Shown here: positions 1 to 64,000 of the stretch, one piece after another
Numbering within the stretch: the first letter of the stretch is position 1
Layout of the letters: every line of letters starts with the position of its first letter
Origin: a virus
Reading direction: 5' to 3' (one strand)
DNA: 64,000 nucleotides
Virus record (IMG/VR): IMGVR_UViG_3300045806_000119
Location: 1 to 64,000 of that record
Translations under genes and position numbers: made by a program
Notes under the pieces: generated by a model
Databases searched by the model: none
Seen by the model: the letters and a program-made list of their open reading frames with translations, nothing else
Told to the model about the DNA's origin: nothing

Positions 1-450
1 CTTCCCGCGGTACATCCCCACCTCGTTCGCGATGAGAGGGCGGATGGGATGCTCTCGCGGCTTGCCGTTCGAGTAGAACAGCAGCGCCTGCCCGTACTTG
101 GAGAACGGCTCGAACTCCGGGTCTTGTCGGATCTGCACGAACTCCTCGAAGCCGATCTTCATCGTCATGTTGCCGGTCGGGGGCTGAACGCGATTGACGA
201 GCGCATCCTCCACCATCTTGCCCAGCTCCGCGTGCCGGCGAATCTTCCGCTGGCTCACTCTGTCTCCGAGCACCTCCGCCGGGTCCTCGTCGTTATCGAT
301 GATGGTCGTCCGAATCCGCCGAGGCTTGCTCGGGTCAAACAAGCCACCAGGTCGCTTGTGCGAGTCAGGGTCCGCGTTCTGCATGTGCGTCGCCGCCTGT
401 TCGCCTTCCAGCTCCACGTACTTACCGAACCCGTCGCGAGGGTTAGACAT
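1..450 (-). CDS. Unknown protein, 3' end outside the window
   Basis: Reading leftward from an ATG at 450, the frame stays open to the window edge and gives at least 150 residues, so the C terminus is missing. The start overlaps the stop of the upstream gene by 8 nt, which suggests translational coupling. The visible part is charged and hydrophilic (MSNPRDGFGKYVELEGEQ at the start, then a basic KPRRIRTT stretch near residue 43). There is no signal peptide or membrane segment. I do not recognise the family. It lies at the end of a run of small genes beside nucleases, so a DNA-metabolism accessory role is possible but unproven. Confidence 0.75.
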   Translation of the reverse strand, partial: MSNPRDGFGKYVELEGEQAATHMQNADPDSHKRPGGLFDPSKPRRIRTTIIDNDEDPAEVLGDRVSQRKIRRHAELGKMVEDALVNRVQPPTGNMTMKIGFEEFVQIRQDPEFEPFSKYGQALLFYSNGKPREHPIRPLIANEVGMYRGK

Positions 451-682
451 GGTCGGCCTCCTCGTGAAACTGGTAATCGGGGTCGACGCAGATGCTCTTC
501 ACCGCGAAGAAGCACGCCTCTTCCAGCTTCGTCTTCGTGACGGAGAAGTGGCGACCCTCCGGGCAGGCAGCCTGGAGCGTAAGCAGCAGACTGCTGAACG
601 CCAGCCGCACGAGGTCGACGCGCGCGATGCCCGCCGGGTTGAGCTTGAACGACGCGAACTCGGGAAGAATCTCGACGCTCAT
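443..682 (-). CDS. Small unknown protein (79 aa)
   Basis: This 79-residue frame starts at an ATG that overlaps the stop of the upstream 68-residue gene (ATGA-type junction), and its own stop overlaps the next gene. That tight packing is the main evidence that it is real. It holds three cysteines and a mixed hydrophobic middle (LVRLAFSSLLLTLQAACPEG), with no clear membrane segment. A 172-residue frame on the same strand (255-773) is low-complexity and arginine-rich, and I treat it as a shadow. No family is recognised. Confidence 0.65.
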   Translation of the reverse strand: MSVEILPEFASFKLNPAGIARVDLVRLAFSSLLLTLQAACPEGRHFSVTKTKLEEACFFAVKSICVDPDYQFHEEADHV

Positions 683-885
683 CGGCCCGCCCTACGCGCC
701 TTCGCACGCTCGTTGCGAAGCACCCGCTTGTGGAGCTGCCGCAGGGAGCGATGCTCTCTCCAGGCAAGTCCACGTACCCGGTCGCGGTGGTAGACGTACA
801 GGAGCGAGCGCTCGGTTTCGACGTAGGGGGCGACGATCTGTTGAGCCGCGAGCGCGCTCAGCAGGTAGGACTTAGCAGAGGGCAT
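679..885 (-). CDS. Small basic protein (68 aa)
   Basis: This 68-residue protein has a strong ribosome binding site, AAAGGA, nine bases before the ATG at 885. The C-terminal half is rich in arginine and lysine (HKRVLRNERAKARRAG), as expected of a nucleic-acid-binding peptide. The N-terminal half is more hydrophobic but too short for a confident membrane call. It follows a PD-(D/E)XK endonuclease by one base and overlaps the next gene. No family is recognised. Confidence 0.65.
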   Translation of the reverse strand: MPSAKSYLLSALAAQQIVAPYVETERSLLYVYHRDRVRGLAWREHRSLRQLHKRVLRNERAKARRAGR

Positions 886-886
886 T

Positions 887-1282
887 TCATTGATTCCTTT
901 CGTAGTTCAAAACTCTAGTAACGATTTCCATGAAGTCGAAGAAGGTCAGGCAGACGTAGTCCGTAGACTCGCTCCCACGGTCCCTCGAAGCGCGGAACAC
1001 AACGACAGGCTTCCGCCCCACCTTTGCCGCATTCGTGGACGCTTGCTTGATCCACTCCGGCAGCTTGAGGCTCTTGTGATGCTTGGCCTCGATGCTGAAC
1101 GGAAAGCGTCTAGCGGCCTCTTCGCTCAGACCGATGTCCTCCTTGTTGCTCCCCGTGCGTGTGCGGAAGACGTCGGAGGTTGGCAGGCCGAGCCATTCGG
1201 CTACCGCCTCCGCGATGAGCCTCTCGTAGCGCGCCCCCTTCTGCTTAGACGAGCGACCGCGCCTGCTCTCTGCTTCACCCAT
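887..1282 (-). CDS. PD-(D/E)XK endonuclease, Holliday-junction-resolvase-like
   Basis: This 131-residue protein resembles small phage restriction-fold nucleases of the Hjc or VRR type, which cut branched DNA during recombination and packaging. Visible signature: a basic N terminus with KGARYER (acidic residue E20), then KEDIGL with D49, then the core SIEAKHH with E65 and K67, and a later QAS/KPVVVF block as in this fold. It shares a 5-to-8-base overlap with the upstream SpoVS-like gene. Two further PD-(D/E)XK genes sit within 3 kb, so each may serve a different step. The nuclease fold is likely; the exact substrate is inferred. Confidence 0.72.
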   Translation of the reverse strand: MGEAESRRGRSSKQKGARYERLIAEAVAEWLGLPTSDVFRTRTGSNKEDIGLSEEAARRFPFSIEAKHHKSLKLPEWIKQASTNAAKVGRKPVVVFRASRDRGSESTDYVCLTFFDFMEIVTRVLNYERNQ

Positions 1283-1595
1283 TTCCCGGTCCTCGGCTGA
1301 TGAAGTCCACTAGTCGCATAACGCAGACCACCCACGGCACAGGCCCGTGGGTGTCCTTGTCGACGATGTCTCTGGTCACCAAGCTCGGCACGATGACGAG
1401 CATGGCTCCGCGCGGGGCGAGGGTACGGTTGGCCACCGCTACGGCTTTCACAGCCTGCGACGTCGGGACAGGGCCTATGGCAGAGAGGCTCACCTCTTTG
1501 CCCTCCGTGAACGCAGCCAGGATGCTCAGGGCGAGCCCGTTGCACTGCGTCCCTGCCGATACGCGAATCTCGATGGCTTCCGTGGTCATGGTCAC
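1275..1595 (-). CDS. SpoVS-like protein
   Basis: This 106-residue protein closely matches the pattern of stage V sporulation protein S. After EIRVSAG comes an AIG block, then QAVKAVAVA, then an APRG block and a VIVPS strand, in the order and spacing of the small alpha/beta SpoVS (Alba-like) fold. Bacterial SpoVS affects sporulation and septation and is suspected to bind nucleic acid. The frame can start at a GTG (1595) that overlaps the upstream stop as GTGA, or at an ATG two codons later. No strong Shine-Dalgarno is visible, which fits coupling. The C-terminal 25 residues extend beyond the usual domain. The role in a phage is unknown; DNA binding or host-division control are options. Confidence 0.72.
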   Translation of the reverse strand: MTMTTEAIEIRVSAGTQCNGLALSILAAFTEGKEVSLSAIGPVPTSQAVKAVAVANRTLAPRGAMLVIVPSLVTRDIVDKDTHGPVPWVVCVMRLVDFISRGPGNG

Positions 1596-2137
1596 TCTGT
1601 GATCTGCCGCCGAGTCATCTCTCGCGACAACGCCGAGGCTAGCCTCTCGTACCCGCTCACGCGAACCTTGAGAAATTTAGCTTTAGCCGAAGAGGTCAGA
1701 GCAGCCTGCTCCGCCGCTACGTACCTCTGGTCGTTCAGGGTCTTCGCTCCCTTGTCGGCGACGGTCCCCGCCTTGCTCAGCCTGACGAGAGCGCCCGTGT
1801 GCTCCAGGAAGGCAGCGTCCTCTCGTGCCGTGATCTCCAGCGTCGCCAGCTCCGCCTCCAACCACGCTACGTACGCCGTGTACTGCGCATGCAGCATGCC
1901 CAGCTCTCGCGAGCTGATGACGGTGATGTCTTCCGGCATCTCTACTTCAAACGCGGGGCGCGAAGGGGCCACCAGCTTGAGGTCCTCTTCGTAGAAGGCG
2001 TGAGCTGCCTTCACGGAGAACCCTGGGTGCCAGTCTTTCAGGGGGTCCGGCGGGAGAACCTCCTGGACAGGCTCTGGTCGTTTCCCCGGTCGCTTGGACA
2101 GCGGCTTCCTGGGGAGCTTGAATGCGATTAGAGTCAT
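1592..2137 (-). CDS. Unknown protein with N-terminal AFKLP motif and coiled coil
   Basis: This 181-residue protein starts at the ATG at 2137, which overlaps the stop of the upstream nuclease as ATGA; GAGG lies seven bases upstream. An ATG or GTG six codons earlier has no such support. The N terminus (MTLIAFKLPRKPLSKRPGK) is very basic and carries a [F/I][K/R]LP motif shared with neighbouring replication genes. Residues from about 95 to 175 look helical and charged, consistent with a coiled coil. The coupling to a Cas4/RecB-like nuclease suggests a partner protein, but no family is recognised. Confidence 0.7.
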   Translation of the reverse strand: MTLIAFKLPRKPLSKRPGKRPEPVQEVLPPDPLKDWHPGFSVKAAHAFYEEDLKLVAPSRPAFEVEMPEDITVISSRELGMLHAQYTAYVAWLEAELATLEITAREDAAFLEHTGALVRLSKAGTVADKGAKTLNDQRYVAAEQAALTSSAKAKFLKVRVSGYERLASALSREMTRRQITE

Positions 2138-3033
2138 ACCGCCCCCTCGTGCCACGCGAGGATCTCGGGCGTGCGCTGGTCGTACTCGCTCCAGTCGAGC
2201 CCGTCATTCGATGTCTCCGCCAGACACACCTCCGTGTATGCGCAGAACATGACGTTCGCCTTGCACACCCTCTCAGAGAAGACGGGAAGCTTCCTCTTTT
2301 TCAACTGCTTCAGAATTCCCGCGCAGTACATCTCCGTCTCCGAGTACATCTTCGGATCGAAGTTCACGCGGAACCTCTCTAACGGGGTTAGCCAGTCCTG
2401 CGTATCCTTGTTCTCGTACACCATGTAGCCGGCTCTCACGGCGTACAGACCCTCGTAGGTGTTGAGCTGCAGCCGGTGCTTCCATTCAGGCTCAAAGGTC
2501 CTTGAGCAGTTAGAGGACGACCACGTCTTGAGGTCGTACATGAAGCGCCAGCCGGAGGCCATCGTCCACACCCCGTCCGCGTGCCCGTAGATGGGCAACG
2601 TGTGGTGCTGGCAAGTGACCTCCTTTTCGTGCCGCACGATGCCCATCCAACCCTGCTCGGCCATCGCGTCGCAGTCGGCTTGGAAGCCCGCATGCCTGCT
2701 AGTGCCGTTCGCCATCACCTTGACGATCTTCGTGAGCACCCGCGTCTCGCTCTCGGGAGCGCAGAGCAGCTTGAACATGAGCTGCCGCTCACACAGACCA
2801 ATCGACGGGTGCAGCCCTGACGACGGTGAGAACACTCCCTGTTTCCTCCCGCTGCGCTTCCGGGCCTCCACAGAGTTGCACTCCTTCCAGAGGTGCAGCT
2901 CGTATATCTTCGCGAAGTCGTAGTGCGGTGCTACCCCCGCAGGCTCGGGAGGCGGAACCACTTTTGCATTAGTGGCCGCCTGCTTCGCCTGCGGGAGTCT
3001 GAACGCTTTGCCGAGTGACTTGCCGATTCCCAT
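2134..3033 (-). CDS. Cas4/RecB-like PD-(D/E)XK nuclease with cysteine cluster
   Basis: This 299-residue protein has the layout of the RecB/Cas4 exonuclease group. FSPSS at 68-72 leads to C81 in LCERQ, D153 lies in GHADGVW, and the metal-binding core is YDLKTW (D167, K169). A helical HRLQLNTYEGL block corresponds to the QhxxY motif region. Three cysteines near the C terminus (VCKANVMFCAYTEVC) together with C81 could hold an iron-sulphur cluster, as in AddB and Cas4. It probably processes DNA ends for recombination with the RecA-like protein at 4504. The N terminus carries the AFRLP motif seen in several neighbours. Nuclease class is likely; the iron-sulphur cluster is inferred. Confidence 0.78.
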   Translation of the reverse strand: MGIGKSLGKAFRLPQAKQAATNAKVVPPPEPAGVAPHYDFAKIYELHLWKECNSVEARKRSGRKQGVFSPSSGLHPSIGLCERQLMFKLLCAPESETRVLTKIVKVMANGTSRHAGFQADCDAMAEQGWMGIVRHEKEVTCQHHTLPIYGHADGVWTMASGWRFMYDLKTWSSSNCSRTFEPEWKHRLQLNTYEGLYAVRAGYMVYENKDTQDWLTPLERFRVNFDPKMYSETEMYCAGILKQLKKRKLPVFSERVCKANVMFCAYTEVCLAETSNDGLDWSEYDQRTPEILAWHEGAV

Positions 3034-3080
3034 TAGTAGATTCCTTTGCGGCGAGCTGCGTGGCTAGCGGAAGGACGAAC

Positions 3081-3743
3081 TCACTTCAACCCCGGCAGCC
3101 GGAAGACGGGCTTCGGGGCTGCCTTGGGCGCGGGCGGCCGGAAGGGTGCGGGCGCCGTCTTCGGCGTCGCCACGGCGAAGCGAGGGGGAGGCACGATGCC
3201 TCCAGCCTTAGCCTTCGCGATGGCATCAGCGGCCTTCGCAGGCGCCGCCGCAACCACCTTCCCCTCCCGCTTCGCCAGCTCCTCCTTGCTCGGACGACCC
3301 CGCTTGCGGGGCTTGCCGTCCGGCGGGGGGAGGCGCTTGGCCTTCCAGTCCGGCATCTGCGACTCCAAGCCGGCGACGTAGCGGACGAACTTCACCGCCG
3401 TCTCGTCCGCCGGTCGATCAGCGAGCAGCTCGCGCAGCTTCGGCACGGTGTACTTCCGCAGCGTGCGATACGTGCTCACGCCCTCGGCGAGAGCCGACTT
3501 CTTGGCCGCCGGCTTCGCGATGGGCTTCGCGGCCACCTTCGCCTGAGGACGGCGAGCGAGGGGGGCCTTCCTCGCCACGACCTTCGCCGCCGGCTTCTTG
3601 GCCGGGAGCTTGATCGCCAGCTTCCTCGCCACGACCTTCGCCGCCGGCTTCTTGGCCGGGAGCTTGATCGCCAGCTTCCTCGCCACGACCTTCTTCGCTG
3701 CCGGCTTCTTGGCCGGGAGCTTGATGACCTTCTTCGCTGCCAT
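3081..3743 (-). CDS. Histone-H1-like basic protein with AT-hook
   Basis: This 220-residue protein begins at the ATG at 3743, five bases after AAGGAG; an upstream in-frame ATG at 3782 lacks a site. The first 70 residues are lysine/alanine/proline repeats built on the unit VVARKLAIKLPAKKPAAK, like the C-terminal tail of histone H1 and bacterial Hc1/AlgP-type proteins. Residues near 140 contain an AT-hook-like RKRGRPSKEEL. The end (APKPVFRLPGLK) matches the C terminus of the putative ssDNA-binding protein at 9582. A role in coating or compacting phage DNA is inferred. The central part (about 80-130) may be a small globular domain. Confidence 0.75.
   Translation of the reverse strand: MAAKKVIKLPAKKPAAKKVVARKLAIKLPAKKPAAKVVARKLAIKLPAKKPAAKVVARKAPLARRPQAKVAAKPIAKPAAKKSALAEGVSTYRTLRKYTVPKLRELLADRPADETAVKFVRYVAGLESQMPDWKAKRLPPPDGKPRKRGRPSKEELAKREGKVVAAAPAKAADAIAKAKAGGIVPPPRFAVATPKTAPAPFRPPAPKAAPKPVFRLPGLK
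3571..3735 (-). repeat. 54-bp tandem repeats inside the histone-like gene
   Basis: On the plus strand a unit beginning CTCGCCACGACCTTCG recurs at 3571, 3625 and 3679, a period of 54 bases; the last copy carries a 3-base insertion. Each unit encodes 18 residues centred on IKLPAKKPA. The copies are almost identical at DNA level, so the array is recent or kept even by recombination, and copy number may vary between relatives. Confidence 0.9.
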
Positions 3744-3806
3744 GTTCTCTCCTTGGTTTCCGTTAGTGGGAACGAAACCCACCTAATCACGCCGCTGCTT
3801 CACTAG

Positions 3807-4136
3807 TCAAGATGCCGAATCGCGAAAGGCGATAAAATCGTCTAGCGTGATTACGGCGAGGCTTCTACCTGCCATCTCGATGACCATCACAGGCGCCTTC
3901 CCTGCCTGAATGGCCTCCTTCTCAATCTTCCGAAACAGAGCCAGGGTCAGCGGGAAGCGACCCGACGTAGTCGTCTTCGCCTCCACAAGCCAGCGCTCCG
4001 TCTTTACGTCCCCCTTCGCCCCGAGCTGAGAGCCGGAACCAGCTATGCGCTTCCCCCCAAGCTGCACGGCTAAGCGCTCCTCCTGAGCCACCGACCGACG
4101 AAGCCGTGGCAAGACGTACTTCCTCGAAGTATTCAT
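3807..4136 (-). CDS. Small PD-(D/E)XK endonuclease (resolvase-like)
   Basis: This 109-residue protein carries a compact restriction-fold core. After an alpha-helix with E19/E20 comes GSGSQLGAKGDVKTE (D43), then WLVEAKTT with E52 and K54. The GSGS...GDV...EAK spacing is typical of Hjc-like resolvases and small phage endonucleases. The start overlaps the previous stop (ATGA). It differs clearly in sequence from the endonuclease at 887, so the window encodes two such enzymes besides the RecB-like one. Its in vivo target is unknown. Confidence 0.72.
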   Translation of the reverse strand: MNTSRKYVLPRLRRSVAQEERLAVQLGGKRIAGSGSQLGAKGDVKTERWLVEAKTTTSGRFPLTLALFRKIEKEAIQAGKAPVMVIEMAGRSLAVITLDDFIAFRDSAS

Positions 4137-4507
4137 CTAGTAGCTTTCTGACCCAGTGCAGGTCGGGTTGGGGGGAGCTTGCCACAGCGGCACACTTTCT
4201 TTGTTCTAATGCGGAACTTAGGACGGACGAGCGAAGACACCATCGCGAACGCCGCCGAGTAGACGGCCTCGATCCGGGTCTGAAGTTCCCACCTGCCGTA
4301 GACGTACAGGTTCCCGAGGTTCCAGGTCCTGGTGGTTGCGTCGGGCAAAACAAGAACTAGCGTCTCTTCCTCCGTACACAGCTCTCTAACCATCTCCCAC
4401 GAGTAGCCATCGCTGGAGCCGAGCACGTTCGCTACCAGGCTCGTGAGGACGTCGTAGAACTCCCAGTTAGTGTCTCCCTGCGGCGTGACGCTGAGAAAGA
4501 GTCTCAC
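4133..4507 (-). CDS. Unknown protein downstream of the recombinase (124 aa)
   Basis: A GTG at 4507 overlaps the TGA of the RecA-like gene (GTGA), giving 124 residues; the longer frame to 4624 would run inside that gene and is rejected. The protein has a soluble alpha/beta look, with ETLVLVLPDA and NLYVYGRW strands, and ends in a basic tail with two cysteines (KVCRCGK). It shares overlaps on both sides with recombination genes. No family is recognised. Confidence 0.62.
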   Translation of the reverse strand: MRLFLSVTPQGDTNWEFYDVLTSLVANVLGSSDGYSWEMVRELCTEEETLVLVLPDATTRTWNLGNLYVYGRWELQTRIEAVYSAAFAMVSSLVRPKFRIRTKKVCRCGKLPPTRPALGQKATR

Positions 4508-5796
4508 CGCTTCAGCGCCGCCAGCGCTGCCTGCCACAGCTGACCACATGTGTCCGGGTCCTCGCGGAGCGCCGTGACAAACGCCTCCCTCCCCTGCACC
4601 CGCACGTCGCCGTATTCGAGCCACGCCCCGCTCCGAATCACGAGCCCCGCGAGCAGCCCGATCTGCACCACGTCTTCCGCGATGTCGATGTCTCCCATGC
4701 GGAAGGTCGCCCAGTCCTGCTGGTAGAACGTGTAGGAACTCTGCATGTGGCTCGGGCCGATCTTCGACTTGATCGCGATGCAGTTGATGTCCTGCGCGTA
4801 GACGTACGGGCGCTTATCGTCTCCGACGCCGACCTCCGCCTTGTGCTGCTGACCCTTCCACAGAAAGATGATGCAATGGTGATTGTGCTTGTTCCCCTCA
4901 CCGCCCTTGATCGTCTGCTGGTTGTGCTTCGCCTTCGGCCCCGTTCCCCCGCCGATGGCAACGCCGATGTGATTCAAGTGGATTAGCGTAGTCTGCAGGC
5001 GATAGCTGCCGTCCTTCGCTACCTGGTTGTTCTCGTCGTACCGCGCGTTGAGCGCAAGGCAGGCGCGCGTCGTGTAGTCGCCGATCATGCGGGCCTCACG
5101 AGGAAAGTCTCCCGCGTCCTGCACCTCCTGCTCGGTGAGCCACTTCGTGCTTTTCGCCACGCCGAGAGAGTCGACAACGATGATGGCGAACAGGTTCGAC
5201 CGCAGCATCGTCAGCGCCGCGTCGAGCGCCACGTCTCCGCGCTCTTCCTGCACTAGCACGAATTTCGACCTTTCCGCGTAGGGGTCGGTGATGCCCGCCT
5301 GCTCCATGCGGTACCTCTCCAGCTCCGTAGCGTTGTCGTAGCTGTCAATCGGCGTCAGCTCACCCGTATCAGGGTTCGCCTTCTCCTCCTCGCTGAAGGG
5401 CAGGAAGAAGCCACGCTCCCTCGACCACCGCTTGCTGAACGGTTCCAGCGCCACCCATCCCACAGCGCCGCCGTCGCCTCTCTGCTCAGCCGCGCACGCC
5501 TCCAGAGCCAGGGTGGTCTTGCCGCTGCTGTACTCTCCTCCGAATTCGACTAGCCCCCCTTTCGGGTAGCCCCCGTTCGTAATGTAGTCAATGGACGGGA
5601 CGCCGGACGTCCTTCGCTGAAACTCCGTGTCCCTGATGCTAGCCCCCGTGTAGACGTGACCGATGCCGCCGAGCTGGGCGTTGAGCGACGCCACCAGCTT
5701 GTCCATGGGGTCGACGCTCTTTGACTTCGGCGCCTTCGCGAGTTCCCTCTGACGCTCCTCACGCTTTTGACCAATAGATTTTTTGTAGGTTGCCAT
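4504..5796 (-). CDS. RecA-like recombinase
   Basis: This 430-residue ATPase of the RecA/UvsX/Sak4 group would load on single-stranded DNA and promote strand exchange. Walker A is GGEYSSGKTT at 86-95 and Walker B is FAIIVVDSLG near 213. The CIIFLWKG region and a following block with many glycines (GGGTGPKAKHNQQ) match the L1/L2 loop area. The start chosen is the ATG at 5796, preceded by AAAGGA at nine bases; an in-frame upstream start lacks a site. It is longer than most phage UvsX proteins because of a charged N-terminal extension. It is coupled by GTGA to the next gene and lies among exonuclease and resolvase genes. Confidence 0.85.
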   Translation of the reverse strand: MATYKKSIGQKREERQRELAKAPKSKSVDPMDKLVASLNAQLGGIGHVYTGASIRDTEFQRRTSGVPSIDYITNGGYPKGGLVEFGGEYSSGKTTLALEACAAEQRGDGGAVGWVALEPFSKRWSRERGFFLPFSEEEKANPDTGELTPIDSYDNATELERYRMEQAGITDPYAERSKFVLVQEERGDVALDAALTMLRSNLFAIIVVDSLGVAKSTKWLTEQEVQDAGDFPREARMIGDYTTRACLALNARYDENNQVAKDGSYRLQTTLIHLNHIGVAIGGGTGPKAKHNQQTIKGGEGNKHNHHCIIFLWKGQQHKAEVGVGDDKRPYVYAQDINCIAIKSKIGPSHMQSSYTFYQQDWATFRMGDIDIAEDVVQIGLLAGLVIRSGAWLEYGDVRVQGREAFVTALREDPDTCGQLWQAALAALKR

Positions 5797-5835
5797 TAGG
5801 ATTATTCCTTTAGTGGCCCGAGCCACGAAAAATTA

Positions 5836-6135
5836 CTATTCTGATTTGTCAGGATTCGTGATGGCCTCGAACAGGCCAGAGAGCACCTCCATCGCGGGTT
5901 TGCTGAAGTCCACCTGATTCATCGCCGCCTGCCTCTTGGCGCACGCGCCGCAGGTCGGGATGCCGAGTGCGCTGGTCACCTTGGCTACCAGGTCGCCAGC
6001 TTTCGCGGGCTGCGGTGCTGCAAGCCGAAGAGCCTCGGCCGCCTTCTCTTCGCACGCCTGACAGACGTTGGAGAGAAGACGGCCGGACTCCACACCGCTC
6101 CGTGCGCAGACACGACACGAGGCGATGACGCTCAC
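5836..6135 (-). CDS. Small zinc-ribbon protein (99 aa)
   Basis: The frame starts at a GTG at 6135, two bases after the stop of the upstream gene; the longer 186-residue frame would run antisense-like through that gene and is rejected. Cysteine pairs CRVC near residue 7, CQAC near 30 and CGAC near 65 suggest one or two zinc sites. The remainder is helical. It sits just upstream of the RecA-like gene in transcription. No specific family is recognised; a DNA or protein adaptor role is a guess. Confidence 0.6.
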   Translation of the reverse strand: MSVIASCRVCARSGVESGRLLSNVCQACEEKAAEALRLAAPQPAKAGDLVAKVTSALGIPTCGACAKRQAAMNQVDFSKPAMEVLSGLFEAITNPDKSE

Positions 6136-6137
6136 GG

Positions 6138-6368
6138 TCAGACCGCCTGGTTCGTCGGGTTGCGCGAGTCGTTGACGCTCTGCGTGTTGGCCGTCTTCGT
6201 CACCGCCGTCGTGGCGAGTGCGTAGCGGTCGGTCATGCCGTCCGCCGGGTTGTGCTCGGCGTACAGGTTGACCGCCACGTTCGTGCCCGTGAAGTTGGGG
6301 TGGTCGAAGTACGCGTCGGGAAGAGTGACACCATCGATGACGAGAGATGCGCGAACCTTGATGGTCAT
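6138..6368 (-). CDS. Small unknown protein (76 aa)
   Basis: This 76-residue frame has a good site, AGGAG eight bases before the ATG at 6368. The first half forms a likely beta-rich segment (MTIKVRASLVIDGVTLP); the second half is polar and threonine/asparagine-rich. No cysteines or membrane segment. It lies directly after DNA polymerase in transcription order. Family unknown. Confidence 0.65.
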   Translation of the reverse strand: MTIKVRASLVIDGVTLPDAYFDHPNFTGTNVAVNLYAEHNPADGMTDRYALATTAVTKTANTQSVNDSRNPTNQAV

Positions 6369-6424
6369 GATCTGATTCTCCTGGGGTTGATGACACTCGT
6401 GTGTCTAGGGCCTGTATCGTAGCA

Positions 6425-9400
6425 TCACACCTTCGCAGTCGACCATGACGGCCCGACGCCTAGGCTCACAGGCATGGCCACTCGCAGCGGTTTCGAGAAC
6501 GGCTGCTCCATGATGGGGCGTATCAGCTCCACCACTCTCTTGGCCGCCCGCATCGGGGCCTCGCCCACGATCTCGTCATGCACCTGCATCGTCATGCCGT
6601 AGCCCAGCTCGCGCAGCTCGTCGCACTCATCGATGCGGATCATCGCTCGTCGAGCCATGGCAGCGGCGCTCCCTTGAATCTTCCCGTTGATAAGCGTGCG
6701 CTCCTCGGAACCTCTAATCCAATACTCCTTGTGATTCAGCCGCGCCATGTTCGCGTGCCGAATGCGACCATCAAGGAGGCGCGTAAATCCTTTAGTGCGA
6801 TACTCGCTCAGCAGCCGATTCATCCAAGCCTTCACGCCAGGGTACGCCCGGAACCACCCATCAATCATCTGCTTCGCGTCTTCGTGGGAGATACGCAGCT
6901 GGTCACCAAGCTTCTTGTGGCCGACCCCATAGATGATCTCGAAGTTGAGCGTGTTGTGGGTGACTAACCCGTTAGCGCAATAGACATGACCCTTGACGTT
7001 CAGATCGACACACGGAGCCTTCCCGTACGGAATGAGCGCAGTAACCTCATTAGCCTCTGGCTGGTAGCTGCGCGAACCTGGAAGCAGGCGATCCCGTTTA
7101 TGGGGAAGACGGAGGAGCCTTTTCATGAACCTGTGCCCATCTGCCTTAGACAAGAACACCCTGTAATAGTGACGTTCATACGTCTTGTTGAGCGTGGCCT
7201 CCACGCTGCACGACACCCCACACGCCCTGAGCAGCGTGGCAAGTTGCCCAGCGTAGGTGGGCCACTTCGTTGTAATCGAAAGCCGCCCATCCTTGCCCAC
7301 GGTGCCGTCGGTATCTGCCAACCCAGCGAAGTAGTGTGGGAACAGCTCCAATGACATTGCCCAGGTAGGAACCGACATCTTCTTCCGCTTGCCGCCGGGC
7401 TGCGCTAGCCCGAGGCTCTCAAGCCATCTGAGCACGACACGGCTGCCAAAGTACGTGAAAGTTCGCTTCGCCTCGGGGGCGAGCCCGAGTCCACGGCACA
7501 GAGACACCAGCTCCTGCTGCCAAGCACGGTAAATCGGGCGGTCCACTGGCCCATGCGTGATCGACGCAGAAGACTCGTTGTTAGTGCCGGCTCCGTGAAA
7601 CACACCCGCGAAGTAGGCCAGGTCCGGCGTGCAGTACTGCATGGTCTCGGGGACATCCTCCCACAGCTTCACGGGCAGCCAAGGGTTTTCCTCTAACCGA
7701 AGCGGCTCAACGGTGGCCTCCTCAAGCTCCCAACCAAGGTGCAGATGGTCCGCCCTAACCATCGTCCCGGATGTGGTCTGAAACAGATGCTCCGGTCGGC
7801 AAACAATCGCGTTATGCCGAGTTACGACCACAAGCTGGTCAACCTCCTGCCCTACGTACCCGGCGTTGATGCGCAATGGGCCGCTAGGGGTCTGGACCTG
7901 GCGTGCATCAGGACGGGTGAACGAATCCGCGGAGCCAGCGCCAACCACATCCCCAACGGTGCGGTAGCCTGTCTCGGTGTGAATGAGCGTGTCCGGGTGA
8001 ACGCACTTCCCCTTCTTCCGCTCGTTCGGGTACGTCTCGGCCACCCACTTGAGAGCCTCGGCCGTGATGCCTCCGAAGCGCGTTTCCACCTCCCGCTTGA
8101 TGTGCGGAAAGATGTTAGCGGTCGTGAGCGAGTGCATGTCCCACCCCTCCACGAACATCTTCAGGAGCGTCGGGTCTTGACTGTAGTGCGCGAGCAGCCG
8201 GTATTCGAGCTGCGCCCAGTCGGCCACGATGAGCAAGAACCCCGGCGGTGCCGTGAAGCAGTCGCGCAGGTGGTAGACGTCCTTTTCACCCGTCGTGATG
8301 TTCTGCAGGTTGGGATCTGAGGCGGAAAAGCGACTAGATGTTGTTCCGATCTGGTTGATGCGCCCGTGAATGCGCCCGTTCCTCTGCTTCGTCACCATCC
8401 CATCGAGGAAGGTGCTCTTCTGCGTAGAGAACTTCGAGTAATTGAGAATCCAGTCGAAGCCTTCGAGGTCCCCCTTCGGCACCCTCACGAGCCTCGTCCG
8501 GTTAGTTCCCGCCTCGGGCACCTTGATGCCCTTCTCTAGCTCTCGCCGAAGCTCTACGAGCGCCTCCGCCGACGTCGATGGAGCGCCACCAGGCGTTCGC
8601 TTCAGGACAGGCCAGCCCTTGCCAGGGATAGAGAACAGCGTTCGCTTACCCTTCATGATGGGCAGCGTGCCGTGGCCGTAGAGCAGGTGACCCAGCTGCT
8701 TGTCGCTCCCAACGTTGAACGGAGCCCCCGCCCACTCACACGCCTTCGCGAGCATCTGCTCAAGGTCCTCCCCGCACACCTCCGACATCTCACGCAGGAA
8801 GGGGACATCCAGCGTCATACCCTTTCGCTCCATCTTGCAGATGATGCGCGTGATCGGCGAGTCAACCGCCATGTAGTAGTCCCACATGGTCTTCTCGCCG
8901 AACCACGGCGTAGCCTCCAGCGTAGCGCGGTGCCGCTTGTAAAGCATTAGAGCATCCCACACGTCGTCGCAGGAGTATTCCAGGTGCTTCTGCCAGGTAA
9001 CCGGATCGCTCATGTCAACCTCATCGAGAGGCGGAACAATGAGCTGCCCCGAGGCGTACGGCAGCCCGTCCTTAGTCAGCTTCGGAGCACCATACGTCTC
9101 GTTGAAGCTCTTGCGGTGGACGCCGAAGTAGTCCCGCACACACTCCTTCAAGCCATGCTCGTTCTCGCGGTTCTCGTCGACAAGGTGGTCGAGCACCATC
9201 GTGTCAACGGTGACCCCCTCCATCACGATTCCCTCGTTCGCAATGACGTGCCAGTCCACCGGCGCGTTGTGAGCAAGCTTCGGGTGAGCCGCGCTTCGCA
9301 ACCACGGCGCCAACGCGTGGATGTTGCCGGCGCTCTCGCCGTGGTTGTGAACGTACGCTAACTGAATTTCTGAGTCGCTGTCCCGCTCCCACCCAAGCTG

Positions 9401-9571
9401 GATGCAGAAAGCCGACGCGTTGAACGCCGGGCCTCGCTTGCGGTCGTAGTTGTACCACTCCGTATCAATGCTGTTGATGCCGCTCTCCGCGAGCAGCTCC
9501 TCGCAGAGAGACTCGACCGAGCTGCGGTCGAGGAAGACACGTATCTCAGGTCGGTCGAGTCTCTTCGTCAT
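6425..9571 (-). CDS. DNA polymerase I family with 3'-5' exonuclease and intein
   Basis: The 1048-residue precursor contains a family A polymerase split by an intein. The N-terminal part is a proofreading domain: SIDTEWY at 34-40 (Exo I), HNAPVDW at 101-107 and YSCDDVWD around 199-206. No 5' nuclease domain is present. Polymerase motif A is VADWAQLEYRLLAHYSQD near 449-466, motif B is completed only after splicing (ERKKGK joined to TLNFEIIYG), and motif C is QVHDEIVGEA near the C terminus. The mature enzyme would be about 697 residues. It should copy the phage genome with the nearby primase and DnaB-like helicase. The intein sits in the catalytic O-helix motif, so no active polymerase forms without splicing. 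Confidence 0.9.
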   Translation of the reverse strand: MTKRLDRPEIRVFLDRSSVESLCEELLAESGINSIDTEWYNYDRKRGPAFNASAFCIQLGWERDSDSEIQLAYVHNHGESAGNIHALAPWLRSAAHPKLAHNAPVDWHVIANEGIVMEGVTVDTMVLDHLVDENRENEHGLKECVRDYFGVHRKSFNETYGAPKLTKDGLPYASGQLIVPPLDEVDMSDPVTWQKHLEYSCDDVWDALMLYKRHRATLEATPWFGEKTMWDYYMAVDSPITRIICKMERKGMTLDVPFLREMSEVCGEDLEQMLAKACEWAGAPFNVGSDKQLGHLLYGHGTLPIMKGKRTLFSIPGKGWPVLKRTPGGAPSTSAEALVELRRELEKGIKVPEAGTNRTRLVRVPKGDLEGFDWILNYSKFSTQKSTFLDGMVTKQRNGRIHGRINQIGTTSSRFSASDPNLQNITTGEKDVYHLRDCFTAPPGFLLIVADWAQLEYRLLAHYSQDPTLLKMFVEGWDMHSLTTANIFPHIKREVETRFGGITAEALKWVAETYPNERKKGKCVHPDTLIHTETGYRTVGDVVGAGSADSFTRPDARQVQTPSGPLRINAGYVGQEVDQLVVVTRHNAIVCRPEHLFQTTSGTMVRADHLHLGWELEEATVEPLRLEENPWLPVKLWEDVPETMQYCTPDLAYFAGVFHGAGTNNESSASITHGPVDRPIYRAWQQELVSLCRGLGLAPEAKRTFTYFGSRVVLRWLESLGLAQPGGKRKKMSVPTWAMSLELFPHYFAGLADTDGTVGKDGRLSITTKWPTYAGQLATLLRACGVSCSVEATLNKTYERHYYRVFLSKADGHRFMKRLLRLPHKRDRLLPGSRSYQPEANEVTALIPYGKAPCVDLNVKGHVYCANGLVTHNTLNFEIIYGVGHKKLGDQLRISHEDAKQMIDGWFRAYPGVKAWMNRLLSEYRTKGFTRLLDGRIRHANMARLNHKEYWIRGSEERTLINGKIQGSAAAMARRAMIRIDECDELRELGYGMTMQVHDEIVGEAPMRAAKRVVELIRPIMEQPFSKPLRVAMPVSLGVGPSWSTAKV
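6953..8005 (-). mobile_element. Intein with LAGLIDADG endonuclease in DNA polymerase
   Basis: Residues 523-873 of the polymerase precursor (351 aa) form an intein. It begins with Cys in CVHPDTLIHTETGYRTVGD (splicing block A), has a block B-like VVVTRHNAIVCRPEH and ends VYCANGLVTHN (blocks F and G), with Thr as the first residue of the C-extein. The middle holds two DOD-type endonuclease motifs, LAYFAGVFHGAGT near 651 and HYFAGLADTDGT near 746. The first has Ala in place of the catalytic acid; the second is intact. It is inserted inside polymerase motif B, a strongly conserved site. Such inteins move by homing into empty alleles. Confidence 0.9.
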
Positions 9572-9581
9572 GGTCTACCTC

Positions 9582-10757
9582 TCAGCGTCCGGGGAGACGG
9601 AAAGCGGGCCGAGCAGCGGGCGCCTTGGGGGCCGCGGTCCTCGGAGACGGCCTGGCAACCGGCTTCGCTGAAGGGCTCTCGTACGGGATGTCGTCGTCCG
9701 GGCCGGGGAGCGCCTCCGTGGCAACCTGCGCGTCGGGCTCATCCGGCGAAGAGTCATACTCCTGCGCGCCGTGCCCCTCCGAGCGGAAGTGCGGAGGTAC
9801 CCCCAGCACGCTCGCCTGCATTTCAGGCGGGTCCGGCCTGCTGATGGACTCGAAGTCGGGGACGTTCTCCGCCGCCTCCTTCAACTCCTCCTCGGTCGGC
9901 GACTTGCACGGGTGAATCGGCTCGAAGTTGTACGTAGGAGGGCCGTTACCCGCAGCGCCGATACGAGTCACCTTGAAGTAGAAGTCCGTTAGTCCGCAGC
10001 GCTGCGCGTCCTGACCGCAGCTGGAGCAGCTGAAGTCCTCGACGGGCGGGAGCGTCTGCTGGCATGAATGGCACTTCGCCACGGGCCTCCCGCTCTCAGG
10101 GAAGAATTCCACGGGCTCCGAGCAGTTGACGTTCCCGCAGAGGTACCTGTCGACAGAGATGGTGCCCTCGCCCTCCTCGCCGCGAGCGCCGCAGCGGCAG
10201 TAGTTTCGCACCTCCTGGCTCTGGCTGACGACCTGATCCGCGTACATCGCCGCGAGCTTCCAGTAGCGATGGCCGACGACCTTCGCCTCGTTCTTCTGCG
10301 CGCAAAACTGACAACGCTTCGACGCTCCGACGCACGGCGGGTACTTGGTCTTGATGAAGTCAGAGTCGGGGTTCGTCTTGCCGGGAACGAAGACGGCGCC
10401 GGGCTTGAGCACGCGCACCTCGTTATCCAGCTTGTGCTGCTTGCGGCAGTCCTTCAGACGGAAGAGCGCCTTCTGACCCGTCTTGATGTCCTTGTCGCCG
10501 TTCTTCCTCATGTAGCAGAACTCGCACGGCTGCTCGGGCTCCGCGTTGCAGCCGCAATTCTGGTACTTCGCCGATCCCTGCAGGCGGTTGATGGTGTGCT
10601 CCGTCATGATGACGGGGTCCTGCTCACTCTCGAAGTCGCCGTAGAAGCGAACGATCGCCGACTCTCCATCCTTGATGATGAATTGCAAACCGCTGCGATC
10701 CCCGCCGCCGCTGGTCTTGATGTCTCGCACCGCTGCGAGTCCTCTTCGTAGTCCCAT
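9582..10757 (-). CDS. Putative ssDNA-binding protein with multiple zinc ribbons
   Basis: This 391-residue protein lies between primase and DNA polymerase. It has about eight CxxC-type pairs (for example CEFCYMRK, CQFCAQKNE, CRCG, CHSCQQ, CSSCGQ), enough for several zinc sites. A long acidic region near 335-365 (SPDEPDAQ, GPDDDIPYES) resembles the acidic tail of SSB and gp32 proteins. The extreme C terminus, PAARPAFRLPGR, is basic and matches the end of the histone-like protein. Position, zinc and acidic tail support a single-stranded DNA binding or replication-scaffold role. That role is inference; no OB fold is visible by eye. GGAGGAATTC precedes the ATG. Confidence 0.6.
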   Translation of the reverse strand: MGLRRGLAAVRDIKTSGGGDRSGLQFIIKDGESAIVRFYGDFESEQDPVIMTEHTINRLQGSAKYQNCGCNAEPEQPCEFCYMRKNGDKDIKTGQKALFRLKDCRKQHKLDNEVRVLKPGAVFVPGKTNPDSDFIKTKYPPCVGASKRCQFCAQKNEAKVVGHRYWKLAAMYADQVVSQSQEVRNYCRCGARGEEGEGTISVDRYLCGNVNCSEPVEFFPESGRPVAKCHSCQQTLPPVEDFSCSSCGQDAQRCGLTDFYFKVTRIGAAGNGPPTYNFEPIHPCKSPTEEELKEAAENVPDFESISRPDPPEMQASVLGVPPHFRSEGHGAQEYDSSPDEPDAQVATEALPGPDDDIPYESPSAKPVARPSPRTAAPKAPAARPAFRLPGR

Positions 10758-10766
10758 GAATTCCTC

Positions 10767-11768
10767 CTAGTGGTGAGGGTGAAACAGTCTAACAGAATTG
10801 CTCGCCGGTGTCATTAGCAGCTTTGTGGAGTGAATAGAAACGACCCTCGTCTTGCTCCTGTCCGTCAGCTCGCCGGGGTCCTTCGTGTCGTACTCCATGA
10901 CAGCCAGCTTCGGTCCGAACCTCGTCTTGTGCAGCCTCCTGGCCGCGGACAGCGTCACCACCTGCCCCGCCTCATCGTTGTCGAACGCGAGCACGAGCCT
11001 GTTCACCTGCGCGTGCCTCACGAGCACATCCGTCTGCTCCGCGCTCAGGTTGTCTCCCATCACGGCCACCGCGTGCTTGCCGAGCTGGTACATCCTCACA
11101 ACGTCTAGCTGACCCTCTACGAGGTAGAGAGCGTCGATCTCTTTCCCCGCCCACTTCTGCATCCCGTACAGGTGGAGCGCCTTCTGGAATTCGCTGTGAC
11201 GGTACTTCGACATCTGGAACTTGTCGTGGTCGAAGTCGAGACGCTCGGTGATCCCAACGAGCTTCCCGCGAACATCGCGAACCGGAATAATGATTTTGCA
11301 GTTCTGAAGGTCGTACCCGATCTCGTAGAACTTCAGCGACGCCTTGCTGAAGCCTCGGCCGAGCAGGTACTCCGCGCAGAATTTCCTGTACGGCCCAAGA
11401 ACGGCCTCGCTCAGCGTCGGATACTGGTCCTTCCTCGCCCGGTTCTTCCAGTCGGGCAGCTGCGGGAGCGCCTCTATGTTGAGCAGCGGTACGGGCGCCG
11501 TACCGACGAAGTCGTGCGCCTGCTGGAGCGTCAGGTGCTTGATGACCATGACGAGCCGCGCCATGTCTCCGCTCGCCTTGCAGCGGAAGCAGTGCCACCG
11601 GCCATTCGAGAAGACCGAAAAGCTAGTGGCATTGTCTCCTTTATGCACAGGACAGGCAGACCGCCAACGCCCATCGCCCGCTTTCCACGCAGAGTACGGG
11701 GCGAGGAGAGACTCGATGAGCGCTGTGTAGTCTGCCCTCTTCTCATCCTTGCCACCCGTACGGTTCAC
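10767..11768 (-). CDS. DNA primase, DnaG-like (zinc finger and Toprim)
   Basis: This 333-residue protein would synthesise RNA primers at the fork. An N-terminal zinc finger uses C39, H42, C60 and C63 (CPVH...CFRC). A helix-rich linker leads to a Toprim domain with LYLVEGQLDVVR near 214 (catalytic Glu) and LAFDNDEAG near 260 (the DxD-type motif). It starts with GTG at 11768, overlapping the helicase stop as GTGA. It is shorter than bacterial DnaG and lacks a helicase-binding C-terminal domain, as is usual for phage versions. The downstream partner genes are the zinc-rich protein and DNA polymerase. Confidence 0.85.
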   Translation of the reverse strand: MNRTGGKDEKRADYTALIESLLAPYSAWKAGDGRWRSACPVHKGDNATSFSVFSNGRWHCFRCKASGDMARLVMVIKHLTLQQAHDFVGTAPVPLLNIEALPQLPDWKNRARKDQYPTLSEAVLGPYRKFCAEYLLGRGFSKASLKFYEIGYDLQNCKIIIPVRDVRGKLVGITERLDFDHDKFQMSKYRHSEFQKALHLYGMQKWAGKEIDALYLVEGQLDVVRMYQLGKHAVAVMGDNLSAEQTDVLVRHAQVNRLVLAFDNDEAGQVVTLSAARRLHKTRFGPKLAVMEYDTKDPGELTDRSKTRVVSIHSTKLLMTPASNSVRLFHPHH

Positions 11769-13081
11769 GGAGCGCCCCCGTCTTCGGGCAGCCGCTCATC
11801 AACCTCCGCGTCCATCGCGTCGATGGCTTCCTGCTCCTCGATGTCGTCCCCCTCTTCGACCATGCTCTCGACGCTCTTCTGCGTCATGTCCTCGCACAGC
11901 CTCGCGTTCACCGTAAACAGCGTCTGCATGCCCTCACGAATAGCAGCCGTAAACAGCTTCACCTGCCTCTGTTTCCGGTCCTCGATGTCGACGGTGCAGC
12001 GTACGGCAACGTCGCACACCTGATAGAACGAGTCGCCGTACGCGAAGTCGTCAGCACCGTCCTGCGCCGAGGCGTCCTTCTTGTTCCGCGAGCGGTTCGC
12101 GTGAGTCGTCGCCACGATGGGCACCTTGCGCGACTTGCACGTCCGCTTCATCGCCCGAAGGATGACCGCAAGCTCCTTCCAGTCAGCCGACAGGTAGTTG
12201 ACGGAGTCGATGAGCACGACGTCCGGCTTGTACTCGTCGATCTGCGCCTGCAAGTCCGTGATGGACGCCTCACCTGCGCACAGCTGGCTCACGATGAGAT
12301 CCTCGTGATGCGCCAGCGACTGCATCGTCTCGAAGAACGTGGCCTCCGCCTCCTCGCCCAGCATGCCACGCGTAAACTGCGTGTAATTCACATTGGACGC
12401 GAGCGCGACGAAGCGGCGCTTGATCTCAAGGTCACTCAGCTCCTGCGACAGGAACAGGACGCGAAGGCCGTTAGAGTGAAGCAGCCGAGCGATCTCGACG
12501 AGCAGCCACGTTTTGAGGCACTTCGGGCGGCCGTAGAAGAACACCAGGTGCTCCCGCTGGATGCCTAGTGTGCTGACGTTGAGGGCCTCCCACGGGTACG
12601 GGTACCCCTTCAGCTTGGTGTCTCCGTCCCGCATCATGAGGTACTCGCTCTGCAGGTCGTCGAGCGAAGACTTGAGCGTGCTGCTCTCGTCCACGGTGTG
12701 CGCCTCGGCAAGAGTCACCACGGTCTTCTTCAGCTTCTCGAAGCCCGCCGTCGGATCGCCGGCCGTCAGCTCTCCGACCTCCTGGAGCACGCTCGCGATG
12801 TCCCCGTACAACTTCTGCTGCCGCAGCTTGTCGCAAAGGGAAATGAGGCTGTCCTCCGTCCGCACCGGCTCGAACGCCTGGAACGAGTCCGCGAAGCTCT
12901 CCCAGCTCGGGACGTCGTTGTACTTCGGGTTGTTGTACCACTGCACGAGGAAGATGAACGCCGCCTTCGTCGTCGACTCGAAGAAGAACGTGTGATCAAT
13001 CTTGTGCTTGAGCACGGTTTTCAGGTCCCGCTGGTCAATAATGGCGCTAATCAGCGCGCTCTCGAAAAGTTCCATCGCCAT
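11765..13081 (-). CDS. Replicative DNA helicase, DnaB-like
   Basis: This 438-residue protein has the DnaB/RecA-type ATPase core after a helical N-terminal domain. The P-loop reads GRPKCLKT at 184-191, where Leu replaces the usual Gly before Lys; the same sort of K(T/S)W-type P-loop is known in some phage DnaB relatives. Walker B is DVVLIDSVNYL near 270, and TTHANRSRNKK near 310 matches the sensor and DNA-loop region. GGAG lies eight bases before the ATG at 13081. It is coupled to the primase by GTGA, so helicase and primase are made together. Confidence 0.82.
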   Translation of the reverse strand: MAMELFESALISAIIDQRDLKTVLKHKIDHTFFFESTTKAAFIFLVQWYNNPKYNDVPSWESFADSFQAFEPVRTEDSLISLCDKLRQQKLYGDIASVLQEVGELTAGDPTAGFEKLKKTVVTLAEAHTVDESSTLKSSLDDLQSEYLMMRDGDTKLKGYPYPWEALNVSTLGIQREHLVFFYGRPKCLKTWLLVEIARLLHSNGLRVLFLSQELSDLEIKRRFVALASNVNYTQFTRGMLGEEAEATFFETMQSLAHHEDLIVSQLCAGEASITDLQAQIDEYKPDVVLIDSVNYLSADWKELAVILRAMKRTCKSRKVPIVATTHANRSRNKKDASAQDGADDFAYGDSFYQVCDVAVRCTVDIEDRKQRQVKLFTAAIREGMQTLFTVNARLCEDMTQKSVESMVEEGDDIEEQEAIDAMDAEVDERLPEDGGAP

Positions 13082-13110
13082 ACTCGCATCTCCGTTTGTG
13101 TACTAGTGAA

Positions 13111-13156
13111 GAAAAAAGCCCTAAGCCGCCCCCCCTCTCAGGGACAGCTTAGGGCC
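13111..13156 (-). terminator. Rho-independent terminator after the DUF932 gene
   Basis: On the minus strand GCCCTAAGC and GCTTAGGGC form a perfect 9-bp stem (plus-strand arms 13147-13155 and 13118-13126) with a C/G-rich loop of 20 bases, followed by TTTTTTC. It lies between the DUF932 gene and the helicase gene, so it would end the DUF932 transcript and implies a separate start for helicase and primase. Confidence 0.8.
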
Positions 13157-13173
13157 TCGTGCAACTGCTAGTC

Positions 13174-14328
13174 CTAGTTCTCGGGATTGACGATCTCCCC
13201 GTCAGTGTCGATCGTCTCGGGCACGTTCCGGCGGCTGCGCACCATAGCGCCGGCTCCGAAAATGGCACGACCGATGGTCAGCTCCAACTTGACGCGGTCG
13301 TCGATGGGCAGGCTCTGCGCGGCCTCCGTGTACGCCTGCATCACGTCGAACCGGCTGTACTCCTCCTTCTTGTGGGTCCGGGCGATCTCAACGGCGCGCT
13401 CCTTGATGAAGTCGCTCACCTTCGTCTTCGCCCCGAGGAGCAGCAGCTCTCCCTCGAAGTCGCGCACGGGCTCGGTGTACTTGCGCTCCAGCAGCTCCTT
13501 CACGGCCGCCTCCTGCCTCACGGCAGAGAGCACGCCCTCTTGCAGCCGAGGCGTCACCTCGTGCGAGGCGAAGTTCCGGTGCCGGATCTTGAGCACCTCG
13601 CTGTCCCCAAACCCCATCATCCCGTTCTTGCAGACGAGGCGCCACACGAGCGCGTTCAGCACCAGGTCGCTGTAGCCGACCTCCGACGTGAAGCAGTGGT
13701 AGCCGATGCGGTGCGGGTCATCGATCCCGATGCCGTCGAAGTTGAACCCCGTCTGCCGGAGAAAGCGCAGATGGAACACCTGCTCCATGCTCCGCGGGTC
13801 GTGGGCGTTGGTCAGCTCCAGCTGAAAGCCACCGCCCGCCTCCTGATTCGCCCGCTGCACCGCGGTGAGCAGGTGGCGGTTGTCGAACGGGGTGAAGAGC
13901 CCCGGCAGGACGGCGCGGATCACGCCGCTCACCCCCTCGACGGTGTCCGTGTTGCGGAAGCGCACCAACTGCTCCTTGTTCCCGCGCTCCGCGAGCCGCA
14001 GGTCGATCTGCGCCTTCATGCCACCCGGTCCTCCCACGGGGCAGCTCTCCAGGTACTTCGTCGGGATCTTGAGCATCCCGGAAAACTGATCAAACGAGTA
14101 CGGCGTGAAGCTGTATTCCTTCGTCCCCTCAGCAGTGGGGATGGCGAGCGTTTTGCGGTTAGTGAATTCGAGCTTGCTGGCCTCGACCAGCTTCTCAGAC
14201 TTGTTCTTGTCGTCGGCGTTCACGAACGCCCAGATCCCCTTCAAGTCAGACCCTGCCAGGTTGGGACTGGCAGCCAGCATGGCCCCGCCACGGGGCATCA
14301 CTCTCGTCGGCAATCGAAAAGCAGTCAT
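13174..14328 (-). CDS. DUF932 phage/plasmid-like protein
   Basis: This 384-residue protein matches the DUF932 (phage/plasmid-like TIGR03299) pattern: YSFTPYSFDQF, then a region with DTVEGVSGVI and FTPFDNRHLL, a long GGFQLELTNAHDP block, and the conserved NALVWRLVCKNGMMGF. These proteins are common near replication genes in phages and plasmids; their biochemical role is not settled. The N terminus (MTAFRLPTRV) carries the FRLP motif. It has its own likely promoter (14371-14399), a long 5' leader and a terminator, so it appears to be a single-gene, strongly expressed unit. Confidence 0.8.
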   Translation of the reverse strand: MTAFRLPTRVMPRGGAMLAASPNLAGSDLKGIWAFVNADDKNKSEKLVEASKLEFTNRKTLAIPTAEGTKEYSFTPYSFDQFSGMLKIPTKYLESCPVGGPGGMKAQIDLRLAERGNKEQLVRFRNTDTVEGVSGVIRAVLPGLFTPFDNRHLLTAVQRANQEAGGGFQLELTNAHDPRSMEQVFHLRFLRQTGFNFDGIGIDDPHRIGYHCFTSEVGYSDLVLNALVWRLVCKNGMMGFGDSEVLKIRHRNFASHEVTPRLQEGVLSAVRQEAAVKELLERKYTEPVRDFEGELLLLGAKTKVSDFIKERAVEIARTHKKEEYSRFDVMQAYTEAAQSLPIDDRVKLELTIGRAIFGAGAMVRSRRNVPETIDTDGEIVNPEN

Positions 14329-14370
14329 TTGTCGGATTCCTTTTGTGCTGCGTTTGCAGCGGAAAACAGC

Positions 14371-14399
14371 ATAGTACAGCGTAGATTCCGTTTTGTCAC
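14371..14399 (-). promoter_or_regulatory. Sigma70-like promoter for the DUF932 gene
   Basis: On the minus strand GTGACA (plus 14394-14399) and TACTAT (plus 14371-14376) are separated by exactly 17 bases. Transcription would begin about 40 bases before the ATG at 14328. A small GCTGC-AAAC-GCAGC hairpin and the AAAGGA ribosome site follow in the leader. It is one of few matches of this quality in the window. Confidence 0.55.
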
Positions 14400-14472
14400 G
14401 TCACGAAACGCTTGTTTTTCAGTCTTTTCTCACTCTCTCCCTTACCTCCCAGGCAAGGCTCGGAGGGGCCGA

Positions 14473-14568
14473 GGTAAACCGATTAGCAGGCGGCCGAAGG
14501 CCGAGCCCGAAGGGCGTCCTGCTAACTCGGTTTGCCGAGTGCTCCCGGAGAGCCGCAGCCGGTTTACC
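14473..14568. other. Strongly folded three-way-junction element
   Basis: The plus strand holds AAACCGATTAGCAGG (14476-14490) and its near-perfect partner CCTGCTAACTCGGTTT (14518-14533; one extra base). Between them are two perfect mini-hairpins, CGGCC-GAA-GGCCG (14491-14503) and GCCC-GAA-GGGC (14505-14515), forming a three-way junction. GGTAAACCG (14473-14481) can instead pair with CGGTTTACC (14560-14568), giving a mutually exclusive fold around a GCTC/GAGC hairpin. C-GAA-G loops are unusually stable in single-stranded DNA. Function unknown: origin, priming site, or leader RNA. Confidence 0.7.
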
Positions 14569-14630
14569 GTTTATTGAAATTATTACTCTCACGCGTACGC
14601 ACGTACGTACACGCCAGCGCGATCCCGCTC

Positions 14631-14684
14631 GTAAGAATAAAAGCATCTTAGCCTTATCAAAATCATCTAATAAGATACTCTTAC
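14631..14684. repeat. AT-rich nested inverted repeat
   Basis: GTAAGA (14631-14636) pairs with TCTTAC (14679-14684), and inside it ATCTTA (14645-14650) pairs with TAAGAT (14671-14676). The roughly 54-base island is strongly AT-rich while its flanks are GC-rich. It could be a DNA-unwinding element or a repressor/promoter region. No convincing -35/-10 pair was found in it. Confidence 0.55.
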
Positions 14685-14762
14685 GCGCGCGCGAGGACTC
14701 CGCACCACGTCGCCCCCCGCTGCCCCGAAAACGGGAGGCGAATTCGATTAGCGCTATCTCGT

Positions 14763-15197
14763 CTAACGCCTTTTAGGGTCGTAGAAGTGCGCGTTCACCT
14801 CTTCGGCCATCGCCTGAATCTGCTCATCAATAATCTCGTCAATGAGCACGTACGCCGCTGCGAATCCAACCGGCGTTGGCGCACAAGGCATGCAGGCGAT
14901 GACGCCGATGTGCGCGCTCTTGTACGACCGCTCGGGTCCCGGGATGGTCAGCTCGAACACCTTCCCCGCCCAGCCTGCCCCCTCTCCGGGGAGGCTGCCC
15001 TCGACGACCTTTTCGTGTGCCACGGTCTTGCTCCTGTCTCGCTCGTGCTGGGTGACGGTGGCGTGCGCCCGCAGTTGGCCAGAACCGGCCCTAGAAGGCG
15101 CCGACGTCATCGCGGACAGGGTAGCGGGGCTCTCTCCCCCCTTCGGCGCGTTTACGGGCATCCTGAGCGGACGCGGCGGAAGACGGAGCACAGTCAC
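14763..15197 (-). CDS. Unknown protein with N-terminal LRLP motif (144 aa)
   Basis: This 144-residue protein starts at an ATG that overlaps the previous gene's stop. Its N terminus (MTVLRLPPRPLRMP) is basic and proline-rich and carries the [F/L/I]RLP motif seen in neighbours. Residues 70-144 look like a compact domain (VFELTIPGPERSYKSAHIGVIACMP, divided by turns). It is the last gene before the long intergenic region. No family is recognised. Confidence 0.62.
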   Translation of the reverse strand: MTVLRLPPRPLRMPVNAPKGGESPATLSAMTSAPSRAGSGQLRAHATVTQHERDRSKTVAHEKVVEGSLPGEGAGWAGKVFELTIPGPERSYKSAHIGVIACMPCAPTPVGFAAAYVLIDEIIDEQIQAMAEEVNAHFYDPKRR

Positions 15198-15409
15198 GGT
15201 CGCCTCCGAGGACCAGGCACGGTAGGCCCGGCGAGGGTGCGCGCGTAGTCGAGCGCGGCACCCATGAGCGTCTTCGTGTCCATGAACGTGAGAGACTGGT
15301 TCTCCAACGCGATCTTGTACGCGACGGCCGCCTGCGCGAGGAGTTCCAGCTTTGCTTTCACCGCGCGCTTCTTGTCGTCAGAGCCGGTTGATCGTCCCGC
15401 GCTAGGCAT
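15194..15409 (-). CDS. Small helical protein (71 aa)
   Basis: This 71-residue protein overlaps genes on both sides by four and eight bases. It has a basic serine-rich start followed by a long amphipathic helix (KAKLELLAQAAVAYKIALE) and a proline/arginine tail. It could be a small adaptor or terminase-like subunit fragment, but nothing in the sequence supports a specific function. Confidence 0.55.
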   Translation of the reverse strand: MPSAGRSTGSDDKKRAVKAKLELLAQAAVAYKIALENQSLTFMDTKTLMGAALDYARTLAGPTVPGPRRRP

Positions 15410-15896
15410 CTTCCACCTCTGTGTCCCCTTCCGTGTTCTCTTCCGCGAGCCTGGGCAGGACGACGACGGGCTTCATCCACGCGCCTTTACTCCTCGCCGC
15501 CGCGATCTTCTCCCCGATCACCCCGCTACTCTTGGCCGCTACGAGGAGGTCGAGCATCTCCGTGCTAACCGCCATCACGACGCCTGGAATAGTGAGAATG
15601 TCATTCGGCAGCTTCGTCGGGTCGTAGAAGTCTGCCTTTTTCTTGTACTGCACCTGAAGCATGTGCTCCGCGCCCTTCGCCCAGACGAAGCTCTTCTTCC
15701 CCTCGGGCACCTCCTTCGGGGGTCCGCTCTTCGTGTAGAAGAGGCGAGACAGCTCGTCCTTCACCTTGGCCATGCCGGCTTCGATCTGTTCGAGCCGGGA
15801 GAAAACCGGCTCGTGCCTCCTGATGTAGGAGCGCCTCTCCGTCTCCAGAGCTTCGTACTCAGCGAGCTTCGCCTTCGCATCTTCACGCAGTCCCAT
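15402..15896 (-). CDS. Unknown coiled-coil protein (164 aa)
   Basis: The ATG at 15896 follows GGAGG by six bases and is preferred over an upstream in-frame start. The first 60 residues form a predicted coiled coil (LREDAKAKLAEYEALETER onward). The following segment, with KKSFVWAKG and LPNDILTIPG, looks like a small folded domain, and the end is acidic. The layout is loosely like host-nuclease inhibitors of the Gam type, but key similarity is lacking and I do not assign it. Confidence 0.6.
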   Translation of the reverse strand: MGLREDAKAKLAEYEALETERRSYIRRHEPVFSRLEQIEAGMAKVKDELSRLFYTKSGPPKEVPEGKKSFVWAKGAEHMLQVQYKKKADFYDPTKLPNDILTIPGVVMAVSTEMLDLLVAAKSSGVIGEKIAAARSKGAWMKPVVVLPRLAEENTEGDTEVEDA

Positions 15897-16185
15897 TGTC
15901 AGCCTCCGATCCCGGCTTGCACGACTCGCATTCGACGCGCGCAAACGTGGGAAGTCCATTACACAGATTTTTCAGCTTTTGCAGCTCGGCGTGCGTGTCT
16001 GGAGTCACGCTCGATCCGCCGATCCAAACCACCGACTGCTTCCGCCCGAAGCGCGAGCGGCAGCCCGAACACACGACGGGGTACTGGTCGTGTTCGATGC
16101 GCAGGCTACAGGCCGCGCAGACAGCCCTTCCGTGAATCGGGGATGACTCGCAGAAAGAGCATTGCACTTCGGGGTCAATCGTCAC
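15883..16185 (-). CDS. Small zinc-ribbon protein (100 aa)
   Basis: A GTG at 16185, with AGGTG just upstream, gives 100 residues and overlaps the upstream gene by 11 bases; the longer frame to 16296 is arginine-rich noise. The motifs CSFC, CAAC, CSGC and CESC suggest two zinc sites. The middle (VVWIGGSSVTPDTHAELQKL) is a mixed segment. It may recruit other proteins to DNA or RNA, but no specific family is seen. Confidence 0.58.
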   Translation of the reverse strand: MTIDPEVQCSFCESSPIHGRAVCAACSLRIEHDQYPVVCSGCRSRFGRKQSVVWIGGSSVTPDTHAELQKLKNLCNGLPTFARVECESCKPGSEADNGTA

Positions 16186-16717
16186 ACGACACCTGCTCTC
16201 CCTTGCTCGTCGCCCGCGCCGGCCGCGCCTCCGCCTCGTCGCGGTGGACGATTGCCTCCAGCGCCAGCCGTACGTTCTCGTAGCCAGCGCTGGCAAGCGC
16301 TTGATTGATCACCTGCCGCAGGCTATCCGGGACGCGCGAGGGGGCAGTCCAGAGCAGGCCCGGAGTAGCCACCGCTTCGCCGCTGGCCAGCCGCTGCACA
16401 GCCTTGCGGGCTTCCTCAACAGCTTCGGCCGGCGGGGTGGGGTCGGCAACCAGTAGCTTCTCCTCTCGCTCGGCGATGCGGAGAAGGATGAGGTACCCGA
16501 TGAGATCGAGCACAACATCCTCGTCTTCACCACCCTGGTTCCTCATGCGCTTCAGCTTGTCGTCGATGCGCACCCGAATCGACTGCGCCGGCGTCAAGTT
16601 CGGGGCGAAGACGCCGAGGGGCTCTAGCGCCGAGTCTCCATACTTCCTGTTCTTCTCCAGCAGCATCATCTTGATCGCTCGGCACTCGATCACGATCTGG
16701 TCAACGTGGTTACTCAT
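16175..16717 (-). CDS. DUF1599-like nucleotide-modification-associated protein
   Basis: Residues 15-95 follow the pattern of DUF1599, also called nucleotide-modification-associated domain 1: KNRKYGDSAL, then SIRVRIDDKLKRMRNQ, then EDVVLDLIGYLILL. This all-helical, MazG-like domain often occurs in phages with modified nucleotides. The C-terminal half is a charged extension with no recognised motif. Its presence fits the 7-deazaguanine genes at the other end of the window, though a direct link is inference. It overlaps genes on both sides. Confidence 0.6.
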   Translation of the reverse strand: MSNHVDQIVIECRAIKMMLLEKNRKYGDSALEPLGVFAPNLTPAQSIRVRIDDKLKRMRNQGGEDEDVVLDLIGYLILLRIAEREEKLLVADPTPPAEAVEEARKAVQRLASGEAVATPGLLWTAPSRVPDSLRQVINQALASAGYENVRLALEAIVHRDEAEARPARATSKGEQVSCDD

Positions 16718-17171
16718 TTTCAGCCTTCCTTTCGCGCTGCTCTATTGGAATATCAATGGTGAAAAAACGGGTCTTCACGGATTCGATGAACTGCTTCAGC
16801 TTGTCTCGGTTCGGCCCCTTCAGCCGGCCGTAGTGGTTGAAAAGAGCCTGGATGAACAGCAACTGCGCTCGGCTGTAATACCGATTGCAGCGGCTGTCGT
16901 CCCGGTTTCGCCAGAGCGCCCGGGGAAACCCGAAGCGTAGCTCCCAGGCGTACAACGTCCTGAGTTCCTTGTGCATTATCGCACAAAGAACGGCAGAGGG
17001 GAAAAGCTCAATAGTGACGCCATCGACGACGAAACGCTTACCCTTGCCCTGCTTCTTCGTGCCGTCCTTCGCTTGGTACTCGAACACGCAGTCCCATCCA
17101 CGGCGTCTCCACCCTGCCCGGTTCTGCTTCGTGGTCACGACCTTCTCAGGTAGTAGACCTTGATTAGTCAT
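16710..17171 (-). CDS. Unknown basic protein (153 aa)
   Basis: This 153-residue protein begins with a basic region (QNRAGWRRRGWDCVFEYQ). A middle helical part follows with SAVLCAIMHKELRTLYAWE and YYSRAQLLFIQALFNHYG. The aromatic and basic content suggests nucleic acid binding, and the helix pair could be a winged-helix or MerR-like unit. That is only a shape impression. It overlaps the downstream gene by eight bases. No family is assigned. Confidence 0.6.
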   Translation of the reverse strand: MTNQGLLPEKVVTTKQNRAGWRRRGWDCVFEYQAKDGTKKQGKGKRFVVDGVTIELFPSAVLCAIMHKELRTLYAWELRFGFPRALWRNRDDSRCNRYYSRAQLLFIQALFNHYGRLKGPNRDKLKQFIESVKTRFFTIDIPIEQRERKAENE

Positions 17172-17256
17172 TTTGGAAAGGTTCCGTTTCTCTGCGAGTA
17201 GTGGACGCCACCCATATCTGTAGAGTCAATCACAGGGCGGGACCAGAGCAGGGTTC

Positions 17257-17541
17257 TCATCGGCGCCCCGGTGGCCGCTTAGGCAGAGGACCCACGTTCA
17301 AGACGACGGGCTCGCCAACAGGAATCTTCCCCGACGAGAACTCGTTCTTGTACGTCTCCTCCGGCTCGTATCGATCCCCGCTGATCGCCGCCTGCACCCA
17401 CGTCTTCTGCGCTGGCGTGAGCGGGCGCCCGAAACGGTCGAGCTTAGCCAGCATGTCGTCGAACGCCTCTTTTACCGCTGGCCGCAGCACTTCGCTGTCC
17501 AGCGCTTCCTCCAGCAGCTCCCTGTCCTCTTCAAGCCCCAT
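17257..17541 (-). CDS. Small unknown protein (94 aa)
   Basis: The ATG at 17541 overlaps the helicase stop as TGATG and has AGGAGG eight bases upstream; an adjacent GTG at 17544 is an equally placed alternative. The first half is acidic and helical (LEEDRELLEEALDSEVLRPA) and the end is basic and proline-rich (PLPKRPPGRR). Coupling suggests co-production with the helicase. No family is recognised. Confidence 0.62.
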   Translation of the reverse strand: MGLEEDRELLEEALDSEVLRPAVKEAFDDMLAKLDRFGRPLTPAQKTWVQAAISGDRYEPEETYKNEFSSGKIPVGEPVVLNVGPLPKRPPGRR

Positions 17542-18947
17542 CACGGAACCCTCCTGTTGACGTGTCGTATCTCAGCCTTCGCATCAATGCTTATAATAGC
17601 GGACTCCATGTCGGTCTCTTTCCTCTTCAGAGCGTCGTGACAGAAAACCAGTACAATCGGATTTCTCTTGTTTGCGTACTCCCTGTCGATACGCCCCACG
17701 GCCTGCCGCAGGAAGCCGACGTCATCGGTCGGGTAGAGGAGCACCAGCGTATCGAGCCTCGGGATGTTGAGCGCACGACTGGCGATCTTGTCCGTCGCGA
17801 AGATCATCTGGCGGTTGAACGCTTCGTCTCGCTCGGCGCCCTTGACTGCCCCGGTGACGAGCCCGGCGTCAGCGTGCTCCGAGAGCACCTCGGCCAGCAT
17901 CCCCAGCTGCTCCGTGCGCGAGCCGAGCACGAGGGCCGAGCGCCCTGCCGTGGCCACTTTCATCAGCTCCGTGGTGACGATCGCGTTGAACGCCAGGCTA
18001 CCCGATGCCGCCGTCTCGTAGGCGGGGCGATTGAGGATGTGGCGCCCGAGTCCGGGGGCGTAGCGCCGACACTTCGCCAGCCGCTGCTCGCTCACGTAGG
18101 GCGGGGCGTGAACGAAGTACCACGAGCTGCTGCGCTCTCTCGTTAGGTCGACGTAGCAGGGCTGCATACCCCCCGCGTGCATCATGAAGACCGCTTCTTG
18201 TCCGTCCGCCCGCGCGGGGGTGGCGGACAGGAGGAGGCGCTCCCCTGGAAAGTTAGGCAAAACTACTCTAAAGCTTTCGGCGCCCATGCAGTGAGCCTCG
18301 TCCACGATGACGAAGCCAAACTGGTCGTAGAACGCCGCGTCGAATTCCTGCTGCGCGAGCGTGTGGACCAAGGCGATGGTGAAGTGCTCGCCGATTTCAC
18401 GGCGGCTCGCCTGCACGACCCCCACATCGACGTCGAGCATCGACGGGAAGCACGCGAGTATCTCCCCGAGCCACTGCGGCACGAGAAAGTCGCGGTCAAC
18501 GATGATTAGGGTCTTTTTATTCCGTTGTGCAGCGAGCCACAAGGCGCTCGTGGTCTTCCCTTTTCCACACCCGAGGCAGAGCAGCTTGTCGTAGTGGGGC
18601 AGAAGATGAGGAGCGACCTTCTTCTGCAGGGGCGTCAGTTCTCGCGTGAACTGGAGCGGCTCCGTGGAAGGGAACTCAGGCCGGATGTCCTCGAAGAGAA
18701 CCCGGTCCTTGCTCAGCATCGCCGCCGCGATGTTGTATCCGCGCGGCAAGATGACGTGGTCGCCATCCTCTTCCCACAAAGCAACGCCAGACGCCGCGTC
18801 GGCTGCGTAGCCGAGCATCGCCTGTACCTCTGCTCCCTTGTTGTCGACCCACAGCTCGTGACGGATGCGGTCAAAGTCGACTGCGCTCTTTTTCACGCGG
18901 TAGTGGCTGCCTAGCTCTACGATTTCCATTATTGCGAATAGTCGCAC
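17541..18947 (-). CDS. SF2 DNA helicase (UvsW/DEAD-box-like)
   Basis: This 468-residue protein is a superfamily 2 helicase. Q-like motif LTPLQKKVAPHLL lies near 105, P-loop CLGCGKGKTT at 124-133, DEAH box VIVDEAHCMG near 213, SATPAR near 240 and RQAVGRIDRE (motif VI) near 405. The size and order are like UvsW/RadD-type enzymes, which unwind branched intermediates or R-loops and can switch replication modes. The frame begins with GTG at 18947; an ATG at 18929 is possible and neither has a strong ribosome site. It is the first gene after the late-region terminator, so it should have its own promoter, which I could not identify. Confidence 0.82.
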   Translation of the reverse strand: MRLFAIMEIVELGSHYRVKKSAVDFDRIRHELWVDNKGAEVQAMLGYAADAASGVALWEEDGDHVILPRGYNIAAAMLSKDRVLFEDIRPEFPSTEPLQFTRELTPLQKKVAPHLLPHYDKLLCLGCGKGKTTSALWLAAQRNKKTLIIVDRDFLVPQWLGEILACFPSMLDVDVGVVQASRREIGEHFTIALVHTLAQQEFDAAFYDQFGFVIVDEAHCMGAESFRVVLPNFPGERLLLSATPARADGQEAVFMMHAGGMQPCYVDLTRERSSSWYFVHAPPYVSEQRLAKCRRYAPGLGRHILNRPAYETAASGSLAFNAIVTTELMKVATAGRSALVLGSRTEQLGMLAEVLSEHADAGLVTGAVKGAERDEAFNRQMIFATDKIASRALNIPRLDTLVLLYPTDDVGFLRQAVGRIDREYANKRNPIVLVFCHDALKRKETDMESAIISIDAKAEIRHVNRRVP

Positions 18948-18975
18948 GTATGCTCAGCTATGGCAAGCGCCAGGC

Positions 18976-19010
18976 AAAGAAAAGCCCCGGCAGCCGAAGC
19001 TACCGAGGCC
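18976..19010 (-). terminator. Strong Rho-independent terminator ending the tail/lysis operon
   Basis: On the minus strand GCCTCGGTAGC, a TTCG loop and GCTGCCGGGGC form an 11-bp stem (two G-T pairs) closed by a C(UUCG)G tetraloop, followed by TTTTCTTT. The plus-strand arms are 18999-19009 and 18984-18994. It separates the late structural region from the SF2 helicase gene. Confidence 0.9.
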
Positions 19011-19028
19011 TGTCCTACCGAGCCGAGC

Positions 19029-19424
19029 TCAGGAGTGCTCGGGGTCCTCCACGCCGGCCACCGGCGCCGGAACGACGGGAGCCACCGGCGCCGGCGCCGG
19101 AACGACGGCCGCGGGGGCGGGGCTCGCGGGCGTGTTGGCAGCGACGGCCGCACCGAGCGCTGCGGCAACGGTGCCGAGCTGAGAGGTGAGGGCAGCAAGC
19201 TTCACCGGGTCCGTCCCCGCCGAGGTGATCTGGGCAGCGAGGCCCTGGATGAGGGCTTCGGCCGAGGCCGCGACCGTGGTGATTTGGTTCACTTCCGCGA
19301 TGAGGGCTGAGAGGTCGGCCATGATGTGTGCTCCGTCTTTTCTGTAGTTGAGTTTCAGGTCGAGGACCAGCCGAAGGATTTCGTCCAGCCGCTTCGTCAC
19401 ATGCGTCTCGAATTCATTACTCAC
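19029..19424 (-). CDS. Unknown virion-region protein with Ala/Pro-rich tail (131 aa)
   Basis: A GTG at 19424 lies nine bases after GGAGG; a TTG at 19442 and an internal ATG at 19322 (with GGAG) are alternatives. Residues 1-95 are helical with regular hydrophobic spacing (ILRLVLDLKLNY, then ALIAEVNQITTVAASAEAL), as in a trimeric coiled coil. The tail is made of P-A-P-V repeats. It is the last gene of the fibre region, so a fibre accessory or chaperone is possible but unproven. Confidence 0.58.
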   Translation of the reverse strand: MSNEFETHVTKRLDEILRLVLDLKLNYRKDGAHIMADLSALIAEVNQITTVAASAEALIQGLAAQITSAGTDPVKLAALTSQLGTVAAALGAAVAANTPASPAPAAVVPAPAPVAPVVPAPVAGVEDPEHS

Positions 19425-19438
19425 AGCGTGCTCCTCCG

Positions 19439-20083
19439 TCAACTGTTGGGCCAGCCCATGCGCTCTCCGTCCTCTTGCTGGAAGAGGCCAAGCGCTTCAC
19501 CGCGCAGCTGCGGGAGGTCACGGATGTTGATGGGACCCGCCTTCGCCGGAACCTCGAATGTCCACGAGAAGTCGATTGACGGAATCTCGACGCGGCAGTA
19601 GGCGCCGTACACAAGAGACACCTGCCACATGCCATTTGCGTCCGGGTACACCCTCCGGTGCGACGGCGTGACGGCGAGCCCCATCGGGGCCTGCGAGAGC
19701 AGCCCAGCCGTCGAGGGCACCCAGCGCTCCCCCTTCGTCCCCATGCTGTTCACGTTGATGACCGTGTTCTGGTCCACGCCGCCGAAGGGGTCCTTCAGGT
19801 ATCCGATAACCTTACAGAGCTGTGGGGCTGCGGGAGGAGCAATGAGCATGACGGGGAGGCTGGTTCCAGCGCTCCCCACGGCCACCACTTCGTAGATGTC
19901 CCCTGGGTTGCCAGCAGCATCGGCGTAGAAGAACTGCTGCGTCTGCGGATTGAAGTTGGCCCCCGTGACGCTGAAGGCGACGGTGGCGAGCGCCGAGAAC
20001 GTAGAGCCCCCGTCTGTGCTCTTCGTGATGACCCAGCTGGTGACAGCGGGGGAGGCAACGTACCCCCATGTGAGCGTGTTCAT
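19439..20083 (-). CDS. Tail-fibre-region protein (214 aa)
   Basis: This 214-residue beta-rich protein begins with a fibronectin/carbohydrate-module-like sandwich (WGYVASPAVTSWVITKSTDGG) and continues with LPVMLIAPPAAP and RWVPSTAGLL blocks. No cysteine clusters or signal peptide. It overlaps the next upstream gene by four bases and follows the large fibre gene. A distal fibre or adhesion role is inferred from position and composition only. Confidence 0.6.
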   Translation of the reverse strand: MNTLTWGYVASPAVTSWVITKSTDGGSTFSALATVAFSVTGANFNPQTQQFFYADAAGNPGDIYEVVAVGSAGTSLPVMLIAPPAAPQLCKVIGYLKDPFGGVDQNTVINVNSMGTKGERWVPSTAGLLSQAPMGLAVTPSHRRVYPDANGMWQVSLVYGAYCRVEIPSIDFSWTFEVPAKAGPINIRDLPQLRGEALGLFQQEDGERMGWPNS

Positions 20084-20325
20084 TCGACTCCTCCATCTAC
20101 GATTCCAGGCTGGGTGACGACAACGAGGGTACCGCTCAGTGCTCCCGGCTGGCTCAGCACGCCGACGTTGGCACCAAAAGGGGGCGGCTGGGTCGGCAGA
20201 GCGATAGCTCCGCCTACGAGGCCGGGCTGTGCTGCCACCAAGATCACTCCGCCGGCAGCCATGGGCTGCAGCGAAGAGGGGGCGACATACGGGTTAGTGG
20301 GGCCAGGCTGAACCGCGGTGGGCAT
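20080..20325 (-). CDS. Small Q-P-G repeat protein (81 aa)
   Basis: The ATG at 20325 lies seven bases after AGGAG; a longer frame running into the fibre gene is rejected. The protein has four spaced QPG units (AVQPGPTN, AAQPGLVGG, LSQPGALSG, VTQPGIVDGG) separated by about 20 residues, which suggests short beta repeats. It sits between the large fibre protein and another beta-rich gene. A fibre tip or cap is conceivable. Confidence 0.6.
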   Translation of the reverse strand: MPTAVQPGPTNPYVAPSSLQPMAAGGVILVAAQPGLVGGAIALPTQPPPFGANVGVLSQPGALSGTLVVVTQPGIVDGGVE

Positions 20326-20344
20326 CGGAAAGCTCCTGCGCAGC

Positions 20345-23300
20345 TCACGGGAAGTTAGAGTTAGTCCCCGGGGCCGTGTAGAAGACGACCCCAACAGTAC
20401 CGCTCTGCTCTGTGCCACCGTTGATGTAATTATCCGAAATGTAGATGTAGTTAGACCCCGTGCTCGCAGTGCCGACGGCGTAAACAGCGCCTAGCGTGTT
20501 TCCCGACACATGGACGCGGTAGTTCTGAGGCCCAGAGAGGTCAACCGCTCGGATACCCGCCGCAGCAAGGTAGAGGTCAACAACATTGCCGACGATCCGA
20601 CTAGTGTAAAGATCCATCGCAGCGATGCCCGCCCCAGAGCAGCCGAGGGCGAAGTAAGAGCCGTTGTAGGAGCAGCCAAACGCCTGGGCAGTGATGATAT
20701 TTTCACTGATGAGGACATCTGCCATTCGCGGGCTGCCGGAACCAAACCCGCCGTCTCCCGAAGCCAGGGCGATTGCGACGAAGCACCAGTACGCGTTCGC
20801 CGCTACAGGGGTGTTTGTGTTGCAGGCCACGGCGTTTTGCTGGAAGCTGCCGGGAGACGGGGTATTGAGTGCCAGCTGTGCGCGCTGGTAGACCTTGTTT
20901 CTGGAGATTCGGATCCCAGTCGAAGACACCAGCGCGTACGGCGTGGCGACGGGCGTGTAGTTCCGAAGAACGATGCCGATGAGCACCGTCGTGTCGGTCA
21001 GCACGCCCGTTGCGGCGGGGAAAGTTCCGCCGCTACCGCCGCTACCACCCGCAATAGAACGCCAGCCTTGGGGGATGCTGGCGGCTGTTGCAAACCCAAT
21101 GTCGAACGTGTTGTCGGTCACGCTGATGTTCGACACGGGGCCGGTAACGTTCACCCCATCTTGCAGCAGGCGGGAGAGGTAGAAGCCGTACAGCGACGGG
21201 GCCGTCGTCCCGGACCACCCTGTCGTGCTGTCCGTCGACATGTTGTGGTGGTTTTCGCGGTACGTGATGTTCTGGAACGACGTGGAGTACGACCCAAGAA
21301 CCCCGTTTACGGAAAGTCCACTAAAGACGGCGAGGCACGCCCCCCACAGCGTGTAGCCGGCCGCCACGCCACCGCAGTAGGAAAAGTCGAAGTAGTTGTC
21401 CTCGATGAGCGTCCTCGACGTCTTGTCGCGACCCACAGTCATCGAGATGTACGCCGTGGCAACGCAGACACCGGAGCCGGAGAAGTAGTGCATCGGGGCG
21501 CCGGTGTAGTCACCGTTGAACGGCAACGCTGACGTGACGCTGTTGTTGCCGGTCTTGCCCATCGCGCCCGTGGCGTTGATGAACTTGTTCTCCGCGATCT
21601 GCAGCAGGCTCTTGGTGCCGAGCACATGAATAGAGGGAATGTTCTGACCGAGGTTCGTCGGAGCGACCGCAGCTCCGTCGAACACGTTCCCCACGAGGCG
21701 CACTTTCCCGTCCGCCGTCGTCTTGAGCACGACGTTCGCGGCGTAGGGGGGCTGGGTCGAGCCAGTCACCGCAGTCGAGGGAATACCTTGGCAGAAGAAG
21801 TAGCTGTCCCGAACGTCCCAGAGCACGTTCTTCGTGCTGCCGTACTCGTTCAAGCCCCCGTTGGGGGCGAGGAAGAGGAGCGCCGCGCCAGGGTTGACGT
21901 TCACGGAGCCGCCCAGCATCGGCGGGCTCACCATCGTGTTGTTGTACGAGTACGGGTTCAAGAACCGACAATTCTTGATAATGATGTTATCGGCCTGGAC
22001 GTAGACAGGGCCGAAGAAGGTGCAGTCCTCCAAGATGACCGTGTCGCCAACGAACGCGGCCAGATAGTTGGACTGCGTCCCGGAGCCGAGGTCGTCCATC
22101 GCGAAGTTCAGGCTCTTGAGCTTCAGGCAGTTCGCGTAGAACTGAAGCAAGGCGTTCCTGGTCCCTGACCCACCAAACGCCGGGTTCTGCCCTCGGATGG
22201 CGGGCCGCGTCCCGATGGAGTTCCCGGACGTCGTGCCACTGGCGTTCGCGGCGAGCCCGGAAGCCCCCTCCTCGCCCTCGATAACGATAGACGACCCCGC
22301 GTTGCCACCGCTGTCCGCCCCCGCGTTCCAGTCTCCCCACACCTTCGTTCCGCCGAGCATCTGGTAGGTACCAGAGCGGAGAAAAAGCCGAATATTGCGG
22401 GGCTGTCCGCTGCCCTGGATGGCCGGGGCCGCGTAGCCCGGCACAGCCACCGACCAGTTGAGCGCGCGCTCCAGCGCATCAGCGCCTGTAATCGTGTTGC
22501 TCCCTGGAGCGTACTTGTTTCCGTTCGCCGCGAGCACGGCGCGGTACGGCATCGGCGCCTCGCCTGGCGGGGCCATGCCGGGGTAGTTCACAACGGACGC
22601 ACCGGCCCCGCGGGTGACGGTACCGTCGAACCACACGAGGTCCTGCCCGATACGCACGACAAGACAGAAACTGGCCGGGTCTGCCTGGAAGTTCGTCGTG
22701 GGCACCACAGCGAGCTTCTGCCCGAGGATGGCTTGCGTGGGAGAGAGGGTAAAAGCGTTAGTGGAAAAGTCGAAGACGAAAGGGAGGTCGCTCTTCCCGA
22801 GGTACTGGTTGTTGTGCAGCGTCGGGCCGCTCGCCAGCCAGCCAAGCCCGGAACCATCCGGGATAGACCACCCCCAGGCGCCAACCGCGGGGAGGGGAGG
22901 AGTCGCCCCTCCGTTCGCGACGTACTGGCTGTTCAACGCGTAGACGTCGGGCGAGGACGCTCCGGTTACCCCGTTCCCGCCAGTAGAGCGAACGATCATC
23001 CCACCAGCGCTTGGACCGCTCGCGCTGTAGCTTCCGATCTGCAGGTAGCCCGTGTTCACGTCCCAGGACACCATCCCGTCCGCGTTGCTGCCGTCCGTCT
23101 GGCTGGAGCGGAACGTCTTCAGGAACCACTGCTTCGTCATCCGTTCGACGGGCATCAGCTCGACAAGATTCTGGAGCTGGAGCGTGGTCATGATGTTGTA
23201 GCCGCTCGTGACCAGCCCGCCCGTCGACATGAGCCCGGTGCCGCCAGAGCACCCGGTAAGCTGCGTCCCGCCGAACAGCCCCGTGTACGTGACAGCTTGC

Positions 23301-24061
23301 GGCCCCGCAGCGGTCGTCACGTACGCCGTACCGGCCCCGGGGAGGCCCGCCGTGGTGGCCACGTTGATGACCGACTGCGGAAGAGAAAGGCCATTAGAAA
23401 GGGCCGCTATGGTGGTAGACACCTCGGCCGGCAGGACGTAGCGGAAGAGGTGGACACGCGCCGTGTTCCCCAACCACGGCCGAGCCGGAGCAGAGGCAGA
23501 GAGCACGGGGATGAGAGCTTCCGCAGCCTCGAAGCTGGTGGTGCTGGACACTTGGTGAAACGTTGGCGTCCACACCTCCCGTACAGTCGTCTGCCCGTTC
23601 AGGGGGGTGGAGATCGTCGGGTCCTGCGTCGCGTTCACTTCCGTCAACACGAAATCGACGTAGACGACGCCGTAAACCACACTAGCGGTGGGGTTCGAGA
23701 AGGTCAGCGAGCCACCAGCGACAGACGTGAGGTCGAGGTCCGCGGCGAGGTAGTAGCGGACGCCGTCCACGTACAGGTACCCAGCCGTGACGTACACGCT
23801 CGTCGTTCCGTTCGCGTACGGTCGCCAGTCGGTGCCCATGGCACAACCAAAGCGAGTGTAGGGGCCGCCGGTGTCCGTTGCTCGGAACTGGCTCATCGAC
23901 GCATGGGCCGCCTCGGAGATGTCGGCGAAGGCAATCTCTTGCGCCTCGTTCAACTCGTTGTCGATAGCCGGCTGGCCGAGCTGAAACTCAACGCGCTTCC
24001 TGTTGGCTGAGTCGGTGAACGTGTCACGGGTGATGCTAGCGAATAGACCGAGGAATCGCAT
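20345..24061 (-). CDS. Large tail fibre/spike protein with beta-helix-like body
   Basis: This 1238-residue protein starts MRFLGLFASITRDTF. Residues 1-330 look like a phage-attachment head, with a stretch typical of fibre N termini (ELNEAQEIAFADISEAAHAS). From about 560 it becomes serine/glycine/asparagine-rich with short hydrophobic strands and NNxx ladders (for example CRFLNPYSYNN, ENKFINATG, ISRNKVYQ, ISENIITAQ), the pattern of a right-handed parallel beta-helix of pectate-lyase type. It is the likely receptor-binding or polysaccharide-degrading fibre. No catalytic residues can be named by eye. It lies ten bases downstream of the gpI-like tail gene. Confidence 0.8.
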   Translation of the reverse strand: MRFLGLFASITRDTFTDSANRKRVEFQLGQPAIDNELNEAQEIAFADISEAAHASMSQFRATDTGGPYTRFGCAMGTDWRPYANGTTSVYVTAGYLYVDGVRYYLAADLDLTSVAGGSLTFSNPTASVVYGVVYVDFVLTEVNATQDPTISTPLNGQTTVREVWTPTFHQVSSTTSFEAAEALIPVLSASAPARPWLGNTARVHLFRYVLPAEVSTTIAALSNGLSLPQSVINVATTAGLPGAGTAYVTTAAGPQAVTYTGLFGGTQLTGCSGGTGLMSTGGLVTSGYNIMTTLQLQNLVELMPVERMTKQWFLKTFRSSQTDGSNADGMVSWDVNTGYLQIGSYSASGPSAGGMIVRSTGGNGVTGASSPDVYALNSQYVANGGATPPLPAVGAWGWSIPDGSGLGWLASGPTLHNNQYLGKSDLPFVFDFSTNAFTLSPTQAILGQKLAVVPTTNFQADPASFCLVVRIGQDLVWFDGTVTRGAGASVVNYPGMAPPGEAPMPYRAVLAANGNKYAPGSNTITGADALERALNWSVAVPGYAAPAIQGSGQPRNIRLFLRSGTYQMLGGTKVWGDWNAGADSGGNAGSSIVIEGEEGASGLAANASGTTSGNSIGTRPAIRGQNPAFGGSGTRNALLQFYANCLKLKSLNFAMDDLGSGTQSNYLAAFVGDTVILEDCTFFGPVYVQADNIIIKNCRFLNPYSYNNTMVSPPMLGGSVNVNPGAALLFLAPNGGLNEYGSTKNVLWDVRDSYFFCQGIPSTAVTGSTQPPYAANVVLKTTADGKVRLVGNVFDGAAVAPTNLGQNIPSIHVLGTKSLLQIAENKFINATGAMGKTGNNSVTSALPFNGDYTGAPMHYFSGSGVCVATAYISMTVGRDKTSRTLIEDNYFDFSYCGGVAAGYTLWGACLAVFSGLSVNGVLGSYSTSFQNITYRENHHNMSTDSTTGWSGTTAPSLYGFYLSRLLQDGVNVTGPVSNISVTDNTFDIGFATAASIPQGWRSIAGGSGGSGGTFPAATGVLTDTTVLIGIVLRNYTPVATPYALVSSTGIRISRNKVYQRAQLALNTPSPGSFQQNAVACNTNTPVAANAYWCFVAIALASGDGGFGSGSPRMADVLISENIITAQAFGCSYNGSYFALGCSGAGIAAMDLYTSRIVGNVVDLYLAAAGIRAVDLSGPQNYRVHVSGNTLGAVYAVGTASTGSNYIYISDNYINGGTEQSGTVGVVFYTAPGTNSNFP

Positions 24062-24071
24062 GGGTTTTCCT

Positions 24072-26339
24072 TTAGAACGTCTCGAATTTCACCAGTGGAC
24101 GAACATCGACGGGAACAAAGCTGTTTAGTACCTGAACAAGCCGAGAGTACTTGAGCGCGTCAGTCTCCGCCAGGATGACGTACGACGAGCCCGCTATAGA
24201 TACCGTGTTAGCTCCTCCGCCCTCGGCCACGTCGAGGTAGAGGTTCGTCGCGTCATTAGCCACGATTCGGAACAGATTCGTCTGATTCCAGTTGGCCAGC
24301 AGGAAGTACCCTGCCCACTGGTTCGTGATCCACGCCTGCGTTGAGTCGGTAGCCTGCGTCGTAGCGACAGACGTCAGCGTCCCGTACACCTGCGCGACGT
24401 TGTGTACCCACACAGTGACATCTGCCGACGTCGCAGCGAACGGCCCCGCCAGCATCGAGCCGAGCCCCGAGAAGAACGACCACGGCCCCGCAGCTCCGTC
24501 TGCCGTCAGGCGCAGATCCCACCGCGGGTTGAGCGTGTAGCTAAAGCTACCAATGACCATTTCCGCTTGGAAGAGTGGGGCCAGAGTCACGGAGTCAAAC
24601 GCAGCGGCTAGCGTGAAGGCCCCCGACGCCGGAGCCCCTCCCACCATAGTCAAGACAGTGGTGCCTCCCGACGTGGCAGCGCTCGACTTCACGGTGTACG
24701 TGTTGCTGAGGCTGTCTTTCACCACGTAGCCAGCCCACGCGTTCTGCCCCCATTGCGGCGCTGCCGCTGGATACGGGTACTGCCACGGGTAGCTGGCGTG
24801 GTCGATGGACGTGATGGTGAAGGTGTACGGCCCGGTACCCGCTCCAACGCCCGTTCCTGTGATGGCGCTCCGCATCTGCGCCGCAGAGTTCGTCAGCGTC
24901 AGCACCTGTGCCCCCGCGGAGGCTGCTCCCACGTTAGAGACGCACGCGAACGTCCCCATGGCGTCCATGATGCACGCCACCGTAGGCGAGCCGGACGCAG
25001 TCGTGGGCAGAGCAGAGAGGGGATAGGCCGTACCGTTCCCCTGGTAGAGGCTGCTGGTCTGCACAGAGAGCGAGCCTGTTCCGAGGGTGGCGTTCTGCGC
25101 AGCGATGGTGGCTTGCACCGTGTCGCGGTAGCTCACGCCATCCCACGTCGTCAGCACCCGATCGATGCCGCACGAAGGAAGGATCGTCTCGACGCAGTTT
25201 GAGTCCCACGTCGTGAACATCTTCGTCAGCGACACCAGTCCGGGGCAGGTCCCTTTCTGCTTCAGCACGACGGTGAGCCCAGCTGCGATGCGCCGGAGCA
25301 CCCCCGCGTCGTAGCCCTGCGTCGGCGGCATGCCGAGGTCCCACGACCGAGCGGCCAAAAAGCCGTTGATGTTCCCGGTGTCTCCGATACGACCTGCCGG
25401 CATGTTGTCTGGGTCGTTGAGGAGCGGGATGGATTCAAGCCAGCCGCGGTACACGTTCACCGCGCACTGAAGCATCGCGCAGTAGTCGCGCATCAGGAAC
25501 CTGTCCGCCCCCCGTGTCGGGTCCGCGTCTCGCTTCCTGAAGGTGCTCGGCAACAGGTTGTAGACGTAGTTACCGTACAGCGTCGTGTAGGGCTTGATGG
25601 ACAGCCCCGACACCTGGCAGCCCGGCGTCCAGCACCACCTATACGTGGCCCCAGACGAGAAGGAGATGAAAATCGTGTAATAGTAGAACGTACCGGCTTG
25701 AAGCGCCGTCGTGCTCTGCACGGTTCCTGTCGGGTAGCTCGCTGGCACCGGCCCAGGCCCGTCCACGAACGCCGAGATGGGCGCCCCCTGGTACACGTCT
25801 ACCCCCGGGTCCGTCACGAAGCGGCAGTAGGAATACTGCGAGCGCCTCACGCGCACCTGCGTCACGCCGGCAGGAAGCGTCCAAAACAGGTCAATGCGGT
25901 TTCCATCGCACCACGTCTTCGTCAGCAGGGCCGTGAGCCGGGAGACGACGAGGGTGAACTTGAAGATCAGGTTCCCCTTGTTCCCGCTCCCGTCGAGCAC
26001 CTGAATGAAGCCATACACGGTGCCGACGGAGAACGACGGATGTGTCGTCACGCTCACAGTGACAGACCCGTCCGGGTTCGTGGTGAGCGAGCCGGCATAG
26101 CCTGCCAGGAACGTGCCACCCACGATGGCCTGCTGCCCGTCGAGGGTGAAATTCAGACTAGTCGTGTCTATGCCGGCAGGGGCCGCCACAGTGAACGTGA
26201 CGGGCGCCGTTATCGCCACGCCCGCCGCTCCGTTCGAGGGAGAGCTAGAAACCAGGTACGGGGCGCTCAGCATGAGCGCCGGGGCGCCGCCGCCGTACGG
26301 GCCGCCTCCGTACAGTCCGTACCCGAAAGACATCGTCAT
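24072..26339 (-). CDS. Baseplate/tail protein with Ig-like start and P2 gpI-like region
   Basis: This 755-residue protein begins with a glycine/tyrosine-rich tip (MTMSFGYGLYGGGPYGGG) and an Ig-like fold. Residues 230-380 match the P2 gpI tail protein pattern: NYVYNLLPSTFRKRD, a helix with RGWLESIPLL, GNINGFLAARSWDLG, and IAAGLTVVLKQKGTCPGLV. P2 gpI-type proteins join the baseplate wedge to tail fibres. The C-terminal half has several beta repeats of fibre type. The gene order J, then other genes, then gpI-like, then fibre resembles P2-like baseplate clusters. Confidence 0.68.
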   Translation of the reverse strand: MTMSFGYGLYGGGPYGGGAPALMLSAPYLVSSSPSNGAAGVAITAPVTFTVAAPAGIDTTSLNFTLDGQQAIVGGTFLAGYAGSLTTNPDGSVTVSVTTHPSFSVGTVYGFIQVLDGSGNKGNLIFKFTLVVSRLTALLTKTWCDGNRIDLFWTLPAGVTQVRVRRSQYSYCRFVTDPGVDVYQGAPISAFVDGPGPVPASYPTGTVQSTTALQAGTFYYYTIFISFSSGATYRWCWTPGCQVSGLSIKPYTTLYGNYVYNLLPSTFRKRDADPTRGADRFLMRDYCAMLQCAVNVYRGWLESIPLLNDPDNMPAGRIGDTGNINGFLAARSWDLGMPPTQGYDAGVLRRIAAGLTVVLKQKGTCPGLVSLTKMFTTWDSNCVETILPSCGIDRVLTTWDGVSYRDTVQATIAAQNATLGTGSLSVQTSSLYQGNGTAYPLSALPTTASGSPTVACIMDAMGTFACVSNVGAASAGAQVLTLTNSAAQMRSAITGTGVGAGTGPYTFTITSIDHASYPWQYPYPAAAPQWGQNAWAGYVVKDSLSNTYTVKSSAATSGGTTVLTMVGGAPASGAFTLAAAFDSVTLAPLFQAEMVIGSFSYTLNPRWDLRLTADGAAGPWSFFSGLGSMLAGPFAATSADVTVWVHNVAQVYGTLTSVATTQATDSTQAWITNQWAGYFLLANWNQTNLFRIVANDATNLYLDVAEGGGANTVSIAGSSYVILAETDALKYSRLVQVLNSFVPVDVRPLVKFETF

Positions 26340-26357
26340 GGCTCAGCCCTCTTACGA

Positions 26358-26621
26358 CTACGGAATAACGCCTTTTACGAGCTGCGCCCCGCTAACGATG
26401 CCGGCCACGGCTCCGAACACCTCCGCGGTCAGCAGTAGCACCTTCAGCACGTCGCCCCAGTAGTCGGTAGGGGGCGGCTCGGCGGAGAGGACGAGCGTGT
26501 CGATGACCCTCTTCTGCACGTCCGGCGGAGAGCGCAGCCACGACACCCACTCCTCCGCCGTTAGGTGGGTTCCGAGCTGCGCCAGCTGCACAGCCGTCGC
26601 CTCCTCTTGCTCGGGAGTCAC
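26358..26621 (-). CDS. Small membrane protein (87 aa), lysis-region
   Basis: A GTG at 26621 overlaps the stop of the upstream lipoprotein gene as GTGA, giving 87 residues; the longer frame to 26696 overlaps that gene entirely and is rejected. The first 55 residues are soluble and helical, and the last 27 (VLKVLLLTAEVFGAVAGIVSG onward) form a membrane helix. Tight coupling to a lipoprotein suggests a two-part envelope complex, such as a spanin or holin accessory, but classic i-spanins have an N-terminal anchor. Confidence 0.6.
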   Translation of the reverse strand: MTPEQEEATAVQLAQLGTHLTAEEWVSWLRSPPDVQKRVIDTLVLSAEPPPTDYWGDVLKVLLLTAEVFGAVAGIVSGAQLVKGVIP

Positions 26622-26884
26622 TGTGGGCAGCCCATCGCTGCGTCGGGGACGTCCACGCCGGCCCTCTTCGCGATGCCTCGCGCGCCGCAGAGGCACGACT
26701 TCGCTTCGATGCGTGCGGGCACGAGAGACGGGGGGAGCCCGGCGCCTGCGTCAGCAAGGCGGAGTGAGATGTCCGCGCAAGTGTCTACCTGCAGCTGCAC
26801 GGCCTTCGCGTCCTGCGAGGTGAGGCGAGTGGAGCACGCGGCGGACAGCGCCACCAGGCAGGCATAGAAGTGTCGACGGTTCAT
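26618..26884 (-). CDS. Small lipoprotein (88 aa), possible outer-membrane spanin
   Basis: The N terminus (MNRRHFYACLVALSAAC) is a signal peptide with a lipobox ending in Cys17, so the mature protein would be lipid-anchored. Three further cysteines lie in CADIS and CLCGARG. At 88 residues it is in the size range of o-spanins, and it is directly followed by a coupled membrane-protein gene. No spanin signature can be confirmed by eye. It could also be an exclusion lipoprotein. Confidence 0.6.
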   Translation of the reverse strand: MNRRHFYACLVALSAACSTRLTSQDAKAVQLQVDTCADISLRLADAGAGLPPSLVPARIEAKSCLCGARGIAKRAGVDVPDAAMGCPQ

Positions 26885-26906
26885 GGTGTCTCCTCAGACG
26901 CAAGAT

Positions 26907-26953
26907 AGCACTCAGCCGCGACTGCCTTCCGTGGACGGTCGCGGCTGAGTGCT
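26907..26953. repeat. Perfect 16-bp inverted repeat
   Basis: AGCACTCAGCCGCGAC (26907-26922) and its exact complement (26938-26953) flank a 15-base loop between the papain-like protease gene and the lipoprotein gene. There is no U-run on either strand. It may be a processing or attenuating hairpin, or a protein-binding site; a classic terminator is unlikely without the U-run. Confidence 0.85.
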
Positions 26954-26958
26954 CGCAG

Positions 26959-27852
26959 TCACTTCACCTGCTCTAGTGCCTCCACGACAGCCGCCGTCGC
27001 CGCGGTGGGGGTGGCCAGGAGGAGCGGGTGAAGCTCCCAGCACGCCACTACCCACGCGGTGGACGCCCAGCACTCGCCGTTCTCGTCCCACGTCTCGCCC
27101 CAGCTGTTCTGGATCAGCCAGTCGTACGTACCGTCCGCGTTGGTTCGGTGGCCGACGATGAGCAGCGCGTGACCTCCTCCGCTCGTGTCGTTCGCCGGGT
27201 CGGGCTGGGCGATCATCCCGTTGCCGAGGTTCTCGAACGCCGAGCCCACCTGCGTGCCGAGGTAGATCGACGAGCCGAGCGCGAGGGTTGCGATCAGCTT
27301 CTTCTCGAACCCGGGCACGGCCGGGTCGATGCGCAGCTGCAGCAGCTGGAACTTGTGCTCCAGCGCCGCCTTCGTCTCCTCGAAGGTAGGGGGCGTGGTC
27401 GCGTTGGCCGTCGAAATGTCACTATGGCGACCCTCGACGTCGCCCTCGAAGGGGGCCAGCCCCTGCGTGATGGCCACGATGATGTTGTCCGACAGCTGAC
27501 GACCGTCATCTGAGAGGTCGCCCTGCCGCTGACCCGTGAGGCCGTACAGGACGTGCATCGAGCCGAAAAACCCGATTAGAATCTCGACGCCCTTGACGAG
27601 CGCGTGCGCTGTGCAGCTCGACGTAGGACCCTGGTCCGTCTTCGGGTCCTTCGTGTTGTTCGTTGCCGCCGGCAGGTTACCCTGCGCGATTCGGTCCGCG
27701 ATGGGGTCCTGCGCGGCTAGGCTCGCCACCATCCCAACAGCGTAGGCCGCTCTCGCGCGGCGAACGCCTGGGCGGGGGCGAAGAGCCACGGCATGCGCCG
27801 GGCTCTGCACGGTGACCCCGTTGATCCTGTGGTGCGGATTGTGATGGCTCAT
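26959..27852 (-). CDS. Papain-like (C1) cysteine protease
   Basis: This 297-residue protein has the C1 peptidase triad. The catalytic Cys80 lies in DQGPTSSCTAHALVKGVE (papain usually has CGSCWAF). His lies in GGGHALLIVGH near 228, and Asn in LIQNSWGETWDENG near 247. A polar, arginine-rich N-terminal 70 residues could be a propeptide. There is no signal sequence. The gene lies among lysis-type and fibre genes. Possible roles are virion processing, host-protein attack or cell-envelope action; none is shown. C1-type proteases are uncommon in phages. Confidence 0.78.
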   Translation of the reverse strand: MSHHNPHHRINGVTVQSPAHAVALRPRPGVRRARAAYAVGMVASLAAQDPIADRIAQGNLPAATNNTKDPKTDQGPTSSCTAHALVKGVEILIGFFGSMHVLYGLTGQRQGDLSDDGRQLSDNIIVAITQGLAPFEGDVEGRHSDISTANATTPPTFEETKAALEHKFQLLQLRIDPAVPGFEKKLIATLALGSSIYLGTQVGSAFENLGNGMIAQPDPANDTSGGGHALLIVGHRTNADGTYDWLIQNSWGETWDENGECWASTAWVVACWELHPLLLATPTAATAAVVEALEQVK

Positions 27853-28094
27853 TTACTCTCGGGCCGCTTGTCGAAGCCCTTCTCCTTCAGCATGGCCACG
27901 ACGTCGTCGACGTGGAGGCAGTCGACCAGGCAGGCGCCGGCTCCGATCGCTTGGATCGATGCGACCTGGCCGTTGCAGAAATTGTTGCCAGGCTGGGCAT
28001 CGTGAAGGATGCCGATCCCCGCGGGCTTGCCTGTCGAGTCCAGCTGAATCACGCGGTCACCGTTCTTCGCTTCTCGTCCGTTTCGGTAATGCAT
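27849..28094 (-). CDS. Small unknown protein (81 aa)
   Basis: The ATG at 28094 overlaps the stop of the upstream membrane gene as TGATG. The protein starts with a small beta domain (GREAKNGDRVIQLDSTGKPA, as in YodB/DUF-type SH3-like barrels), has two cysteines in GACLVDCL, and ends in a charged helix. A longer frame to 28361 is a shadow of the upstream gene. Its stop overlaps the protease start by four bases. No family is assigned. Confidence 0.62.
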   Translation of the reverse strand: MHYRNGREAKNGDRVIQLDSTGKPAGIGILHDAQPGNNFCNGQVASIQAIGAGACLVDCLHVDDVVAMLKEKGFDKRPESK

Positions 28095-28621
28095 CAGTGC
28101 ACCGCCTTGAGCGCGTCGATGAGAGCCGCCTTTGCCGGGGTCGCCGGAGCCCCCGCTACCGCCGCGTCGCCGGGGGCAGTCAGCGTGGTCAAGAACTGCG
28201 TCACGAACGACAGGACGTCGAAGCCCGCCGGCGCCCCGCACTTCAAGCCGATCTGCGCCGCCGAGGTCTGCCCGGAGAGGGCCTGCCCGATGATGCAGCT
28301 CACCAGCGCCGTCCCGTCTGCGGTCAGGACGGCAGTCTGCGACGGGGTGAAGAAGCCGCACGCCGAGGTCACCGCCATGAACACGAAGAGGAACACGGCG
28401 AGCATCGAGCCGACAACCTTCGTCGCAGCCGTCTTCACCGCCGCCGTGACGTTCGCTCCCGGGAAGATGCTCGGTTTCGCAGCGCTCAGCGCGGAGATGA
28501 GCAAGCCCACCCCCATCGCAGCGACGGAAGTTGCGCTGAACGAGCCCTGGAGCGCGGTCAGACCGGCGATGAGAGCGGGGTAGGCGAAGATGAGGATGTA
28601 ATGCTGCCAGTCGATTTTCAT
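28094..28621 (-). CDS. Putative holin-like membrane protein (175 aa)
   Basis: The ATG at 28621 is preceded by GAGGTG at seven bases; an in-frame ATG at 28639 lacks a site. Three hydrophobic segments are visible: HYILIFAYPALIAGLTALQG at 6-25, VAAMGVGLLISALSAA near 33-48, and GSMLAVFLFVFMAVTSACGF near 70-90. The rest is small-residue-rich. Size, membrane segments and position next to lysis-like genes suggest a holin, but the soluble C-terminal half is larger than usual. Confidence 0.58.
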   Translation of the reverse strand: MKIDWQHYILIFAYPALIAGLTALQGSFSATSVAAMGVGLLISALSAAKPSIFPGANVTAAVKTAATKVVGSMLAVFLFVFMAVTSACGFFTPSQTAVLTADGTALVSCIIGQALSGQTSAAQIGLKCGAPAGFDVLSFVTQFLTTLTAPGDAAVAGAPATPAKAALIDALKAVH

Positions 28622-28635
28622 GGGAGACACCTCTT

Positions 28636-29334
28636 TCATTGGTGGTGGTTGCCAGAGACGAGAGTCGTAACGAACGACACGAGCTTATACCAGAGCCCAG
28701 CGGCGAGCCCAGCAGCGGCCGTCAGCCCGACTCCCTTGAGCACATGAGGAAGAAGCTGGGCGCGGACGAAACGCACGGGAGCCGCGTCCTTATTCACCTG
28801 CGTCTCTTCCATCATCCGGGTGTACTCTATTCGCATTTTCGCCCGCAGCGCCTCTTCCGTGTACGTGAAGGTCCGCGTCCCGTGCTCCGTGACACCCTCG
28901 ACGGCCTCCTCGAAGGTAATGTCACTAACGGACTGAAGTTTGGCGCGTGGGGGAGGAAGCTGGTGGTGGCCGCTGGGGGACGCCTCCTGCGTCTCCTTGA
29001 TAACCCCACTAGCCACCATCGCCTTCTGAAGCAGTGTGTGGTTCGCGCTCAGCTTTCTCACCTCGGAAAGCAAGGAGTCCTGCCCGCGCTGAAGCCGCAG
29101 CAGAGCCTGCCCGTGCGTCTCTTGCACCGTAATCGTGCGGTGGTGCATCCCGTGCAGCTCCAGGATCGTCCGCTCTATGCGGTCCCGCTGCGTCTCACGG
29201 GTGTTCACCGCGCCGCGTTCGGCAGACGGAGTGACCTGATCCCTGCGCGGGTCATGGCCATTGCCATTAGAGGTTTCGGACTCGGCTCCCTGCAGGCCGG
29301 GGCGTGTCGGTGTTTTCTCATCGTGGTCGTACAT
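28636..29334 (-). CDS. Membrane-anchored coiled-coil protein (232 aa)
   Basis: The first 60 residues are polar and disordered. Residues 60-115 look like a coiled coil (RIERTILELHG to LRLQRGQDSLLSEVRKL). A single C-terminal membrane helix follows (GVGLTAAAGLAAGLWYKLVSF). This tail-anchored layout suits a structural or lysis accessory. It precedes the putative holin gene. No family is recognised. Confidence 0.6.
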   Translation of the reverse strand: MYDHDEKTPTRPGLQGAESETSNGNGHDPRRDQVTPSAERGAVNTRETQRDRIERTILELHGMHHRTITVQETHGQALLRLQRGQDSLLSEVRKLSANHTLLQKAMVASGVIKETQEASPSGHHQLPPPRAKLQSVSDITFEEAVEGVTEHGTRTFTYTEEALRAKMRIEYTRMMEETQVNKDAAPVRFVRAQLLPHVLKGVGLTAAAGLAAGLWYKLVSFVTTLVSGNHHQ

Positions 29335-29364
29335 GGGGGCTTCCGCGATACCTGAGAGGGTAAG

Positions 29365-31248
29365 TCAGTTCACCAGCACGTCAGCGGCGACGGTCCAGTC
29401 GATCGTGGTTGCGAGGATGCCCGCAACGTTCACGAGGACGTTTGTCCCCGAGACCGTGCAGGTAACGGCCGCTCCGCTGTAGGCGGTGTCGTATGACTTC
29501 GCGATCGAGATGCCCGTCGTCGTCGCAGCGGCAAGCGTGCCTGCGCTGTTCTCGATGAGGCACTCGTAGGTCTGGGCGAAGGATGTGGCCCCCGAGTGGA
29601 GCCGACCGACCGCATGCACGACGAAGTCCCCGTTCGTGCCCGAGGTCGCAAGTGGGATGGTGAGTGCCGTGACGGCGGCCGTGCTGGTCGTCTGAACGTT
29701 TGCGAGGAACTTGAGGATCTTGTCTTGCTGCCCCGTGGCCGCGCCCTGCAACACCGGAGCGACGACCGTGTTCACGAGGGTGGTGCTGCTCGCCGCGTTT
29801 GTCGTGTTGACGTGGAGGCCGGCGGAGTCGCTGACTAGCGACGCCATGCCGATCGCGGGCGCGGATGTGATCTCGGTCCCCGCGTTCAGGTTGAGCGTGT
29901 TGGAGCCTCCGTACGCGCTCCCGGTCGAGCTGAAGAGGTTGTAATAGCCGCTCCCCCCGTAGGTGAGGAACGTCGCGTTGCCGAGTAGCTGGCCAACATT
30001 CGACGTCGCGTTCAGGTACGTGTACCCGGAGCCGGCCAGGATGCTCATGTTGTTCGCGGTCGGTGTGGCCCCACCGTAGAGGTAGATCGCTCCGGTGCCA
30101 GCCCCCTGTCGCTGGAGCCACATGACCGGCGAACCGCCGTTGGTGATCTCCAGCGCAGGCTCGGTCCCGGTACCCGTCGGTCCGAGGTTGAGCACGACGC
30201 TCCCTGCGGCGTTCGTCGCTGCGGGCGCCCACATGCTCAGGTTGTTGCCGTAGCTCTGGATGATCGATCCGGTGGACACTCCGGCGGTAGGCGCTGCGCT
30301 GCCGTTCGTCAGCCCGAGCACTCCGCCCGTGGCGCCCCCGAACGCCGTAGTCAGCGCCCCGATCTGCAAGCCATATCCGGGCGCCGTGAGCAATGCCGCC
30401 TGCGTCGCATCCCACTTCCCGAGCGTGTTGCTGGAGGCCGACCTGAACTGGATCGTTCCGCTCGACGTGGGGACATTGAGCAACAGCGACGTATTCGGGT
30501 TATCGACGAGTAGCGAGTAGTTCAGCTGCCCTGCCGTCGCCGCAGCATTGCCCAGATAGAGCCCGGAATAGGTGCTCCCTCCGCCCCCCTGATATGGACC
30601 CATGCTGAGAATGGGCGACCCCGCACGGGAGACGACGAACTGGCCCTCGCTCCCCGTCCCCGTGGGCGCCCCGAACAGGGCCGTTACCGACCCCGGTGTC
30701 CCGCTCACCGTCGCCGCGCTCGTGCCGCCCTGGAGGACGACGCCGCCGCCCGTGGTCGTGATGGCGCCACCCGCGGACGCGCCGCCCGCGAGCGTGAGGG
30801 TGGCCCCGTTGGGGTTGACCGTCGCGCTCGCGAATGCGCTCTGAGCCTGGATGCTCATCGCGTTCGTCGCCGTGTCGGACGCCTTCGTCGCCTGCTTGAA
30901 CTGGCAGTTCGTCATGCCGGTCGAGCACGCGACCTGCCCGGTCGAGGAGAACGAGATCGCGCCGGACTGGGCCTGCGTGACGACGCCCCCCGTCGCGAGG
31001 TCCCCGCCCGCCGACAAGAGGTTCGCAGGAAGACCGGCGGGTCCTCCGAGCTTCCGCCCGGTCGAGGCCACCGGAGCTACGCCCTTAGGGTGCAGCATGA
31101 CAGTGGGGGCCTGCATCCCTGGCGTGTAGACACCCGAAGGCGTCGGGCTATCCCCAGGCATCGCGGGTTCGACGGTGAGGTGAACGCCGTAGCAGGCGGG
31201 AAGTACCGTGCAGAGGAGCGCGAATGCGATTAGACGGAGGTTGGTCAT
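29365..31248 (-). CDS. Fibre-like lipoprotein (627 aa)
   Basis: The N terminus (MTNLRLIAFALLCTVLPAC) is a signal peptide with a lipobox, Cys at residue 19. The following 600 residues are glycine, serine, threonine and alanine-rich short beta repeats as in phage fibres (for example STGQVACSTGMTNCQFK near 103, then LTLAGGASAGGAITTTGGG). A secreted lipid-anchored fibre-like protein is odd within a fibre cluster, since virion fibres are not exported. It may be a surface decoy or superinfection blocker, or the lipobox may be coincidental. The stop of the upstream gene overlaps its start by four bases. Confidence 0.65.
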   Translation of the reverse strand: MTNLRLIAFALLCTVLPACYGVHLTVEPAMPGDSPTPSGVYTPGMQAPTVMLHPKGVAPVASTGRKLGGPAGLPANLLSAGGDLATGGVVTQAQSGAISFSSTGQVACSTGMTNCQFKQATKASDTATNAMSIQAQSAFASATVNPNGATLTLAGGASAGGAITTTGGGVVLQGGTSAATVSGTPGSVTALFGAPTGTGSEGQFVVSRAGSPILSMGPYQGGGGSTYSGLYLGNAAATAGQLNYSLLVDNPNTSLLLNVPTSSGTIQFRSASSNTLGKWDATQAALLTAPGYGLQIGALTTAFGGATGGVLGLTNGSAAPTAGVSTGSIIQSYGNNLSMWAPAATNAAGSVVLNLGPTGTGTEPALEITNGGSPVMWLQRQGAGTGAIYLYGGATPTANNMSILAGSGYTYLNATSNVGQLLGNATFLTYGGSGYYNLFSSTGSAYGGSNTLNLNAGTEITSAPAIGMASLVSDSAGLHVNTTNAASSTTLVNTVVAPVLQGAATGQQDKILKFLANVQTTSTAAVTALTIPLATSGTNGDFVVHAVGRLHSGATSFAQTYECLIENSAGTLAAATTTGISIAKSYDTAYSGAAVTCTVSGTNVLVNVAGILATTIDWTVAADVLVN

Positions 31249-32051
31249 GACCTAAACTTCCATAGGTTGTTGGGCACGTAGTAGTCCCAGGTGTAGGAGG
31301 TACGCGGAACCCCCGTGAATCCAGACAGGGTGAGTGAGGACGGGTTTGTCACGATGGCTCCGGTCAGCGGGTTCTCGATGCTCACTCCGCTGGGGGGTGT
31401 GAGAGTCGGTGGGTTCGCGTTGAACGTGCCGAGGTAGTCCTGAACGGTCAGCCCCTGACCCGCAGCAGCCGCCGGGATGTTGACGTTGAATGCCCCCGCA
31501 GTCGTGTTGATGCCGACTAGCGTCATCGCCCCTGTGAACGAGAGAGTACCGGCCGCAGCGATGAGTTGCTGCGCCGTGGCGCCTGTCGACGAGTCGAGCG
31601 CCTTCAGGTAGGCACCCAGCATCTTGGCCGTCGTGCTCGGCAGGTCACCCGAAGCCCAGCCCCGTGTCTGCCCGGCAAAGTTGACATGCCGCGCGGTCAC
31701 CCCAAACGCCGGGTGCATCAGGCCGGTCGAGGCGCTAGGCACGCCGAAGCAGAGTGTGTCGCTCGCTACCGTCCCGTCCGACGCCGTCGTGATGAGCTGG
31801 ATGAACACCATCCCCGTGTCCGCATCGGGCGTGAAGGTCCACGTCGGGGAGTTGCCGTTCTGCTTCGACCCCGCCGTGAGGGCGCTCCCTGGCATCGACA
31901 CGTCGAGCACGATGAACTGCCAGTTGACAATAGTGCCATTGTCAAGCCAGTTGCCGACAATGACGGGCAGCGCCGTTACCCCCGTCATGGCCTGCCCCGC
32001 CGTGTTTGACACGGCGTTCTGAGTGAACTTGAGCTGCGCAGCTGCGGACAT
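31245..32051 (-). CDS. Beta-rich tail or fibre-related protein (268 aa)
   Basis: This 268-residue protein has no cysteine-rich motif or signal peptide. It contains alternating beta strands and polar turns (VIVGNWLDNGTIVNWQFIVLD, broken by turns, and GDLPSTTAKMLGAYLKALDSSTG). The last 35 residues (PRTSYTWDYYVPNNLWKFRS) resemble a capping strand. It lies between the baseplate J gene and the fibre-like lipoprotein. A baseplate-attached fibre connector is possible. Confidence 0.6.
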   Translation of the reverse strand: MSAAAQLKFTQNAVSNTAGQAMTGVTALPVIVGNWLDNGTIVNWQFIVLDVSMPGSALTAGSKQNGNSPTWTFTPDADTGMVFIQLITTASDGTVASDTLCFGVPSASTGLMHPAFGVTARHVNFAGQTRGWASGDLPSTTAKMLGAYLKALDSSTGATAQQLIAAAGTLSFTGAMTLVGINTTAGAFNVNIPAAAAGQGLTVQDYLGTFNANPPTLTPPSGVSIENPLTGAIVTNPSSLTLSGFTGVPRTSYTWDYYVPNNLWKFRS

Positions 32052-32060
32052 GGTGTTCTC

Positions 32061-34088
32061 CTACGCCCTCGACCCGCCCGACGTCCTGGTGACGAAGTTG
32101 GCGTCGAGCAGCTGGGGGTACTCGTCAACGGCCATGAGTATGTCGCCGACGAGCGGGAAGACGTCGATGATGAAGGAGTCACCCGCCACGAAGCGAGAGG
32201 TCCCCGCGGTAACCTGAAAGCTTACAGCCCCGTCTGTAGACGTGTATGCCGCCCCCCCGACAACGCCCGTGAGCGCGGCAGGGTTGTAGAGGTAGTAGTT
32301 AGACCCGATTTCTGTCAGCGAAAAGAGGCTAGACAGGGACGACGTCGTGACATACGAGCCCGCCGCCCCGGTCACCGCCACTAGCGTGCTGCTCGTGGCA
32401 TCCGGCGCCAGCTTCCAGCCGTTGAAGTAACCGGAGGTGCCGGTGGGGACACTCTCGTTGTCGAAAATCTGATTAGCGTCTGACAGCACGAGGTCCGTCA
32501 GCCCGGTCACCTGCCCCACGAGCCTTTCGTAGACGGTGAACGCCGAGGCGCTCGTCAGCAGAACGAAATACTGCCGTCTCCGCTGCCGGGAAGTCGTCGT
32601 GATGTTCGTTACGGAGCCGTTGCCCGTGTTCCCCGACTGCGGGGCGCGCGCAACGGGCATCACGTCGAGCTGCTGGATCTCTGCACGGTCCAACCCCGAC
32701 GACGACAGGCTGGCGAAGTAGCTCTGGAGACGCGTCTGAGACAGCAGCAACTCCGGGTTCCCGTTCGCGTCGAACGTCACGGCGCCGAAGTTGAGTTGCG
32801 GAAAGTCGAGGAACCCTGACAGCTGCGGGTTGATGACTCCAGCCCTCACCGCCGGTGCCACGTCCTGAGCGCGGAACGAAGAGTTGATGTGAAGCAGGAC
32901 GTTCAACCGAACGGCTTTGTAGAACGGGGGGTACAGGCGGAGCTTGTTCCCTATCATCTTGTTCGGCTGGGCAACCGCCGAGATGGTGGAGAGCAGGGCG
33001 GGGGTCGGGGCGCCGCCGCCAGACGGGGCTACCCACGCCTGGATGACACGCGATCCGCTTGGCCCCCCGCTCGCACGCACGTTAGCCACACCAGCAATGC
33101 TGCTAATGCCGTTCTGGTAGTCGAGTGGAGTCACCCAACGCTGCTGCGTCGAGAGCGAGGCAAGGATGCCGTTTCGGGCCGCGTACATCGACTCAACGTC
33201 GCTTCCTCCGGTCGAGGCGGCCGGATTAGTGACGCTCAGTACAGCCGAGTTCACCGCCGTCTTCACGGTGATCGCCCCTGCGCCTTGGTTCCCGCGCTGC
33301 CCGCCACCCACGTTGAACGTGGCCGTGATCTGCGCGTTGAGCGGGGGGACGGCTCCGAACACTCCATCCCCGAACAGCACGAAGGTGTTCCCGTCGTCCG
33401 TCGAGACGATCTTGAACACCTGCGCCGTGGAGACGCTGGTCGCCAGGTTCGTCGTCGCAGTCCACGTCGAGGCGGAGACGACGACAGACAGCGTCGTCGG
33501 GTCTACCCCCGTCTGCGGCAGCTGCCAACGCTGGTTCGGCGCCCCGGTCGAGACCCCGATGAGCACCTGCTCATAGAACGTCCCCTCTGCCGCCAGGATG
33601 GTGACGGTTCCTCCCGCTGGGTAACTCGCAACGACGGTGTCGACGAGCGGATGGAAGTTCACCTGGCTCGTGCCCGAGCCCTGTGTCGAATACTGGTCCG
33701 TTCGCAGAATGGTGATGGGGTACGAGGACAGCGGGTTCAGGGTGAGCACGAGCGACACCGTCGCAGACACGGCCCCTGGCAGCGTGTAGCCAAGCCCCTT
33801 GCCGATGTTCGCGAGGTTCTGCCGCCGGATGACCGTCGCCGCGAACGTCTCCCGAATCTCGCTATTCACCATGTACGTCAGCTGGTCGCCGACGTAAGCG
33901 ATTAGCTCTTTGAAGACGACGGCGAACTGGTTGGGGTTGAAGTCCGTCCACCTGTCCGAGAACGTAGCCTGTGCATACGTCGTCAGGTCATCGTTGATGG
34001 AGTCGAAGTCGGCCGACGTGAAGTCGACTACCGGGCCTGCTCGTCCTGTTGAGAGGTCTGTTCCGTTACCTGCGATGGGCGGGCTCAT
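32061..34088 (-). CDS. Baseplate wedge protein (baseplate J / gp6-like)
   Basis: This 675-residue protein fits the baseplate J family (P2 gpJ, T4 gp6 core). The N-terminal part has DFTSADFDSINDDLTTYAQ and FKELIAYVGDQLTYMVNSE; the middle has GGQRGNQGAGAITV, then GGSDVESMYAARNGILASL and QRWVTPLDYQ, a typical J signature. Its long C-terminal part (after about 480) adds a beta domain. It assembles wedges around the tail hub. The start overlaps the gp25-like gene by four bases. Confidence 0.85.
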   Translation of the reverse strand: MSPPIAGNGTDLSTGRAGPVVDFTSADFDSINDDLTTYAQATFSDRWTDFNPNQFAVVFKELIAYVGDQLTYMVNSEIRETFAATVIRRQNLANIGKGLGYTLPGAVSATVSLVLTLNPLSSYPITILRTDQYSTQGSGTSQVNFHPLVDTVVASYPAGGTVTILAAEGTFYEQVLIGVSTGAPNQRWQLPQTGVDPTTLSVVVSASTWTATTNLATSVSTAQVFKIVSTDDGNTFVLFGDGVFGAVPPLNAQITATFNVGGGQRGNQGAGAITVKTAVNSAVLSVTNPAASTGGSDVESMYAARNGILASLSTQQRWVTPLDYQNGISSIAGVANVRASGGPSGSRVIQAWVAPSGGGAPTPALLSTISAVAQPNKMIGNKLRLYPPFYKAVRLNVLLHINSSFRAQDVAPAVRAGVINPQLSGFLDFPQLNFGAVTFDANGNPELLLSQTRLQSYFASLSSSGLDRAEIQQLDVMPVARAPQSGNTGNGSVTNITTTSRQRRRQYFVLLTSASAFTVYERLVGQVTGLTDLVLSDANQIFDNESVPTGTSGYFNGWKLAPDATSSTLVAVTGAAGSYVTTSSLSSLFSLTEIGSNYYLYNPAALTGVVGGAAYTSTDGAVSFQVTAGTSRFVAGDSFIIDVFPLVGDILMAVDEYPQLLDANFVTRTSGGSRA

Positions 34089-34513
34089 TTCACTCCTCCA
34101 ACAGCGGGCTCAAGGTAGTACGGGTAGACGAGGCTGCCCGGGGTTCCCGTGGCACGCAGAACGTACCTGATGGACAGCTCGATGGTGCTCAGCTGGATGA
34201 TGGCCGCCGTCGCCTGCACGCGACTCACGCGCGGCTCGTAGCGGACGATGGTGTCGACGGCGATCTTCGGCAGCACCACAACGAGCCCCTCCGCGTTCTC
34301 GAAGACGAGGGGCGGAAACGGCGACCCGTCGTCCTCCCGCATGACACGCTCGCCGACGCGAATGCTCAGGATGTCCCGGATGCACTGGTTCACATCCTCC
34401 GCTCCGCTCACGGTGGCGAAGTCTCCCGTCGCCGGGTCTGTCGTGAGAGGAGAGACGAGCCCGATACCGAGTACCTGCTGTTCGAGGAGCTGATTAGACA
34501 GAACAATAGCCAT
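34085..34513 (-). CDS. Baseplate wedge protein gp25/W-like
   Basis: This 142-residue protein matches the lysozyme-like gp25/P2 W family, which starts sheath polymerisation from the baseplate. Visible signature: SGAEDVNQCIRDILSIRVGERVMREDDGS (as EDVxQxIrxiLxTrxGErvmrpdfG), followed by the INDTIxxYEPR-type region AVDTIVRYEPRVSRVQ. Size is typical. It is coupled to the J-like gene. Confidence 0.85.
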   Translation of the reverse strand: MAIVLSNQLLEQQVLGIGLVSPLTTDPATGDFATVSGAEDVNQCIRDILSIRVGERVMREDDGSPFPPLVFENAEGLVVVLPKIAVDTIVRYEPRVSRVQATAAIIQLSTIELSIRYVLRATGTPGSLVYPYYLEPAVGGVK

Positions 34514-34523
34514 TAGTCAGCTC

Positions 34524-35348
34524 CTAGCAGGTAGGGGGCGGGCAGGAAGAAGCACCCGAGCAGATGGGGGTCACGAGCGAAATAATCGCCTGTAGAGCAC
34601 CCGTCACAACGGCCACTTCCTGCTGCAGCGCTGTGATGCCGACAGAGGTGTTCAGGTTGAGCGTGATGCAGGTCTTGCTAACGTCGACGCCGACCTGCGA
34701 GAGCGGGGCCGTCATCGTCTTGAGGATGCCGTTGAGAATTGTGAATACACAATTGAGAGCGGTCATCTGATTCTGGAGCGCACCCTGCATCGCGGTGCTC
34801 TGCAAGTTCAAGCAGCGACCCATGGCCTGCAGCGACAGGTCGGAGGATCCGAGGCACACCTGCGCGTCGACGCTCAGAGTCAGCAGGTGAACGAGAAAGC
34901 TCATAATGCAATTGAGCAAGCCGATCAAAAACTGGCAGATGCCAACGATGAAGCACACGACCTGGATGACAGCGCCGATGGGCGTGAGCGTCAGCAAGAA
35001 CGGGATGCACTGCGTGACGAATGTCTCTACGTCCTGCACGAGCTGGATGACCTTCGACGGGCTCGGCGGCGGCCCCATCGCATCGGGAATCCCAATAGCG
35101 ATGTCCACCAGCTTCATCGCGCACGCTGCGAGTTGCAGGAGCGGGAACACGGGGTTCAGGAGGTCCTGCACGGCCTTGATCGACTCATCGAGGCCCCCGC
35201 CCGCGTAGCACGGGTCCGGGATGTTCACGACGGTCCCGACGAACGGAACGGTGACCTTCACAGGAAACGAAGTACCTGGGGCAGTGCTGTTGCAGCCGCT
35301 GCTCCCGGGGTCGGTCGTCGGAAAGGTCGGAAAGGTCGGTGTACTCAC
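34524..35348 (-). CDS. Cysteine-rich hydrophobic baseplate-cluster protein (274 aa)
   Basis: This 274-residue protein has 14 cysteines and long hydrophobic stretches (for example LLQLAACAMKLVDIAIGIPDA; FLLTLTPIGAVIQVVCFIVGI continuing to CIMSFLVHLL), yet lies between the spike and gp25 genes. The N terminus is threonine/proline-rich and holds no clear signal peptide. The C-terminal part is a repeated heptad-like helix with LNCVFTILNGILKTM. It could be a membrane-contacting tip component or a chaperone, but no family is recognised. Confidence 0.6.
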   Translation of the reverse strand: MSTPTFPTFPTTDPGSSGCNSTAPGTSFPVKVTVPFVGTVVNIPDPCYAGGGLDESIKAVQDLLNPVFPLLQLAACAMKLVDIAIGIPDAMGPPPSPSKVIQLVQDVETFVTQCIPFLLTLTPIGAVIQVVCFIVGICQFLIGLLNCIMSFLVHLLTLSVDAQVCLGSSDLSLQAMGRCLNLQSTAMQGALQNQMTALNCVFTILNGILKTMTAPLSQVGVDVSKTCITLNLNTSVGITALQQEVAVVTGALQAIISLVTPICSGASSCPPPTC

Positions 35349-35382
35349 AGGAATCTCTCCCTATTTGATACCACGAACGGCC

Positions 35383-36183
35383 TCATGTGACGGTCCTGCC
35401 ATTGGGCGCTACAGCACGACCGAGGATGGATGCCTGGTGACCAGAGACATGCACGCCGTCCGCTCCAACGCTGATCCCGCTCCCGCCGTTGTAGATCACC
35501 TTGAACGTAGCCCCCGGCTTGAGCGCGATGACGTGGTCCCCTGCCGACTCCTGGAAGATGGCCCCAGCGGACGAAAGGCGAACAGAGCCGTTACTGTCGA
35601 TGAGGATCGTCGTCCCGCTCGGATGATAGAAGCGCGCCCGCTGCGCGCTCGGCGAGTCGTCCACTTCCAGGATCATCCCTCCTTCGGATTGCCACACCTT
35701 GTTGTATGGGTACTGCGGAAGGTTCGCTACGGCGGGGTCAGCCGTCAGCGTGTGCTTGATGGTCGGCCCCTGACTGCCCCCCGTCGCGTACGTCACGTCC
35801 GTCTGGAGCCACGTCGGGTCCACCGCGTTGCCGAGCGCAGCCGTAGGCCCGGAGCTGTTGTCGGCGCTGTCCCCCATCACCCACCCCCAGCAGTAGACGC
35901 CGTGCGTGATCATCCCGTGCTCGAACATGACGAACACAGGCGCGTCTACCGGAGGAACAACGAGGTTCTGGCTCCCGCTCATCGGCAGGCACCAGTCGAG
36001 CCAGTTCTCCTCCGAGTTGTCGTCGGCCGTGAGCGCGGGAACATGGATACGAGCGCGACCCGTCCGCGTGGGGTCGGATCGGTCGCGGACGAAGCCAAGG
36101 TACAGCCCGTGGTAGCGACCCTTCGCCTTCTCCACAGCCGGGTCCTGCCAGGGCAGGACGTGCGCAATCGCTCCAATGGACAC
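35383..36183 (-). CDS. Tail spike/puncturing protein, gp5-like
   Basis: This 266-residue protein has an N-terminal OB-fold of the gp5/VgrG/gpV type: KGRYHGLYLGFVRDRSDPTRTGRARIHVPAL, then APVFVMFEHGMITHGVYCWGWV. The C-terminal part from about 185 has repeating short strands (GTTILIDSNGSVRLSSAG; ISVGADGVHVSG) like the gp5 beta-helical needle. No lysozyme domain is present. It would form the central puncturing spike with the hub protein encoded just upstream. Confidence 0.82.
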   Translation of the reverse strand: MSIGAIAHVLPWQDPAVEKAKGRYHGLYLGFVRDRSDPTRTGRARIHVPALTADDNSEENWLDWCLPMSGSQNLVVPPVDAPVFVMFEHGMITHGVYCWGWVMGDSADNSSGPTAALGNAVDPTWLQTDVTYATGGSQGPTIKHTLTADPAVANLPQYPYNKVWQSEGGMILEVDDSPSAQRARFYHPSGTTILIDSNGSVRLSSAGAIFQESAGDHVIALKPGATFKVIYNGGSGISVGADGVHVSGHQASILGRAVAPNGRTVT

Positions 36184-36185
36184 GG

Positions 36186-37496
36186 TTACCTCTTCGGTAC
36201 GGGCTGGGGGTTGGTTGTGCGGGTCGGCGGCGTACCCTTGTTGTAGAAGGTGCCGGCGTCTCCCGCGGGGTTGGTCACCATGACGCCGACGTACGGGGGC
36301 TGACCACCGGCGTCTGCGTTATTCGTGTTAGCCAGCTTTTCTCCGCCCTTCCCCATGGCGTTGCGCTTCCACTGACACGACGTCGAGGACGAGGTGCCGC
36401 TGATCTGGCTGTGCTCCTCGAAGCAGTACCACTTCCCCGCCAGCTGCTTCTCGATGCCAGCCCACACGAAGATGTCACCCGGCGTGATGCTCGCCGTCAG
36501 CGGGTGGTCGCTCGTCGCCTCGTTGCACTTGTCGAGCATCTGCTGTCGGGCGACGGTGGCAAGGGCCTTCGTGTTGAGCCCCGAGGGCACCGGCGTCGAC
36601 ACGTCTGCCTTCGGCTGCACGTAGAGCTGAGCCCCACTCGGAGATACCGACAGGTTGTTGGTCGCAGCGATGCCCACGCCCCCCTTCGTGTGGTCATCCA
36701 CCACGTCCTTCACGCCCGCGCCCTTCTCGTGGTCCGTGCTCGCCATGCCGGCTTGCGCCGGCCCAAGGCTCTTCACCTTCGGCCGGAAGCTCTTCACATA
36801 CGAGTGCTCAGTGGCGTCGCTGTAGTAGGTCAGCGTGGCCTTCGGCGCCGCCCCGTACCTCTTCTTGCGGAACGTGAGAGTGGCCGGCGAGCCCGTGACG
36901 TACACCTCGTAATCAATGAGGACGGCGAGGTCCCGCAAGAACCGAATGTCATTGACGTCGTTCGGCTGAATCCAGCGCTTCTTCGGCATGTCGTTCGAGG
37001 GCTCGACGACGGCCGAGAACCCGTGCTTCGCCGCGATGGCTTTGGCGATGTCGCTAGACGGCACCAGCCCCCAGTTCTTCGCCGAGCTTTTCGTGGCCGC
37101 CGTGAGCAGAGCGTCGTAGAGGGTGACGGTCACGGTCACCTTCGCCTCGTACACAGGGGCCACCTCCCGGATCATCCCGAGGGTGACAGGCGACAGGTCG
37201 TTGAAGAACCCGTAGCGAAACTCCCACGTCGTGTTCGGCAGCAGCCGGGGGTCGTCGAGGAGCTTCCGGTCATCGTTGCGGAAAACGAACTTCGTCTCGG
37301 CGCTCTTTGCCAGGGTGCGCTTGTGACTAAAACTCGTAGTAATGCGCAGCAGGTCGTTCGCCGGCTGCCCCTTGATCGACAGCAGCAGCACCGGCGAGTT
37401 GTTCCGCCGGCTCCAGTCTGCCGTTCCTTCCTGCTTCGCCGCCGACCCTGCTCCCGGCCCGCTTTTCGTTCCGCCGGCTCCTCCCGCGTGAGGCAC
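36186..37496 (-). CDS. Baseplate hub protein, gpD/gp27-like
   Basis: This 436-residue protein fits the phage late control D family, which forms the hub above the spike. Hallmarks include FRNDDRKLLDDPRLLPNTTWEFRYGFF (signature start of the family), DIAKAIAAKHGF near 165, and NDIRFLRDLAVLIDYEVYV near 200. Its C-terminal region, with GDIFVWAGIEKQLAGKWYC, matches the terminal beta part of such hubs. It is preceded by a gp53/LysM-like gene and followed by the spike gene, as in many contractile tails. Confidence 0.8.
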   Translation of the reverse strand: MPHAGGAGGTKSGPGAGSAAKQEGTADWSRRNNSPVLLLSIKGQPANDLLRITTSFSHKRTLAKSAETKFVFRNDDRKLLDDPRLLPNTTWEFRYGFFNDLSPVTLGMIREVAPVYEAKVTVTVTLYDALLTAATKSSAKNWGLVPSSDIAKAIAAKHGFSAVVEPSNDMPKKRWIQPNDVNDIRFLRDLAVLIDYEVYVTGSPATLTFRKKRYGAAPKATLTYYSDATEHSYVKSFRPKVKSLGPAQAGMASTDHEKGAGVKDVVDDHTKGGVGIAATNNLSVSPSGAQLYVQPKADVSTPVPSGLNTKALATVARQQMLDKCNEATSDHPLTASITPGDIFVWAGIEKQLAGKWYCFEEHSQISGTSSSTSCQWKRNAMGKGGEKLANTNNADAGGQPPYVGVMVTNPAGDAGTFYNKGTPPTRTTNPQPVPKR

Positions 37497-37499
37497 GGC

Positions 37500-38114
37500 T
37501 CAGCCCACCAGCGTGGAAAGCGGGTTATCGAAATTCAGTGCGTTGAAGAACGCTCTGTTGGGACTCGGGCACACGAGCTGCACGGGCAGCTGGGCCACGC
37601 TAGACACACGGGATAGCGCGAACGGGATAGAGCCCACCAGCGTCACGGGCGTGATGGTCACGATCAGGTTGTTCGTGTCTACGCCGATGACCGTCGTCGT
37701 GAAGCTCACGGGATTGGACGGGTTCAAGTCCTCGACATAGATGGTCATCCCCCGCTGAAACTTCCCCGCGTCCGCCGCCGAGCGCAGGGAGAGTTGCGTC
37801 ACGGTACCCGTCGCCGTCGCCGCCAGCTGCGCGAGGTACGTGTTCTGCGTCACCGGCTGCAGGTCCGTGAATGGGTCTACGATCTCGCTGTAGTCGGCCA
37901 CGATCCACCACCGGCGGCCGTCTCCGAGCTTCTTCCAGCCGATGCGGCTCCAGTTGTCTCCCGACGCGGGCACGAACCGCTGATTGTCCGCCGCATTGAT
38001 GGTCATGAGTGCGGGCCGGATGTCGAGGTGCTCCCTCTCGACCAGCGCCCCGGCAGCGTTCACGACGTGCATGATGACGGCGAGGTTGTTCCTTGATTCT
38101 GACCCGATTGCCAT
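37500..38114 (-). CDS. LysM/gp53-like baseplate protein
   Basis: This 204-residue protein contains a pattern shared by phage LysM-like and T4 gp53-like baseplate proteins: a segment with WSRIGWKKLGDGRRWWIVADYSE followed by DPFTDLQ near 60-95, where such proteins have a Trp/Asp-Pro wedge motif. The C-terminal half is beta-rich. Such proteins link the hub to inner baseplate wedges. The start overlaps the previous stop as TAATG. Confidence 0.65.
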   Translation of the reverse strand: MAIGSESRNNLAVIMHVVNAAGALVEREHLDIRPALMTINAADNQRFVPASGDNWSRIGWKKLGDGRRWWIVADYSEIVDPFTDLQPVTQNTYLAQLAATATGTVTQLSLRSAADAGKFQRGMTIYVEDLNPSNPVSFTTTVIGVDTNNLIVTITPVTLVGSIPFALSRVSSVAQLPVQLVCPSPNRAFFNALNFDNPLSTLVG

Positions 38115-38665
38115 TAGCTTCTCCTCCAGATGTCAGAGGCGTAGACGGACTCGTCTTGAATGCGCTTCAGCGTGATGCTCACCTCCGCCTCGGTCAGGTT
38201 CAGCTGGTAGTCCCAGCGCTTCTCCTCCACGTCCGCCGACGTGACGAAGACAACCACGCCCGGGTGGCGGCTCCCGAACGTGAACACGAACCTGTCGAGC
38301 CCCCCGTCTCCGCCGAGTGATGGGTCTGTCGGCGAGCAGGCCGCCTCCAAGAAGTCGACCTCCCCCTTGATGTTGAAGTCCCCAAGCCCGGTGCTGCCGT
38401 CAGCTCCGTTAGCGAATTGCCGCTGGTACTGCCGGAGGCGCATCTCGCCGGAGAGCTTCAGCTTGAACTTGAGGTCCTTCACCTTCCCGCTCGCGAAGCG
38501 AACGAGCGGGTCAGAGAACCCCGGAATGTTGTCCTCCGACACGTTCGCGGAGAACGGCGCAGAGATGCTCTCCGGGTTCATGGTGAAGGTGTACGAGTCA
38601 CCCGTCCGGTAGTTGGACAGCTGCCCCTTGACGATCTTCGGACCACCGTAGAAGCTAATGGCCAT
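38114..38665 (-). CDS. Tail-tube initiator/CIS tube-like protein
   Basis: This 183-residue protein resembles the contractile injection system tube-adaptor family (gp54-like tube initiators): TFTMNPESISAPFSANVSEDNIPGFSDPL near 27-55, KVKDLKFKLKLSGEM, a middle LGDFNIKGEVDFLEAAC, and a final RWDYQLNLTEAEVSITLKRI. Such proteins sit between hub and tail tube. Both ends overlap neighbours by one base (TAATG). The family assignment rests on motif order. Confidence 0.68.
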   Translation of the reverse strand: MAISFYGGPKIVKGQLSNYRTGDSYTFTMNPESISAPFSANVSEDNIPGFSDPLVRFASGKVKDLKFKLKLSGEMRLRQYQRQFANGADGSTGLGDFNIKGEVDFLEAACSPTDPSLGGDGGLDRFVFTFGSRHPGVVVFVTSADVEEKRWDYQLNLTEAEVSITLKRIQDESVYASDIWRRS

Positions 38666-41085
38666 TAGTGGTCTCCTGCCACGCTCATGTTGAGGTCACG
38701 CTGCACAGCCCCGACCCGTTCTCCGCTCATGTTGACGTGGCTGACCTTCTCCTTCTCGATGGTCAGCAACTCCTGCCGCAGGTCCGCCAGCATCTCCTTG
38801 TGCGCGGCCATCATCGCCTTTTGGACGTCGTTGGCCTTGCCCTGCTCGTCCGCCACAACCGACGCTCGTAGTGCTGCCGTGTCGTCCGTTCCGCCTCCGC
38901 CGGCTGCGCCGATGAACGCATCCCTACCCGCATCCCTGGCCGCGTACACGGCCCCCGTGTCCGCGGAGCCCTTGGGGGCGCTCGCCAGGTTGCCACCCCT
39001 CATCGACGCCTCGATCTCCGGCGTCAGGATGCCCGCGTTACGAGACGCCTCCAGGTTACCCTCGTAGCCCAGCCCCTCGTCGTAGGTGCCCTGCCCCCGC
39101 ATCCACTTCTCCATCGCCGTGCGCTGACGCTCGCTTTGCAGCGCCTGTCGATGCGAGGACCCAACGCCTGAGTCCATGTTCTGAAGCGCGGCCCCGGCTC
39201 GGTCGTCCGCGCTCAGGATGTCAGCGTCGGTGCCAAGCTGAGACGCGAAGCTCCCCGTGACGCTCCAGGCCGTACCGATGTTGCTGACACCCTCTTTGAT
39301 GACTTTTCCAGCAGCAGCCCAGTCCCCTTTGAGCACGCTATCGAGCGCCATGACGAGCGACGCCACGGCTTCCACCAGCGTGTAGACAGTGGAGACGATG
39401 GTCGAGAGGGCCGTCTCCGTCGCGTGGAAGATGACCGAGCCTACGTCCCACATGACCTTCATCGCCAGCATGATGCGGCCGAACGCCGAGGCCACCTTCA
39501 AGGCCATCGACTCCCACTTCTCCATCGAGTCCGTCTTGCCGTCGACATTGAAGCCGAAGACGTCGAGCATCGGCGAAAACACGCTAGACAGGTAATCGCC
39601 AACGTCCTCCATCGCTGCCCCGAACTCCTGCATCGCGACGTGCGCCTTGTGCACGGTCGACCAGATGTTCAGGAACGTCTCCTCCATTCCGGCCTTCTTC
39701 AGCTTCTCACCCTGCTCGACGGTGATCTGCGAGGTCGTCCCGTCGTAGGTGCGCCACGCCTCGCTCAGCGCGTCCAGGAGAACCTTCAGCGTCTCCAGCC
39801 GGTCCGACACGCCGCCGACGTTGTCCCCCACCTGCTTCGAGCCGATCCACAGCAGCGACAGGACACCAGCTAGCAACAACCCACCAGCGACCACTGCCTC
39901 TAGCCCAAGCGCAATCGGTGCAAGAGAGAGCATGATCGCGTCGAAAGAGGTGGCAACCAGCACGGAGGCCCCCGCGACGGTCATCAGGGAGCCCGCCAGC
40001 ATGGCCCCCGCGACGGTCATCAGGACCATCCCCATCGCCACCTTCGGCAGCCACGGGGCAGCGCTCAGCAGGCCGCGCCCCATGTCGATTAGTCCGGCCG
40101 CCGTGTGGAACACCCAACCGACTGCCCGCTCGATCATCTGAAACGCATCAGCGATGCCCTTGATGGCGTCCTTATCCTCCAGCAACCTCTGGAGCGCGTC
40201 CACGAAGTCCTTCAAGCCGATAGTGATTAGCTTGATTCCGCCGTTACCGGCGATGGCCTCCTTCAGCTGCTCGAACTTGTCCTTCATCAGCTGCAACTGG
40301 AACGACAGGTTCAGCTCCTTCATCTTCGTGGCACCGCCGTAGAACTTTCCGAGCGTCTCGATGATGCCCTCGAAGCTCTTCTGCATGTCACCAGCCGACC
40401 CGGCCATCTTCTTCTTCATCTCTTCGATGAGGTGAGGGCTCATCCCGAGCCCCATCTTGAACTCGCGAAAGTTGCCGACCATCGCCTCGTGAACACCACG
40501 CAGCAGTCGGCCGCTCTCGCTCATCTTCAGGCCGGTCCCGGCCAGAGTGTCCTGGAGCACCTCCAACGAGTTCGCCATCCCGCCCGTCTTCGTCTTGAAC
40601 TTGGTGATCTCGCCCGTCAAAAGGGAGTTAGCGCCGAACACGTTGACGCCGGTCTTCCCGAGGTTGGCCACCGCGTCCGCGGTCTCCTTGAACGTGAAGG
40701 CCAGAGTTTGCGACGCCTCCAGCGTCTTCGCGTACATCTCTTGTGAGTGCGCGCCGAAGGAGAAGTCCAAGGACGACCGGATGTCCTCGAACTCCTCGGC
40801 TACCTCAACGAAGCTCTCGACGATCTCCTTCGCGTGCTCGACAACGCCATGGGCGAACTCGCGCCACTTCGCGCCAGTCTCCATGATCTCCTTGCCAAGC
40901 TCCTGCATGCGGGAGCCGTGGGTGGCCTCCCCCACCCTGTCGAGCTTCTCTCCGGCCTCCTCCACGCCTTCCGACATCTTCTGCGACTCCCTGGCGACTT
41001 TCGAGAGAGCATCAGCAATTCGGACTAGCTGGCCCGCAGGGTCGCCAGATATTCCGAATTCGAGGGTGTGCTTTGAGCCGGACAT
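38665..41085 (-). CDS. Tape measure protein
   Basis: This 806-residue protein is placed after the frameshifted tail assembly gene, as usual for tape measures, and is the longest of the tail-core genes apart from the sheath. It is mostly helical, with N-terminal coiled-coil sequence (LVRIADALSKVARESQKM and so on), several hydrophobic stretches near 325-400 (MGMVLMTVAGAMLAGSLM, ASVLVATSFDAIMLSLAPIA) and small-residue-rich helical repeats beyond. It sets tail length and may be ejected into the host. GGAGG lies five bases before the ATG. Confidence 0.85.
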   Translation of the reverse strand: MSGSKHTLEFGISGDPAGQLVRIADALSKVARESQKMSEGVEEAGEKLDRVGEATHGSRMQELGKEIMETGAKWREFAHGVVEHAKEIVESFVEVAEEFEDIRSSLDFSFGAHSQEMYAKTLEASQTLAFTFKETADAVANLGKTGVNVFGANSLLTGEITKFKTKTGGMANSLEVLQDTLAGTGLKMSESGRLLRGVHEAMVGNFREFKMGLGMSPHLIEEMKKKMAGSAGDMQKSFEGIIETLGKFYGGATKMKELNLSFQLQLMKDKFEQLKEAIAGNGGIKLITIGLKDFVDALQRLLEDKDAIKGIADAFQMIERAVGWVFHTAAGLIDMGRGLLSAAPWLPKVAMGMVLMTVAGAMLAGSLMTVAGASVLVATSFDAIMLSLAPIALGLEAVVAGGLLLAGVLSLLWIGSKQVGDNVGGVSDRLETLKVLLDALSEAWRTYDGTTSQITVEQGEKLKKAGMEETFLNIWSTVHKAHVAMQEFGAAMEDVGDYLSSVFSPMLDVFGFNVDGKTDSMEKWESMALKVASAFGRIMLAMKVMWDVGSVIFHATETALSTIVSTVYTLVEAVASLVMALDSVLKGDWAAAGKVIKEGVSNIGTAWSVTGSFASQLGTDADILSADDRAGAALQNMDSGVGSSHRQALQSERQRTAMEKWMRGQGTYDEGLGYEGNLEASRNAGILTPEIEASMRGGNLASAPKGSADTGAVYAARDAGRDAFIGAAGGGGTDDTAALRASVVADEQGKANDVQKAMMAAHKEMLADLRQELLTIEKEKVSHVNMSGERVGAVQRDLNMSVAGDH

Positions 41086-41087
41086 AG

Positions 41088-42037
41088 TTACCTCCGCGTG
41101 TTCGCTTCCGCTTCCGCCACCGCCTTGTTGTTCTCGCGCTCCCGGCGCTCCTGCAGCTTGGCGATGTGAAACATGCGCTCTTCAATCGTCAGGGAGCGGA
41201 CTTCCGAGGGTGCCCAGCGGTACTCGTGCCCGAGGACTCCGATGTCGTAATAGAGACGCGGTAGGGGGTCGCCTCCATCTCCGTCTTCGGCGAACCCGCC
41301 GCCGGGAAGAAAAAACTTCGCACTTCAATGGGCATCGAGTCCTTGAAGGTCTTCCCGCACGCTTTGCACTCCATGAGCAGCTCGGTGTCGATGCCGCCGC
41401 TCTTCGAGTCCATCACCTGCCGGATGGCGTTCCGGGTGCTCCAGTCGAGGGCCTTGATCGTCGACGCATCCGGCACCTCGCCGTTCAGCTGCTGAATCTG
41501 CATTAGCAGCTCTTTGGTGGCCTTCTCCTTCGCGTAGTCCGACTTGATGCTGAGCAGCAGATGCTCGTCGCGGACGAACAGCGGCCGGAACTTCACGGTG
41601 ACCTTTTCGCCATCTTCGAGATCGATGACCTCGGTGAACGTGTCCTGGCCCCGCGCGGCTTCAGGCTGCTCGTCGACAACGAGCTTCCGCAGGTCCACCC
41701 GGTGCTTCCCGATCTTCTCGCAGCGCGGGCAAGACGCCTCGAAGCGGTAGATAGGCGAGATACCCCAGCTCCGAAGGCTGACCAACATGAAGGTCGTGTC
41801 CGCCATGAGGAAGCGCTCGTCGAACACCTTCTCGATCATCATCGGATCGGTCACGTTTCCGACCCGCACGAGCACGCGCTTGATCAGGCGGTTGAGCACG
41901 TTGCCGCGCTTCATCTCCACCTTGTCGAGGATGAAGTCCTCGTCGTTGCCGTCGAGCTTGCGCAGCTCGATTTCGCGCACGACGCCACCAGCGCCATCAG
42001 AGAATCCGTTGGGGAGCATGAACAGAGCAGAACGCAT
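41088..42037 (-). CDS. Tail assembly protein, -1 frameshift fusion product (316 aa)
   Basis: Translation starts at 42037 in the frame of the 282-residue protein, slips by -1 at T_TTT_TTC (plus 41309-41315), and continues to TAA at 41090-41088. The added 73 residues include LYYDIGVLGHEYRWAPSEV and LTIEERMFHIAKLQERRER, a conserved-looking domain that has no start codon until an internal Met. The -1 frame is closed by TGA five codons upstream of the slip site, so only slippage there can join the parts. This parallels the fused tail assembly chaperones of lambda, P2 and Mu. Confidence 0.75.
41189..42037 (-). CDS. Tail assembly/baseplate protein (T4 gp26-like), unshifted product
   Basis: This 282-residue protein resembles the T4 baseplate (gp26-type) family found next to tape measures. 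It has a helical N-terminal half and a likely zinc site formed by CPRCEK near 103 and CKACGKTF near 225. The region between has LFVRDEHLLLSIKSDYAKEK. The last 39 codons overlap the -1 frame of the fusion product. SD: AAAGGA nine bases before the ATG, within a CACTAAAGGAAT leader that recurs before other genes. Confidence 0.7.
   Translation of the reverse strand: MRSALFMLPNGFSDGAGGVVREIELRKLDGNDEDFILDKVEMKRGNVLNRLIKRVLVRVGNVTDPMMIEKVFDERFLMADTTFMLVSLRSWGISPIYRFEASCPRCEKIGKHRVDLRKLVVDEQPEAARGQDTFTEVIDLEDGEKVTVKFRPLFVRDEHLLLSIKSDYAKEKATKELLMQIQQLNGEVPDASTIKALDWSTRNAIRQVMDSKSGGIDTELLMECKACGKTFKDSMPIEVRSFFFPAAGSPKTEMEATPYRVSITTSESSGTSTAGHPRKSAP
41309..41315 (-). promoter_or_regulatory. -1 ribosomal slippery heptamer T_TTT_TTC
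   Basis: In the 0 frame the codons AGT TTT TTC give the canonical X_XXY_YYZ heptamer U_UUU_UUC. The -1 frame has TGA at 41327-41325, ten bases upstream of the heptamer, and no stop downstream for 73 codons. A GC-rich stretch starts four bases later (CCCGGCGGCGGG) and could form the stimulating structure. Confidence 0.78.
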
Positions 42038-42063
42038 TGGGAATTCCTTTAGTGAAAATGTTA

Positions 42064-42105
42064 CGAGCCCCGACCCGCCTCGCCGTTGGAGGGAGCCGGG
42101 GCTCG
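42064..42105 (-). terminator. Probable terminator downstream of the tail tube gene
   Basis: On the minus strand CGAGCCCCGGC and GTCGGGGCTCG form a stem (one mismatch; plus arms 42095-42105 and 42064-42074) with a 20-base loop, followed by TAACATTTTC. The U-run is imperfect. It lies 17 bases after the tail tube stop and would lower expression of the following genes relative to tube and sheath. Confidence 0.6.
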
Positions 42106-42121
42106 CTTGCCTCCGAAGGTA

Positions 42122-42673
42122 CTACAGGCCGGCCGTCGAGGTCACGAGGCGGTACCCCTCATGCACGATGGTGAGCTTCTCCAGCACGTTGTTGCTCGAC
42201 ATCGCCTCCAGGTCGGGGAAGGGGACAGAGCCCTTGGGCCACGCCTCCGAGAGCCGCCACCGCAGCCGCTCCGCGCCGGTCTTGTCGAACATGACGACGT
42301 CGATGGAACGGCGGAACGTGCCAGAGCTGCCCGCCGGGGTGGTGGGCGTCGACTGCGTCGAGGCGTCGTAGACCTGGTTATACCAATTCAGCATGTCCAT
42401 CGAGCCCTGACCGGCGAGTAGGATGACTCCGCGCTCCAGCGTGACGTCCGCGAAGGTCGTGCGTCCCGGGCTCTTCTGATCGGTCGAGCTTCCGCCCTCG
42501 GCGTACTTGACGACCTCCGTCTCCGCGCTGAGCCCCTTCATCGAGGCGAAGCCGAAACGGGCGAAGTTGTCGACCTCGATGATGTACCGCCAGGTCTTCA
42601 GCGGGTCTTCCTGGTCGGTCCGGTTGAACGCTGCGAGGAAGGGCAGCACCGGCTTGAGGATTCGTGACTTCAT
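42122..42673 (-). CDS. Tail tube protein (gp19-like)
   Basis: The ATG at 42673 is preceded by AAAGGG; the longer frame to 42883 runs inside the sheath gene and is rejected. The 183-residue protein fits the T4 gp19 type: WRYIIEVDNFARFGFASMKGLSAETEVVKYAEGG, a block with TFADVTLERGVIL, and a final LTIVHEGYRLV. Tube follows sheath as usual. Its first 20 residues (MKSRILKPVLPFLAAFNRTD) contain FLAAFN, weakly like the head leader FLQRFN described elsewhere. Confidence 0.85.
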   Translation of the reverse strand: MKSRILKPVLPFLAAFNRTDQEDPLKTWRYIIEVDNFARFGFASMKGLSAETEVVKYAEGGSSTDQKSPGRTTFADVTLERGVILLAGQGSMDMLNWYNQVYDASTQSTPTTPAGSSGTFRRSIDVVMFDKTGAERLRWRLSEAWPKGSVPFPDLEAMSSNNVLEKLTIVHEGYRLVTSTAGL

Positions 42674-42684
42674 GGCTGGCCCTT

Positions 42685-45129
42685 TCACGATCCCACCGCC
42701 ACGGCGATTGCCTGGTTCTGGGAAACGTTGATAATGAGGTTTTCTACGACGAGCGGGATGCTCACCTGTATGTCCTCCAGCATCTGCCCCGCAGCGACGA
42801 GGTTCTGCGGGTTGTTGTCCGTGTCGCACTTCGTGAAGTACGCCGCGTTGCGCGTCGTGCCGCTCAGGGTCCCTCGCTTCCACTCCCCTTCGAGGAAGTT
42901 GTCCGTCGCGCGCTTCAGCTTGGCGCGCGTGGCCGGGGTGTTCGGCTCGAAGATGACGAAGCGCGACCCGGTCTTCAGCGACTGCTCCAGGTAGATCATC
43001 GTCCGGCGCACGCTGATCTGCGTGTAGACGCTGTTCTCCATCGTCCGCGAGCCCTCGACGCAGATACCCGCGCCGGGGACGTTGAAACTCGCATTGACGT
43101 TGAGCGGGTACAGAAGCGCGTAGTCGTCATCAGAGAGATTCCGCTCGACGTCCTGCACGCCGAGAATTTGCCCCGTGACGTCACCCGCCGGAGCCTTCTG
43201 GATGCCCTGCGCGTTGTCCGTCCGGCAGTACATACCCATGATGTACCCCTCGGGCGGGCTCATCGCGAGCTGCCCGGTCAGCTTCGAGATGATCTTGTAC
43301 CAGATGGCGTAGAACGCCGCGTACGATGTGGAGCCCAGCGACTGCCGGTACGTCGCGATGGCCGTCGTGCTGGCGTTCAGCTGCGAGGCAACGATGCCGA
43401 AGAGGAACTTCCACGAGTCGCAGAGCTGGATGAGCGTCTGCGAGATGAACCCGTTCGTCCCCGACAGGCCAGGGAGCGCAAGGATACGGAGGTCGCGCAT
43501 CGCCTTCATGGCGTAGACACCCGTGTACGGCAGCGTCGCATTCTGGCCGATGTAGTCGAGGTCCGCGAAGGTCGTGCAGTTCGACCCGCCCGACAGGTAG
43601 TCACCGGACGAGATCACGTTGACCGGCCGGAGGTCCACGTTCGCCGTGCTCGTGACGCCGAGGTCTGTCACGGTCACGAGGTACTCCGGGTTGAGCGCGT
43701 TCGCCCCGAGGCTTCCCGACAGCACGCCACCGAGGACAGTGGCGAAGTAGTTCTGCGTGGACAGCGGCGACTGCCGCAGGCCCGTGATGGGTCCCGTGAT
43801 GGTGCTCCCGCCGTAGAGCACCGTCAGCGCGAACGCCTCCATCGTGACGGTCGTCGTCGCGACGTTGAGGGCACCCGTCAGCGTCGGCGCATTCTGGAAG
43901 GTGACGACGTTGCCCTGGATGCTCGCCACCACTCCGCGAAGCGTTGCCGAGGTTCCGCTGTCGAAGAGGCTGACGGTGTCCCCCACCGTCAGCCGGTTGA
44001 TGGCGTAGCTCGCGAGAGTGACGCTCGCGATGGAGCCAGCCGCCGCAGCCACCGTCAGCGACAGGCCGAGAACGGAGTTCTGCGGAGTCACGACGACGGA
44101 AATGTTGTTAGCGTCGTAGCCTTCTCCGACTGCCGTCAGCGTGAAGAGGTTCGTGGGCGCCGACGCCGACCCCGTGTAGGCCGTCAGGTTGAAGCCAGCG
44201 ACGAGCGACACACCCGTGCCGCTGGTGAACTGAATCTTCGAGGTGGCGCCCGTCGTGTTCGACTTGCCCGCGAGGGTCCCTGTCGTGTTGTTGCCGACCC
44301 ACGTCGAGCCCGGGGTGATGAACGCGGCGTTGAAGATCGTGGCCAGCTCCGTCGCGAGCACCGCATCGACGTTCGCCACGTTCGATCCGCCCGTGAGCGT
44401 GAACGCACCGACCGCGAGGCCGAGGCTCGCGAGAACGTCGGCAGAGCCCGAGACGACAGAGCCCGAGGACGACGAGCCAGCACGGTCCGCCGTGATCTTG
44501 ACCTGACCGCCGGAGATGGTGGCGGTGCCACCGCGAATCTGCGCGTTGATGGCAGCGGCGTAGAGGAGGTTCGTGTTCTCCGTCCCCGCGAAGGTCACCG
44601 TCTGGTTCGCGACGCCTGCGAGGGCGAGGACGAGGGTGTGCGCAGCGGTCGGCGCGGCGAAAGTACCCGCGACACCCGTGATGCTTGCCTGGTTTGCAAC
44701 GATGGTCGCCGTCTGTGCGACGCCAGCGTCTTCGAGGCAGAGGAACGTAGCACCAGGGAAGAGCGCGGCCGGGAACGCCCCAGCGCTCGACGACAGGCTA
44801 CCCGCCGAGGCTGCGCCGCCCGCGCTCGCCATCGTGAGGGCCGCCTTCACGTTCGTACCCGTCGAGCTTCCGAGGACGCGGCAGACGTAGCAAACCGTGC
44901 CGCCGTTCCCGAAGAACGCTTCCACGCTCTCCGTGAGGTAGCTGCTCGGGTCATACGCGCCGAAGATGCGGACGTACTGCGCGAACGACGTGATTCGGAT
45001 GGGGACGGCGACAGGGCCGCGCAGCGCGCGCCCGACGAAGCCTCCGATGTTCTTCGTGGCGCCCCTGATCTGGGGCACCGCCGTTGTGACTTCCCGGACG
45101 ATGACTCCCGGGATGCTCGTGGTATTCAT
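42685..45129 (-). CDS. Tail sheath protein
   Basis: This 814-residue protein has the classical sheath start (SIPGVIVREVTTAVPQIRG) followed by NIGGFVGRALRGPVAVPIRI and FGNGGTVCYVCRV near 70-85. The C-terminal domain has GVYAMKAMRDLRILALPG, AFYAIWYKIISKLTGQLAMSPPEGYIMG (read in two parts) and a final RRTMIYLEQSLKTGSRFVIFEPN. The middle is enlarged by about 300 residues of beta-rich insertion (150-440). It contracts to drive the tube into the host. Confidence 0.92.
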   Translation of the reverse strand: MNTTSIPGVIVREVTTAVPQIRGATKNIGGFVGRALRGPVAVPIRITSFAQYVRIFGAYDPSSYLTESVEAFFGNGGTVCYVCRVLGSSTGTNVKAALTMASAGGAASAGSLSSSAGAFPAALFPGATFLCLEDAGVAQTATIVANQASITGVAGTFAAPTAAHTLVLALAGVANQTVTFAGTENTNLLYAAAINAQIRGGTATISGGQVKITADRAGSSSSGSVVSGSADVLASLGLAVGAFTLTGGSNVANVDAVLATELATIFNAAFITPGSTWVGNNTTGTLAGKSNTTGATSKIQFTSGTGVSLVAGFNLTAYTGSASAPTNLFTLTAVGEGYDANNISVVVTPQNSVLGLSLTVAAAAGSIASVTLASYAINRLTVGDTVSLFDSGTSATLRGVVASIQGNVVTFQNAPTLTGALNVATTTVTMEAFALTVLYGGSTITGPITGLRQSPLSTQNYFATVLGGVLSGSLGANALNPEYLVTVTDLGVTSTANVDLRPVNVISSGDYLSGGSNCTTFADLDYIGQNATLPYTGVYAMKAMRDLRILALPGLSGTNGFISQTLIQLCDSWKFLFGIVASQLNASTTAIATYRQSLGSTSYAAFYAIWYKIISKLTGQLAMSPPEGYIMGMYCRTDNAQGIQKAPAGDVTGQILGVQDVERNLSDDDYALLYPLNVNASFNVPGAGICVEGSRTMENSVYTQISVRRTMIYLEQSLKTGSRFVIFEPNTPATRAKLKRATDNFLEGEWKRGTLSGTTRNAAYFTKCDTDNNPQNLVAAGQMLEDIQVSIPLVVENLIINVSQNQAIAVAVGS

Positions 45130-45192
45130 TACTCGGTCTCCTCTCGACTGGCTGTAGTTCCCAAGGGGTCTTCCGCCCCTAGTTGTATCACG

Positions 45193-45999
45193 TCACCCCG
45201 TTGGAGAGGGGTCGTCCACGTCGGCGTCGCCGTCAGCAGAGCCCAGGTTGGGCTCCACTGTAATGGTCGGCTCCTTGGTGAGGTTCGCGAAGGTGGCCAA
45301 ATCCGTATTGTCCAGGTAGCCCTCCACCTTGTAGTTCCACACTTTGCAGTATTCGCGCTCGACGCCTGGCGAGCCCGAACGCACCGCGTTCCTCTTGTCG
45401 AGGTCCGAGTAGCTCTCGTACATCATGTCCCAGTCCCGGTACGACCCGTCGTTCTGCGGCACGCGCAGGTAGTGACGCGGAGGAAACACGCTGTAGACAT
45501 AGTTGACCAACAGCGCGCTCTGCACGGGGTCCTTCGCGTACGCACGCACCTCGACGACGATGTCGAAGGGGTGCTCCACGGGCCGGACCTTCGCCATCCG
45601 AGGCAGGCTCATCGTTGTGCCGTCAGAGAGCTGAATCGTCCGGGTCGACGAATTCACCGGAACGACGTAGCCGTCCCCCTGATAGCTCGGGCTCTGAAAC
45701 ACGTACTCAGCGTACCGGGGCGTGACGTCGAGAATCTCGAACGTGATTGACGGATATACGCGCGTGAACAGCTGCCCTTCGACGTCGAAGTACAGGACGG
45801 GCACCTGCACGCCGCCCAGACGCACCCCATGGCTCTTGCCGAGGTACGCAGCGATGGTCGCTGGGGTATTGAGCCCCGCGACCTGGTCGGGCACCCCGCT
45901 CCCACGCTCCTTCTGAAGGTCCGCAAGCGACGCCACGAACTCCGCAGGCTTCCCTTCGAGCCGCGACGCCACGGCCATCATCGTGGCTAAATACGCCAT
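45193..45999 (-). CDS. Neck/tail completion-region protein (268 aa)
   Basis: The ATG at 45999 overlaps the upstream stop as TAATG and has AGGA nearby; upstream residues in the longer frame are shadows. The protein has alternating alpha and beta elements (IAAYLGKSHGVRLGGVQVPVLYFDVE; PFDIVVEVRAYAKDPVQSALL), an ending rich in acidic residues, and two conserved-looking aromatic runs (FPPRHYLRVP; DWDMMYESY). The place between the gp10-like neck protein and the sheath suggests a tail terminator or head-tail joining role, as inference. Confidence 0.62.
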   Translation of the reverse strand: MAYLATMMAVASRLEGKPAEFVASLADLQKERGSGVPDQVAGLNTPATIAAYLGKSHGVRLGGVQVPVLYFDVEGQLFTRVYPSITFEILDVTPRYAEYVFQSPSYQGDGYVVPVNSSTRTIQLSDGTTMSLPRMAKVRPVEHPFDIVVEVRAYAKDPVQSALLVNYVYSVFPPRHYLRVPQNDGSYRDWDMMYESYSDLDKRNAVRSGSPGVEREYCKVWNYKVEGYLDNTDLATFANLTKEPTITVEPNLGSADGDADVDDPSPTG

Positions 46000-46433
46000 T
46001 AGAGTCCTACTCCCTTGATGACGCGCTGCCAGAACTTCTCTGCCTGCGTCTGAAGCACCCATCGCACGAGCGGCCGGATGTGCGGACGAGCAGGTACGTT
46101 CCCCCACCCGTATTCGAGCAGCTCTCCTAGGTCCGCGTTGGCCATGTTCGTGTTCGTGCCCTTCGCTTCGATGGAGAGCGTGTTGTCGTCAGACACCTCG
46201 GAATCGTAACTATTGATGTACGTCCCCGTGTCGACCAGCGGCGGCTTTCCGTCCGGGTGCCGCTTCGGGGCGAGGCCAAGCGCCCCGCTCTTCACCTTCT
46301 TCTGGAGCCAGAGCACGGCTTCGCCGCCGAGGACAGCCAGCTCCCGCCTCACGACCGGGTCAACGGCCTTCGCCGCTAGGCGCAGCTTCAGCTCGCTCTC
46401 AGAGAGCCCGGTCATGTGAACACGAATGGCCAT
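45999..46433 (-). CDS. HK97 gp10-like neck protein
   Basis: This 144-residue protein fits the HK97 gp10/neck type: an N-terminal helix, GGEAVLWLQKKVKSGALG, PLVDTGTYINSYDSE (typical PxDTGxLxxS motif), a strand, LGELLEYGWGNVPARPHIRPLV (ExG...PARPFxxP), and a final helix. The ATG at 46433 overlaps the stop of an 18-codon mini-gene as TAATG; an alternative start at 46496 would cover that mini-gene and lacks support. It probably joins head and tail. Confidence 0.78.
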   Translation of the reverse strand: MAIRVHMTGLSESELKLRLAAKAVDPVVRRELAVLGGEAVLWLQKKVKSGALGLAPKRHPDGKPPLVDTGTYINSYDSEVSDDNTLSIEAKGTNTNMANADLGELLEYGWGNVPARPHIRPLVRWVLQTQAEKFWQRVIKGVGL

Positions 46434-46489
46434 TAGACTAGTGACGGCTTCGTGCACTTGGCCCAGTCGAAGCGCTGTAGAAATTTCAT
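46433..46489 (-). CDS. 18-residue mini-gene encoding the head-protein leader alone
   Basis: The ATG at 46489 follows AAGGTG by five bases, and TAA overlaps the ATG of the gp10-like gene (TAATG). It encodes MKFLQRFDWAKCTKPSLV, whose first nine residues match the start of the head gene at 55555 (MKFLQRFNW) in protein and in most bases. It may be a coupling leader peptide, a peptide with a role of its own, or the remnant of a gene that once carried the leader. It is too short to be accepted without proof of translation. Confidence 0.5.
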   Translation of the reverse strand: MKFLQRFDWAKCTKPSLV

Positions 46490-46497
46490 TGAGCACC

Positions 46498-48063
46498 TTA
46501 TGGGAGGGTTGGCGTCCAGCCGTTCTGACAGATATCGACTAGGCCGTTTGTACTCGTCAGCACGATGTCCTGCGGGTTGTTTGCGAAGTCCATGTTCACC
46601 CACGCCGGGGACGTGAACGTCAGCCGTGTGGAGCTGACGATAGTGAGATTCGACACCGGCTTTCCGCCAACGGTTACGACGAGCCCCACGGTCGGGAAGT
46701 TCGTCCCGTTCACGGTCACCGTCGTCCCCCCCTGGATGGTCCCGCTCGTGGGGCTCACAGCCGTGCCGGACAGCACCCCCGACAAGCCAGTCCCCGTCCG
46801 GGCAAAGCGGGCTCGAAGCCCCTTCGTGGTCACCTTCAGCACGCGCGACGGAACGATCTCGCCGTTCCAATTCACCACGTACACGCGGTAATAGTAGGTC
46901 GAGTTCGGCTCCAGAGCTTCCTGCAGCGCGCTCGCAAAGCTCGACCCGGCCCCGTTCGGCAGGACGACGCCATCGATGAAGGTGTTGTTAGTGATGTTCG
47001 ACCCCGCCAGCTCCGCAGCGGTCCAGAAGAAGAAGCCGTCGAAGATGGGAGAAACGCGACTAGCGGTGGCCCCCAGCACCTGCTTCGAGGTAGACATGCG
47101 GCTGAATTGCGTGTTGAGGGGCAACGCGGGGCCGCTCGGCGAGCCGATGATCGCGGACGGGTTGTTCTGACTCGTCAGACGGCCCGAGATGCTCCGGTCC
47201 ACCTTCGGCTGCGTGTCCCGCCACACCTCCCAGTACGAGAAGCTCGGCTCGCGGTTCTGGCTCCAACGCAGCCGCACCAGGACGTCCTCCACATCGTCGT
47301 CGGCGGGGTCCATGAGGTCCGGGGGCTGGGGAGGCAGCGCGGCCCTGTACGGGTCCGTGTACCCCGCCCGAAGGCTCCTCCGCGACATGACGCCGGAGAT
47401 GACGTCCCCGGCCCCCATCTTCGACTCGTCCGCCTTCGGCACGGGGACGATGCGCTCCTGACGGCGCATGTCCTTCGAGTATTGGTCCTCCATGTCGCTG
47501 GCGAGGCGCACCAACGTGCTCGCATCCGTGTCGAGCCCTCGGCGCTTCGACGCGTCCGAGGCCAGCGTGCGGAACACCTGCGCCGCCGCCTTCATGATGA
47601 CGTACGGGTACTCGGGCTTGGGGACGGTCCCGATGGTGGTGTAATTCGGATTATGCAACGAGATGGCTTCGAGAAGCAGCTCGTTCAACTCCTCGTCCGC
47701 GAACATCCGGTGCTTGAGCGTGTAGCTCCTGCCGTTCGACACGTCCGGGATGCCGTCGACCTGCATGTCGATAGACGGGTGCCCCGACATAACCCCCGGG
47801 TCCGCCGTGATGGCGTAGCCAGTCAGGTTGTCGAGCGCGCTCATCAGCTTCCCGACCGTGTTGTATCGGGAGTCGCTCAGGTCGTAGCGCACGGGGACCA
47901 CATACTGTCCCCCTTCGATGGTGACAGTGAAAACGCCGTTAGCGATTTCGAGGTACGCGTTCTTGCAGTTCGCCGTGACCGTGACGGAGAAGGCAGCAAC
48001 GGAAGAGCGCTCGTCGGACACACGAGCGCGCAACTTCGAGACGAGGTCGTTCCGTGCTGCCAT
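46498..48063 (-). CDS. Virion protein with C-terminal IPT/TIG domain (521 aa)
   Basis: Residues 1-240 look like a head-tail connector or adaptor domain, with helical segments around 125-190. Residues 240-400 include a fibronectin-like part (DVEDVLVRLRWSQNREPSFSYWE; EPNSTYYYRVYVVNW). The C-terminal 90 residues match an IPT/TIG fold: VSPTSGTIQGGTTVTVNGTNF and SSTRLTFTSPA. The modular beta domains suggest surface exposure. It lies between decoration-like and neck genes. Confidence 0.65.
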   Translation of the reverse strand: MAARNDLVSKLRARVSDERSSVAAFSVTVTANCKNAYLEIANGVFTVTIEGGQYVVPVRYDLSDSRYNTVGKLMSALDNLTGYAITADPGVMSGHPSIDMQVDGIPDVSNGRSYTLKHRMFADEELNELLLEAISLHNPNYTTIGTVPKPEYPYVIMKAAAQVFRTLASDASKRRGLDTDASTLVRLASDMEDQYSKDMRRQERIVPVPKADESKMGAGDVISGVMSRRSLRAGYTDPYRAALPPQPPDLMDPADDDVEDVLVRLRWSQNREPSFSYWEVWRDTQPKVDRSISGRLTSQNNPSAIIGSPSGPALPLNTQFSRMSTSKQVLGATASRVSPIFDGFFFWTAAELAGSNITNNTFIDGVVLPNGAGSSFASALQEALEPNSTYYYRVYVVNWNGEIVPSRVLKVTTKGLRARFARTGTGLSGVLSGTAVSPTSGTIQGGTTVTVNGTNFPTVGLVVTVGGKPVSNLTIVSSTRLTFTSPAWVNMDFANNPQDIVLTSTNGLVDICQNGWTPTLP

Positions 48064-48081
48064 TCTGAGTCACCTTCCTGC

Positions 48082-48480
48082 TCAGCGGTGTGACGTGACG
48101 ACACGGATGGGGACGACCCACGGGTTCGGACCCTGGGACAGCTCCTCCGCGTGGTTCGGGTCCATCATGATCTCCGCCCCCTTCTTGAGCACATACCGCC
48201 GACTTCCCATCGTGCAGATGCTCTCGTTCTGGAGACAGGTGACCGGAATGTCCCCTGCGTGCTTCACGGGCGTCGCGATGGCGGGGGACTTCGGCGAAGC
48301 GGCATGGTGAGCGGAGGCGGCCTGCGCCCGCTCCACCATGTCGGCCGCTTCCTTCGCGGCTTTCTTCGCTTCCTCCTCCTCCTCCATCTGCTTCAGCAAG
48401 GCCGCCTCGTCGTCCGCCGGGCTACGGGTCGGACTGACGACGGGTCTACCGGGCTTCGTGGTCTGCGTGTCGGTTGCCAT
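48082..48480 (-). CDS. Unknown head-region protein with acidic coiled coil (132 aa)
   Basis: The first half is a polar, alanine/glutamate-rich helix (EAALLKQMEEEEEAKKAAKE), probably a coiled coil. The second half holds a small domain with CLQNESICTMGSRRY and KKGAEIMMDPNHAEEL. It resembles C-terminal capsid-accessory domains, but no family is clear. It lies downstream of the decoration-like gene. Confidence 0.6.
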   Translation of the reverse strand: MATDTQTTKPGRPVVSPTRSPADDEAALLKQMEEEEEAKKAAKEAADMVERAQAASAHHAASPKSPAIATPVKHAGDIPVTCLQNESICTMGSRRYVLKKGAEIMMDPNHAEELSQGPNPWVVPIRVVTSHR

Positions 48481-48528
48481 TCGAGCTGTTCCTTTGCTTA
48501 GAAAATGAACTATTCAGTTTGACGAGAG

Positions 48529-48903
48529 TTACCCGTTGATGGCCGCAATCGGGGCGTAGGGGATCGAGAGGATCGCCCCGGCCGGGATGGCGCCAGACGC
48601 CGTGAGGATAGTGACACCCGTCGACACGTTGTGGCTCGTGACCGCAAGCTGCGTAGCCTGCGTCGAGTAGGTGCTGCCTGCCAGCGTGTAGACAGGCAGC
48701 GGCGAGTCGACAGGGAGGAGCCCCGCCGCCTGACCCGGCGGCACAGTGACAGCGAGGGTGTCGGCCGCCGCCATCGTGGTACCCACGGTGACCTGAACCC
48801 ACTGGAGATTCGCATCATTGACGCCGCGTCCCGTCGCGACGCCCTGGGCGGTGTAGGCGGTGTACGCCTGGAGAAACTTCTTGATGACCTTCTTGAGTCG
48901 CAT
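48529..48903 (-). CDS. Small head protein with leader, decoration-like (124 aa)
   Basis: The protein starts MRLKKVIKKFLQAYTAYTAQG, whose KFLQAYT fits the leader consensus of neighbouring head genes. The remaining 95 residues are beta-rich and small-residue-rich (ADTLAVTVPPGQAAGLLPV; GVTILTASGAIPAGAILSIP), the composition of capsid decoration proteins. It lies directly after the major capsid gene in transcription, where decoration or head-fibre genes often lie. Function is inferred. Confidence 0.62.
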   Translation of the reverse strand: MRLKKVIKKFLQAYTAYTAQGVATGRGVNDANLQWVQVTVGTTMAAADTLAVTVPPGQAAGLLPVDSPLPVYTLAGSTYSTQATQLAVTSHNVSTGVTILTASGAIPAGAILSIPYAPIAAING

Positions 48904-48937
48904 GGCTGTTAGTCCTTTTTCTTGCTCGGGTTGAAGG

Positions 48938-49921
48938 TCAGGCAGTCTCGATCACGAGACTGTTCTTCGTCTCCAGGAGGCCCTGGCCCCAGATGGCGTA
49001 CCAGGCGAGCGCGTGCTCGCGGCCGAAGTCCTGGATGCCGTTGTCGCGCAGCTCGACGGGGAGCGCGATGGCGTGGCCGTACGCGTACTCCCCGAAGACG
49101 ACCGCCTGGTAGATGGTCGTGAGGAGGCCGCCCGTGGCGAGCGGGTCGAGCAGCGGGTCGTAACCCGGGTCGGCGTAGTCGCCGCTCGGGTCGAGGACGC
49201 TGTTCTTGCCGTTCGCCATCATCGACGTGCTGACGAAGCGGAAGTCGTTGAACCGACCGACCTCGCCGTAGAAGATCGGCATGGCGCCCGCGTAGTGCGC
49301 GGCGTTGATCCACCCCGCCGACTTGCGCAGCCCGGTGAGCTGGTGCGGGTGAGCGAAGGCGACGTAGAAGTCGTTCCCCCACTTCGGCGCGTTGTTCGTC
49401 TCCATCGCCTCGTTCGCGTTCAGCACCTCATTGGTGGTGAACACGTCGCCAGTGGCGAGCGCGCCGCGCGACGTCTTGTCGTTCGCGTACACCTTCGTCG
49501 TGCCGTAGCGCACGACGTCGCGCAGCTCGGTGTCGAGCACGATCGCCATGTCGCGACCGAGCATCATCGCCGCCGCCGCGAGGTTGTCGTAGAACGACGT
49601 CTGGAGCAGGCGCTCCGTAAGGCCGATCGCGTTGCCCTGCTCGGCGACCGTAATATTGATGGTGGACATCGCCATCGACTTGGTCTGGAGCCTGACGCCT
49701 TCCGTCAGCTGCCCGCCTCGCTTGATGTTGCCGAACTTCGGCATGACGATGTTCGCGCCAGGTGCTGTCCCCAGCTCCTCCTTGCGCGTGGCGAACTGGT
49801 CGAACCGGAGGTTCGGCTGCGCCTGGAAGTAGATTTCCGCGCTGTAGACGTCGCGGGTGGCCGTGAGCAGGGCAGAGAACCCCGGTCCGGTCGTCTGTGC
49901 AGTGGTCAGCACTGAGGGCAT
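48938..49921 (-). CDS. Major capsid protein, N4 gp56-like
   Basis: This 327-residue protein fits the N4-gp56 capsid family: a start with DVYSAEIYFQAQPNLRFDQF, then APGANIVMPKFGNIKRGGQLTEG, then STINITVAEQGNAIGLTERL, and a middle with FYVAFAHPHQLTGLRK and GAMPIFYGEVGRFNDFRFV. These have the HK97 fold. It has no KFLQ-type leader, unlike the putative scaffold just upstream. AAGAGGAAAAAG precedes the start. Confidence 0.88.
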   Translation of the reverse strand: MPSVLTTAQTTGPGFSALLTATRDVYSAEIYFQAQPNLRFDQFATRKEELGTAPGANIVMPKFGNIKRGGQLTEGVRLQTKSMAMSTINITVAEQGNAIGLTERLLQTSFYDNLAAAAMMLGRDMAIVLDTELRDVVRYGTTKVYANDKTSRGALATGDVFTTNEVLNANEAMETNNAPKWGNDFYVAFAHPHQLTGLRKSAGWINAAHYAGAMPIFYGEVGRFNDFRFVSTSMMANGKNSVLDPSGDYADPGYDPLLDPLATGGLLTTIYQAVVFGEYAYGHAIALPVELRDNGIQDFGREHALAWYAIWGQGLLETKNSLVIETA

Positions 49922-49982
49922 CGCTTTTTCCTCTTCTCTCGATTGTTGGGTTGGTTGGCCTACCGCTCAGTGGTTGAGACGG

Positions 49983-51053
49983 TCATTGTCCCCCTGCCCT
50001 ACGACCGGACAGGGATGCTTCTGCTGCTGCCCGAGCGGCGGCCATGTCGGCTTGGCTCGGCTGTCCCGTGGCCTGGTACTGCCCCGGGGCTACCTCCTGC
50101 TGAAAGTGGGCTGGCTGTGGAGCCCGACCAGGAAATCCTGCTGATGGAACGCCGCGTGTTGGTGCCTGCGCAGGAGCACCCTGCGGCGACATCTGCGGAG
50201 CCGAGACGCCAGCGAACGGATTCGCCGAGGCCACAGCCGGCCCACGCGACTGCGACGGGGGGACGAGGCCGGGTAGGCTCTGCCCGGACAGGGAAAACTG
50301 CCCCGGCGGTCCCTGCATCCCCGAACGAAGCGCGGCGTGCAGGGCCTGGCGGTTCTTCGCGTAGTCACCGTTCCGAATCGCGTCGGAGCTGGTGAAGTAC
50401 GCGAGCTGCTCCTGCGAAATCGCGTTAGGACCCGTGTCAGCGACGCCGGGAGCCGATACGAAGCCGGGAAGGCTCGGCGCCGGGGGCGCAACCTGCGTCG
50501 AAGTCACGGTCCCCTGCGGGACAGCCGGAGGAGGCGCTTCGACCGGAGCTGCAGCAGCAGGAACGGCGGGGGGCGGCGGAGGCGGGGGGTTCTTCTCCGC
50601 GAACTGCCGATGCAGCTGCTCGTACTCCGCCGTGGCAATGAGAATGCTCTGGTCGATCTCCGCCGTCGTGTTACCCCGCACGATTGCGTCAATGAGGTTC
50701 TTGCCGTTGGCCCGAACCGCGTTGATCGCCTGCGCCTGGTACGTGTCAAGGCGCATGCGCTCCAGCTGCAGGGTCAGGCGCGCGTTATCCGCCTGCACCT
50801 GCGTGATGGCCGCCGCCTGCTCGGGGGAGAGCGCGGGAGCGACAACGGTGATGGGGGCCGCCGGCGCCGGTGCGGACGGCGCGGGAGCCTGCTGTGCAGC
50901 CAGCACCCTCGCCAGCTCGTACACCATCCCCGCGGGGACGGTGGACGAGGGGGAGTAGGGGGTCGGCTGTGCTGCGGGTGGAGAAGGCGTCTGGCCCTCC
51001 GCACCTTCGGGATCGAATCTCTTGAGGAAGCGAAACATGTTAGTCGAGTTCAT
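49983..51053 (-). CDS. Putative scaffold protein with leader (356 aa)
   Basis: This 356-residue protein lies between portal and capsid genes, the usual scaffold position. It has a proline/alanine-rich, low-complexity body, a central helix of coiled-coil type (LSPEQAAAITQVQADNARL to IDAIVRGNTTAEI), and a C-terminal half with GQ and PQ repeats. The start MNSTNMFRFLKRFDPEG carries FLKRFD, a close match to the leader consensus. Staphylococcal 80alpha scaffold has an analogous Prp-cleaved N-terminal leader. Scaffold identity is inferred from position and composition. Confidence 0.65.
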   Translation of the reverse strand: MNSTNMFRFLKRFDPEGAEGQTPSPPAAQPTPYSPSSTVPAGMVYELARVLAAQQAPAPSAPAPAAPITVVAPALSPEQAAAITQVQADNARLTLQLERMRLDTYQAQAINAVRANGKNLIDAIVRGNTTAEIDQSILIATAEYEQLHRQFAEKNPPPPPPPAVPAAAAPVEAPPPAVPQGTVTSTQVAPPAPSLPGFVSAPGVADTGPNAISQEQLAYFTSSDAIRNGDYAKNRQALHAALRSGMQGPPGQFSLSGQSLPGLVPPSQSRGPAVASANPFAGVSAPQMSPQGAPAQAPTRGVPSAGFPGRAPQPAHFQQEVAPGQYQATGQPSQADMAAARAAAEASLSGRRAGGQ

Positions 51054-51086
51054 TTGAGCAGATTTCCTTTCTTCACCCGCAGTTGT

Positions 51087-51341
51087 TCAGATCCGGCCCG
51101 TCTTGCGAACGGACTGGTCGGGGACCGGGAGCATCCCCGTGTTGGCGCTCGGGTGCATCGGCCCCCCGTTGCGGTTGAGGCTCTGGTTCGGCCACTCCCT
51201 GATCGCCGTGCGATGCACGGCCGAGGGACCCATCTTTTCGCCGAGCGACTGCTCGCCCTGCGCGACATCGGCGGTGCCGTTCCCGGTCCGCGTGATGTCC
51301 TTCTCCTTGGTTGCTGCACGCGAGTGAATCTCTCCGGCCAT
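51087..51341 (-). CDS. Small unknown head-region protein (84 aa)
   Basis: The ATG at 51341 follows GAGG by eight bases and is preferred over a longer frame from 51404. The protein is polar and glycine/asparagine-rich (GPSAVHRTAIREWPNQSLN). It could be a small head accessory. It lies just downstream of a terminator-like hairpin, so it may be poorly expressed from the portal transcript or have its own promoter. Confidence 0.55.
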   Translation of the reverse strand: MAGEIHSRAATKEKDITRTGNGTADVAQGEQSLGEKMGPSAVHRTAIREWPNQSLNRNGGPMHPSANTGMLPVPDQSVRKTGRI

Positions 51342-51370
51342 GTGGAACCTCTTCTGGTTGGTTGTTGTAG

Positions 51371-51409
51371 GAAAAACGGTAGCTGGGTTGCTAAACCTCG
51401 GCAACCAGT
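51371..51409 (-). terminator. Possible terminator after the portal-linked gene
   Basis: On the minus strand CTGGTTGC and GCAACCCAG form an imperfect stem (one bulged C; plus arms 51401-51408 and 51383-51391) with a nine-base loop, then CTACCGTTTTTCC, a run of five T. It is close to the stop at 51417. Confidence 0.5.
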
Positions 51410-51416
51410 GGTGCTT

Positions 51417-51830
51417 TCACTGCGAAATCCAGAACGCGACGAGCCCTGCCGGCGTGTTAGCGGAGGCCGTCACCTGCACGTAGTACGTGAGGTACGCCCC
51501 GCCGATTTCCTGGACAACGGCATTGCCCTCGGTGACGACGAGTCCCGCCTTCACGCACACCCACGTAGGGCTGCTCGGGTTCGACCAGTCGAGAATCCAG
51601 ATGTTGACGGTCGCCGTCGATGTCCCGCCCGCCGTGTTCTTCATGGCGAACATGAGCGCGCCCTTGATCGGGAAGTACCAGTCCGGCGAAGTGGCTGGCG
51701 CCCCCTCGACCATCCCCGCCGTGCCGCCTGCCGGCAGCACTCCCGGCGGGAACGCCGGCAGGAGGGTGTTCGGGTTGGCGTCGACTGAGAAGTTCGTGCG
51801 CTGGAAGACGCTGCTGCGCTGCATACCCAT
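51417..51830 (-). CDS. Unknown beta-rich head protein (137 aa)
   Basis: This 137-residue protein starts at an ATG overlapping the portal stop as TAATG. It is mostly beta (MFAMKNTAGGTSTATVNIWIL; GGAYLTYYVQVTASANT) and hydrophobic, with one cysteine. The composition and place immediately after portal suggest a head completion or decoration protein. No leader motif. Family unknown. Confidence 0.6.
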   Translation of the reverse strand: MGMQRSSVFQRTNFSVDANPNTLLPAFPPGVLPAGGTAGMVEGAPATSPDWYFPIKGALMFAMKNTAGGTSTATVNIWILDWSNPSSPTWVCVKAGLVVTEGNAVVQEIGGAYLTYYVQVTASANTPAGLVAFWISQ

Positions 51831-54085
51831 TAGACCTTGACTCCTGGCTTGGCGTTGGGCGGCGTAGCGGGCTTGCTTGCCGCGTTGTCTCCGGGCACGG
51901 CCTTGTTCCCTCGACCAGGTCCCGGCCCTGGGGGCGGCGGCGCTCCGTTGTTGCTCCCGCCCGGCCCGGAGCCGGTGGCCCCCGGCGTCTGCGCAACCTG
52001 CGCCGCGAGCGGGTCCTCGATGGGCTTCCCGGTGAGCGCGGCGAGGAAGGGAATGTCATTAGCAATTTCCTCGTCCAGCTTCGGACCGTCCATCTCCTCA
52101 TCGAGATGATCCCGAATCCAACGCCGGCTCGACCAGCCATTCGTCTGGTACACCGCGTACAGATTCGCGTCCTCCTGCTTGTTCCGAGGGAGGGGGGTGC
52201 GCAGGGAGCAAGTCGTGCTGTACGGACTCAGGTATACCGGACGGCTGCAGCCGGACGGGACGATCTTCAGCTCGCCAAGGTCCTCCGTCACGAACTGCTT
52301 CGCGTTGGCGTCCCACGTCTTCACGATGACGCGCACCGTCTCCGGCTCCTCCGGGACGTCCATATCGTGATTAGCTAGCTGCTCAGGCTTCACCTCGGGT
52401 GCCTTGTCCAGCTCCTTCGGCAGCGGACCCGCTCTGGGCTGTGGCGGCGGGGGCAGGACATCTTTCGGCGCAGGCTTGCTGGCTTCCGCTACGGCGTGCT
52501 CGTGCTCGTCTGCCGCCTGCTGCTCACCCGCGTGGTGGGCCTGCACGGCACGAGCACGGTCGTGGTCATCCTGCGCCTTCTCCTCCAGGTCCACCTTCGG
52601 TGCCGGGTCCCAGTAGCTCGCCGACTCCTTGAGGAACGTCTCCTTCACGTCCCCGTACTTCATCTCCTTCGTCTCGACGCCGAACGAGAACTTCCGACGC
52701 CACTTCACGAGGACGTCGTCGGGGTCCATGAAGTCGAGCGTCTGCGGGTCGATGAGGTAGCACTTCTTCTTTTTCCTCCCCTTCCGCAGCGGGATGACGT
52801 TCCCCTTCGGCGAGTCTTCAACCTCGATGATTCGCCCGCCGCAATTCTTGCAGATGTCGACGGGGTAGCTCGTCCCGTTCACCAGCTGGTCGAAGCGGAG
52901 AATAAAATAGTTGATTTTCTCCACCGCAAGCTGGAACGACGCCTTCTTCCGCTCGATTGCCTCGACGAGCGGCTGAAACTGCACCTGCAGTGCGGCGGCG
53001 CTCGTGTTGCTCACGGGCTGTATCCGCCCCAGCGACCCCTCCGGGATGCTCGACACGTCCATCATCATCTGACGGATCGTCTCGATGTACTTCGTCGAAG
53101 CCGGCAGGTCGGAGCCCAGCGTCAGGTTGAACACCTTCGCGTCCGCGGGCAGCCCGGCCCACATGCTCTTCGGCCCGCGCTCCAGGTTCTTCGCCTTCGC
53201 ACCCGTGATGATGGTCACGGGCGCCGCGTGGTAGTTCACAATGTCACTAACATCGGTCATCTTCTCGTTCAGCTCGCGCTGAAGGTCGATGACTCCGTCG
53301 AGGTCCGACATCCCGTAATACTCATTAGGGAACGATTCGTTCACCCAGTGAACGAGTGGAATCTCCCCAAGGTCGTTCGGTCGACGCGTCGGCGCCCCGT
53401 CCTCTTCCCACCCCTCCACGATCTCCGTGGCCGTGATGTTCTCGATGTAGCGACGGCGACGCGACACGCCGAGCGACCCCTGCACCATCGGCGTGCGGCG
53501 GCCGTCCTCTGGCCCGACAGGGCCGAAGTCCGGCACCTCCGTGATGATGCGAACAGAGAGCAGCTCCTCTGAGTTCAGCGGGTTCCAGTACGGGAACACC
53601 TGGTGCGAGCCCAGCAGACGCAGGCGGATCTTGCCCTGCGTGTACGGGTTCACCGCCATCATCGCGTCGCTCGGCGGCTGGTACGTCACGAGGATGAACC
53701 CGTCCCCCGTCACGCCGCTCGTCACGGCCATGTTGTTCAGCAGGACAGGCTCGGCGTTGTACTTCCACACCTCGTCGATCTTCGGCTTCGTGATCTCCTG
53801 CAACGCCTCGGGGACGGAGTTCACCATCCCCTTGCCCACCAGCCAGCTCGCCTTCTTGTGGACGATGGTCTTGCAGTAGTTCGCGGTGACGAGCGGCTCG
53901 CCGTCCTCCCGCGTGAAGCTCCAGTGCAGCCCCTGGAAGAAACGCCACGACTCCTCGTACCGCTTCAGGCGCATCGCGTCCTGCGGGTTGAGGGCGATGC
54001 TGTTCAGCGTGTACGGAGCGTTCCTCCGCTCGTACGGAACGGCCGACCCTCCATTCCCCTGCAGTGCGAGTAGCTGGACGGGCAC
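51830..54085 (-). CDS. Portal protein (SPP1 gp6-like)
   Basis: This 751-residue protein fits the SPP1-type portal: RFFQGLHWSFTREDGEPLVTANYCKTIVHKKASWLVGKG near 48-88, then GVTGDGFILVTY, SVRIITEVPDFG, IPLVHWVNESFPNEYYGMSDLDGVIDLQRELNEKMTDVS (read in pieces) and MMMDVSSIPEGSLGRIQPVSNTSAAALQ. A CKNCGGRI near 420 suggests a zinc site. The C-terminal 230 residues are a proline/alanine-rich extension with coiled-coil sequence; usual portals of this class are about 500 residues. Confidence 0.87.
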   Translation of the reverse strand: MPVQLLALQGNGGSAVPYERRNAPYTLNSIALNPQDAMRLKRYEESWRFFQGLHWSFTREDGEPLVTANYCKTIVHKKASWLVGKGMVNSVPEALQEITKPKIDEVWKYNAEPVLLNNMAVTSGVTGDGFILVTYQPPSDAMMAVNPYTQGKIRLRLLGSHQVFPYWNPLNSEELLSVRIITEVPDFGPVGPEDGRRTPMVQGSLGVSRRRRYIENITATEIVEGWEEDGAPTRRPNDLGEIPLVHWVNESFPNEYYGMSDLDGVIDLQRELNEKMTDVSDIVNYHAAPVTIITGAKAKNLERGPKSMWAGLPADAKVFNLTLGSDLPASTKYIETIRQMMMDVSSIPEGSLGRIQPVSNTSAAALQVQFQPLVEAIERKKASFQLAVEKINYFILRFDQLVNGTSYPVDICKNCGGRIIEVEDSPKGNVIPLRKGRKKKKCYLIDPQTLDFMDPDDVLVKWRRKFSFGVETKEMKYGDVKETFLKESASYWDPAPKVDLEEKAQDDHDRARAVQAHHAGEQQAADEHEHAVAEASKPAPKDVLPPPPQPRAGPLPKELDKAPEVKPEQLANHDMDVPEEPETVRVIVKTWDANAKQFVTEDLGELKIVPSGCSRPVYLSPYSTTCSLRTPLPRNKQEDANLYAVYQTNGWSSRRWIRDHLDEEMDGPKLDEEIANDIPFLAALTGKPIEDPLAAQVAQTPGATGSGPGGSNNGAPPPPGPGPGRGNKAVPGDNAASKPATPPNAKPGVKV

Positions 54086-54088
54086 GGG

Positions 54089-54295
54089 CTACTTGCTCCT
54101 GGGGAGGCCGCCGGGAAGGCGCAGGTACCGCGACTCGGTTCCGAGCCCGAAGTCCATCTGACGCAGGGCCTTCGTCGGGTTCACGGCGGCGGGCGGCGCG
54201 GCAGCGTGCGCGGGACAGAACTCAACGCCCTCCGCCGCCGGCATGGGGCATTGGAACGCGTGGCACTTGGGGGGCGAGGTAAGTGTATCAGTCAT
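54089..54295 (-). CDS. Small zinc-binding head-region protein (68 aa)
   Basis: The ATG at 54295 is preceded by GGAGG at five bases. The protein has CHAFQCPMPAAEGVEFCPAH, a likely zinc site (CxxxxC...CxxH), and a C-terminal end YLRLPGGLPRSK. It lies three bases before the portal gene. The zinc site and size suggest a small regulator or portal accessory. The longer frame to 54517 is a shadow of the previous gene. Confidence 0.65.
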   Translation of the reverse strand: MTDTLTSPPKCHAFQCPMPAAEGVEFCPAHAAAPPAAVNPTKALRQMDFGLGTESRYLRLPGGLPRSK

Positions 54296-54812
54296 TTTTC
54301 CCTCCTGACTCTGGTCCAACAGCGATGATGCCGTCTCCGTCGATGACGACCTGGTGCAGCCGGCCTCCCGCGTAGCGGGCGCTCCGGTCACGCTTCTTTG
54401 CTTCCTCGGCGAACGTGAAGTGCATACCACGCTCAAGCGGCACGGGTCTGTCGTAGGTCTTGTCGTTCGCCCGCCCCGGCGCATACCGCAGCTCCGCCTT
54501 CGCGTGCAGCGTCTCATACAGGGCCGGAATCTTGTCCCGGAGCAGCACCTTCCGCTCTCTCCGCTTCTCCGCCGGCTTGACGAAGTCGGGCTGGAAATAC
54601 GGATTAGAACTGGCCTGCTCCAGGACGTGACCCGTCTCGCTCTTCGATGCCCCAGCCCTTCGACATTCCAGGATGAGGATGTGCCGGGCCACCCGTGTCT
54701 CCAACCACGCTCGCACGCGGTTGAGCACGTTCAGCCAGACACCCCGAACGCCGAAGCCCACGCGGTAATCGCGAGGGTCGACGAGCCGGTCGAAAAAGCG
54801 AGTAGTGAGCAT
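54288..54812 (-). CDS. Unknown head-region protein (174 aa)
   Basis: This 174-residue protein begins MLTTRFFDRLVDPRDYRVG, with an N-terminal helical basic region (RAWLETRVARHILILECR) and a C-terminal domain with PLERGMHFTFAEEAKKR and VVIDGDGIIAVGP. No leader motif. It overlaps the next gene by eight bases. Location just before portal could suit an accessory or small terminase-like protein, but no helix-turn-helix or coil signature of TerS is clear. Confidence 0.6.
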   Translation of the reverse strand: MLTTRFFDRLVDPRDYRVGFGVRGVWLNVLNRVRAWLETRVARHILILECRRAGASKSETGHVLEQASSNPYFQPDFVKPAEKRRERKVLLRDKIPALYETLHAKAELRYAPGRANDKTYDRPVPLERGMHFTFAEEAKKRDRSARYAGGRLHQVVIDGDGIIAVGPESGGKND

Positions 54813-54814
54813 TA

Positions 54815-55555
54815 CTAGCGCTTCGGCGTGTTGCCGCGCGGGTAACGACCCGCAGCGCCCTGCGGCTTGTAGGTGGCCGCAGAGGGGGTGCCGTTGTCCT
54901 TGGGGCCGCCGCTGCCCCTCTTCGACGAGGACCCGATGCCAACCCTCTGCGCTGTGTCGTCCATCGCCTTCTTGCTCGGCTTCGCGCTGCCGTGCGTTCC
55001 ATCGCCGCCAGCGAGGTACTCATGAGCGAAGTTCCGCGTCGCGCCCTTGAAGTGCTCGCTCTCGCCCAGCTGCTTCATCGCCCGCTCGGTCATCTCCTTC
55101 TTGTCGACCGGCTTGCCGATGCTCTTGATGATTTTCTCCTGCTCCGTGGAGTGATACTCCGACTTGCCCTCGTGTATGCGTGCGGACCCCTGGTGGGAAA
55201 ACACGCTCTTCCGATGCGCCTCGGCCAGCGCGGCGTGGTTGGCGGCGTCGACGGTGTTCCCCGCAGTCGTAGCCATGCGAGATGCAGTGGCGTGCGCCAC
55301 CTGCGCGTCCCTGTGCGCCTGCTGCGCGTTCCTGTGCGCCCAGGCACCGCCTACCCGATTCGCGTTTCCCGTGCTGTCGTGCGCCTTCTGGCTGGTGTAC
55401 GACGCGTGGCTCGAAGCTTCGAGGTACTTCTTGTACCCCTCCGTCGCCGACTGGCGAGACGGGTGGCCGAAGGCGGACTTCGCCCCCTCCCCGGTCTTCC
55501 CGGTCTTGCGCGCGGCGTCGTACTTCTCCCAGTTGAATCGCTGTAGGAATTTCAT
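54815..55555 (-). CDS. Head-region protein with strong leader, histidine-rich (246 aa)
   Basis: The ATG at 55555 follows GGAG by seven bases; upstream residues in the longer frame lack a site. It begins MKFLQRFNWEKYDAARKTG, the clearest form of the shared leader. The rest is helical, alanine/histidine/lysine-rich (NAQQAHRDAQVAHATASRMA; GNTVDAANHAALAEAHRKS) and resembles phage internal or ejected proteins. It could be a packaged protein carried in the head. Family unknown. Confidence 0.65.
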   Translation of the reverse strand: MKFLQRFNWEKYDAARKTGKTGEGAKSAFGHPSRQSATEGYKKYLEASSHASYTSQKAHDSTGNANRVGGAWAHRNAQQAHRDAQVAHATASRMATTAGNTVDAANHAALAEAHRKSVFSHQGSARIHEGKSEYHSTEQEKIIKSIGKPVDKKEMTERAMKQLGESEHFKGATRNFAHEYLAGGDGTHGSAKPSKKAMDDTAQRVGIGSSSKRGSGGPKDNGTPSAATYKPQGAAGRYPRGNTPKR

Positions 55556-55572
55556 TGATTGGCTCCGATGGT

Positions 55573-56064
55573 TCAGGGTCGAACGAGGCACCACCGGATA
55601 GTCGACGTTTCCGTCCCCGATGTGCTGGTAATGGTGAACTGCGTGTTGCTCACGCGGGTACACGAAATGACGCCAGTCGTGCCACCCGCCGCCTGCACGG
55701 TCGCGTACAGCGTCGTGCCGACAGGGACGGGGAGCCCGCCATCCGTAGGCGCCGGCACGGTGACCGTGGTGCTACCGGCAACGAGCGTCGCCGTTCCCTG
55801 CGCTCCGTCGATGTTCTGCGCCCCGCTCGTCGCGACAGAAAGCATCTGAGGGGTGACCTGCTGGTCAACCGCCGAGCCCCCTCCGCTGTTGAGGTTCATC
55901 AGGTTCGCGTACACAGACTGCCCGTTGCTGAAGCTATGGATGAGCAGCTTGAAGTCCTGATCCTTGATGACCACCCCGCTGAGCCCGAGGCTCGTCAGCA
56001 CCGACTGAATCAGGCTGACGATGCTCGGGTGCGTCTTCGCGTTCGTGACTACCGTGGTGGTCAT
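55573..56064 (-). CDS. Unknown beta-rich virion protein (163 aa)
   Basis: The start overlaps the upstream stop as TGATG. The protein has a helical start (SIVSLIQSVLTSLGLSGVVIK), a middle with polar linker (GGGSAVDQQVTPQMLSVAT), and a beta end (TATLVAGSTTVTVPAPTDGG). No leader motif. Position among head genes suggests a head component. Confidence 0.58.
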   Translation of the reverse strand: MTTTVVTNAKTHPSIVSLIQSVLTSLGLSGVVIKDQDFKLLIHSFSNGQSVYANLMNLNSGGGSAVDQQVTPQMLSVATSGAQNIDGAQGTATLVAGSTTVTVPAPTDGGLPVPVGTTLYATVQAAGGTTGVISCTRVSNTQFTITSTSGTETSTIRWCLVRP

Positions 56065-56603
56065 CAGATGCCTCCGAATTTGTCGTAATCGAGAACTCCG
56101 CCGTCGACAGTGTCGACCGGCATCATCTCTGTCCGCTTGCCGTCCGTGCGGCCCGTGGGACGAGCGGGGCTGTTGAGGGTCGGCACAGGACGAACCTGGT
56201 GGTGCCCGTCCGCGTTCGACGGGAGTATCTCGCCGTACGTACCGTCCTGCTCCGACTGGTACTCGTACGCCGTCTCCGGGTCCTTCTGTCCGAGACGGTC
56301 AAAGCGCCCGCGGTCGAAGTTGCGCAGCTCGGTCTGCCCGACCCGTCCGCTCTCCACGACGTTGTTGTGGGCCGCGCTCTCTCCCGCCTCGAACGACTCT
56401 CGCAGCGAGGTCTGTTCCGCCCGTCCGACGAGCGGCGCGTTACCTCGCAGGTTCGTGCGCGTCTCCAGATTCGGACCAGCCGCGAAGGGCGGCTGCATCC
56501 CCTGAGTCGTGGGCAGCACAGGTGTCATCGGACTCGCCGTGGGCACGCCGGCCGCATTGCCACCCTTCGGTGGCCTGCGAAAAAGTGCATTGAGATTTCG
56601 CAT
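56064..56603 (-). CDS. Unknown polar head-region protein (179 aa)
   Basis: The protein starts MRNLNALFRRPPKGGNAAG, which shares MRN with the neighbouring leader gene and LNALFR is only weakly like the leader. It is polar, with many Arg, Gly, Pro and Asp and few hydrophobic residues, and likely disordered. Stop and start are tightly packed with neighbours. No family is recognised. Confidence 0.58.
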   Translation of the reverse strand: MRNLNALFRRPPKGGNAAGVPTASPMTPVLPTTQGMQPPFAAGPNLETRTNLRGNAPLVGRAEQTSLRESFEAGESAAHNNVVESGRVGQTELRNFDRGRFDRLGQKDPETAYEYQSEQDGTYGEILPSNADGHHQVRPVPTLNSPARPTGRTDGKRTEMMPVDTVDGGVLDYDKFGGI

Positions 56604-56621
56604 GGCTGCCTCCGAACTCGA

Positions 56622-57122
56622 TTAGGAGTTGGTGATGTAGGGACGGATGGTGGGCTCCAGCACGAACAGGAACGACACCAGCGTCGAGCCGCTCACGAGA
56701 GTGGTGACGACGCGGAAGCGGTCGCCAGGGTTGAACGACTTCGAGAGGGGCGCGATGAGCCCCATCCCCGCCAGCGACTGCTGGTCGTTCGTCGGCTGGT
56801 TCGCGTTGCTGATGACGTACGGCGCCGTGAGCACCGACGCGAAGCCGCCTCCGGCCACGGGCGCCTTCTGCAGGTCGATGGTGTACGTCTCCGCCGCCGC
56901 CGCCGCACCCGTGATGATGAAGTAGGCGTCGCCGATGAGCCCAGCGAAGTCCACCATCCCCAGCTCGGTCCCGGCAGTGGTCGCGATGGCCGGCTGCTCG
57001 AACCGCATCTGGTTCATCTTGCCGATGTGCTTGCCGATCGCCTTGTCGTTGAGCGGCTGATCGAAGTCCTGGATGACCGAGAGCTTCGAGAACGTCTGGA
57101 GAAAGCGCTTCATGTTCCGCAT
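56622..57122 (-). CDS. Virion protein with leader (166 aa)
   Basis: The ATG at 57122 follows GAGG by five bases; the long in-frame extension upstream runs into the terminase and is rejected. It starts MRNMKRFLQTFSKLSVIQ, matching the leader consensus (FLQTFS). The rest is a beta-rich domain with TYTIDLQKAPVAGGGFASVL and FNPGDRFRVVTTLVSGSTLVS, as in phage decoration or head-fibre proteins. It lies directly after the terminase gene. Confidence 0.66.
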   Translation of the reverse strand: MRNMKRFLQTFSKLSVIQDFDQPLNDKAIGKHIGKMNQMRFEQPAIATTAGTELGMVDFAGLIGDAYFIITGAAAAAETYTIDLQKAPVAGGGFASVLTAPYVISNANQPTNDQQSLAGMGLIAPLSKSFNPGDRFRVVTTLVSGSTLVSFLFVLEPTIRPYITNS

Positions 57123-57129
57123 GTTTTCC

Positions 57130-58788
57130 TCATCGCCGGTACCTGTCGGCTCTGCTGGGGTTGAAGTCCTGCCTACCCCCTCTTGTAGCATAAAAGGGGT
57201 TGTCAACTGCTTCCGCGCCTGCATCAACGCGTGGCTGCGCCGCCGCCCAGCAGCACAGGGCCGCTGAGTCGCAGTAGTCGTCATGATCCCCCTCTGGCGC
57301 GAAGCACCGAATGAACACGCCGACGCGGTCCTTGAGCAGCTCCTCGTGCTCATGGACGAACTGCTGAAACTCCGTGCTCTTGCGCATCTCCTCGCCCGCG
57401 GCGTAGCGCATCCGGCCGGCTTCCAGCTCCTGAATGTAATACTTGTACGCCTTGTCGTTGCCAACGTGCGACATCATGAACGGGACCACCTGCATCCCCG
57501 GCACGAGCCCTTGCAGTTGCTCGGTCAACGGGTCGCCGATGCCTGTAGCGTCGCACACGACCGTGTCGACGGAGTACCGCCCCAGCGCCTCCACGACGGC
57601 AGCGAGGATGTCGTGCCATTTTCGACCAGGTATCTCGTACCATGCCACAATTCGTTTAGTGTGGTAGGTCGGCGTGTCTTCGCCCGGCCGGATGACGGCG
57701 CGCATGTCAATGATGGGCACATCGTCCACCTCGGCGATGGTCAGGATGGTGCAGTCGCGCTTCCGCCCGTAGTCGAGCCCCGCGACGTAGCGTCGTGAAT
57801 ACCCGCTAGTGACGGCCTCCAGCAGGTAGTCTCCCGCCTCCGCGAACGCGTCGCGGTCAATGGCACCCGCGTTGGCCTCTTGCCACAGCAGGCGGAAGTT
57901 CTGGCGGAACTCCTCGTTCTCGATGTTCCCGCCGAGGCGCTTCAACTCCCCGCTCACCCACTTCTCGTAGGCCAGATGCTTCGGGTCCTTCGTCTCCTCG
58001 TAGCGCCTCCGCTTGTCGACGATGACGTGCGTGTACGGGAACTCGAAGTGGTTCCGCTTCCCCGTCAGCTTCTCCGTCTCGACGTTGTAGATAATCGACT
58101 TCCGAAAGTTCCCACGCAGCGCGTTGGCCGTGCCAATCTTTATCATTGACCCATTTGTAGCGGCCAGCATCGGCGCGATCTCTTTCGACAGCTTCACCTC
58201 TCCTACGAGCTGCGCCTCGTCGATGATGATGAGGTGAAAAGTCAGCCCTTCCACCGTGCTGCTCTCGCTCGCCGTCTGCGCAGTGACGAAGCTCCCGTTC
58301 GTCCAGGACACAAGGTCGCCTCGACTGGCAGCCACGGCCACGTTGATGTCCGGGTCGGAGTAAATCTCTAACGAAGACTCACGCTGAGCCCTCTGCCGGA
58401 TGCGTCCGTAGATGATGCCCGACTGCTGCTGCTTCGGCGCGAAGATGCCGATCCAGAACCCCTCCCTGTAGCGGCTCAGCCGAGGGTCGTCCGGGAACGC
58501 CTTTGCGAGTGCGGGCAAGATGATGCAGAGAGACGACGCCAGCGACGCGACGGCCTCACTTTTCCCGCTCTGCCGGCACCATAGCGCCGTGAGCACAGCT
58601 CCCTCATCTGCGAGGATGGCCTCCACCGAGCGGTGCATGAACACCAGCTGGTAGTTGTAGAGCTGGATGCCGGCGGGCTCGTTGTAGACCCGTACAAATT
58701 GCATTATCACGTCTGCCAGCCGCTTGTTGTCGAGCGGGCAGACGGACTTGAGCTTCTCTACAGGGACATTTCCACTAATTGGTTCCAT
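57130..58788 (-). CDS. Terminase large subunit
   Basis: This 552-residue protein would package DNA into the prohead. ATPase: Walker A CRQSGKSE at 71-78, Walker B HLIIIDEAQ at 185-193. Nuclease: GLDYGRKRD with D339, CDATGIGD with D413, and EGDHDDYCDS near 500. AAGGA lies nine bases before the ATG at 58788; an upstream in-frame start lacks a site. The start overlaps the end of the Prp-like protease gene by about 30 bases. No small subunit can be named. Confidence 0.9.
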   Translation of the reverse strand: MEPISGNVPVEKLKSVCPLDNKRLADVIMQFVRVYNEPAGIQLYNYQLVFMHRSVEAILADEGAVLTALWCRQSGKSEAVASLASSLCIILPALAKAFPDDPRLSRYREGFWIGIFAPKQQQSGIIYGRIRQRAQRESSLEIYSDPDINVAVAASRGDLVSWTNGSFVTAQTASESSTVEGLTFHLIIIDEAQLVGEVKLSKEIAPMLAATNGSMIKIGTANALRGNFRKSIIYNVETEKLTGKRNHFEFPYTHVIVDKRRRYEETKDPKHLAYEKWVSGELKRLGGNIENEEFRQNFRLLWQEANAGAIDRDAFAEAGDYLLEAVTSGYSRRYVAGLDYGRKRDCTILTIAEVDDVPIIDMRAVIRPGEDTPTYHTKRIVAWYEIPGRKWHDILAAVVEALGRYSVDTVVCDATGIGDPLTEQLQGLVPGMQVVPFMMSHVGNDKAYKYYIQELEAGRMRYAAGEEMRKSTEFQQFVHEHEELLKDRVGVFIRCFAPEGDHDDYCDSAALCCWAAAQPRVDAGAEAVDNPFYATRGGRQDFNPSRADRYRR

Positions 58789-59105
58789 TGCTTGGGTTCC
58801 TTGAAGCACGTATCGCGGAGGTCGAACTCGAAGTGACCATCATACGCGCACGCAATCAAGTGCAAGCCCATCAGCACGAACTCCAGCTGCGGCAGCCGGT
58901 GGAACGGTACGTCGAGGACCATGTCCCCGCAGCCATCGACATCCCGGTCCTTGTACGCTTCGACCGGCACGAGGTACGCGTTGAGCGTCATCATCAGCGC
59001 GCTCGTCCCAGCGCACACAAGCGGACCCTCATCCGTCTGCTCTGCGTGGCCGAGGACGCTGAGTCGTACGCCCTCCTTCGTGTCCTCTGTCGTGACCTGG
59101 ATCAT
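58758..59105 (-). CDS. prp: Prp-family (DUF464) ribosomal-processing-type cysteine protease
   Basis: This 115-residue protein fits the Prp family: MIQVTTEDT start, His20 in VLGHAEQT, Cys31 in LVCAGTSALMM, with 11 residues between as in the known H/C dyad (GHA...VCAGxSA). It also shows the later hydrophobic helix (EFVLMGLHLIACA). Prp of Firmicutes removes the N-terminal leader of ribosomal protein L27 and, in staphylococci, of phage 80alpha capsid and scaffold proteins. Here the gene is in the phage head cluster next to the terminase, among genes with similar leaders. GGAG lies five bases before the ATG. Family call is strong; targets are inferred. Confidence 0.85.
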   Translation of the reverse strand: MIQVTTEDTKEGVRLSVLGHAEQTDEGPLVCAGTSALMMTLNAYLVPVEAYKDRDVDGCGDMVLDVPFHRLPQLEFVLMGLHLIACAYDGHFEFDLRDTCFKEPKQWNQLVEMSL

Positions 59106-59170
59106 CTAAACTCCGCTAGAGACTAGGCTTGTAGGAGTGCTGGGTGACAAGCCCGAAGAAACCCTGCTGC

Positions 59171-59416
59171 TCAGCGGACCATGGACCCGATGCGTGCCCC
59201 GATGCGCCTGGCGCCAGCGACGACGCGAGCGATGATGCCGCGGTTCGGGTTGTTACCCCCGCGGCCAGTGCCAGCCGCGGTGCGAACGCCGAGGTTGCCG
59301 CCGCGGGGTCCGCGGGGAGCCGTGGTCGTGATGCGCTGGGGGCCGCGCTGCCCCCGGCCGGGCTGGTTGCCGTTGGCGGGGGAAGATCCACCACCGAACG
59401 TCTTGAGGAACTTCAT
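59171..59416 (-). CDS. Small basic head protein with leader, copy 2 (81 aa)
   Basis: The ATG at 59416 overlaps the stop of copy 1 as TGATG. It begins MKFLKTFGGGSSPANGNQP, identical to copy 1 for 19 residues, then diverges into arginine/glycine-rich sequence (RGQRGPQRITTTAPRG) and a final amphipathic helix (IIARVVAGARRIGARIGSM). A basic packaged or DNA-binding peptide is plausible. No ribosome site of its own is seen, so it should be translated by coupling. Confidence 0.68.
   Translation of the reverse strand: MKFLKTFGGGSSPANGNQPGRGQRGPQRITTTAPRGPRGGNLGVRTAAGTGRGGNNPNRGIIARVVAGARRIGARIGSMVR
59360..59416 (-). repeat. 57-bp direct repeat, copy 2
   Basis: This 57-base segment is identical to 59575-59631 and encodes the shared leader MKFLKTFGGGSSPANGNQP. 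Identity ends abruptly after the leader, as if only this cassette had been copied. Confidence 0.92.
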
Positions 59417-59631
59417 CAGCGCACCCGTGCCCCGGCGCGCGGAGGCGGCTGGTTGCCGCGCCGATACGGGGGGGCGCCGCGCTTCCCGCGCTCGGCGTTC
59501 GTCTCCGCGCCGAAGCTCTGCCCGGGACGGTTGCCGGGGCGGAGCGGGCGACCCGACGCCGAGAATCGGGACGGGGGCTGGTTGCCGTTGGCGGGGGAAG
59601 ATCCACCACCGAACGTCTTGAGGAACTTCAT
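59416..59631 (-). CDS. Small basic head protein with leader, copy 1 (71 aa)
   Basis: The ATG at 59631 follows AAGGAG by seven bases. The first 19 residues (MKFLKTFGGGSSPANGNQP) equal those of copy 2, and the rest is basic and proline-rich (RFSASGRPLRPGNRPGQSF; RRGNQPPPRAGARV). It is the first gene of the head cluster. The conserved leader over a divergent basic body suggests that the leader is what is being selected. Confidence 0.68.
   Translation of the reverse strand: MKFLKTFGGGSSPANGNQPPSRFSASGRPLRPGNRPGQSFGAETNAERGKRGAPPYRRGNQPPPRAGARVR
59575..59631 (-). repeat. 57-bp direct repeat, copy 1
   Basis: Identical to 59360-59416 and carrying the same start codon and leader. The copies lie 215 bases apart, start to start. 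Confidence 0.92.
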
Positions 59632-59651
59632 GGTCTGTCTCCTTGGTTGAT

Positions 59652-59668
59652 GGGCGCCCGAGGCGCCC
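59652..59668. repeat. GC hairpin before the head cluster
   Basis: GGGCGCC, a CGA loop and GGCGCCC form a perfect 7-bp hairpin between the second QueC-like gene and the first head gene, about 20 bases before its start codon. There is no U-run. It may be a leader hairpin or a protein-binding site. Confidence 0.6.
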
Positions 59669-59710
59669 TTGACAACCCGGAGTCTGACACACGCGAGCCT
59701 CTAACGAAAG

Positions 59711-60433
59711 TCAACTAGTGGGTAATACCTCTGCACGGATGAGGCATTGGTGACATTTTCCGCACGCCGGGAAGAACTCGCACGAATACGACATCGACAA
59801 GTCGACGCCGAGTTGCACCCCAAGCCCCACGATCTGCCGCTTCGTTTTGTGCGTGTCGAGAAACGGCGCCACCACGGTTAGCGGCTTTGAGAAGCCTCCC
59901 GAGACGGAGAGCGTATTGAACGCCTTCACGAACCCAGGTGCCGTGTCGCAGCCTGGTCCCACAAAGTCGTCCCTCCACCCGTTTGCTTCCCACTCCGGTT
60001 CATCGAATTGAAACGCCGTGTAGACGTACCGCATTCCGCGTGAAATGGCGTAGGCGCCCGCTCTCGCAAGGAACGCCACGTTCCTCCCCTGGATGATGTC
60101 CCACTTGTTGTCCAGGTAGTCCTGGTACTCCTCGGGGCTCATCTTGAGCGCTTCGTAAGCATCGTCCATCGCCTCGGGGTAGCTCTTCTCGTTGAAGATG
60201 TGACCCCGCCCGCGGGCATACTCAGGCCAGTCGATCTTCTCCCGCCGGTATCGGAGCCCCAGCTCCAAGCAATGATGAGCAACCAGGGCCTCCTGGTGGT
60301 CCGCGCTCGCTTGTCCATAGTCGCAGAACATGACCTCTGTCTTCGCTCCGCCTCCGGCTGCTCTGTCCCGGCAGGCCAGAAAGTGCATTAGCACGGTAGA
60401 GTCGATACCTCCGCTCGCGAGAAGGAGCTTCAT
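59711..60433 (-). CDS. Second QueC-like enzyme
   Basis: This 240-residue protein has the PP-loop SGGIDSTVLM at 7-16, a variant of the usual SGGLDS, and a zinc site CEFFPACGKCHQC near 215-227. The middle has an added helical stretch (EAMDDAYEALKMSPEEY) and QGRNVAFLARAGAYA, the counterpart of vPaRN in QueC. It differs clearly from the QueC at 61266, so it is not a recent copy. It may act on a related 7-deazaguanine, as amide-forming enzymes do. The start overlaps the DUF5591-like gene by four bases (ATGA). Confidence 0.78.
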   Translation of the reverse strand: MKLLLASGGIDSTVLMHFLACRDRAAGGGAKTEVMFCDYGQASADHQEALVAHHCLELGLRYRREKIDWPEYARGRGHIFNEKSYPEAMDDAYEALKMSPEEYQDYLDNKWDIIQGRNVAFLARAGAYAISRGMRYVYTAFQFDEPEWEANGWRDDFVGPGCDTAPGFVKAFNTLSVSGGFSKPLTVVAPFLDTHKTKRQIVGLGVQLGVDLSMSYSCEFFPACGKCHQCLIRAEVLPTS

Positions 60434-61209
60434 AGGACTTCTTTCAGCCCTGCCAACATGCCCTCATCGAGTAGGTCACGGTAGTCGCACCTCTTAGGGA
60501 AGGCGAAAGGAGCCACTACATCTACGTCGAGCATGTGCAGCCCCTCCCGGATGTCGTGTTGCAGCATGTCTGAGTAGACGACCAATTTTTCGTACGGGCG
60601 CTCTGAGAAATACTGTTTCACGCTCGAGGCCACGCGGTCAAAGTACGGCAGCCCCGCGTCGTACTTTGGGAGCGCGTCCCACGCCCCCTCCGGCGCGCAG
60701 CCGACAACGCTAGACACGACGATCAACTCGTAGTCGTGTCCGGCCAGTTCCCGCACTCTCTTGTGTAACGGGCTGGGGTACGGCTTGTCCGCCGCGCAGG
60801 GGAGGAGGATGCACTTGGTCTTCCCCGACAACGGCATGTCCCGGACGAGGTGCATGAAGCCAAGGATCTCTGGCCGCCAGAACCCCGAGTACGTCGCGAT
60901 GGGGAACGCCTCCTCGTAAATGTGCCGGCGTGTGCCTCCCCACCGCATGTCTGCCCGCCACAAAGCGTCGACGAGCACGGGCTCCGCCGCGCACGCAGCT
61001 TCCACTTCGTGCCGCCGGAAAGGCGCCCTGCTGTCGGCATCGAACTGCTTCTCGCCGAGGTACCACAGCAGCGGGTGCCAGCTTCCAGGTGCTCCTACGA
61101 GCATCAGCTCTCCGTCCGGTGCCTCGGCTACCGCCTGGAGCTGCTTCAGCCAGCCGCCGTACGTGTCTTCATAGGTCTTCCCTGACTTAGCGAACTGTAT
61201 AGTCGTCAT
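60430..61209 (-). CDS. DUF5591-like (archaeosine synthase core-domain) protein
   Basis: This 259-residue protein has KCILLPCAADKPYPSPLHKR near 128-147 and VVGCAPEGAWDALPKYD near 170-186. Both fit the PCSxxKPYxxSxxH and LGxxPxELExxYPxxxYD blocks of DUF5591, the domain of archaeosine synthase ArcS that follows its TGT part. The family acts on 7-deazaguanine bases. The transglycosylase part itself is missing, so a stand-alone domain is suggested. It lies between two QueC-like genes and overlaps one, so all three should act in one pathway. Exact reaction not known. Confidence 0.68.
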   Translation of the reverse strand: MTTIQFAKSGKTYEDTYGGWLKQLQAVAEAPDGELMLVGAPGSWHPLLWYLGEKQFDADSRAPFRRHEVEAACAAEPVLVDALWRADMRWGGTRRHIYEEAFPIATYSGFWRPEILGFMHLVRDMPLSGKTKCILLPCAADKPYPSPLHKRVRELAGHDYELIVVSSVVGCAPEGAWDALPKYDAGLPYFDRVASSVKQYFSERPYEKLVVYSDMLQHDIREGLHMLDVDVVAPFAFPKRCDYRDLLDEGMLAGLKEVL

Positions 61210-61273
61210 TTCTCAGATTCCTAACGTGAAAGGTTCCTTTTTCAGTCGCCGGTACCAGCTGGAGCTTACCCAT
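61187..61273 (-). CDS. Possible 28-residue mini-gene between queC and the DUF5591-like gene
   Basis: An ATG at 61273 lies inside the end of queC, four bases after GGAGGTG, and gives MGKLQLVPATEKGTFHVRNL plus eight residues. It ends within the next gene. The strong ribosome site may only serve coupling. Short length makes it doubtful. Confidence 0.35.
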   Translation of the reverse strand: MGKLQLVPATEKGTFHVRNLRNDDYTVR

Positions 61274-61964
61274 GGAGCACCTCCGCCGGGTCGTCGATGC
61301 CCAGGTCAGAGAACGCCTTCGCCCGGATGATGCACGAATCGCACGCCTTGCAGCTGCCTCCCTTCCCACCGGCGTAGCAGCTCCACGTCAAGTGCAGGGG
61401 AGCGCCCACTTCAAGCGCCTTCTCGATGACCTCTCTCTTCGTAGAGTTCACGATGGGTGCTCGCAGAGCTATCGGGCTCCCTCTCACACCCCGCACGGTG
61501 CCGAGCGCGAGCGAGCGTTCCATCGCCTCGACGTACTCGGGCCGGCAGTCCGGGTATCCGCTGTAATCGAGTGCGTTGAACCCAGCCCACACTTCGTCCG
61601 CCCCGATAGCCTCTGCGAACGCTGTACCGATGCTCAGGAAGATGCTGTTCCGCGCCGGCACGTAAGTCACGGGAATGTCGGCGTTCATCGTCGACTCGTC
61701 CCGGTTCTGAGGAACCTCCAGGTTCGACGTCAGCGCCGAAGTATCGAAGTCGAGGCCGGCCAACCCCACTATGCGCAGCGAAAAGGTCGCCTTCCCTTCC
61801 CGCGCGTAGTGGTGGACCACCTTCGCGGCCGAGTCCAGCTCTCGCCGGTGCCTCTGCGCGTAGTCGAAAGCGACGGGATAGACCTCTCTCCCCTCCGACA
61901 ACGCGATGCCCATGGCAGTCGTGGAATCCAGACCACCGGAAATGAGAACAATAGCCTTCTTCAT
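61266..61964 (-). CDS. queC: 7-cyano-7-deazaguanine synthase QueC
   Basis: This 232-residue enzyme makes preQ0 from 7-carboxy-7-deazaguanine with ATP and ammonia. It has PP-loop SGGLDSTTAMG at 9-19, YVPARNSIFLSIGTAFAEA near 100 as the conserved vPaRNxxf motif, EVWAGFNALDYSGYPDCRPE near 126-145, and the zinc site CYAGGKGGSCKACDSC near 196-211. Phages with such genes may modify their DNA. FolE, QueD, QueE and a DpdA-type transferase are not in this window. AAAGGA lies nine bases before the ATG. Confidence 0.92.
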   Translation of the reverse strand: MKKAIVLISGGLDSTTAMGIALSEGREVYPVAFDYAQRHRRELDSAAKVVHHYAREGKATFSLRIVGLAGLDFDTSALTSNLEVPQNRDESTMNADIPVTYVPARNSIFLSIGTAFAEAIGADEVWAGFNALDYSGYPDCRPEYVEAMERSLALGTVRGVRGSPIALRAPIVNSTKREVIEKALEVGAPLHLTWSCYAGGKGGSCKACDSCIIRAKAFSDLGIDDPAEVLHG

Positions 61965-61986
61965 TTTGTGGGTTCCTTTCTACTAG

Positions 61987-62547
61987 TCAGTTTTCGTTGA
62001 AGGGGTGTGACCGCAGCCAGCGCTCCGCGCGATTCCAGCGGTTCCTCGACAGGCTCTTGGCCACCGCAAGCTGCTCCTCGGTGAACTTCTCAGAGACGTG
62101 GCATTGCCCCGCGGCGTACATCGCCAGTCGCTCCGACTGCGGCAGGTCTTTGCACTGCTTCAGCGAGGTCTGGATGATGTCCAGCGACGTTTTCGCCGCG
62201 CTCAGGCGCGACGCGCACGCCACCACCTTGGGTGTCCATGGCTCCTGCAGCTGGAACAGCGACCACGATCGCCTCCCGTCCCCTCCCGTCTTGCAGGTGT
62301 CGACGTCCTCCCGCAGACCACCGCTCTCGAACGTTGCCACGGACGCGTCGAGCAAGGCTGTCTCCAGGACACCCTGGCTACCCGCAAAGAGCGGGTGATC
62401 CAACGCAGCCTCGGCGATGTCCCGTGCGATGTCCCTGTACCGGCCGAGGGTGCTCGCTTCAGTGGCTCCCGTGAAGTTGTGCGCGGACACGGGGGCGAAG
62501 TGCAGAAGGAAGACGAGAAGGTACTGCGAAAGGCTTGCGATGTTCAT
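61987..62547 (-). CDS. Exported lysozyme/transglycosylase-like protein
   Basis: The first 22 residues (MNIASLSQYLLVFLLHFAPVSA) form a signal peptide. Residues 60-105 resemble a lytic transglycosylase core: LLDASVATFESGGL with Glu74 as the likely acid, then GRRSWSLFQLQEPW in the place of the GlxQi motif, and later AMYAAGQCHVSE (YnaG-like). Several cysteines suggest an oxidising compartment. It would cleave peptidoglycan after export, as a SAR-less endolysin or entry lysin. AGGAG lies seven bases before the ATG. Confidence 0.68.
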   Translation of the reverse strand: MNIASLSQYLLVFLLHFAPVSAHNFTGATEASTLGRYRDIARDIAEAALDHPLFAGSQGVLETALLDASVATFESGGLREDVDTCKTGGDGRRSWSLFQLQEPWTPKVVACASRLSAAKTSLDIIQTSLKQCKDLPQSERLAMYAAGQCHVSEKFTEEQLAVAKSLSRNRWNRAERWLRSHPFNEN

Positions 62548-62556
62548 TAGAGTCTC

Positions 62557-62919
62557 CTAACCACCCGCTAGGTACGGGCAGTGGTGTCCGGGCTCAGCTT
62601 TCATCGGGTGACCCTCGTACTTCAGCCCGCAGATGCAGTATTCCGCGTCGCGGTCCGTCGTGGTCGAGCCTCCCCAGTGCATGCCGGCCGGGGGTTCAGT
62701 TAGCCGCGGTCGTAGAGAACCAGCTCTCTCTCCCGTGGCTCGGTTTGCTAGTGACTTCGCTAGTGTCTTATCTGATTCGTTTAGTGACCCTCCTCGCGCC
62801 TTTTCTAGCGCCTTTTCTAGCGCCTTTACGCTTGCCTCGACTATCGAGGCTTTCTGCGAGCTGTGATGCTCCTGCGCTAATTCCGCCAAGAACTCTTGCT
62901 TCGTCCGGTACTCGCGCAT
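62557..62919 (-). CDS. Unknown protein overlapping its upstream gene (120 aa)
   Basis: The ATG at 62919 has a good site (AAGGA, eight bases upstream) and lies inside the upstream gene; the two share 152 bases in different frames. The N-terminal half is helical and charged (KQEFLAELAQEHHSSQKAS; EALEKALEK-type repeats). The C-terminal 40 residues hold a probable zinc site (CICGLKYEGHPMKAEPGHHC). Stop and next start are close. No family is recognised. Confidence 0.62.
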   Translation of the reverse strand: MREYRTKQEFLAELAQEHHSSQKASIVEASVKALEKALEKARGGSLNESDKTLAKSLANRATGERAGSLRPRLTEPPAGMHWGGSTTTDRDAEYCICGLKYEGHPMKAEPGHHCPYLAGG

Positions 62920-63286
62920 GGCTGTAGTCCTTCACATCTGGGACGTCTCGCACGGGCTCGGGCTTGACCAGGGCTGTCTTCCGCAGCGCGACGAGCGCCC
63001 GCTTCATGAACAGAATGGCAGCCGTCCTGCACCTGTCGTCGCACACCAGGTCGTCCCCGCTCTTCAGTCGTCGCTTACAGCGGGGGTTCAGGCAGAGCGG
63101 GCGCTTGACGCCTCCCCCCAGCATCGCCCCCTTGTAGGCCCGCCACGGCCGAGCATCGGTCCGCGCTTTCGGCCGCCCCGGCTTCCCTTTCGGCGCGTGA
63201 GACTGGGCTAAATCCGCGTTAGACAGCGTGACGGCCGGGTCTTCACCGGCCGCCAACGCCTCACGGATGCGCGCCCACACTCCCAT
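62768..63286 (-). CDS. Unknown zinc-finger, basic-tailed protein (172 aa)
   Basis: The protein has CLNPRCKRRLKSGDDLVCDDRC near 85-106 as a zinc finger, a basic linker (GKPGRPKARTDARPWRAY) and a highly basic C-terminal repeat (GKRKGARKGARKGARR). It overlaps the next gene by 152 bases. Binding of nucleic acid is likely from composition. The start lies two bases after the previous stop, without a strong ribosome site. Confidence 0.62.
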   Translation of the reverse strand: MGVWARIREALAAGEDPAVTLSNADLAQSHAPKGKPGRPKARTDARPWRAYKGAMLGGGVKRPLCLNPRCKRRLKSGDDLVCDDRCRTAAILFMKRALVALRKTALVKPEPVRDVPDVKDYSHARVPDEARVLGGISAGASQLAESLDSRGKRKGARKGARKGARRVTKRIR

Positions 63287-63288
63287 TG

Positions 63289-63735
63289 CTACGGCGTCGG
63301 CGGGTAGAAGTACGGGGGCTGGTCAGTGCTCGTCGCCAGCGACCCGATGCTCACGCCGAGGTTCACGCTCACGAGCAGGCTCGGGTTCACCACCGAGATC
63401 CCCGTGAGGCCCTCCCCCGGCTGCATGACGAGCAGGAGCGGGCCATTGATGCCGACCGTGAACGGCCCGCCGTGCGTCGCATCGCTACTCGTCAGCGTGA
63501 GCTTCAGCGGTGACGAGCACTCCAGAAAGACGACGAGCGCCTCCGTCACGCCGGGGGAGAAGTTCATCGGCACCGCGAAAGGCGAGCCCGAGTTGGCAGG
63601 CGGGATGTTGTACTCGTTGCTCTTCGCCTCGATCTGGTCGACGGTCACCGTCAGCGCCATTTCCGTGTCTCGTGTGGGCGTAGCTACCTCGACGTTGCCG
63701 CTGATGTTGAACGCACTGGCTCCCGTGTTCGTCAT
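63289..63735 (-). CDS. Unknown beta-rich protein (148 aa)
   Basis: This 148-residue protein has many beta strands (EMALTVTVDQIEAKSNEYN; PLLLVMQPGEGLTGISV) and one cysteine, resembling small capsid or fibre accessory proteins. No signal peptide. It overlaps the upstream gene by four bases. Function unknown. Confidence 0.6.
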   Translation of the reverse strand: MTNTGASAFNISGNVEVATPTRDTEMALTVTVDQIEAKSNEYNIPPANSGSPFAVPMNFSPGVTEALVVFLECSSPLKLTLTSSDATHGGPFTVGINGPLLLVMQPGEGLTGISVVNPSLLVSVNLGVSIGSLATSTDQPPYFYPPTP

Positions 63736-63992
63736 GTCTTCTTCTCCGGCTCTGGCTGCTGGTCAGGGACGATAAACCCCCGAACGATACCGAGGATCGC
63801 GTTCGGATGATACACGGCAGCAACCTCCCCCTCCTCGTCAACGAGTCGGATGGGGGTGTCCCACCGCCCCGATTTCCGCATCTTCCCGATCTGCTCTTCG
63901 TAGGACGCGATGAGGTCCACGGTCGACCCCATGTTCTGCGGCGGGTTGTTGGCGACAAAGATGATGTAGTGCCTGTTTTTCGTTTCACCCAT
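63732..63992 (-). CDS. Unknown protein (86 aa)
   Basis: This 86-residue protein begins MGETKNRHYIIFVANNPPQ. It has a mixed alpha/beta look with ASYEEQIGKMRKSGRWDTPI and VYHPNAILGIVRGFIVPD, and an acidic end. It may be complete because a start lies just inside the window, but an upstream start outside cannot be ruled out. Family unknown. Confidence 0.6.
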   Translation of the reverse strand: MGETKNRHYIIFVANNPPQNMGSTVDLIASYEEQIGKMRKSGRWDTPIRLVDEEGEVAAVYHPNAILGIVRGFIVPDQQPEPEKKT

Positions 63993-64000
63993 AGTTCGGC

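Follow-up and report, generated by a model that had tools for sequence, protein, structure and literature searches.

A phage-encoded Prp-like protease and a shared N-terminal leader on its predicted head and tail substrates

The uncultured phage described here carries a gene for a Prp-type cysteine protease directly upstream of its terminase gene, and comparison of its sequence with those of related phages indicates that this enzyme very probably processes a set of head and tail proteins of the same phage by removing a short N-terminal leader from each. The relatives possess the protease and the tags together or possess neither, from which it follows with high probability that Prp trims the whole tagged set during particle assembly. 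The stretch of DNA analysed (the window, 64,000 nucleotides) forms part of a viral record of 70,863 bases with a GC content of approximately 63% (G000), and contains a late module on the minus strand with small genes, prp, terL, portal, scaffold, capsid, tail sheath and gp19 tail tube. The features discussed below are as follows; predicted cuts are marked by a prime and placed after F, as Prp does in LQFF'A.

59416-59631, minus strand: small Gly/Pro/Arg-rich protein (71 aa, copy 1), leader MKFLKTF'GG, at a homologous position in all relatives with prp
59171-59416, minus strand: small Gly/Arg-rich basic protein (81 aa, copy 2), leader MKFLKTF'GG, adjoining prp and a conserved neighbour of it
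58758-59105, minus strand: phage-encoded Prp-like cysteine protease (115 aa, His20 and Cys31), assigned by PF04327, phrog_4478, PDB profile and AF2/Foldseek
57130-58809, minus strand: terminase large subunit, directly downstream of prp (phrog_2, E = 5e-23)
56622-57122, minus strand: post-terminase protein (166 aa), leader MKRFLQTF'SK, P1' Ser aligning with Ser2 of leaderless homologues
54815-55555, minus strand: Ala/His-rich protein (246 aa), leader MKFLQRF'NW at the ORF start
51830-54085, minus strand: portal protein, no leader (PF05133, E = 4e-17)
49983-51053, minus strand: probable scaffold (356 aa), leader RFLKRF'DP, immediately before the capsid gene, place and leader as in relatives
48938-49921, minus strand: major capsid protein, no leader (phrog_1357, E = 1.7e-52)
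48529-48903, minus strand: post-capsid (decoration-like) protein (124 aa), leader KFLQAY'TA, supported by leaders in relatives and by register
46433-46489, minus strand: 18-codon ORF, MKFLQRF'DWAKCTKPSLV, with AAGGTG upstream and a TAA that overlaps the next ATG (TAATG)
45999-46433, minus strand: protein in an HK97-gp10-like position, whose gene probably begins at ATG 46433 and is coupled to that mini-ORF, homologues in G002, G007, G006 and G027
42122-42673, minus strand: tail tube of the T4 gp19 family, leader PFLAAF'NR (MKSRILKPVLPFLAAF'NR), leaders also in G002, G006 and G007 (PF06841, E = 2.7e-28)
20345-24061, minus strand: tail-region protein (1238 aa), leader MRFLGLF'AS, aligning with a leaderless homologue in G002

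The Prp-like protease

The Prp/DUF464-type gene with His20 and Cys31 that had been recognised in the initial annotation is confirmed, the ORF at 58758-59105 on the minus strand containing both GH20A and VC31AG, with profile searches and AlphaFold/Foldseek in agreement. The 115-aa product matches PF04327 with E = 1.7e-5 and 25.4 bits, slightly under the Pfam cut-off of 27, and clearly matches the PHROG family phrog_4478 ('peptidase', E = 7e-9). A profile built from the Prp sequences of five relatives matches nothing in the PDB but Prps and related, uncharacterised structural-genomics entries (2idl, 1.5e-6; 4peo and 7kld, 1.2e-4), SaPrp and TmPrp being among the matches. The AlphaFold (AF2) model has a pLDDT of 82.5, and its best six Foldseek matches are all Prp structures (7jvs, 1s12, 7kld, 2idl) from S. 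aureus, T. maritima and S. pneumoniae, with probability 1.0 and TM of approximately 0.5-0.6. By profile and predicted fold, the protein is a diverged Prp; the annotated phage collection gave no match to it.

The His20-Cys31 dyad (GHA...VC) does not vary across the five relatives. The place of SaPrp Asp31, three residues before the Cys and essential in SaPrp, is occupied in the five relatives by P, T, F, T and V, and the absence of Asp there marks a deviant phage subfamily rather than the canonical L27-type Prp. In SaPrp, Asp31 and the P3 Gln of the substrate jointly hold the active-site loop (PMC9405229). The loss of Asp31 is matched in the phage leaders by the loss of the P3 Gln that it contacts, and this joint loss fits a changed specificity of the phage Prp.

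The leader and the proteins that bear it

The initial annotation had listed seven leader starts (59631, 59416, 57122, 55555, 51053, 48903 and, in the 18-codon ORF, 46489), and every one is present, each at the start of an ORF; further starts are nested in two of these ORFs, at ATG 57113 (MKRFLQTFSK) within the 57122 ORF and at 51038 within the 51053 ORF. A six-frame scan of the window with FL[QKR]x[FY] gives ten matches, seven of which are the listed starts; these seven lie on the minus strand, each no more than about 13 codons into an ORF. The looser motif [FY]Lxx[FY]-small, sought in residues 2-31 across the whole record, occurs in 10 of 87 N-termini, compared with a mean of 0.26 and a maximum of 3 in 2000 shuffles, and with 5 of 549 30-mers taken from protein bodies (Fisher p = 2.4e-6). 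Two leaders are additional to the initial list, those of the tail tube (42673) and the 1238-aa tail-region protein (24061). One of the ten N-termini, with FLLHFA at ORF 61987-62547, was rejected as a leader, being a hydrophobic signal-like start that probably matches by chance; also rejected was MRNLNALFRRPPKGG, with which the 56603 protein begins, because the conserved stretch runs on into the body in relatives.

The features of the N-terminal leaders are Leu at P4, Phe at P1 (once Tyr) and a small residue at P1'. P3 may be Q, K, G, E, A, D, S or N, with no fixed Gln as in LQFF'A, and Thr at P2 is a commoner feature than Gln at P3. The leaders at 48903 (Tyr at P1) and 24061 (Leu at P2) fit the consensus more poorly.

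The copies of the small protein that start at 59631 and 59416 agree in all of residues 1-19, which makes a tandem duplication (59171-59631) probable, and they are counted as one origin. The 246-aa protein, which has Ala-His repeats (AHRNAQQAHRDAQVAH), has no homologue among the loci compared. Of the genes of the module that were screened, the one before the capsid gene (49983-51053), where a prohead-protease domain might be sought, matches nothing in Pfam or PHROG. In the AF2 model of the 124-aa post-capsid protein, residues 1-13 are of low confidence and the body begins at about residue 16; a fold search gave no match below E 0.001. The gene that starts at ATG 46433, whose product has no Pfam match, has no Shine-Dalgarno sequence of its own, and the 18-codon ORF before it may perhaps be a leader that was split from its body by a frameshift and is now a coupling ORF; in G002 the neighbouring genes overlap and no counterpart was seen.

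Protease and leader in related phages

A scan of viral contigs with the Prp alignment found one relative only; with capsid, tail tube and terminase as baits, four further contigs were obtained in which prp lies directly before terL (G001, G002, G007 and L087). The search for prp-like genes beside such leaders that the initial annotation had suggested finds the leader kept with the gene: every contig in which prp sits immediately ahead of terL, five with G000, has [KR][FY]LxTF-small leaders. The small Gly-rich basic protein beside prp is leadered in all five, twice in G000 and once each in G001 (MQKFLETFGG), G002 (MKKFLGTFDG), G007 (MKFLNTFGG) and L087 (MKFLQTFGG). The scaffold has a leader in G000, G001 (KFLGTF'DN), G002 (KFLGTF'DE) and G007 (KYLGTF'NQ), and the scaffold bodies can be aligned across the relatives, including leaderless homologues from phages without prp. 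The post-capsid protein has a leader in G000, G001 (KFLSTF'SA), G002 (KYLDTF'VA) and the 9.5-kb fragment G006 (KFLGTF'AS), and the tail tube in G000, G002, G006 and G007. L087 ends before the scaffold, and its visible leader is that of the small protein only. The leader is not obligatory, being absent in G007 from the post-capsid protein, in G002 from the homologue of the 24061 protein, and in both G007 and L087 from that of the 57122 protein. The pattern FL[QKRA]xF is too narrow for the relatives and has nearly no matches in them, since they use FLG, FLE, FLN, FLS and YLxTF.

No leader was found in the regions scanned, in most cases a structural locus of 11-41 kb, of 13 large head- or tail-related phage records (59 kb or more) without Prp (G003, G005, G008-G010, G016, G020, G021, G024, G025 and W01-W03). 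The comparison of five of five with none of 13 gives a Fisher p of 1.2e-4, to be read with the fact that the phages are related and several contigs are fragments, so that the counts are not independent. On a weight matrix of the leader, 15 called genes of the leader-bearing set score 14.8-23.9 bits and the 24061 gene 10.9, and the best score among 558 genes from the structural regions of phages without Prp is 9.9 bits; the matrix was trained on the positives, so these scores speak for specificity and not for discovery. Among 20 further tail-tube records, both Prp and this leader are found in G007 alone. In bacterial genomes, the capsid bait had no matches and the tail-tube bait matched only distant gp19 proteins with no Prp nearby, so that no host was identified.

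Register of the predicted cut and alternative readings

In the four leadered tail tubes, the distance from the predicted scissile bond to DPLK is six residues in every case, and in nine leaderless tail tubes the distance from Met1 to DPLK is 6, 6, 7, 6, 6, 6, 6, 7 and 6 residues (for example, F'SRTDAEDPLKVWRF compared with M-SRTSVEDPLKVFRF). Three families besides the tail tube agree in register, mostly to within one residue. In the post-capsid protein, counted by hand, GVN lies 12 residues from the bond in G000 and G006 and 12 after Met1 in the leaderless G003 and G007, and the register is missed by two residues in G001 and by one in G002. In the 57122 protein, F'SKLS corresponds to M-SKLS of the leaderless G003 homologue (MSKLS) and to M-SKIS of that in G005 (MSKIS). 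In the 24061 protein, F'ASITRDTFTDS is one residue longer than the leaderless G002 homologue MRTTRDSFTDS (M-RTTRD). This register indicates that the leader is an addition before complete proteins, and that it ends at the Prp scissile position.

An uncut N-terminal tag would produce the same register, and for this reason cleavage is something that we infer. The leader could be a docking or chaperone tag that gathers structural proteins at one assembly site, with Prp as a binding partner or with other targets, and the finding that the scaffold leader of phage 80alpha is needed for assembly but its cleavage is not (PMC5744158) is a precedent; nevertheless, the leader ends exactly where known Prps cut, with small residues at P1', and the His-Cys dyad is kept in all five relatives, which makes an uncut tag unlikely. 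It is less likely still that a host Prp or some other protease does the cutting and that the phage Prp-like gene has a different role, as might be proposed from the reliance of 80alpha on host Prp and from the AT-rich fragments L038, L039 and L051, which have F'A leaders and no Prp on the fragment, because leader and phage prp are found together or not at all in these relatives and the leader sequence differs from the host LQFF'A type. The least credible alternative, that the leader acts in translation initiation or as DNA or RNA (as a late promoter, an enhancer or a ribosome-binding context) and encodes MKFLxxF only incidentally, could appeal to the several leaders that begin at the start codon and to the coupling of the mini-ORF at 46489 to the next ATG, but synonymous variation of the leader codons (Leu CTC/CTA/CTG/CTT, Thr ACG/ACC/ACA/ACT, Phe TTC/TTT) indicates that the peptide is conserved and argues strongly against it, as do the onset of the motif, which differs by protein from 1 to 36 codons past the start, and the absence of the leader from phages without Prp.

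Proposed role of the protease and leader

According to the favoured reading, removal of the leader by the phage's own Prp, a Prp-type cysteine protease would be made from the gene just upstream of terL, before or together with the late proteins, and would recognise at the N-terminus a leader with Leu at P4, Phe at P1 and a small residue at P1', the consensus being [KR]-[FY]-L-x-T-F' plus that small residue. It would remove this leader from about nine proteins of the head and tail, the candidate substrates being the small basic Gly-rich protein (two copies), the scaffold, the post-capsid decoration-like protein, the post-terminase protein, the 246-aa protein, the tail tube and the large tail-region protein, plus the 18-codon ORF. 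The leader would serve as a tag before otherwise complete proteins, whose native N-termini would be restored by the cut. If 80alpha is a guide, the folding and polymerisation of self-assembling proteins are probably delayed or coordinated by the leader until it is removed; the leader may slow polymerisation or act as a shared folding handle, and the 80alpha data favour a folding handle in the case of the scaffold. Removal would most likely take place in the cytoplasm, since the tail tube is presumably out of reach of a protease enclosed in a prohead.

The initial annotation had proposed that the phage uses its own Prp to process many head proteins, with the leader as a common capsid-targeting or processing tag on unrelated bodies. 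Processing of many leader-bearing proteins by the phage's own enzyme gains support from the Prp homologue, the shared cleavable-looking leader, the co-occurrence and the register, and the presence of a common leader on unrelated bodies holds for the leader set and for the positional homologues in relatives, which bear the same leaders. Both 'head proteins' and 'capsid targeting' are too narrow, because the gp19 tail tube and the large tail-region protein have leaders and the major capsid protein has none. It is quite possible, if somewhat doubtful, that the leaders constitute a virion-wide pro-peptide system governed by a Prp of shifted specificity (FLxTF', with ILxTH' as a possible counterpart in a sister lineage). 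In such a system the tagged proteins of head, tail tube and tail would be released together by a single protease, which would thereby control the assembly of head and tail alike, and tag and enzyme would co-evolve.

Why phage structural proteins have Prp leaders has been an open question since 80alpha. The leaderless sisters of a contractile-tail tube give the native N-terminus to the residue, and a phage with its own enzyme, some nine tagged proteins and leaderless sisters makes it testable by one protease mutant whether the leader is an assembly gate, a folding tag or a relic. The shifted motif and the loss of Asp31 would represent a natural change of specificity in Prp.

Comparison with known systems

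The prohead proteases of the T4 gp21 and HK97 type are phage proteases that trim several head proteins at a common motif; they are serine proteases, unrelated to Prp, that act inside proheads, whereas the enzyme described here is a predicted cysteine protease with the tail tube among its predicted substrates. The only other member named in MEROPS clan CR is the capsid-processing cysteine protease of phage Cp-1, which removes an N-terminal extension of approximately 40 residues (PMC9405229). The Cp-1 enzyme is likewise a phage cysteine protease that removes an N-terminal extension, but it acts on one capsid protein and is set apart by description.

Host Prp cuts L27 and the capsid and scaffold proteins of 80alpha, the scaffold leader being required for assembly and its cutting not, and staphylococcal phi13 has a motif of the host-Prp type on its major tail protein (PMC5744158). 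With the host Prp of S. aureus (MEROPS C108; PDB 7kld/7jvs), the phage protein shares the fold, here in a predicted model, and the His-Cys dyad; the leaders share P4 Leu, P1 Phe and a small P1' with the 80alpha system, as well as their presence on unrelated self-assembling substrates. The present case differs in that the phage carries the gene, neither Asp31 nor P3 Gln is kept, Thr is favoured at P2, more proteins are tagged, including the gp19 tail tube, and the capsid protein is untagged.

The cultured Enterococcus phage phiFL3A and the Lactococcus phage TP712 each encode a DUF464/Prp of their own, and in both the scaffold and capsid proteins bear classical leaders; in phiFL3A the major tail protein does so too. 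These phages resemble the present one in having prp in the packaging/head module and leaders on structural proteins; they differ in that prp follows portal instead of preceding terL, the leaders are of the classical LNLQFF'A type and fewer, the capsid protein is tagged, and the hosts are Firmicutes. A phage that encodes Prp together with its own leaders is not described in the literature searched, which mostly excludes subscription journals. The initial statement that no such system had been described was nonetheless too strong, since with phiFL3A and TP712 the pattern is not new in sequence, and by the same comparison the present case is a variant with predicted shifted specificity and not a new kind of system. 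The novel elements are that the phage belongs to a contractile-tail lineage, that a shifted motif goes with loss of Asp31, that so many proteins are tagged, that a small basic protein is conserved next to prp, and that a gp19 tail tube is a predicted substrate whose register is exact to the residue.

Sister lineages and other fragments

The sister phage G027, with 62% identity in the capsid protein, has a shared leader of another type, ILxTH, on the following genes.

L082 3595-4653: scaffold, HNILRTH'EGE
L082 4668-5699: capsid, MKKQISTFNRILTTH'SSVMTTA, compared with M-PSVLTTA in the window
L082 11497-12003: tail tube, RNILTTH'NNRTMAEDPLK

The major capsid protein, leaderless in the window, thus has in G027 a homologue with a leader of different sequence. 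The G027 contig is without terL and so does not cover the expected site of prp; that no protease was found in it is not evidence of absence.

In L155, a very diverged Prp-like ORF (1690-2291, E = 6e-4) lies between queC and terL and is preceded by a small Lys/Gly-rich protein starting MKTISEFEMFGG (MKTISEFEMF'GGKGGG); the capsid protein and tail tube of L155 have no leader. Contigs rich in AT (36-37% GC), among them the fragments named above, have possible leaders ending in F'A on scaffold, capsid and gp19 tail tube (L039 3123, 3996 and 9953; L051 1314), and their tail tube is again six residues from the bond to DPYK. In the window, two QueC-family genes (61266-61964, strong; 59711-60433, weaker) flank a DUF5591-like gene, and from their sequences the genes at 59711-61964 are probably 7-deazaguanine DNA modification genes; queC also adjoins prp in G007, L087 and L155.

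Follow-up and report, generated by a model that had tools for sequence, protein, structure and literature searches.

A phage gene cluster encoding a stand-alone ArcS core and a divergent, Cap9-like QueC protein, with a possible role in 7-deazaguanine DNA modification

The window, i.e. the whole stretch of DNA analysed here, comprises positions 1 to 64,000 of the 70,863-bp IMG/VR record IMGVR_UViG_3300045806_000119 (G000 below). Judging from the Pfam matches on the record (tail sheath, gp19-type tube, baseplate proteins, capsid, portal and a replication module), the virus is a contractile-tailed phage. Near the right end of the window, upstream of the terminase, three minus-strand genes lie in a row, encoding QueC-1, a 259-aa DUF5591 protein and QueC-2. 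The features of the locus are:

57130 to 58809, minus strand: terminase large subunit (PHROG 2, E 5.3e-23), which anchors the synteny with the relatives G012 and L005
59711 to 60433, minus strand: QueC-2, a predicted divergent QueC-like PP-loop enzyme with Cap9 as its closest solved relative (TIGR00364 under the cut-off, Cap9 profile, SCE motif)
60430 to 61209, minus strand: putative stand-alone ArcS core of 259 aa (PF17884, NF040592, 2q07 by profile and fold)
61187 to 61273, minus strand: 28-aa mini-ORF overlapping the QueC-1 stop (similarity to L005 ORF 5511-6275)
61266 to 61964, minus strand: QueC-1, predicted canonical QueC, CDG to preQ0 (TIGR00364, QueC motifs, PDB 2pg3)

The three main reading frames proposed in the initial annotation are present at these coordinates, all on the minus strand. 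Its description of them as all overlapping or adjacent applies to the DUF5591 and QueC-2 genes, which overlap by 4 bp, but not to the DUF5591 and QueC-1 genes, which are 56 bp apart. The larger part of the mini-ORF falls in this gap; approximately 17 of its 28 residues are identical to the end of ORF 5511-6275 of L005, the nearest relative. In L005 the counterpart of the mini-ORF shares its reading frame with the last part of a methyltransferase-like ORF, which was not found in the window.

QueC-1 scored 215.7 bits with the Pfam QueC model and 188.8 bits with TIGR00364, for which the equivalog cut-off is 150.3, and is thus a member of the canonical QueC group. Two QueC structures lead its PDB matches, 2pg3 being the first (E 8.4e-34), and it has every motif of the QueC signature as defined in PMC13329287, namely YxQxHxxE (YAQRHRRE), VPxRN (VPARN), YPDC, C(x)8CxxCxxC and CY. 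The locus had been described as holding two divergent QueC-like proteins, which is correct only for the protein at 59711-60433. L010 encodes at 11377-12153 a protein of the QueC-1 type with substitutions at every zinc cysteine (TSYDG...TDNNHSN).

By profile and predicted fold, the 259-aa protein is a stand-alone ArcS catalytic core. Its match to Pfam DUF5591 (PF17884), 21.8 bits and E 1.8e-4, is below the Pfam cut-off of 26 and doubtful on its own; the identity was accepted because each of the 13 family members examined with Pfam gave a match to PF17884 (best E 1.4e-10) and to no other family, and because both the profile and the fold lead to PDB entry 2q07. The NCBIfam ArcS model NF040592 matches only residues 66-174 (E 1.7e-7), at 30.2 bits compared to the more than 440 bits of full-length ArcS architecture. 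The family profile found a single credible PDB chain, 2q07 (AF0587; E 5.9e-6), the alignment covering the catalytic block. This archaeal protein is entitled a protein of unknown function, and we read it, from its DUF5591 match, as an ArcS half. The AlphaFold model of the 259-aa protein (mean pLDDT 80, pTM 0.62) has an N-terminal domain at approximately residues 1-115 and the DUF5591 domain at approximately 116-259, with PCAADKPYPSPLH. In Foldseek, 2q07 alone was below E 0.001 with this model, and VIA-align gave Z 14.7 for 2q07 (rmsd 2.5 A over 131 residues) and Z 6.5 for the next structure. The ArcS-like DUF5591 region claimed initially, and the comparison with the ArcS fold suggested as a check on it, are both borne out by these results. 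For residues 1-115 of the full-length model no VIA-align match was obtained, and PHROGs had no family for the protein.

The family consists of 13 members, namely that of the window, one each from two Vibrio phages and the others from 11 IMG/VR loci, with L012 alone representing the stretch it shares with L013. In the alignment PC, A, DKPYP and H are invariant, and the invariant PCxxDKPYPxxxH aligns with PCTARKPYLTSRTH of 2q07. The phage protein and archaeal ArcS thus have in common the DUF5591 domain, its fold and the catalytic block PC-x3-KPY...H. The ArcS model is 575 aa long, compared to the 259 aa of the phage protein, which has an N-terminal domain of its own and in which presumably neither the TGT-like N-terminal half nor the PUA end of ArcS is present. 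The phage DUF5591 genes also differ from ArcS in lying beside DNA transglycosylase genes and in that no RaSEA partner was found. When viral sequences were scanned with the 259-aa sequence alone, no loci were found; an alignment including the two Vibrio proteins gave 11 loci, and a rescan with 13 sequences returned the same 11. A search for cellular relatives in 84,980 genomes gave nine pattern stretches, none of which was confirmed. In the literature searched no paper on DUF5591 was found and, among the papers listed for GR7B and GR11A, none on the gene cluster. One viral record, L001, ends at 18243-18864 inside a tandem protein repeat, and the assembly therefore probably stopped there.

The gene neighbourhoods tie this protein to 7-deazaguanine DNA modification, since a QueC gene lies less than 1 kb from the DUF5591 gene in all 14 records carrying the latter, and both a DpdA-type DNA transglycosylase and FolE are found in 11 of the 14 (G009 and G010 being counted separately although they share one stretch). 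The link to phage DNA modification made in the initial annotation is thereby upheld. The 9g type accounts for seven of the DpdA proteins and the Motura/GR type for the other four. Four of the 9g-type sequences belong to the search model itself, and the same four match phage DpdA by blastp; the Motura/GR type has DSGGxQ and CxCxxC, and its profile matches the archaeal TGT 1iq8 (E 5.7e-8). The three records without DpdA and FolE are that of the window and two fragments of 21 and 27 kb, the longer of which has a near-identical partner, G010, with both genes. DUF5591 adjoins DpdA in L006, L008, L009 and L010. The Vibrio phages GR7B and GR11A are isolates which encode the three cluster genes along with DpdA and FolE. 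In GR7B, GR11A and G011 DpdA is distant from the cluster, which supports the earlier guess that the transglycosylase lies elsewhere. It is also conceivable that the genes act in tRNA modification of the host or are carried along without being expressed, and the lack of DpdA in the window record fits with this; with DpdA in most of the DUF5591 records, a protein too short at 259 aa to include the ArcS PUA end, and motifs kept across distant phages, we consider it very improbable. L007, L009, L010 and L011 have, next to DUF5591 and in addition to QueD, another PTPS/T-fold protein, of the C16 family.

The genome search for DpdA, FolE, QueD and QueE proposed in the initial annotation gave none of the four by profile searches of the 70,863-bp record, and none of several models tried revealed a stand-in for DpdA in the window. 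The pathway is therefore incomplete in the sequenced part. All four genes are present in the relative G012 (L055; 92,966 bp), which matches 36 G000 ORF entries, a few of them nested in one another, has a terminase large subunit 41% identical to that of the window, and keeps the G000 gene order almost entirely after a circular shift. Positions 1-450 of G000 pair with 21.2-21.7 kb of G012, where QueD, QueE and FolE follow at 22.0-24.3 kb; the synteny therefore places FolE, QueD and QueE just past one contig end of the window record. For DpdA a contig gap is a weaker explanation, because the G012 DpdA lies approximately 4 kb before the G012 QueC-2 and the corresponding part of G000 is sequenced and has none. 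It is possible that the precursors are supplied by the host.

We give an even chance to the cluster being the late part of a phage pathway which builds a modified 7-deazaguanine for the phage's own DNA. A DpdA-type transglycosylase, outside the sequenced part of this genome but encoded in the relatives, would exchange guanine in DNA for preQ0. In the order of steps which we infer, the 259-aa ArcS core, without tRNA-binding parts, would then couple the nitrile to an amine, most probably lysine, giving a preQ0-lysine-type amidine. The addition would probably proceed via the invariant cysteine, at which a thioimide can be proposed by analogy with QueF. The ArcS of T. kodakarensis is reported to add lysine to preQ0 in tRNA and also, without tRNA, in the nucleoside and the 5'-monophosphate; RaSEA finishes G+ after ArcS, and once lysine has been added the base exchange can no longer be reversed (PMC11298593). 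No RaSEA (TIGR01210), the enzyme that in Euryarchaea turns the ArcS product into G+, was above the cut-off in the 15 records, which are possibly fragments, and three control genomes scored above it. With RaSEA not found, an unfinished lysine-type amine adduct of preQ0 appears likelier than G+, unless ammonia serves as a direct substrate of the phage enzyme. The earlier suggestion of a base beyond preQ0, perhaps G+, is thus kept as regards an amidine-type product, while G+ itself becomes doubtful. By analogy with ArcS, a lysine-type amidine in DNA would be the simplest reading. The Gat-QueC/DpdA system of phage 9g, which gives dG+, is likewise a preQ0-based phage DNA modification with an amidine step after preQ0; unlike in 9g, this step is here predicted for an ArcS core and not for a fused glutamine amidotransferase domain.

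GR7B, GR11A and L014 encode in the same gene run a lysine 2,3-aminomutase (KamA family, above the cut-off) and a weakly ATP-grasp-like (GAR synthetase) protein, and these genes suggest amino acid chemistry. The aminomutase occurs in three of the 14 DUF5591 records and is absent from that of the window. A GNAT/FemX-like reading of the 351- and 365-aa Vibrio proteins had no significant PDB match and remains a guess.

Vibrio phage nt-1 has been reported to encode ArcS (PMC6884629). Like the 259-aa protein, its VPFG_00169 (226 aa), which we infer to be the ArcS meant, is a stand-alone DUF5591 protein encoded within a preQ0 gene cluster of a phage. It scores 25 bits with the family model, has a degenerate motif (LCTTTRPYENSRKW) in which the KPY lysine is an arginine and the histidine is lost, and has no N-terminal domain. 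The DNA of nt-1 contains mainly dPreQ0 (0.11% of G) with traces of dADG and dG+, and the available part of the report mentions no lysine adduct (PMC6884629). For this distant protein, the base profile thus favours hydrolysis, ammonia transfer or little activity over lysine transfer. The DUF5591 protein of the window might similarly be a nitrile hydratase or a direct ammonia transferase, so that the phage DNA would carry dADG or dG+, and it has been proposed that phage ArcS may act like the amidohydrolase DpdC (PMC6884629). Considering how far the nt-1 protein has diverged, that the archaeal ArcS motif is intact in the window family, and that the archaeal enzyme studied transfers lysine, we regard this as rather improbable and prefer lysine transfer for the window family.

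QueC-2 is clearly different from QueC-1. It scored 66.4 bits with Pfam QueC and only 50.1 bits with TIGR00364, far below the cut-off of 150.3, and YPDC is replaced by GCDT and CY by CE. QueC-2 is present in five DUF5591 records and in G012; all six proteins have SCE in place of CY, and in all six the YPDC tyrosine is lost and the aspartate kept. As the tyrosines of YPDC and CY are both essential in E. coli QueC (PMC13329287), QueC-2 is unlikely to make preQ0. The QueC-2 family profile matched Cap9 (9nto) with 62.7 bits and QueC with 49.7 (3bl5) and 37.3 bits, and the single sequence gave 29.4 bits for Cap9 and 12.4 for QueC; QueC-1 shows the reverse preference. In the fold comparison Cap9 was first by both VIA-align and Foldseek (Z 20.0, QueC Z 19.1), but with the Z scores tied the fold was not taken as proof of kinship with Cap9. 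Like Cap9 of type IV CBASS, the closest solved sequence, QueC-2 has a QueC fold, SGGxDS, GQA and the zinc motif CE(x)nCxxCxxC (SCEFFPACGKCHQC in the window). It differs in having lost the tyrosine of the Y-x-D base recognition motif, and in being longer, phage-borne and located beside QueC-1 and DUF5591, with no recognised CD-NTase beside it; no CD-NTase was listed among the 50 larger ORFs of the record scanned with Pfam. The PADLOC QueC model failed to separate QueC-1 from QueC-2.

The cellular search with QueC-2 gave at least 35 loci. Among the matches listed, 33 encode a protein that has an SCY-type zinc motif and scores better to QueC-1; L128 is split between two frames, each of them QueC-1-like, and L143 has a weak QueC-2-only match without the zinc motif. 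Among the 33 viral loci, SCE proteins occur only on the L005, L014 and L055 contigs. Besides QueC-2 and DpdA, L055 (G012) encodes a third QueC-like protein, with CGDC at the YPDC position. DUF5591 was not found in G012, and QueC-2 and DUF5591 are therefore not obligate partners.

QueC-2 is predicted to be an amide ligase and not a preQ0 synthase. It would probably use ATP, as a Cap9-like enzyme, to join an amine by an amide bond to an activated 7-deazaguanine carboxylate or to the carboxylate of the amino acid adduct. Two other reactions are conceivable, both of which we consider unlikely. QueC-2 could be a Cap9-like protein modifier, linking 7-deazaguanine to a phage or host protein at its N-terminus, with counter-defence or modification of the virion as the purpose: Cap9 is its best solved relative by profile and single sequence, the CE zinc motif is common to both, and the aspartate with which Cap9 is reported to read the base (PMC13279940) is kept in all six proteins. 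The stacking tyrosine of Cap9 is lost, however, no CD-NTase family is listed for the scanned ORFs, and in 5/5 of the DUF5591 phages having QueC-2 it lies beside QueC-1 and DUF5591, as expected of a base pathway. Alternatively, QueC-2 could only amidate CDG to 7-amido-7-deazaguanine, an intermediate of the QueC reaction (PMC13329287), as it keeps SGGxDS, RN, the aspartate and the zinc cysteines while lacking the two essential tyrosines. With a canonical QueC and an ArcS core alongside, such a half-reaction would be superfluous, and the new invariant acidic residues D211 and E219 suggest a different nucleophile.

Taken with the predicted amide ligase, the lysine-type amidine raises the tentative and somewhat doubtful possibility of a new DNA base class, a 7-deazaguanine-amino acid (with lysine, or with beta-lysine in phages that have the aminomutase) made by an ArcS-core amidine synthase and elaborated by the Cap9-like QueC-2, giving positively charged side chains. 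If the lysine-type amidine is correct, phages would use the lysine transfer chemistry of archaeal tRNA on DNA without the final G+ step, and the predicted base would be new as far as we know. A 2023 paper in NAR is said to describe further phage 7-deazaguanines. As far as our searches show, the new elements are a viral DUF5591 family that has an intact motif and an N-terminal domain of its own, the linkage of this family to DpdA, and the neighbouring Cap9-like QueC-2. The family offers the question of phage ArcS a testable subject with an intact active site, better suited than the degenerate nt-1 protein, and QueC-2, if correctly assigned, would represent a relative of the deazaguanylation enzyme Cap9 carried by phages, connecting phage DNA modification with a bacterial immune enzyme.

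A different gene run was observed in Xanthomonas phage PhiXhv-12 (L041, 7406-16663), which encodes Gat-QueC and a distant DUF5591-like protein without the PC..KPY motif, as well as an acyltransferase-like protein and an annotated aminoacyl-transferase, deacetylase and glycosyltransferase. This run possibly gives a sugar- or amino-acid-decorated 7-deazaguanine.
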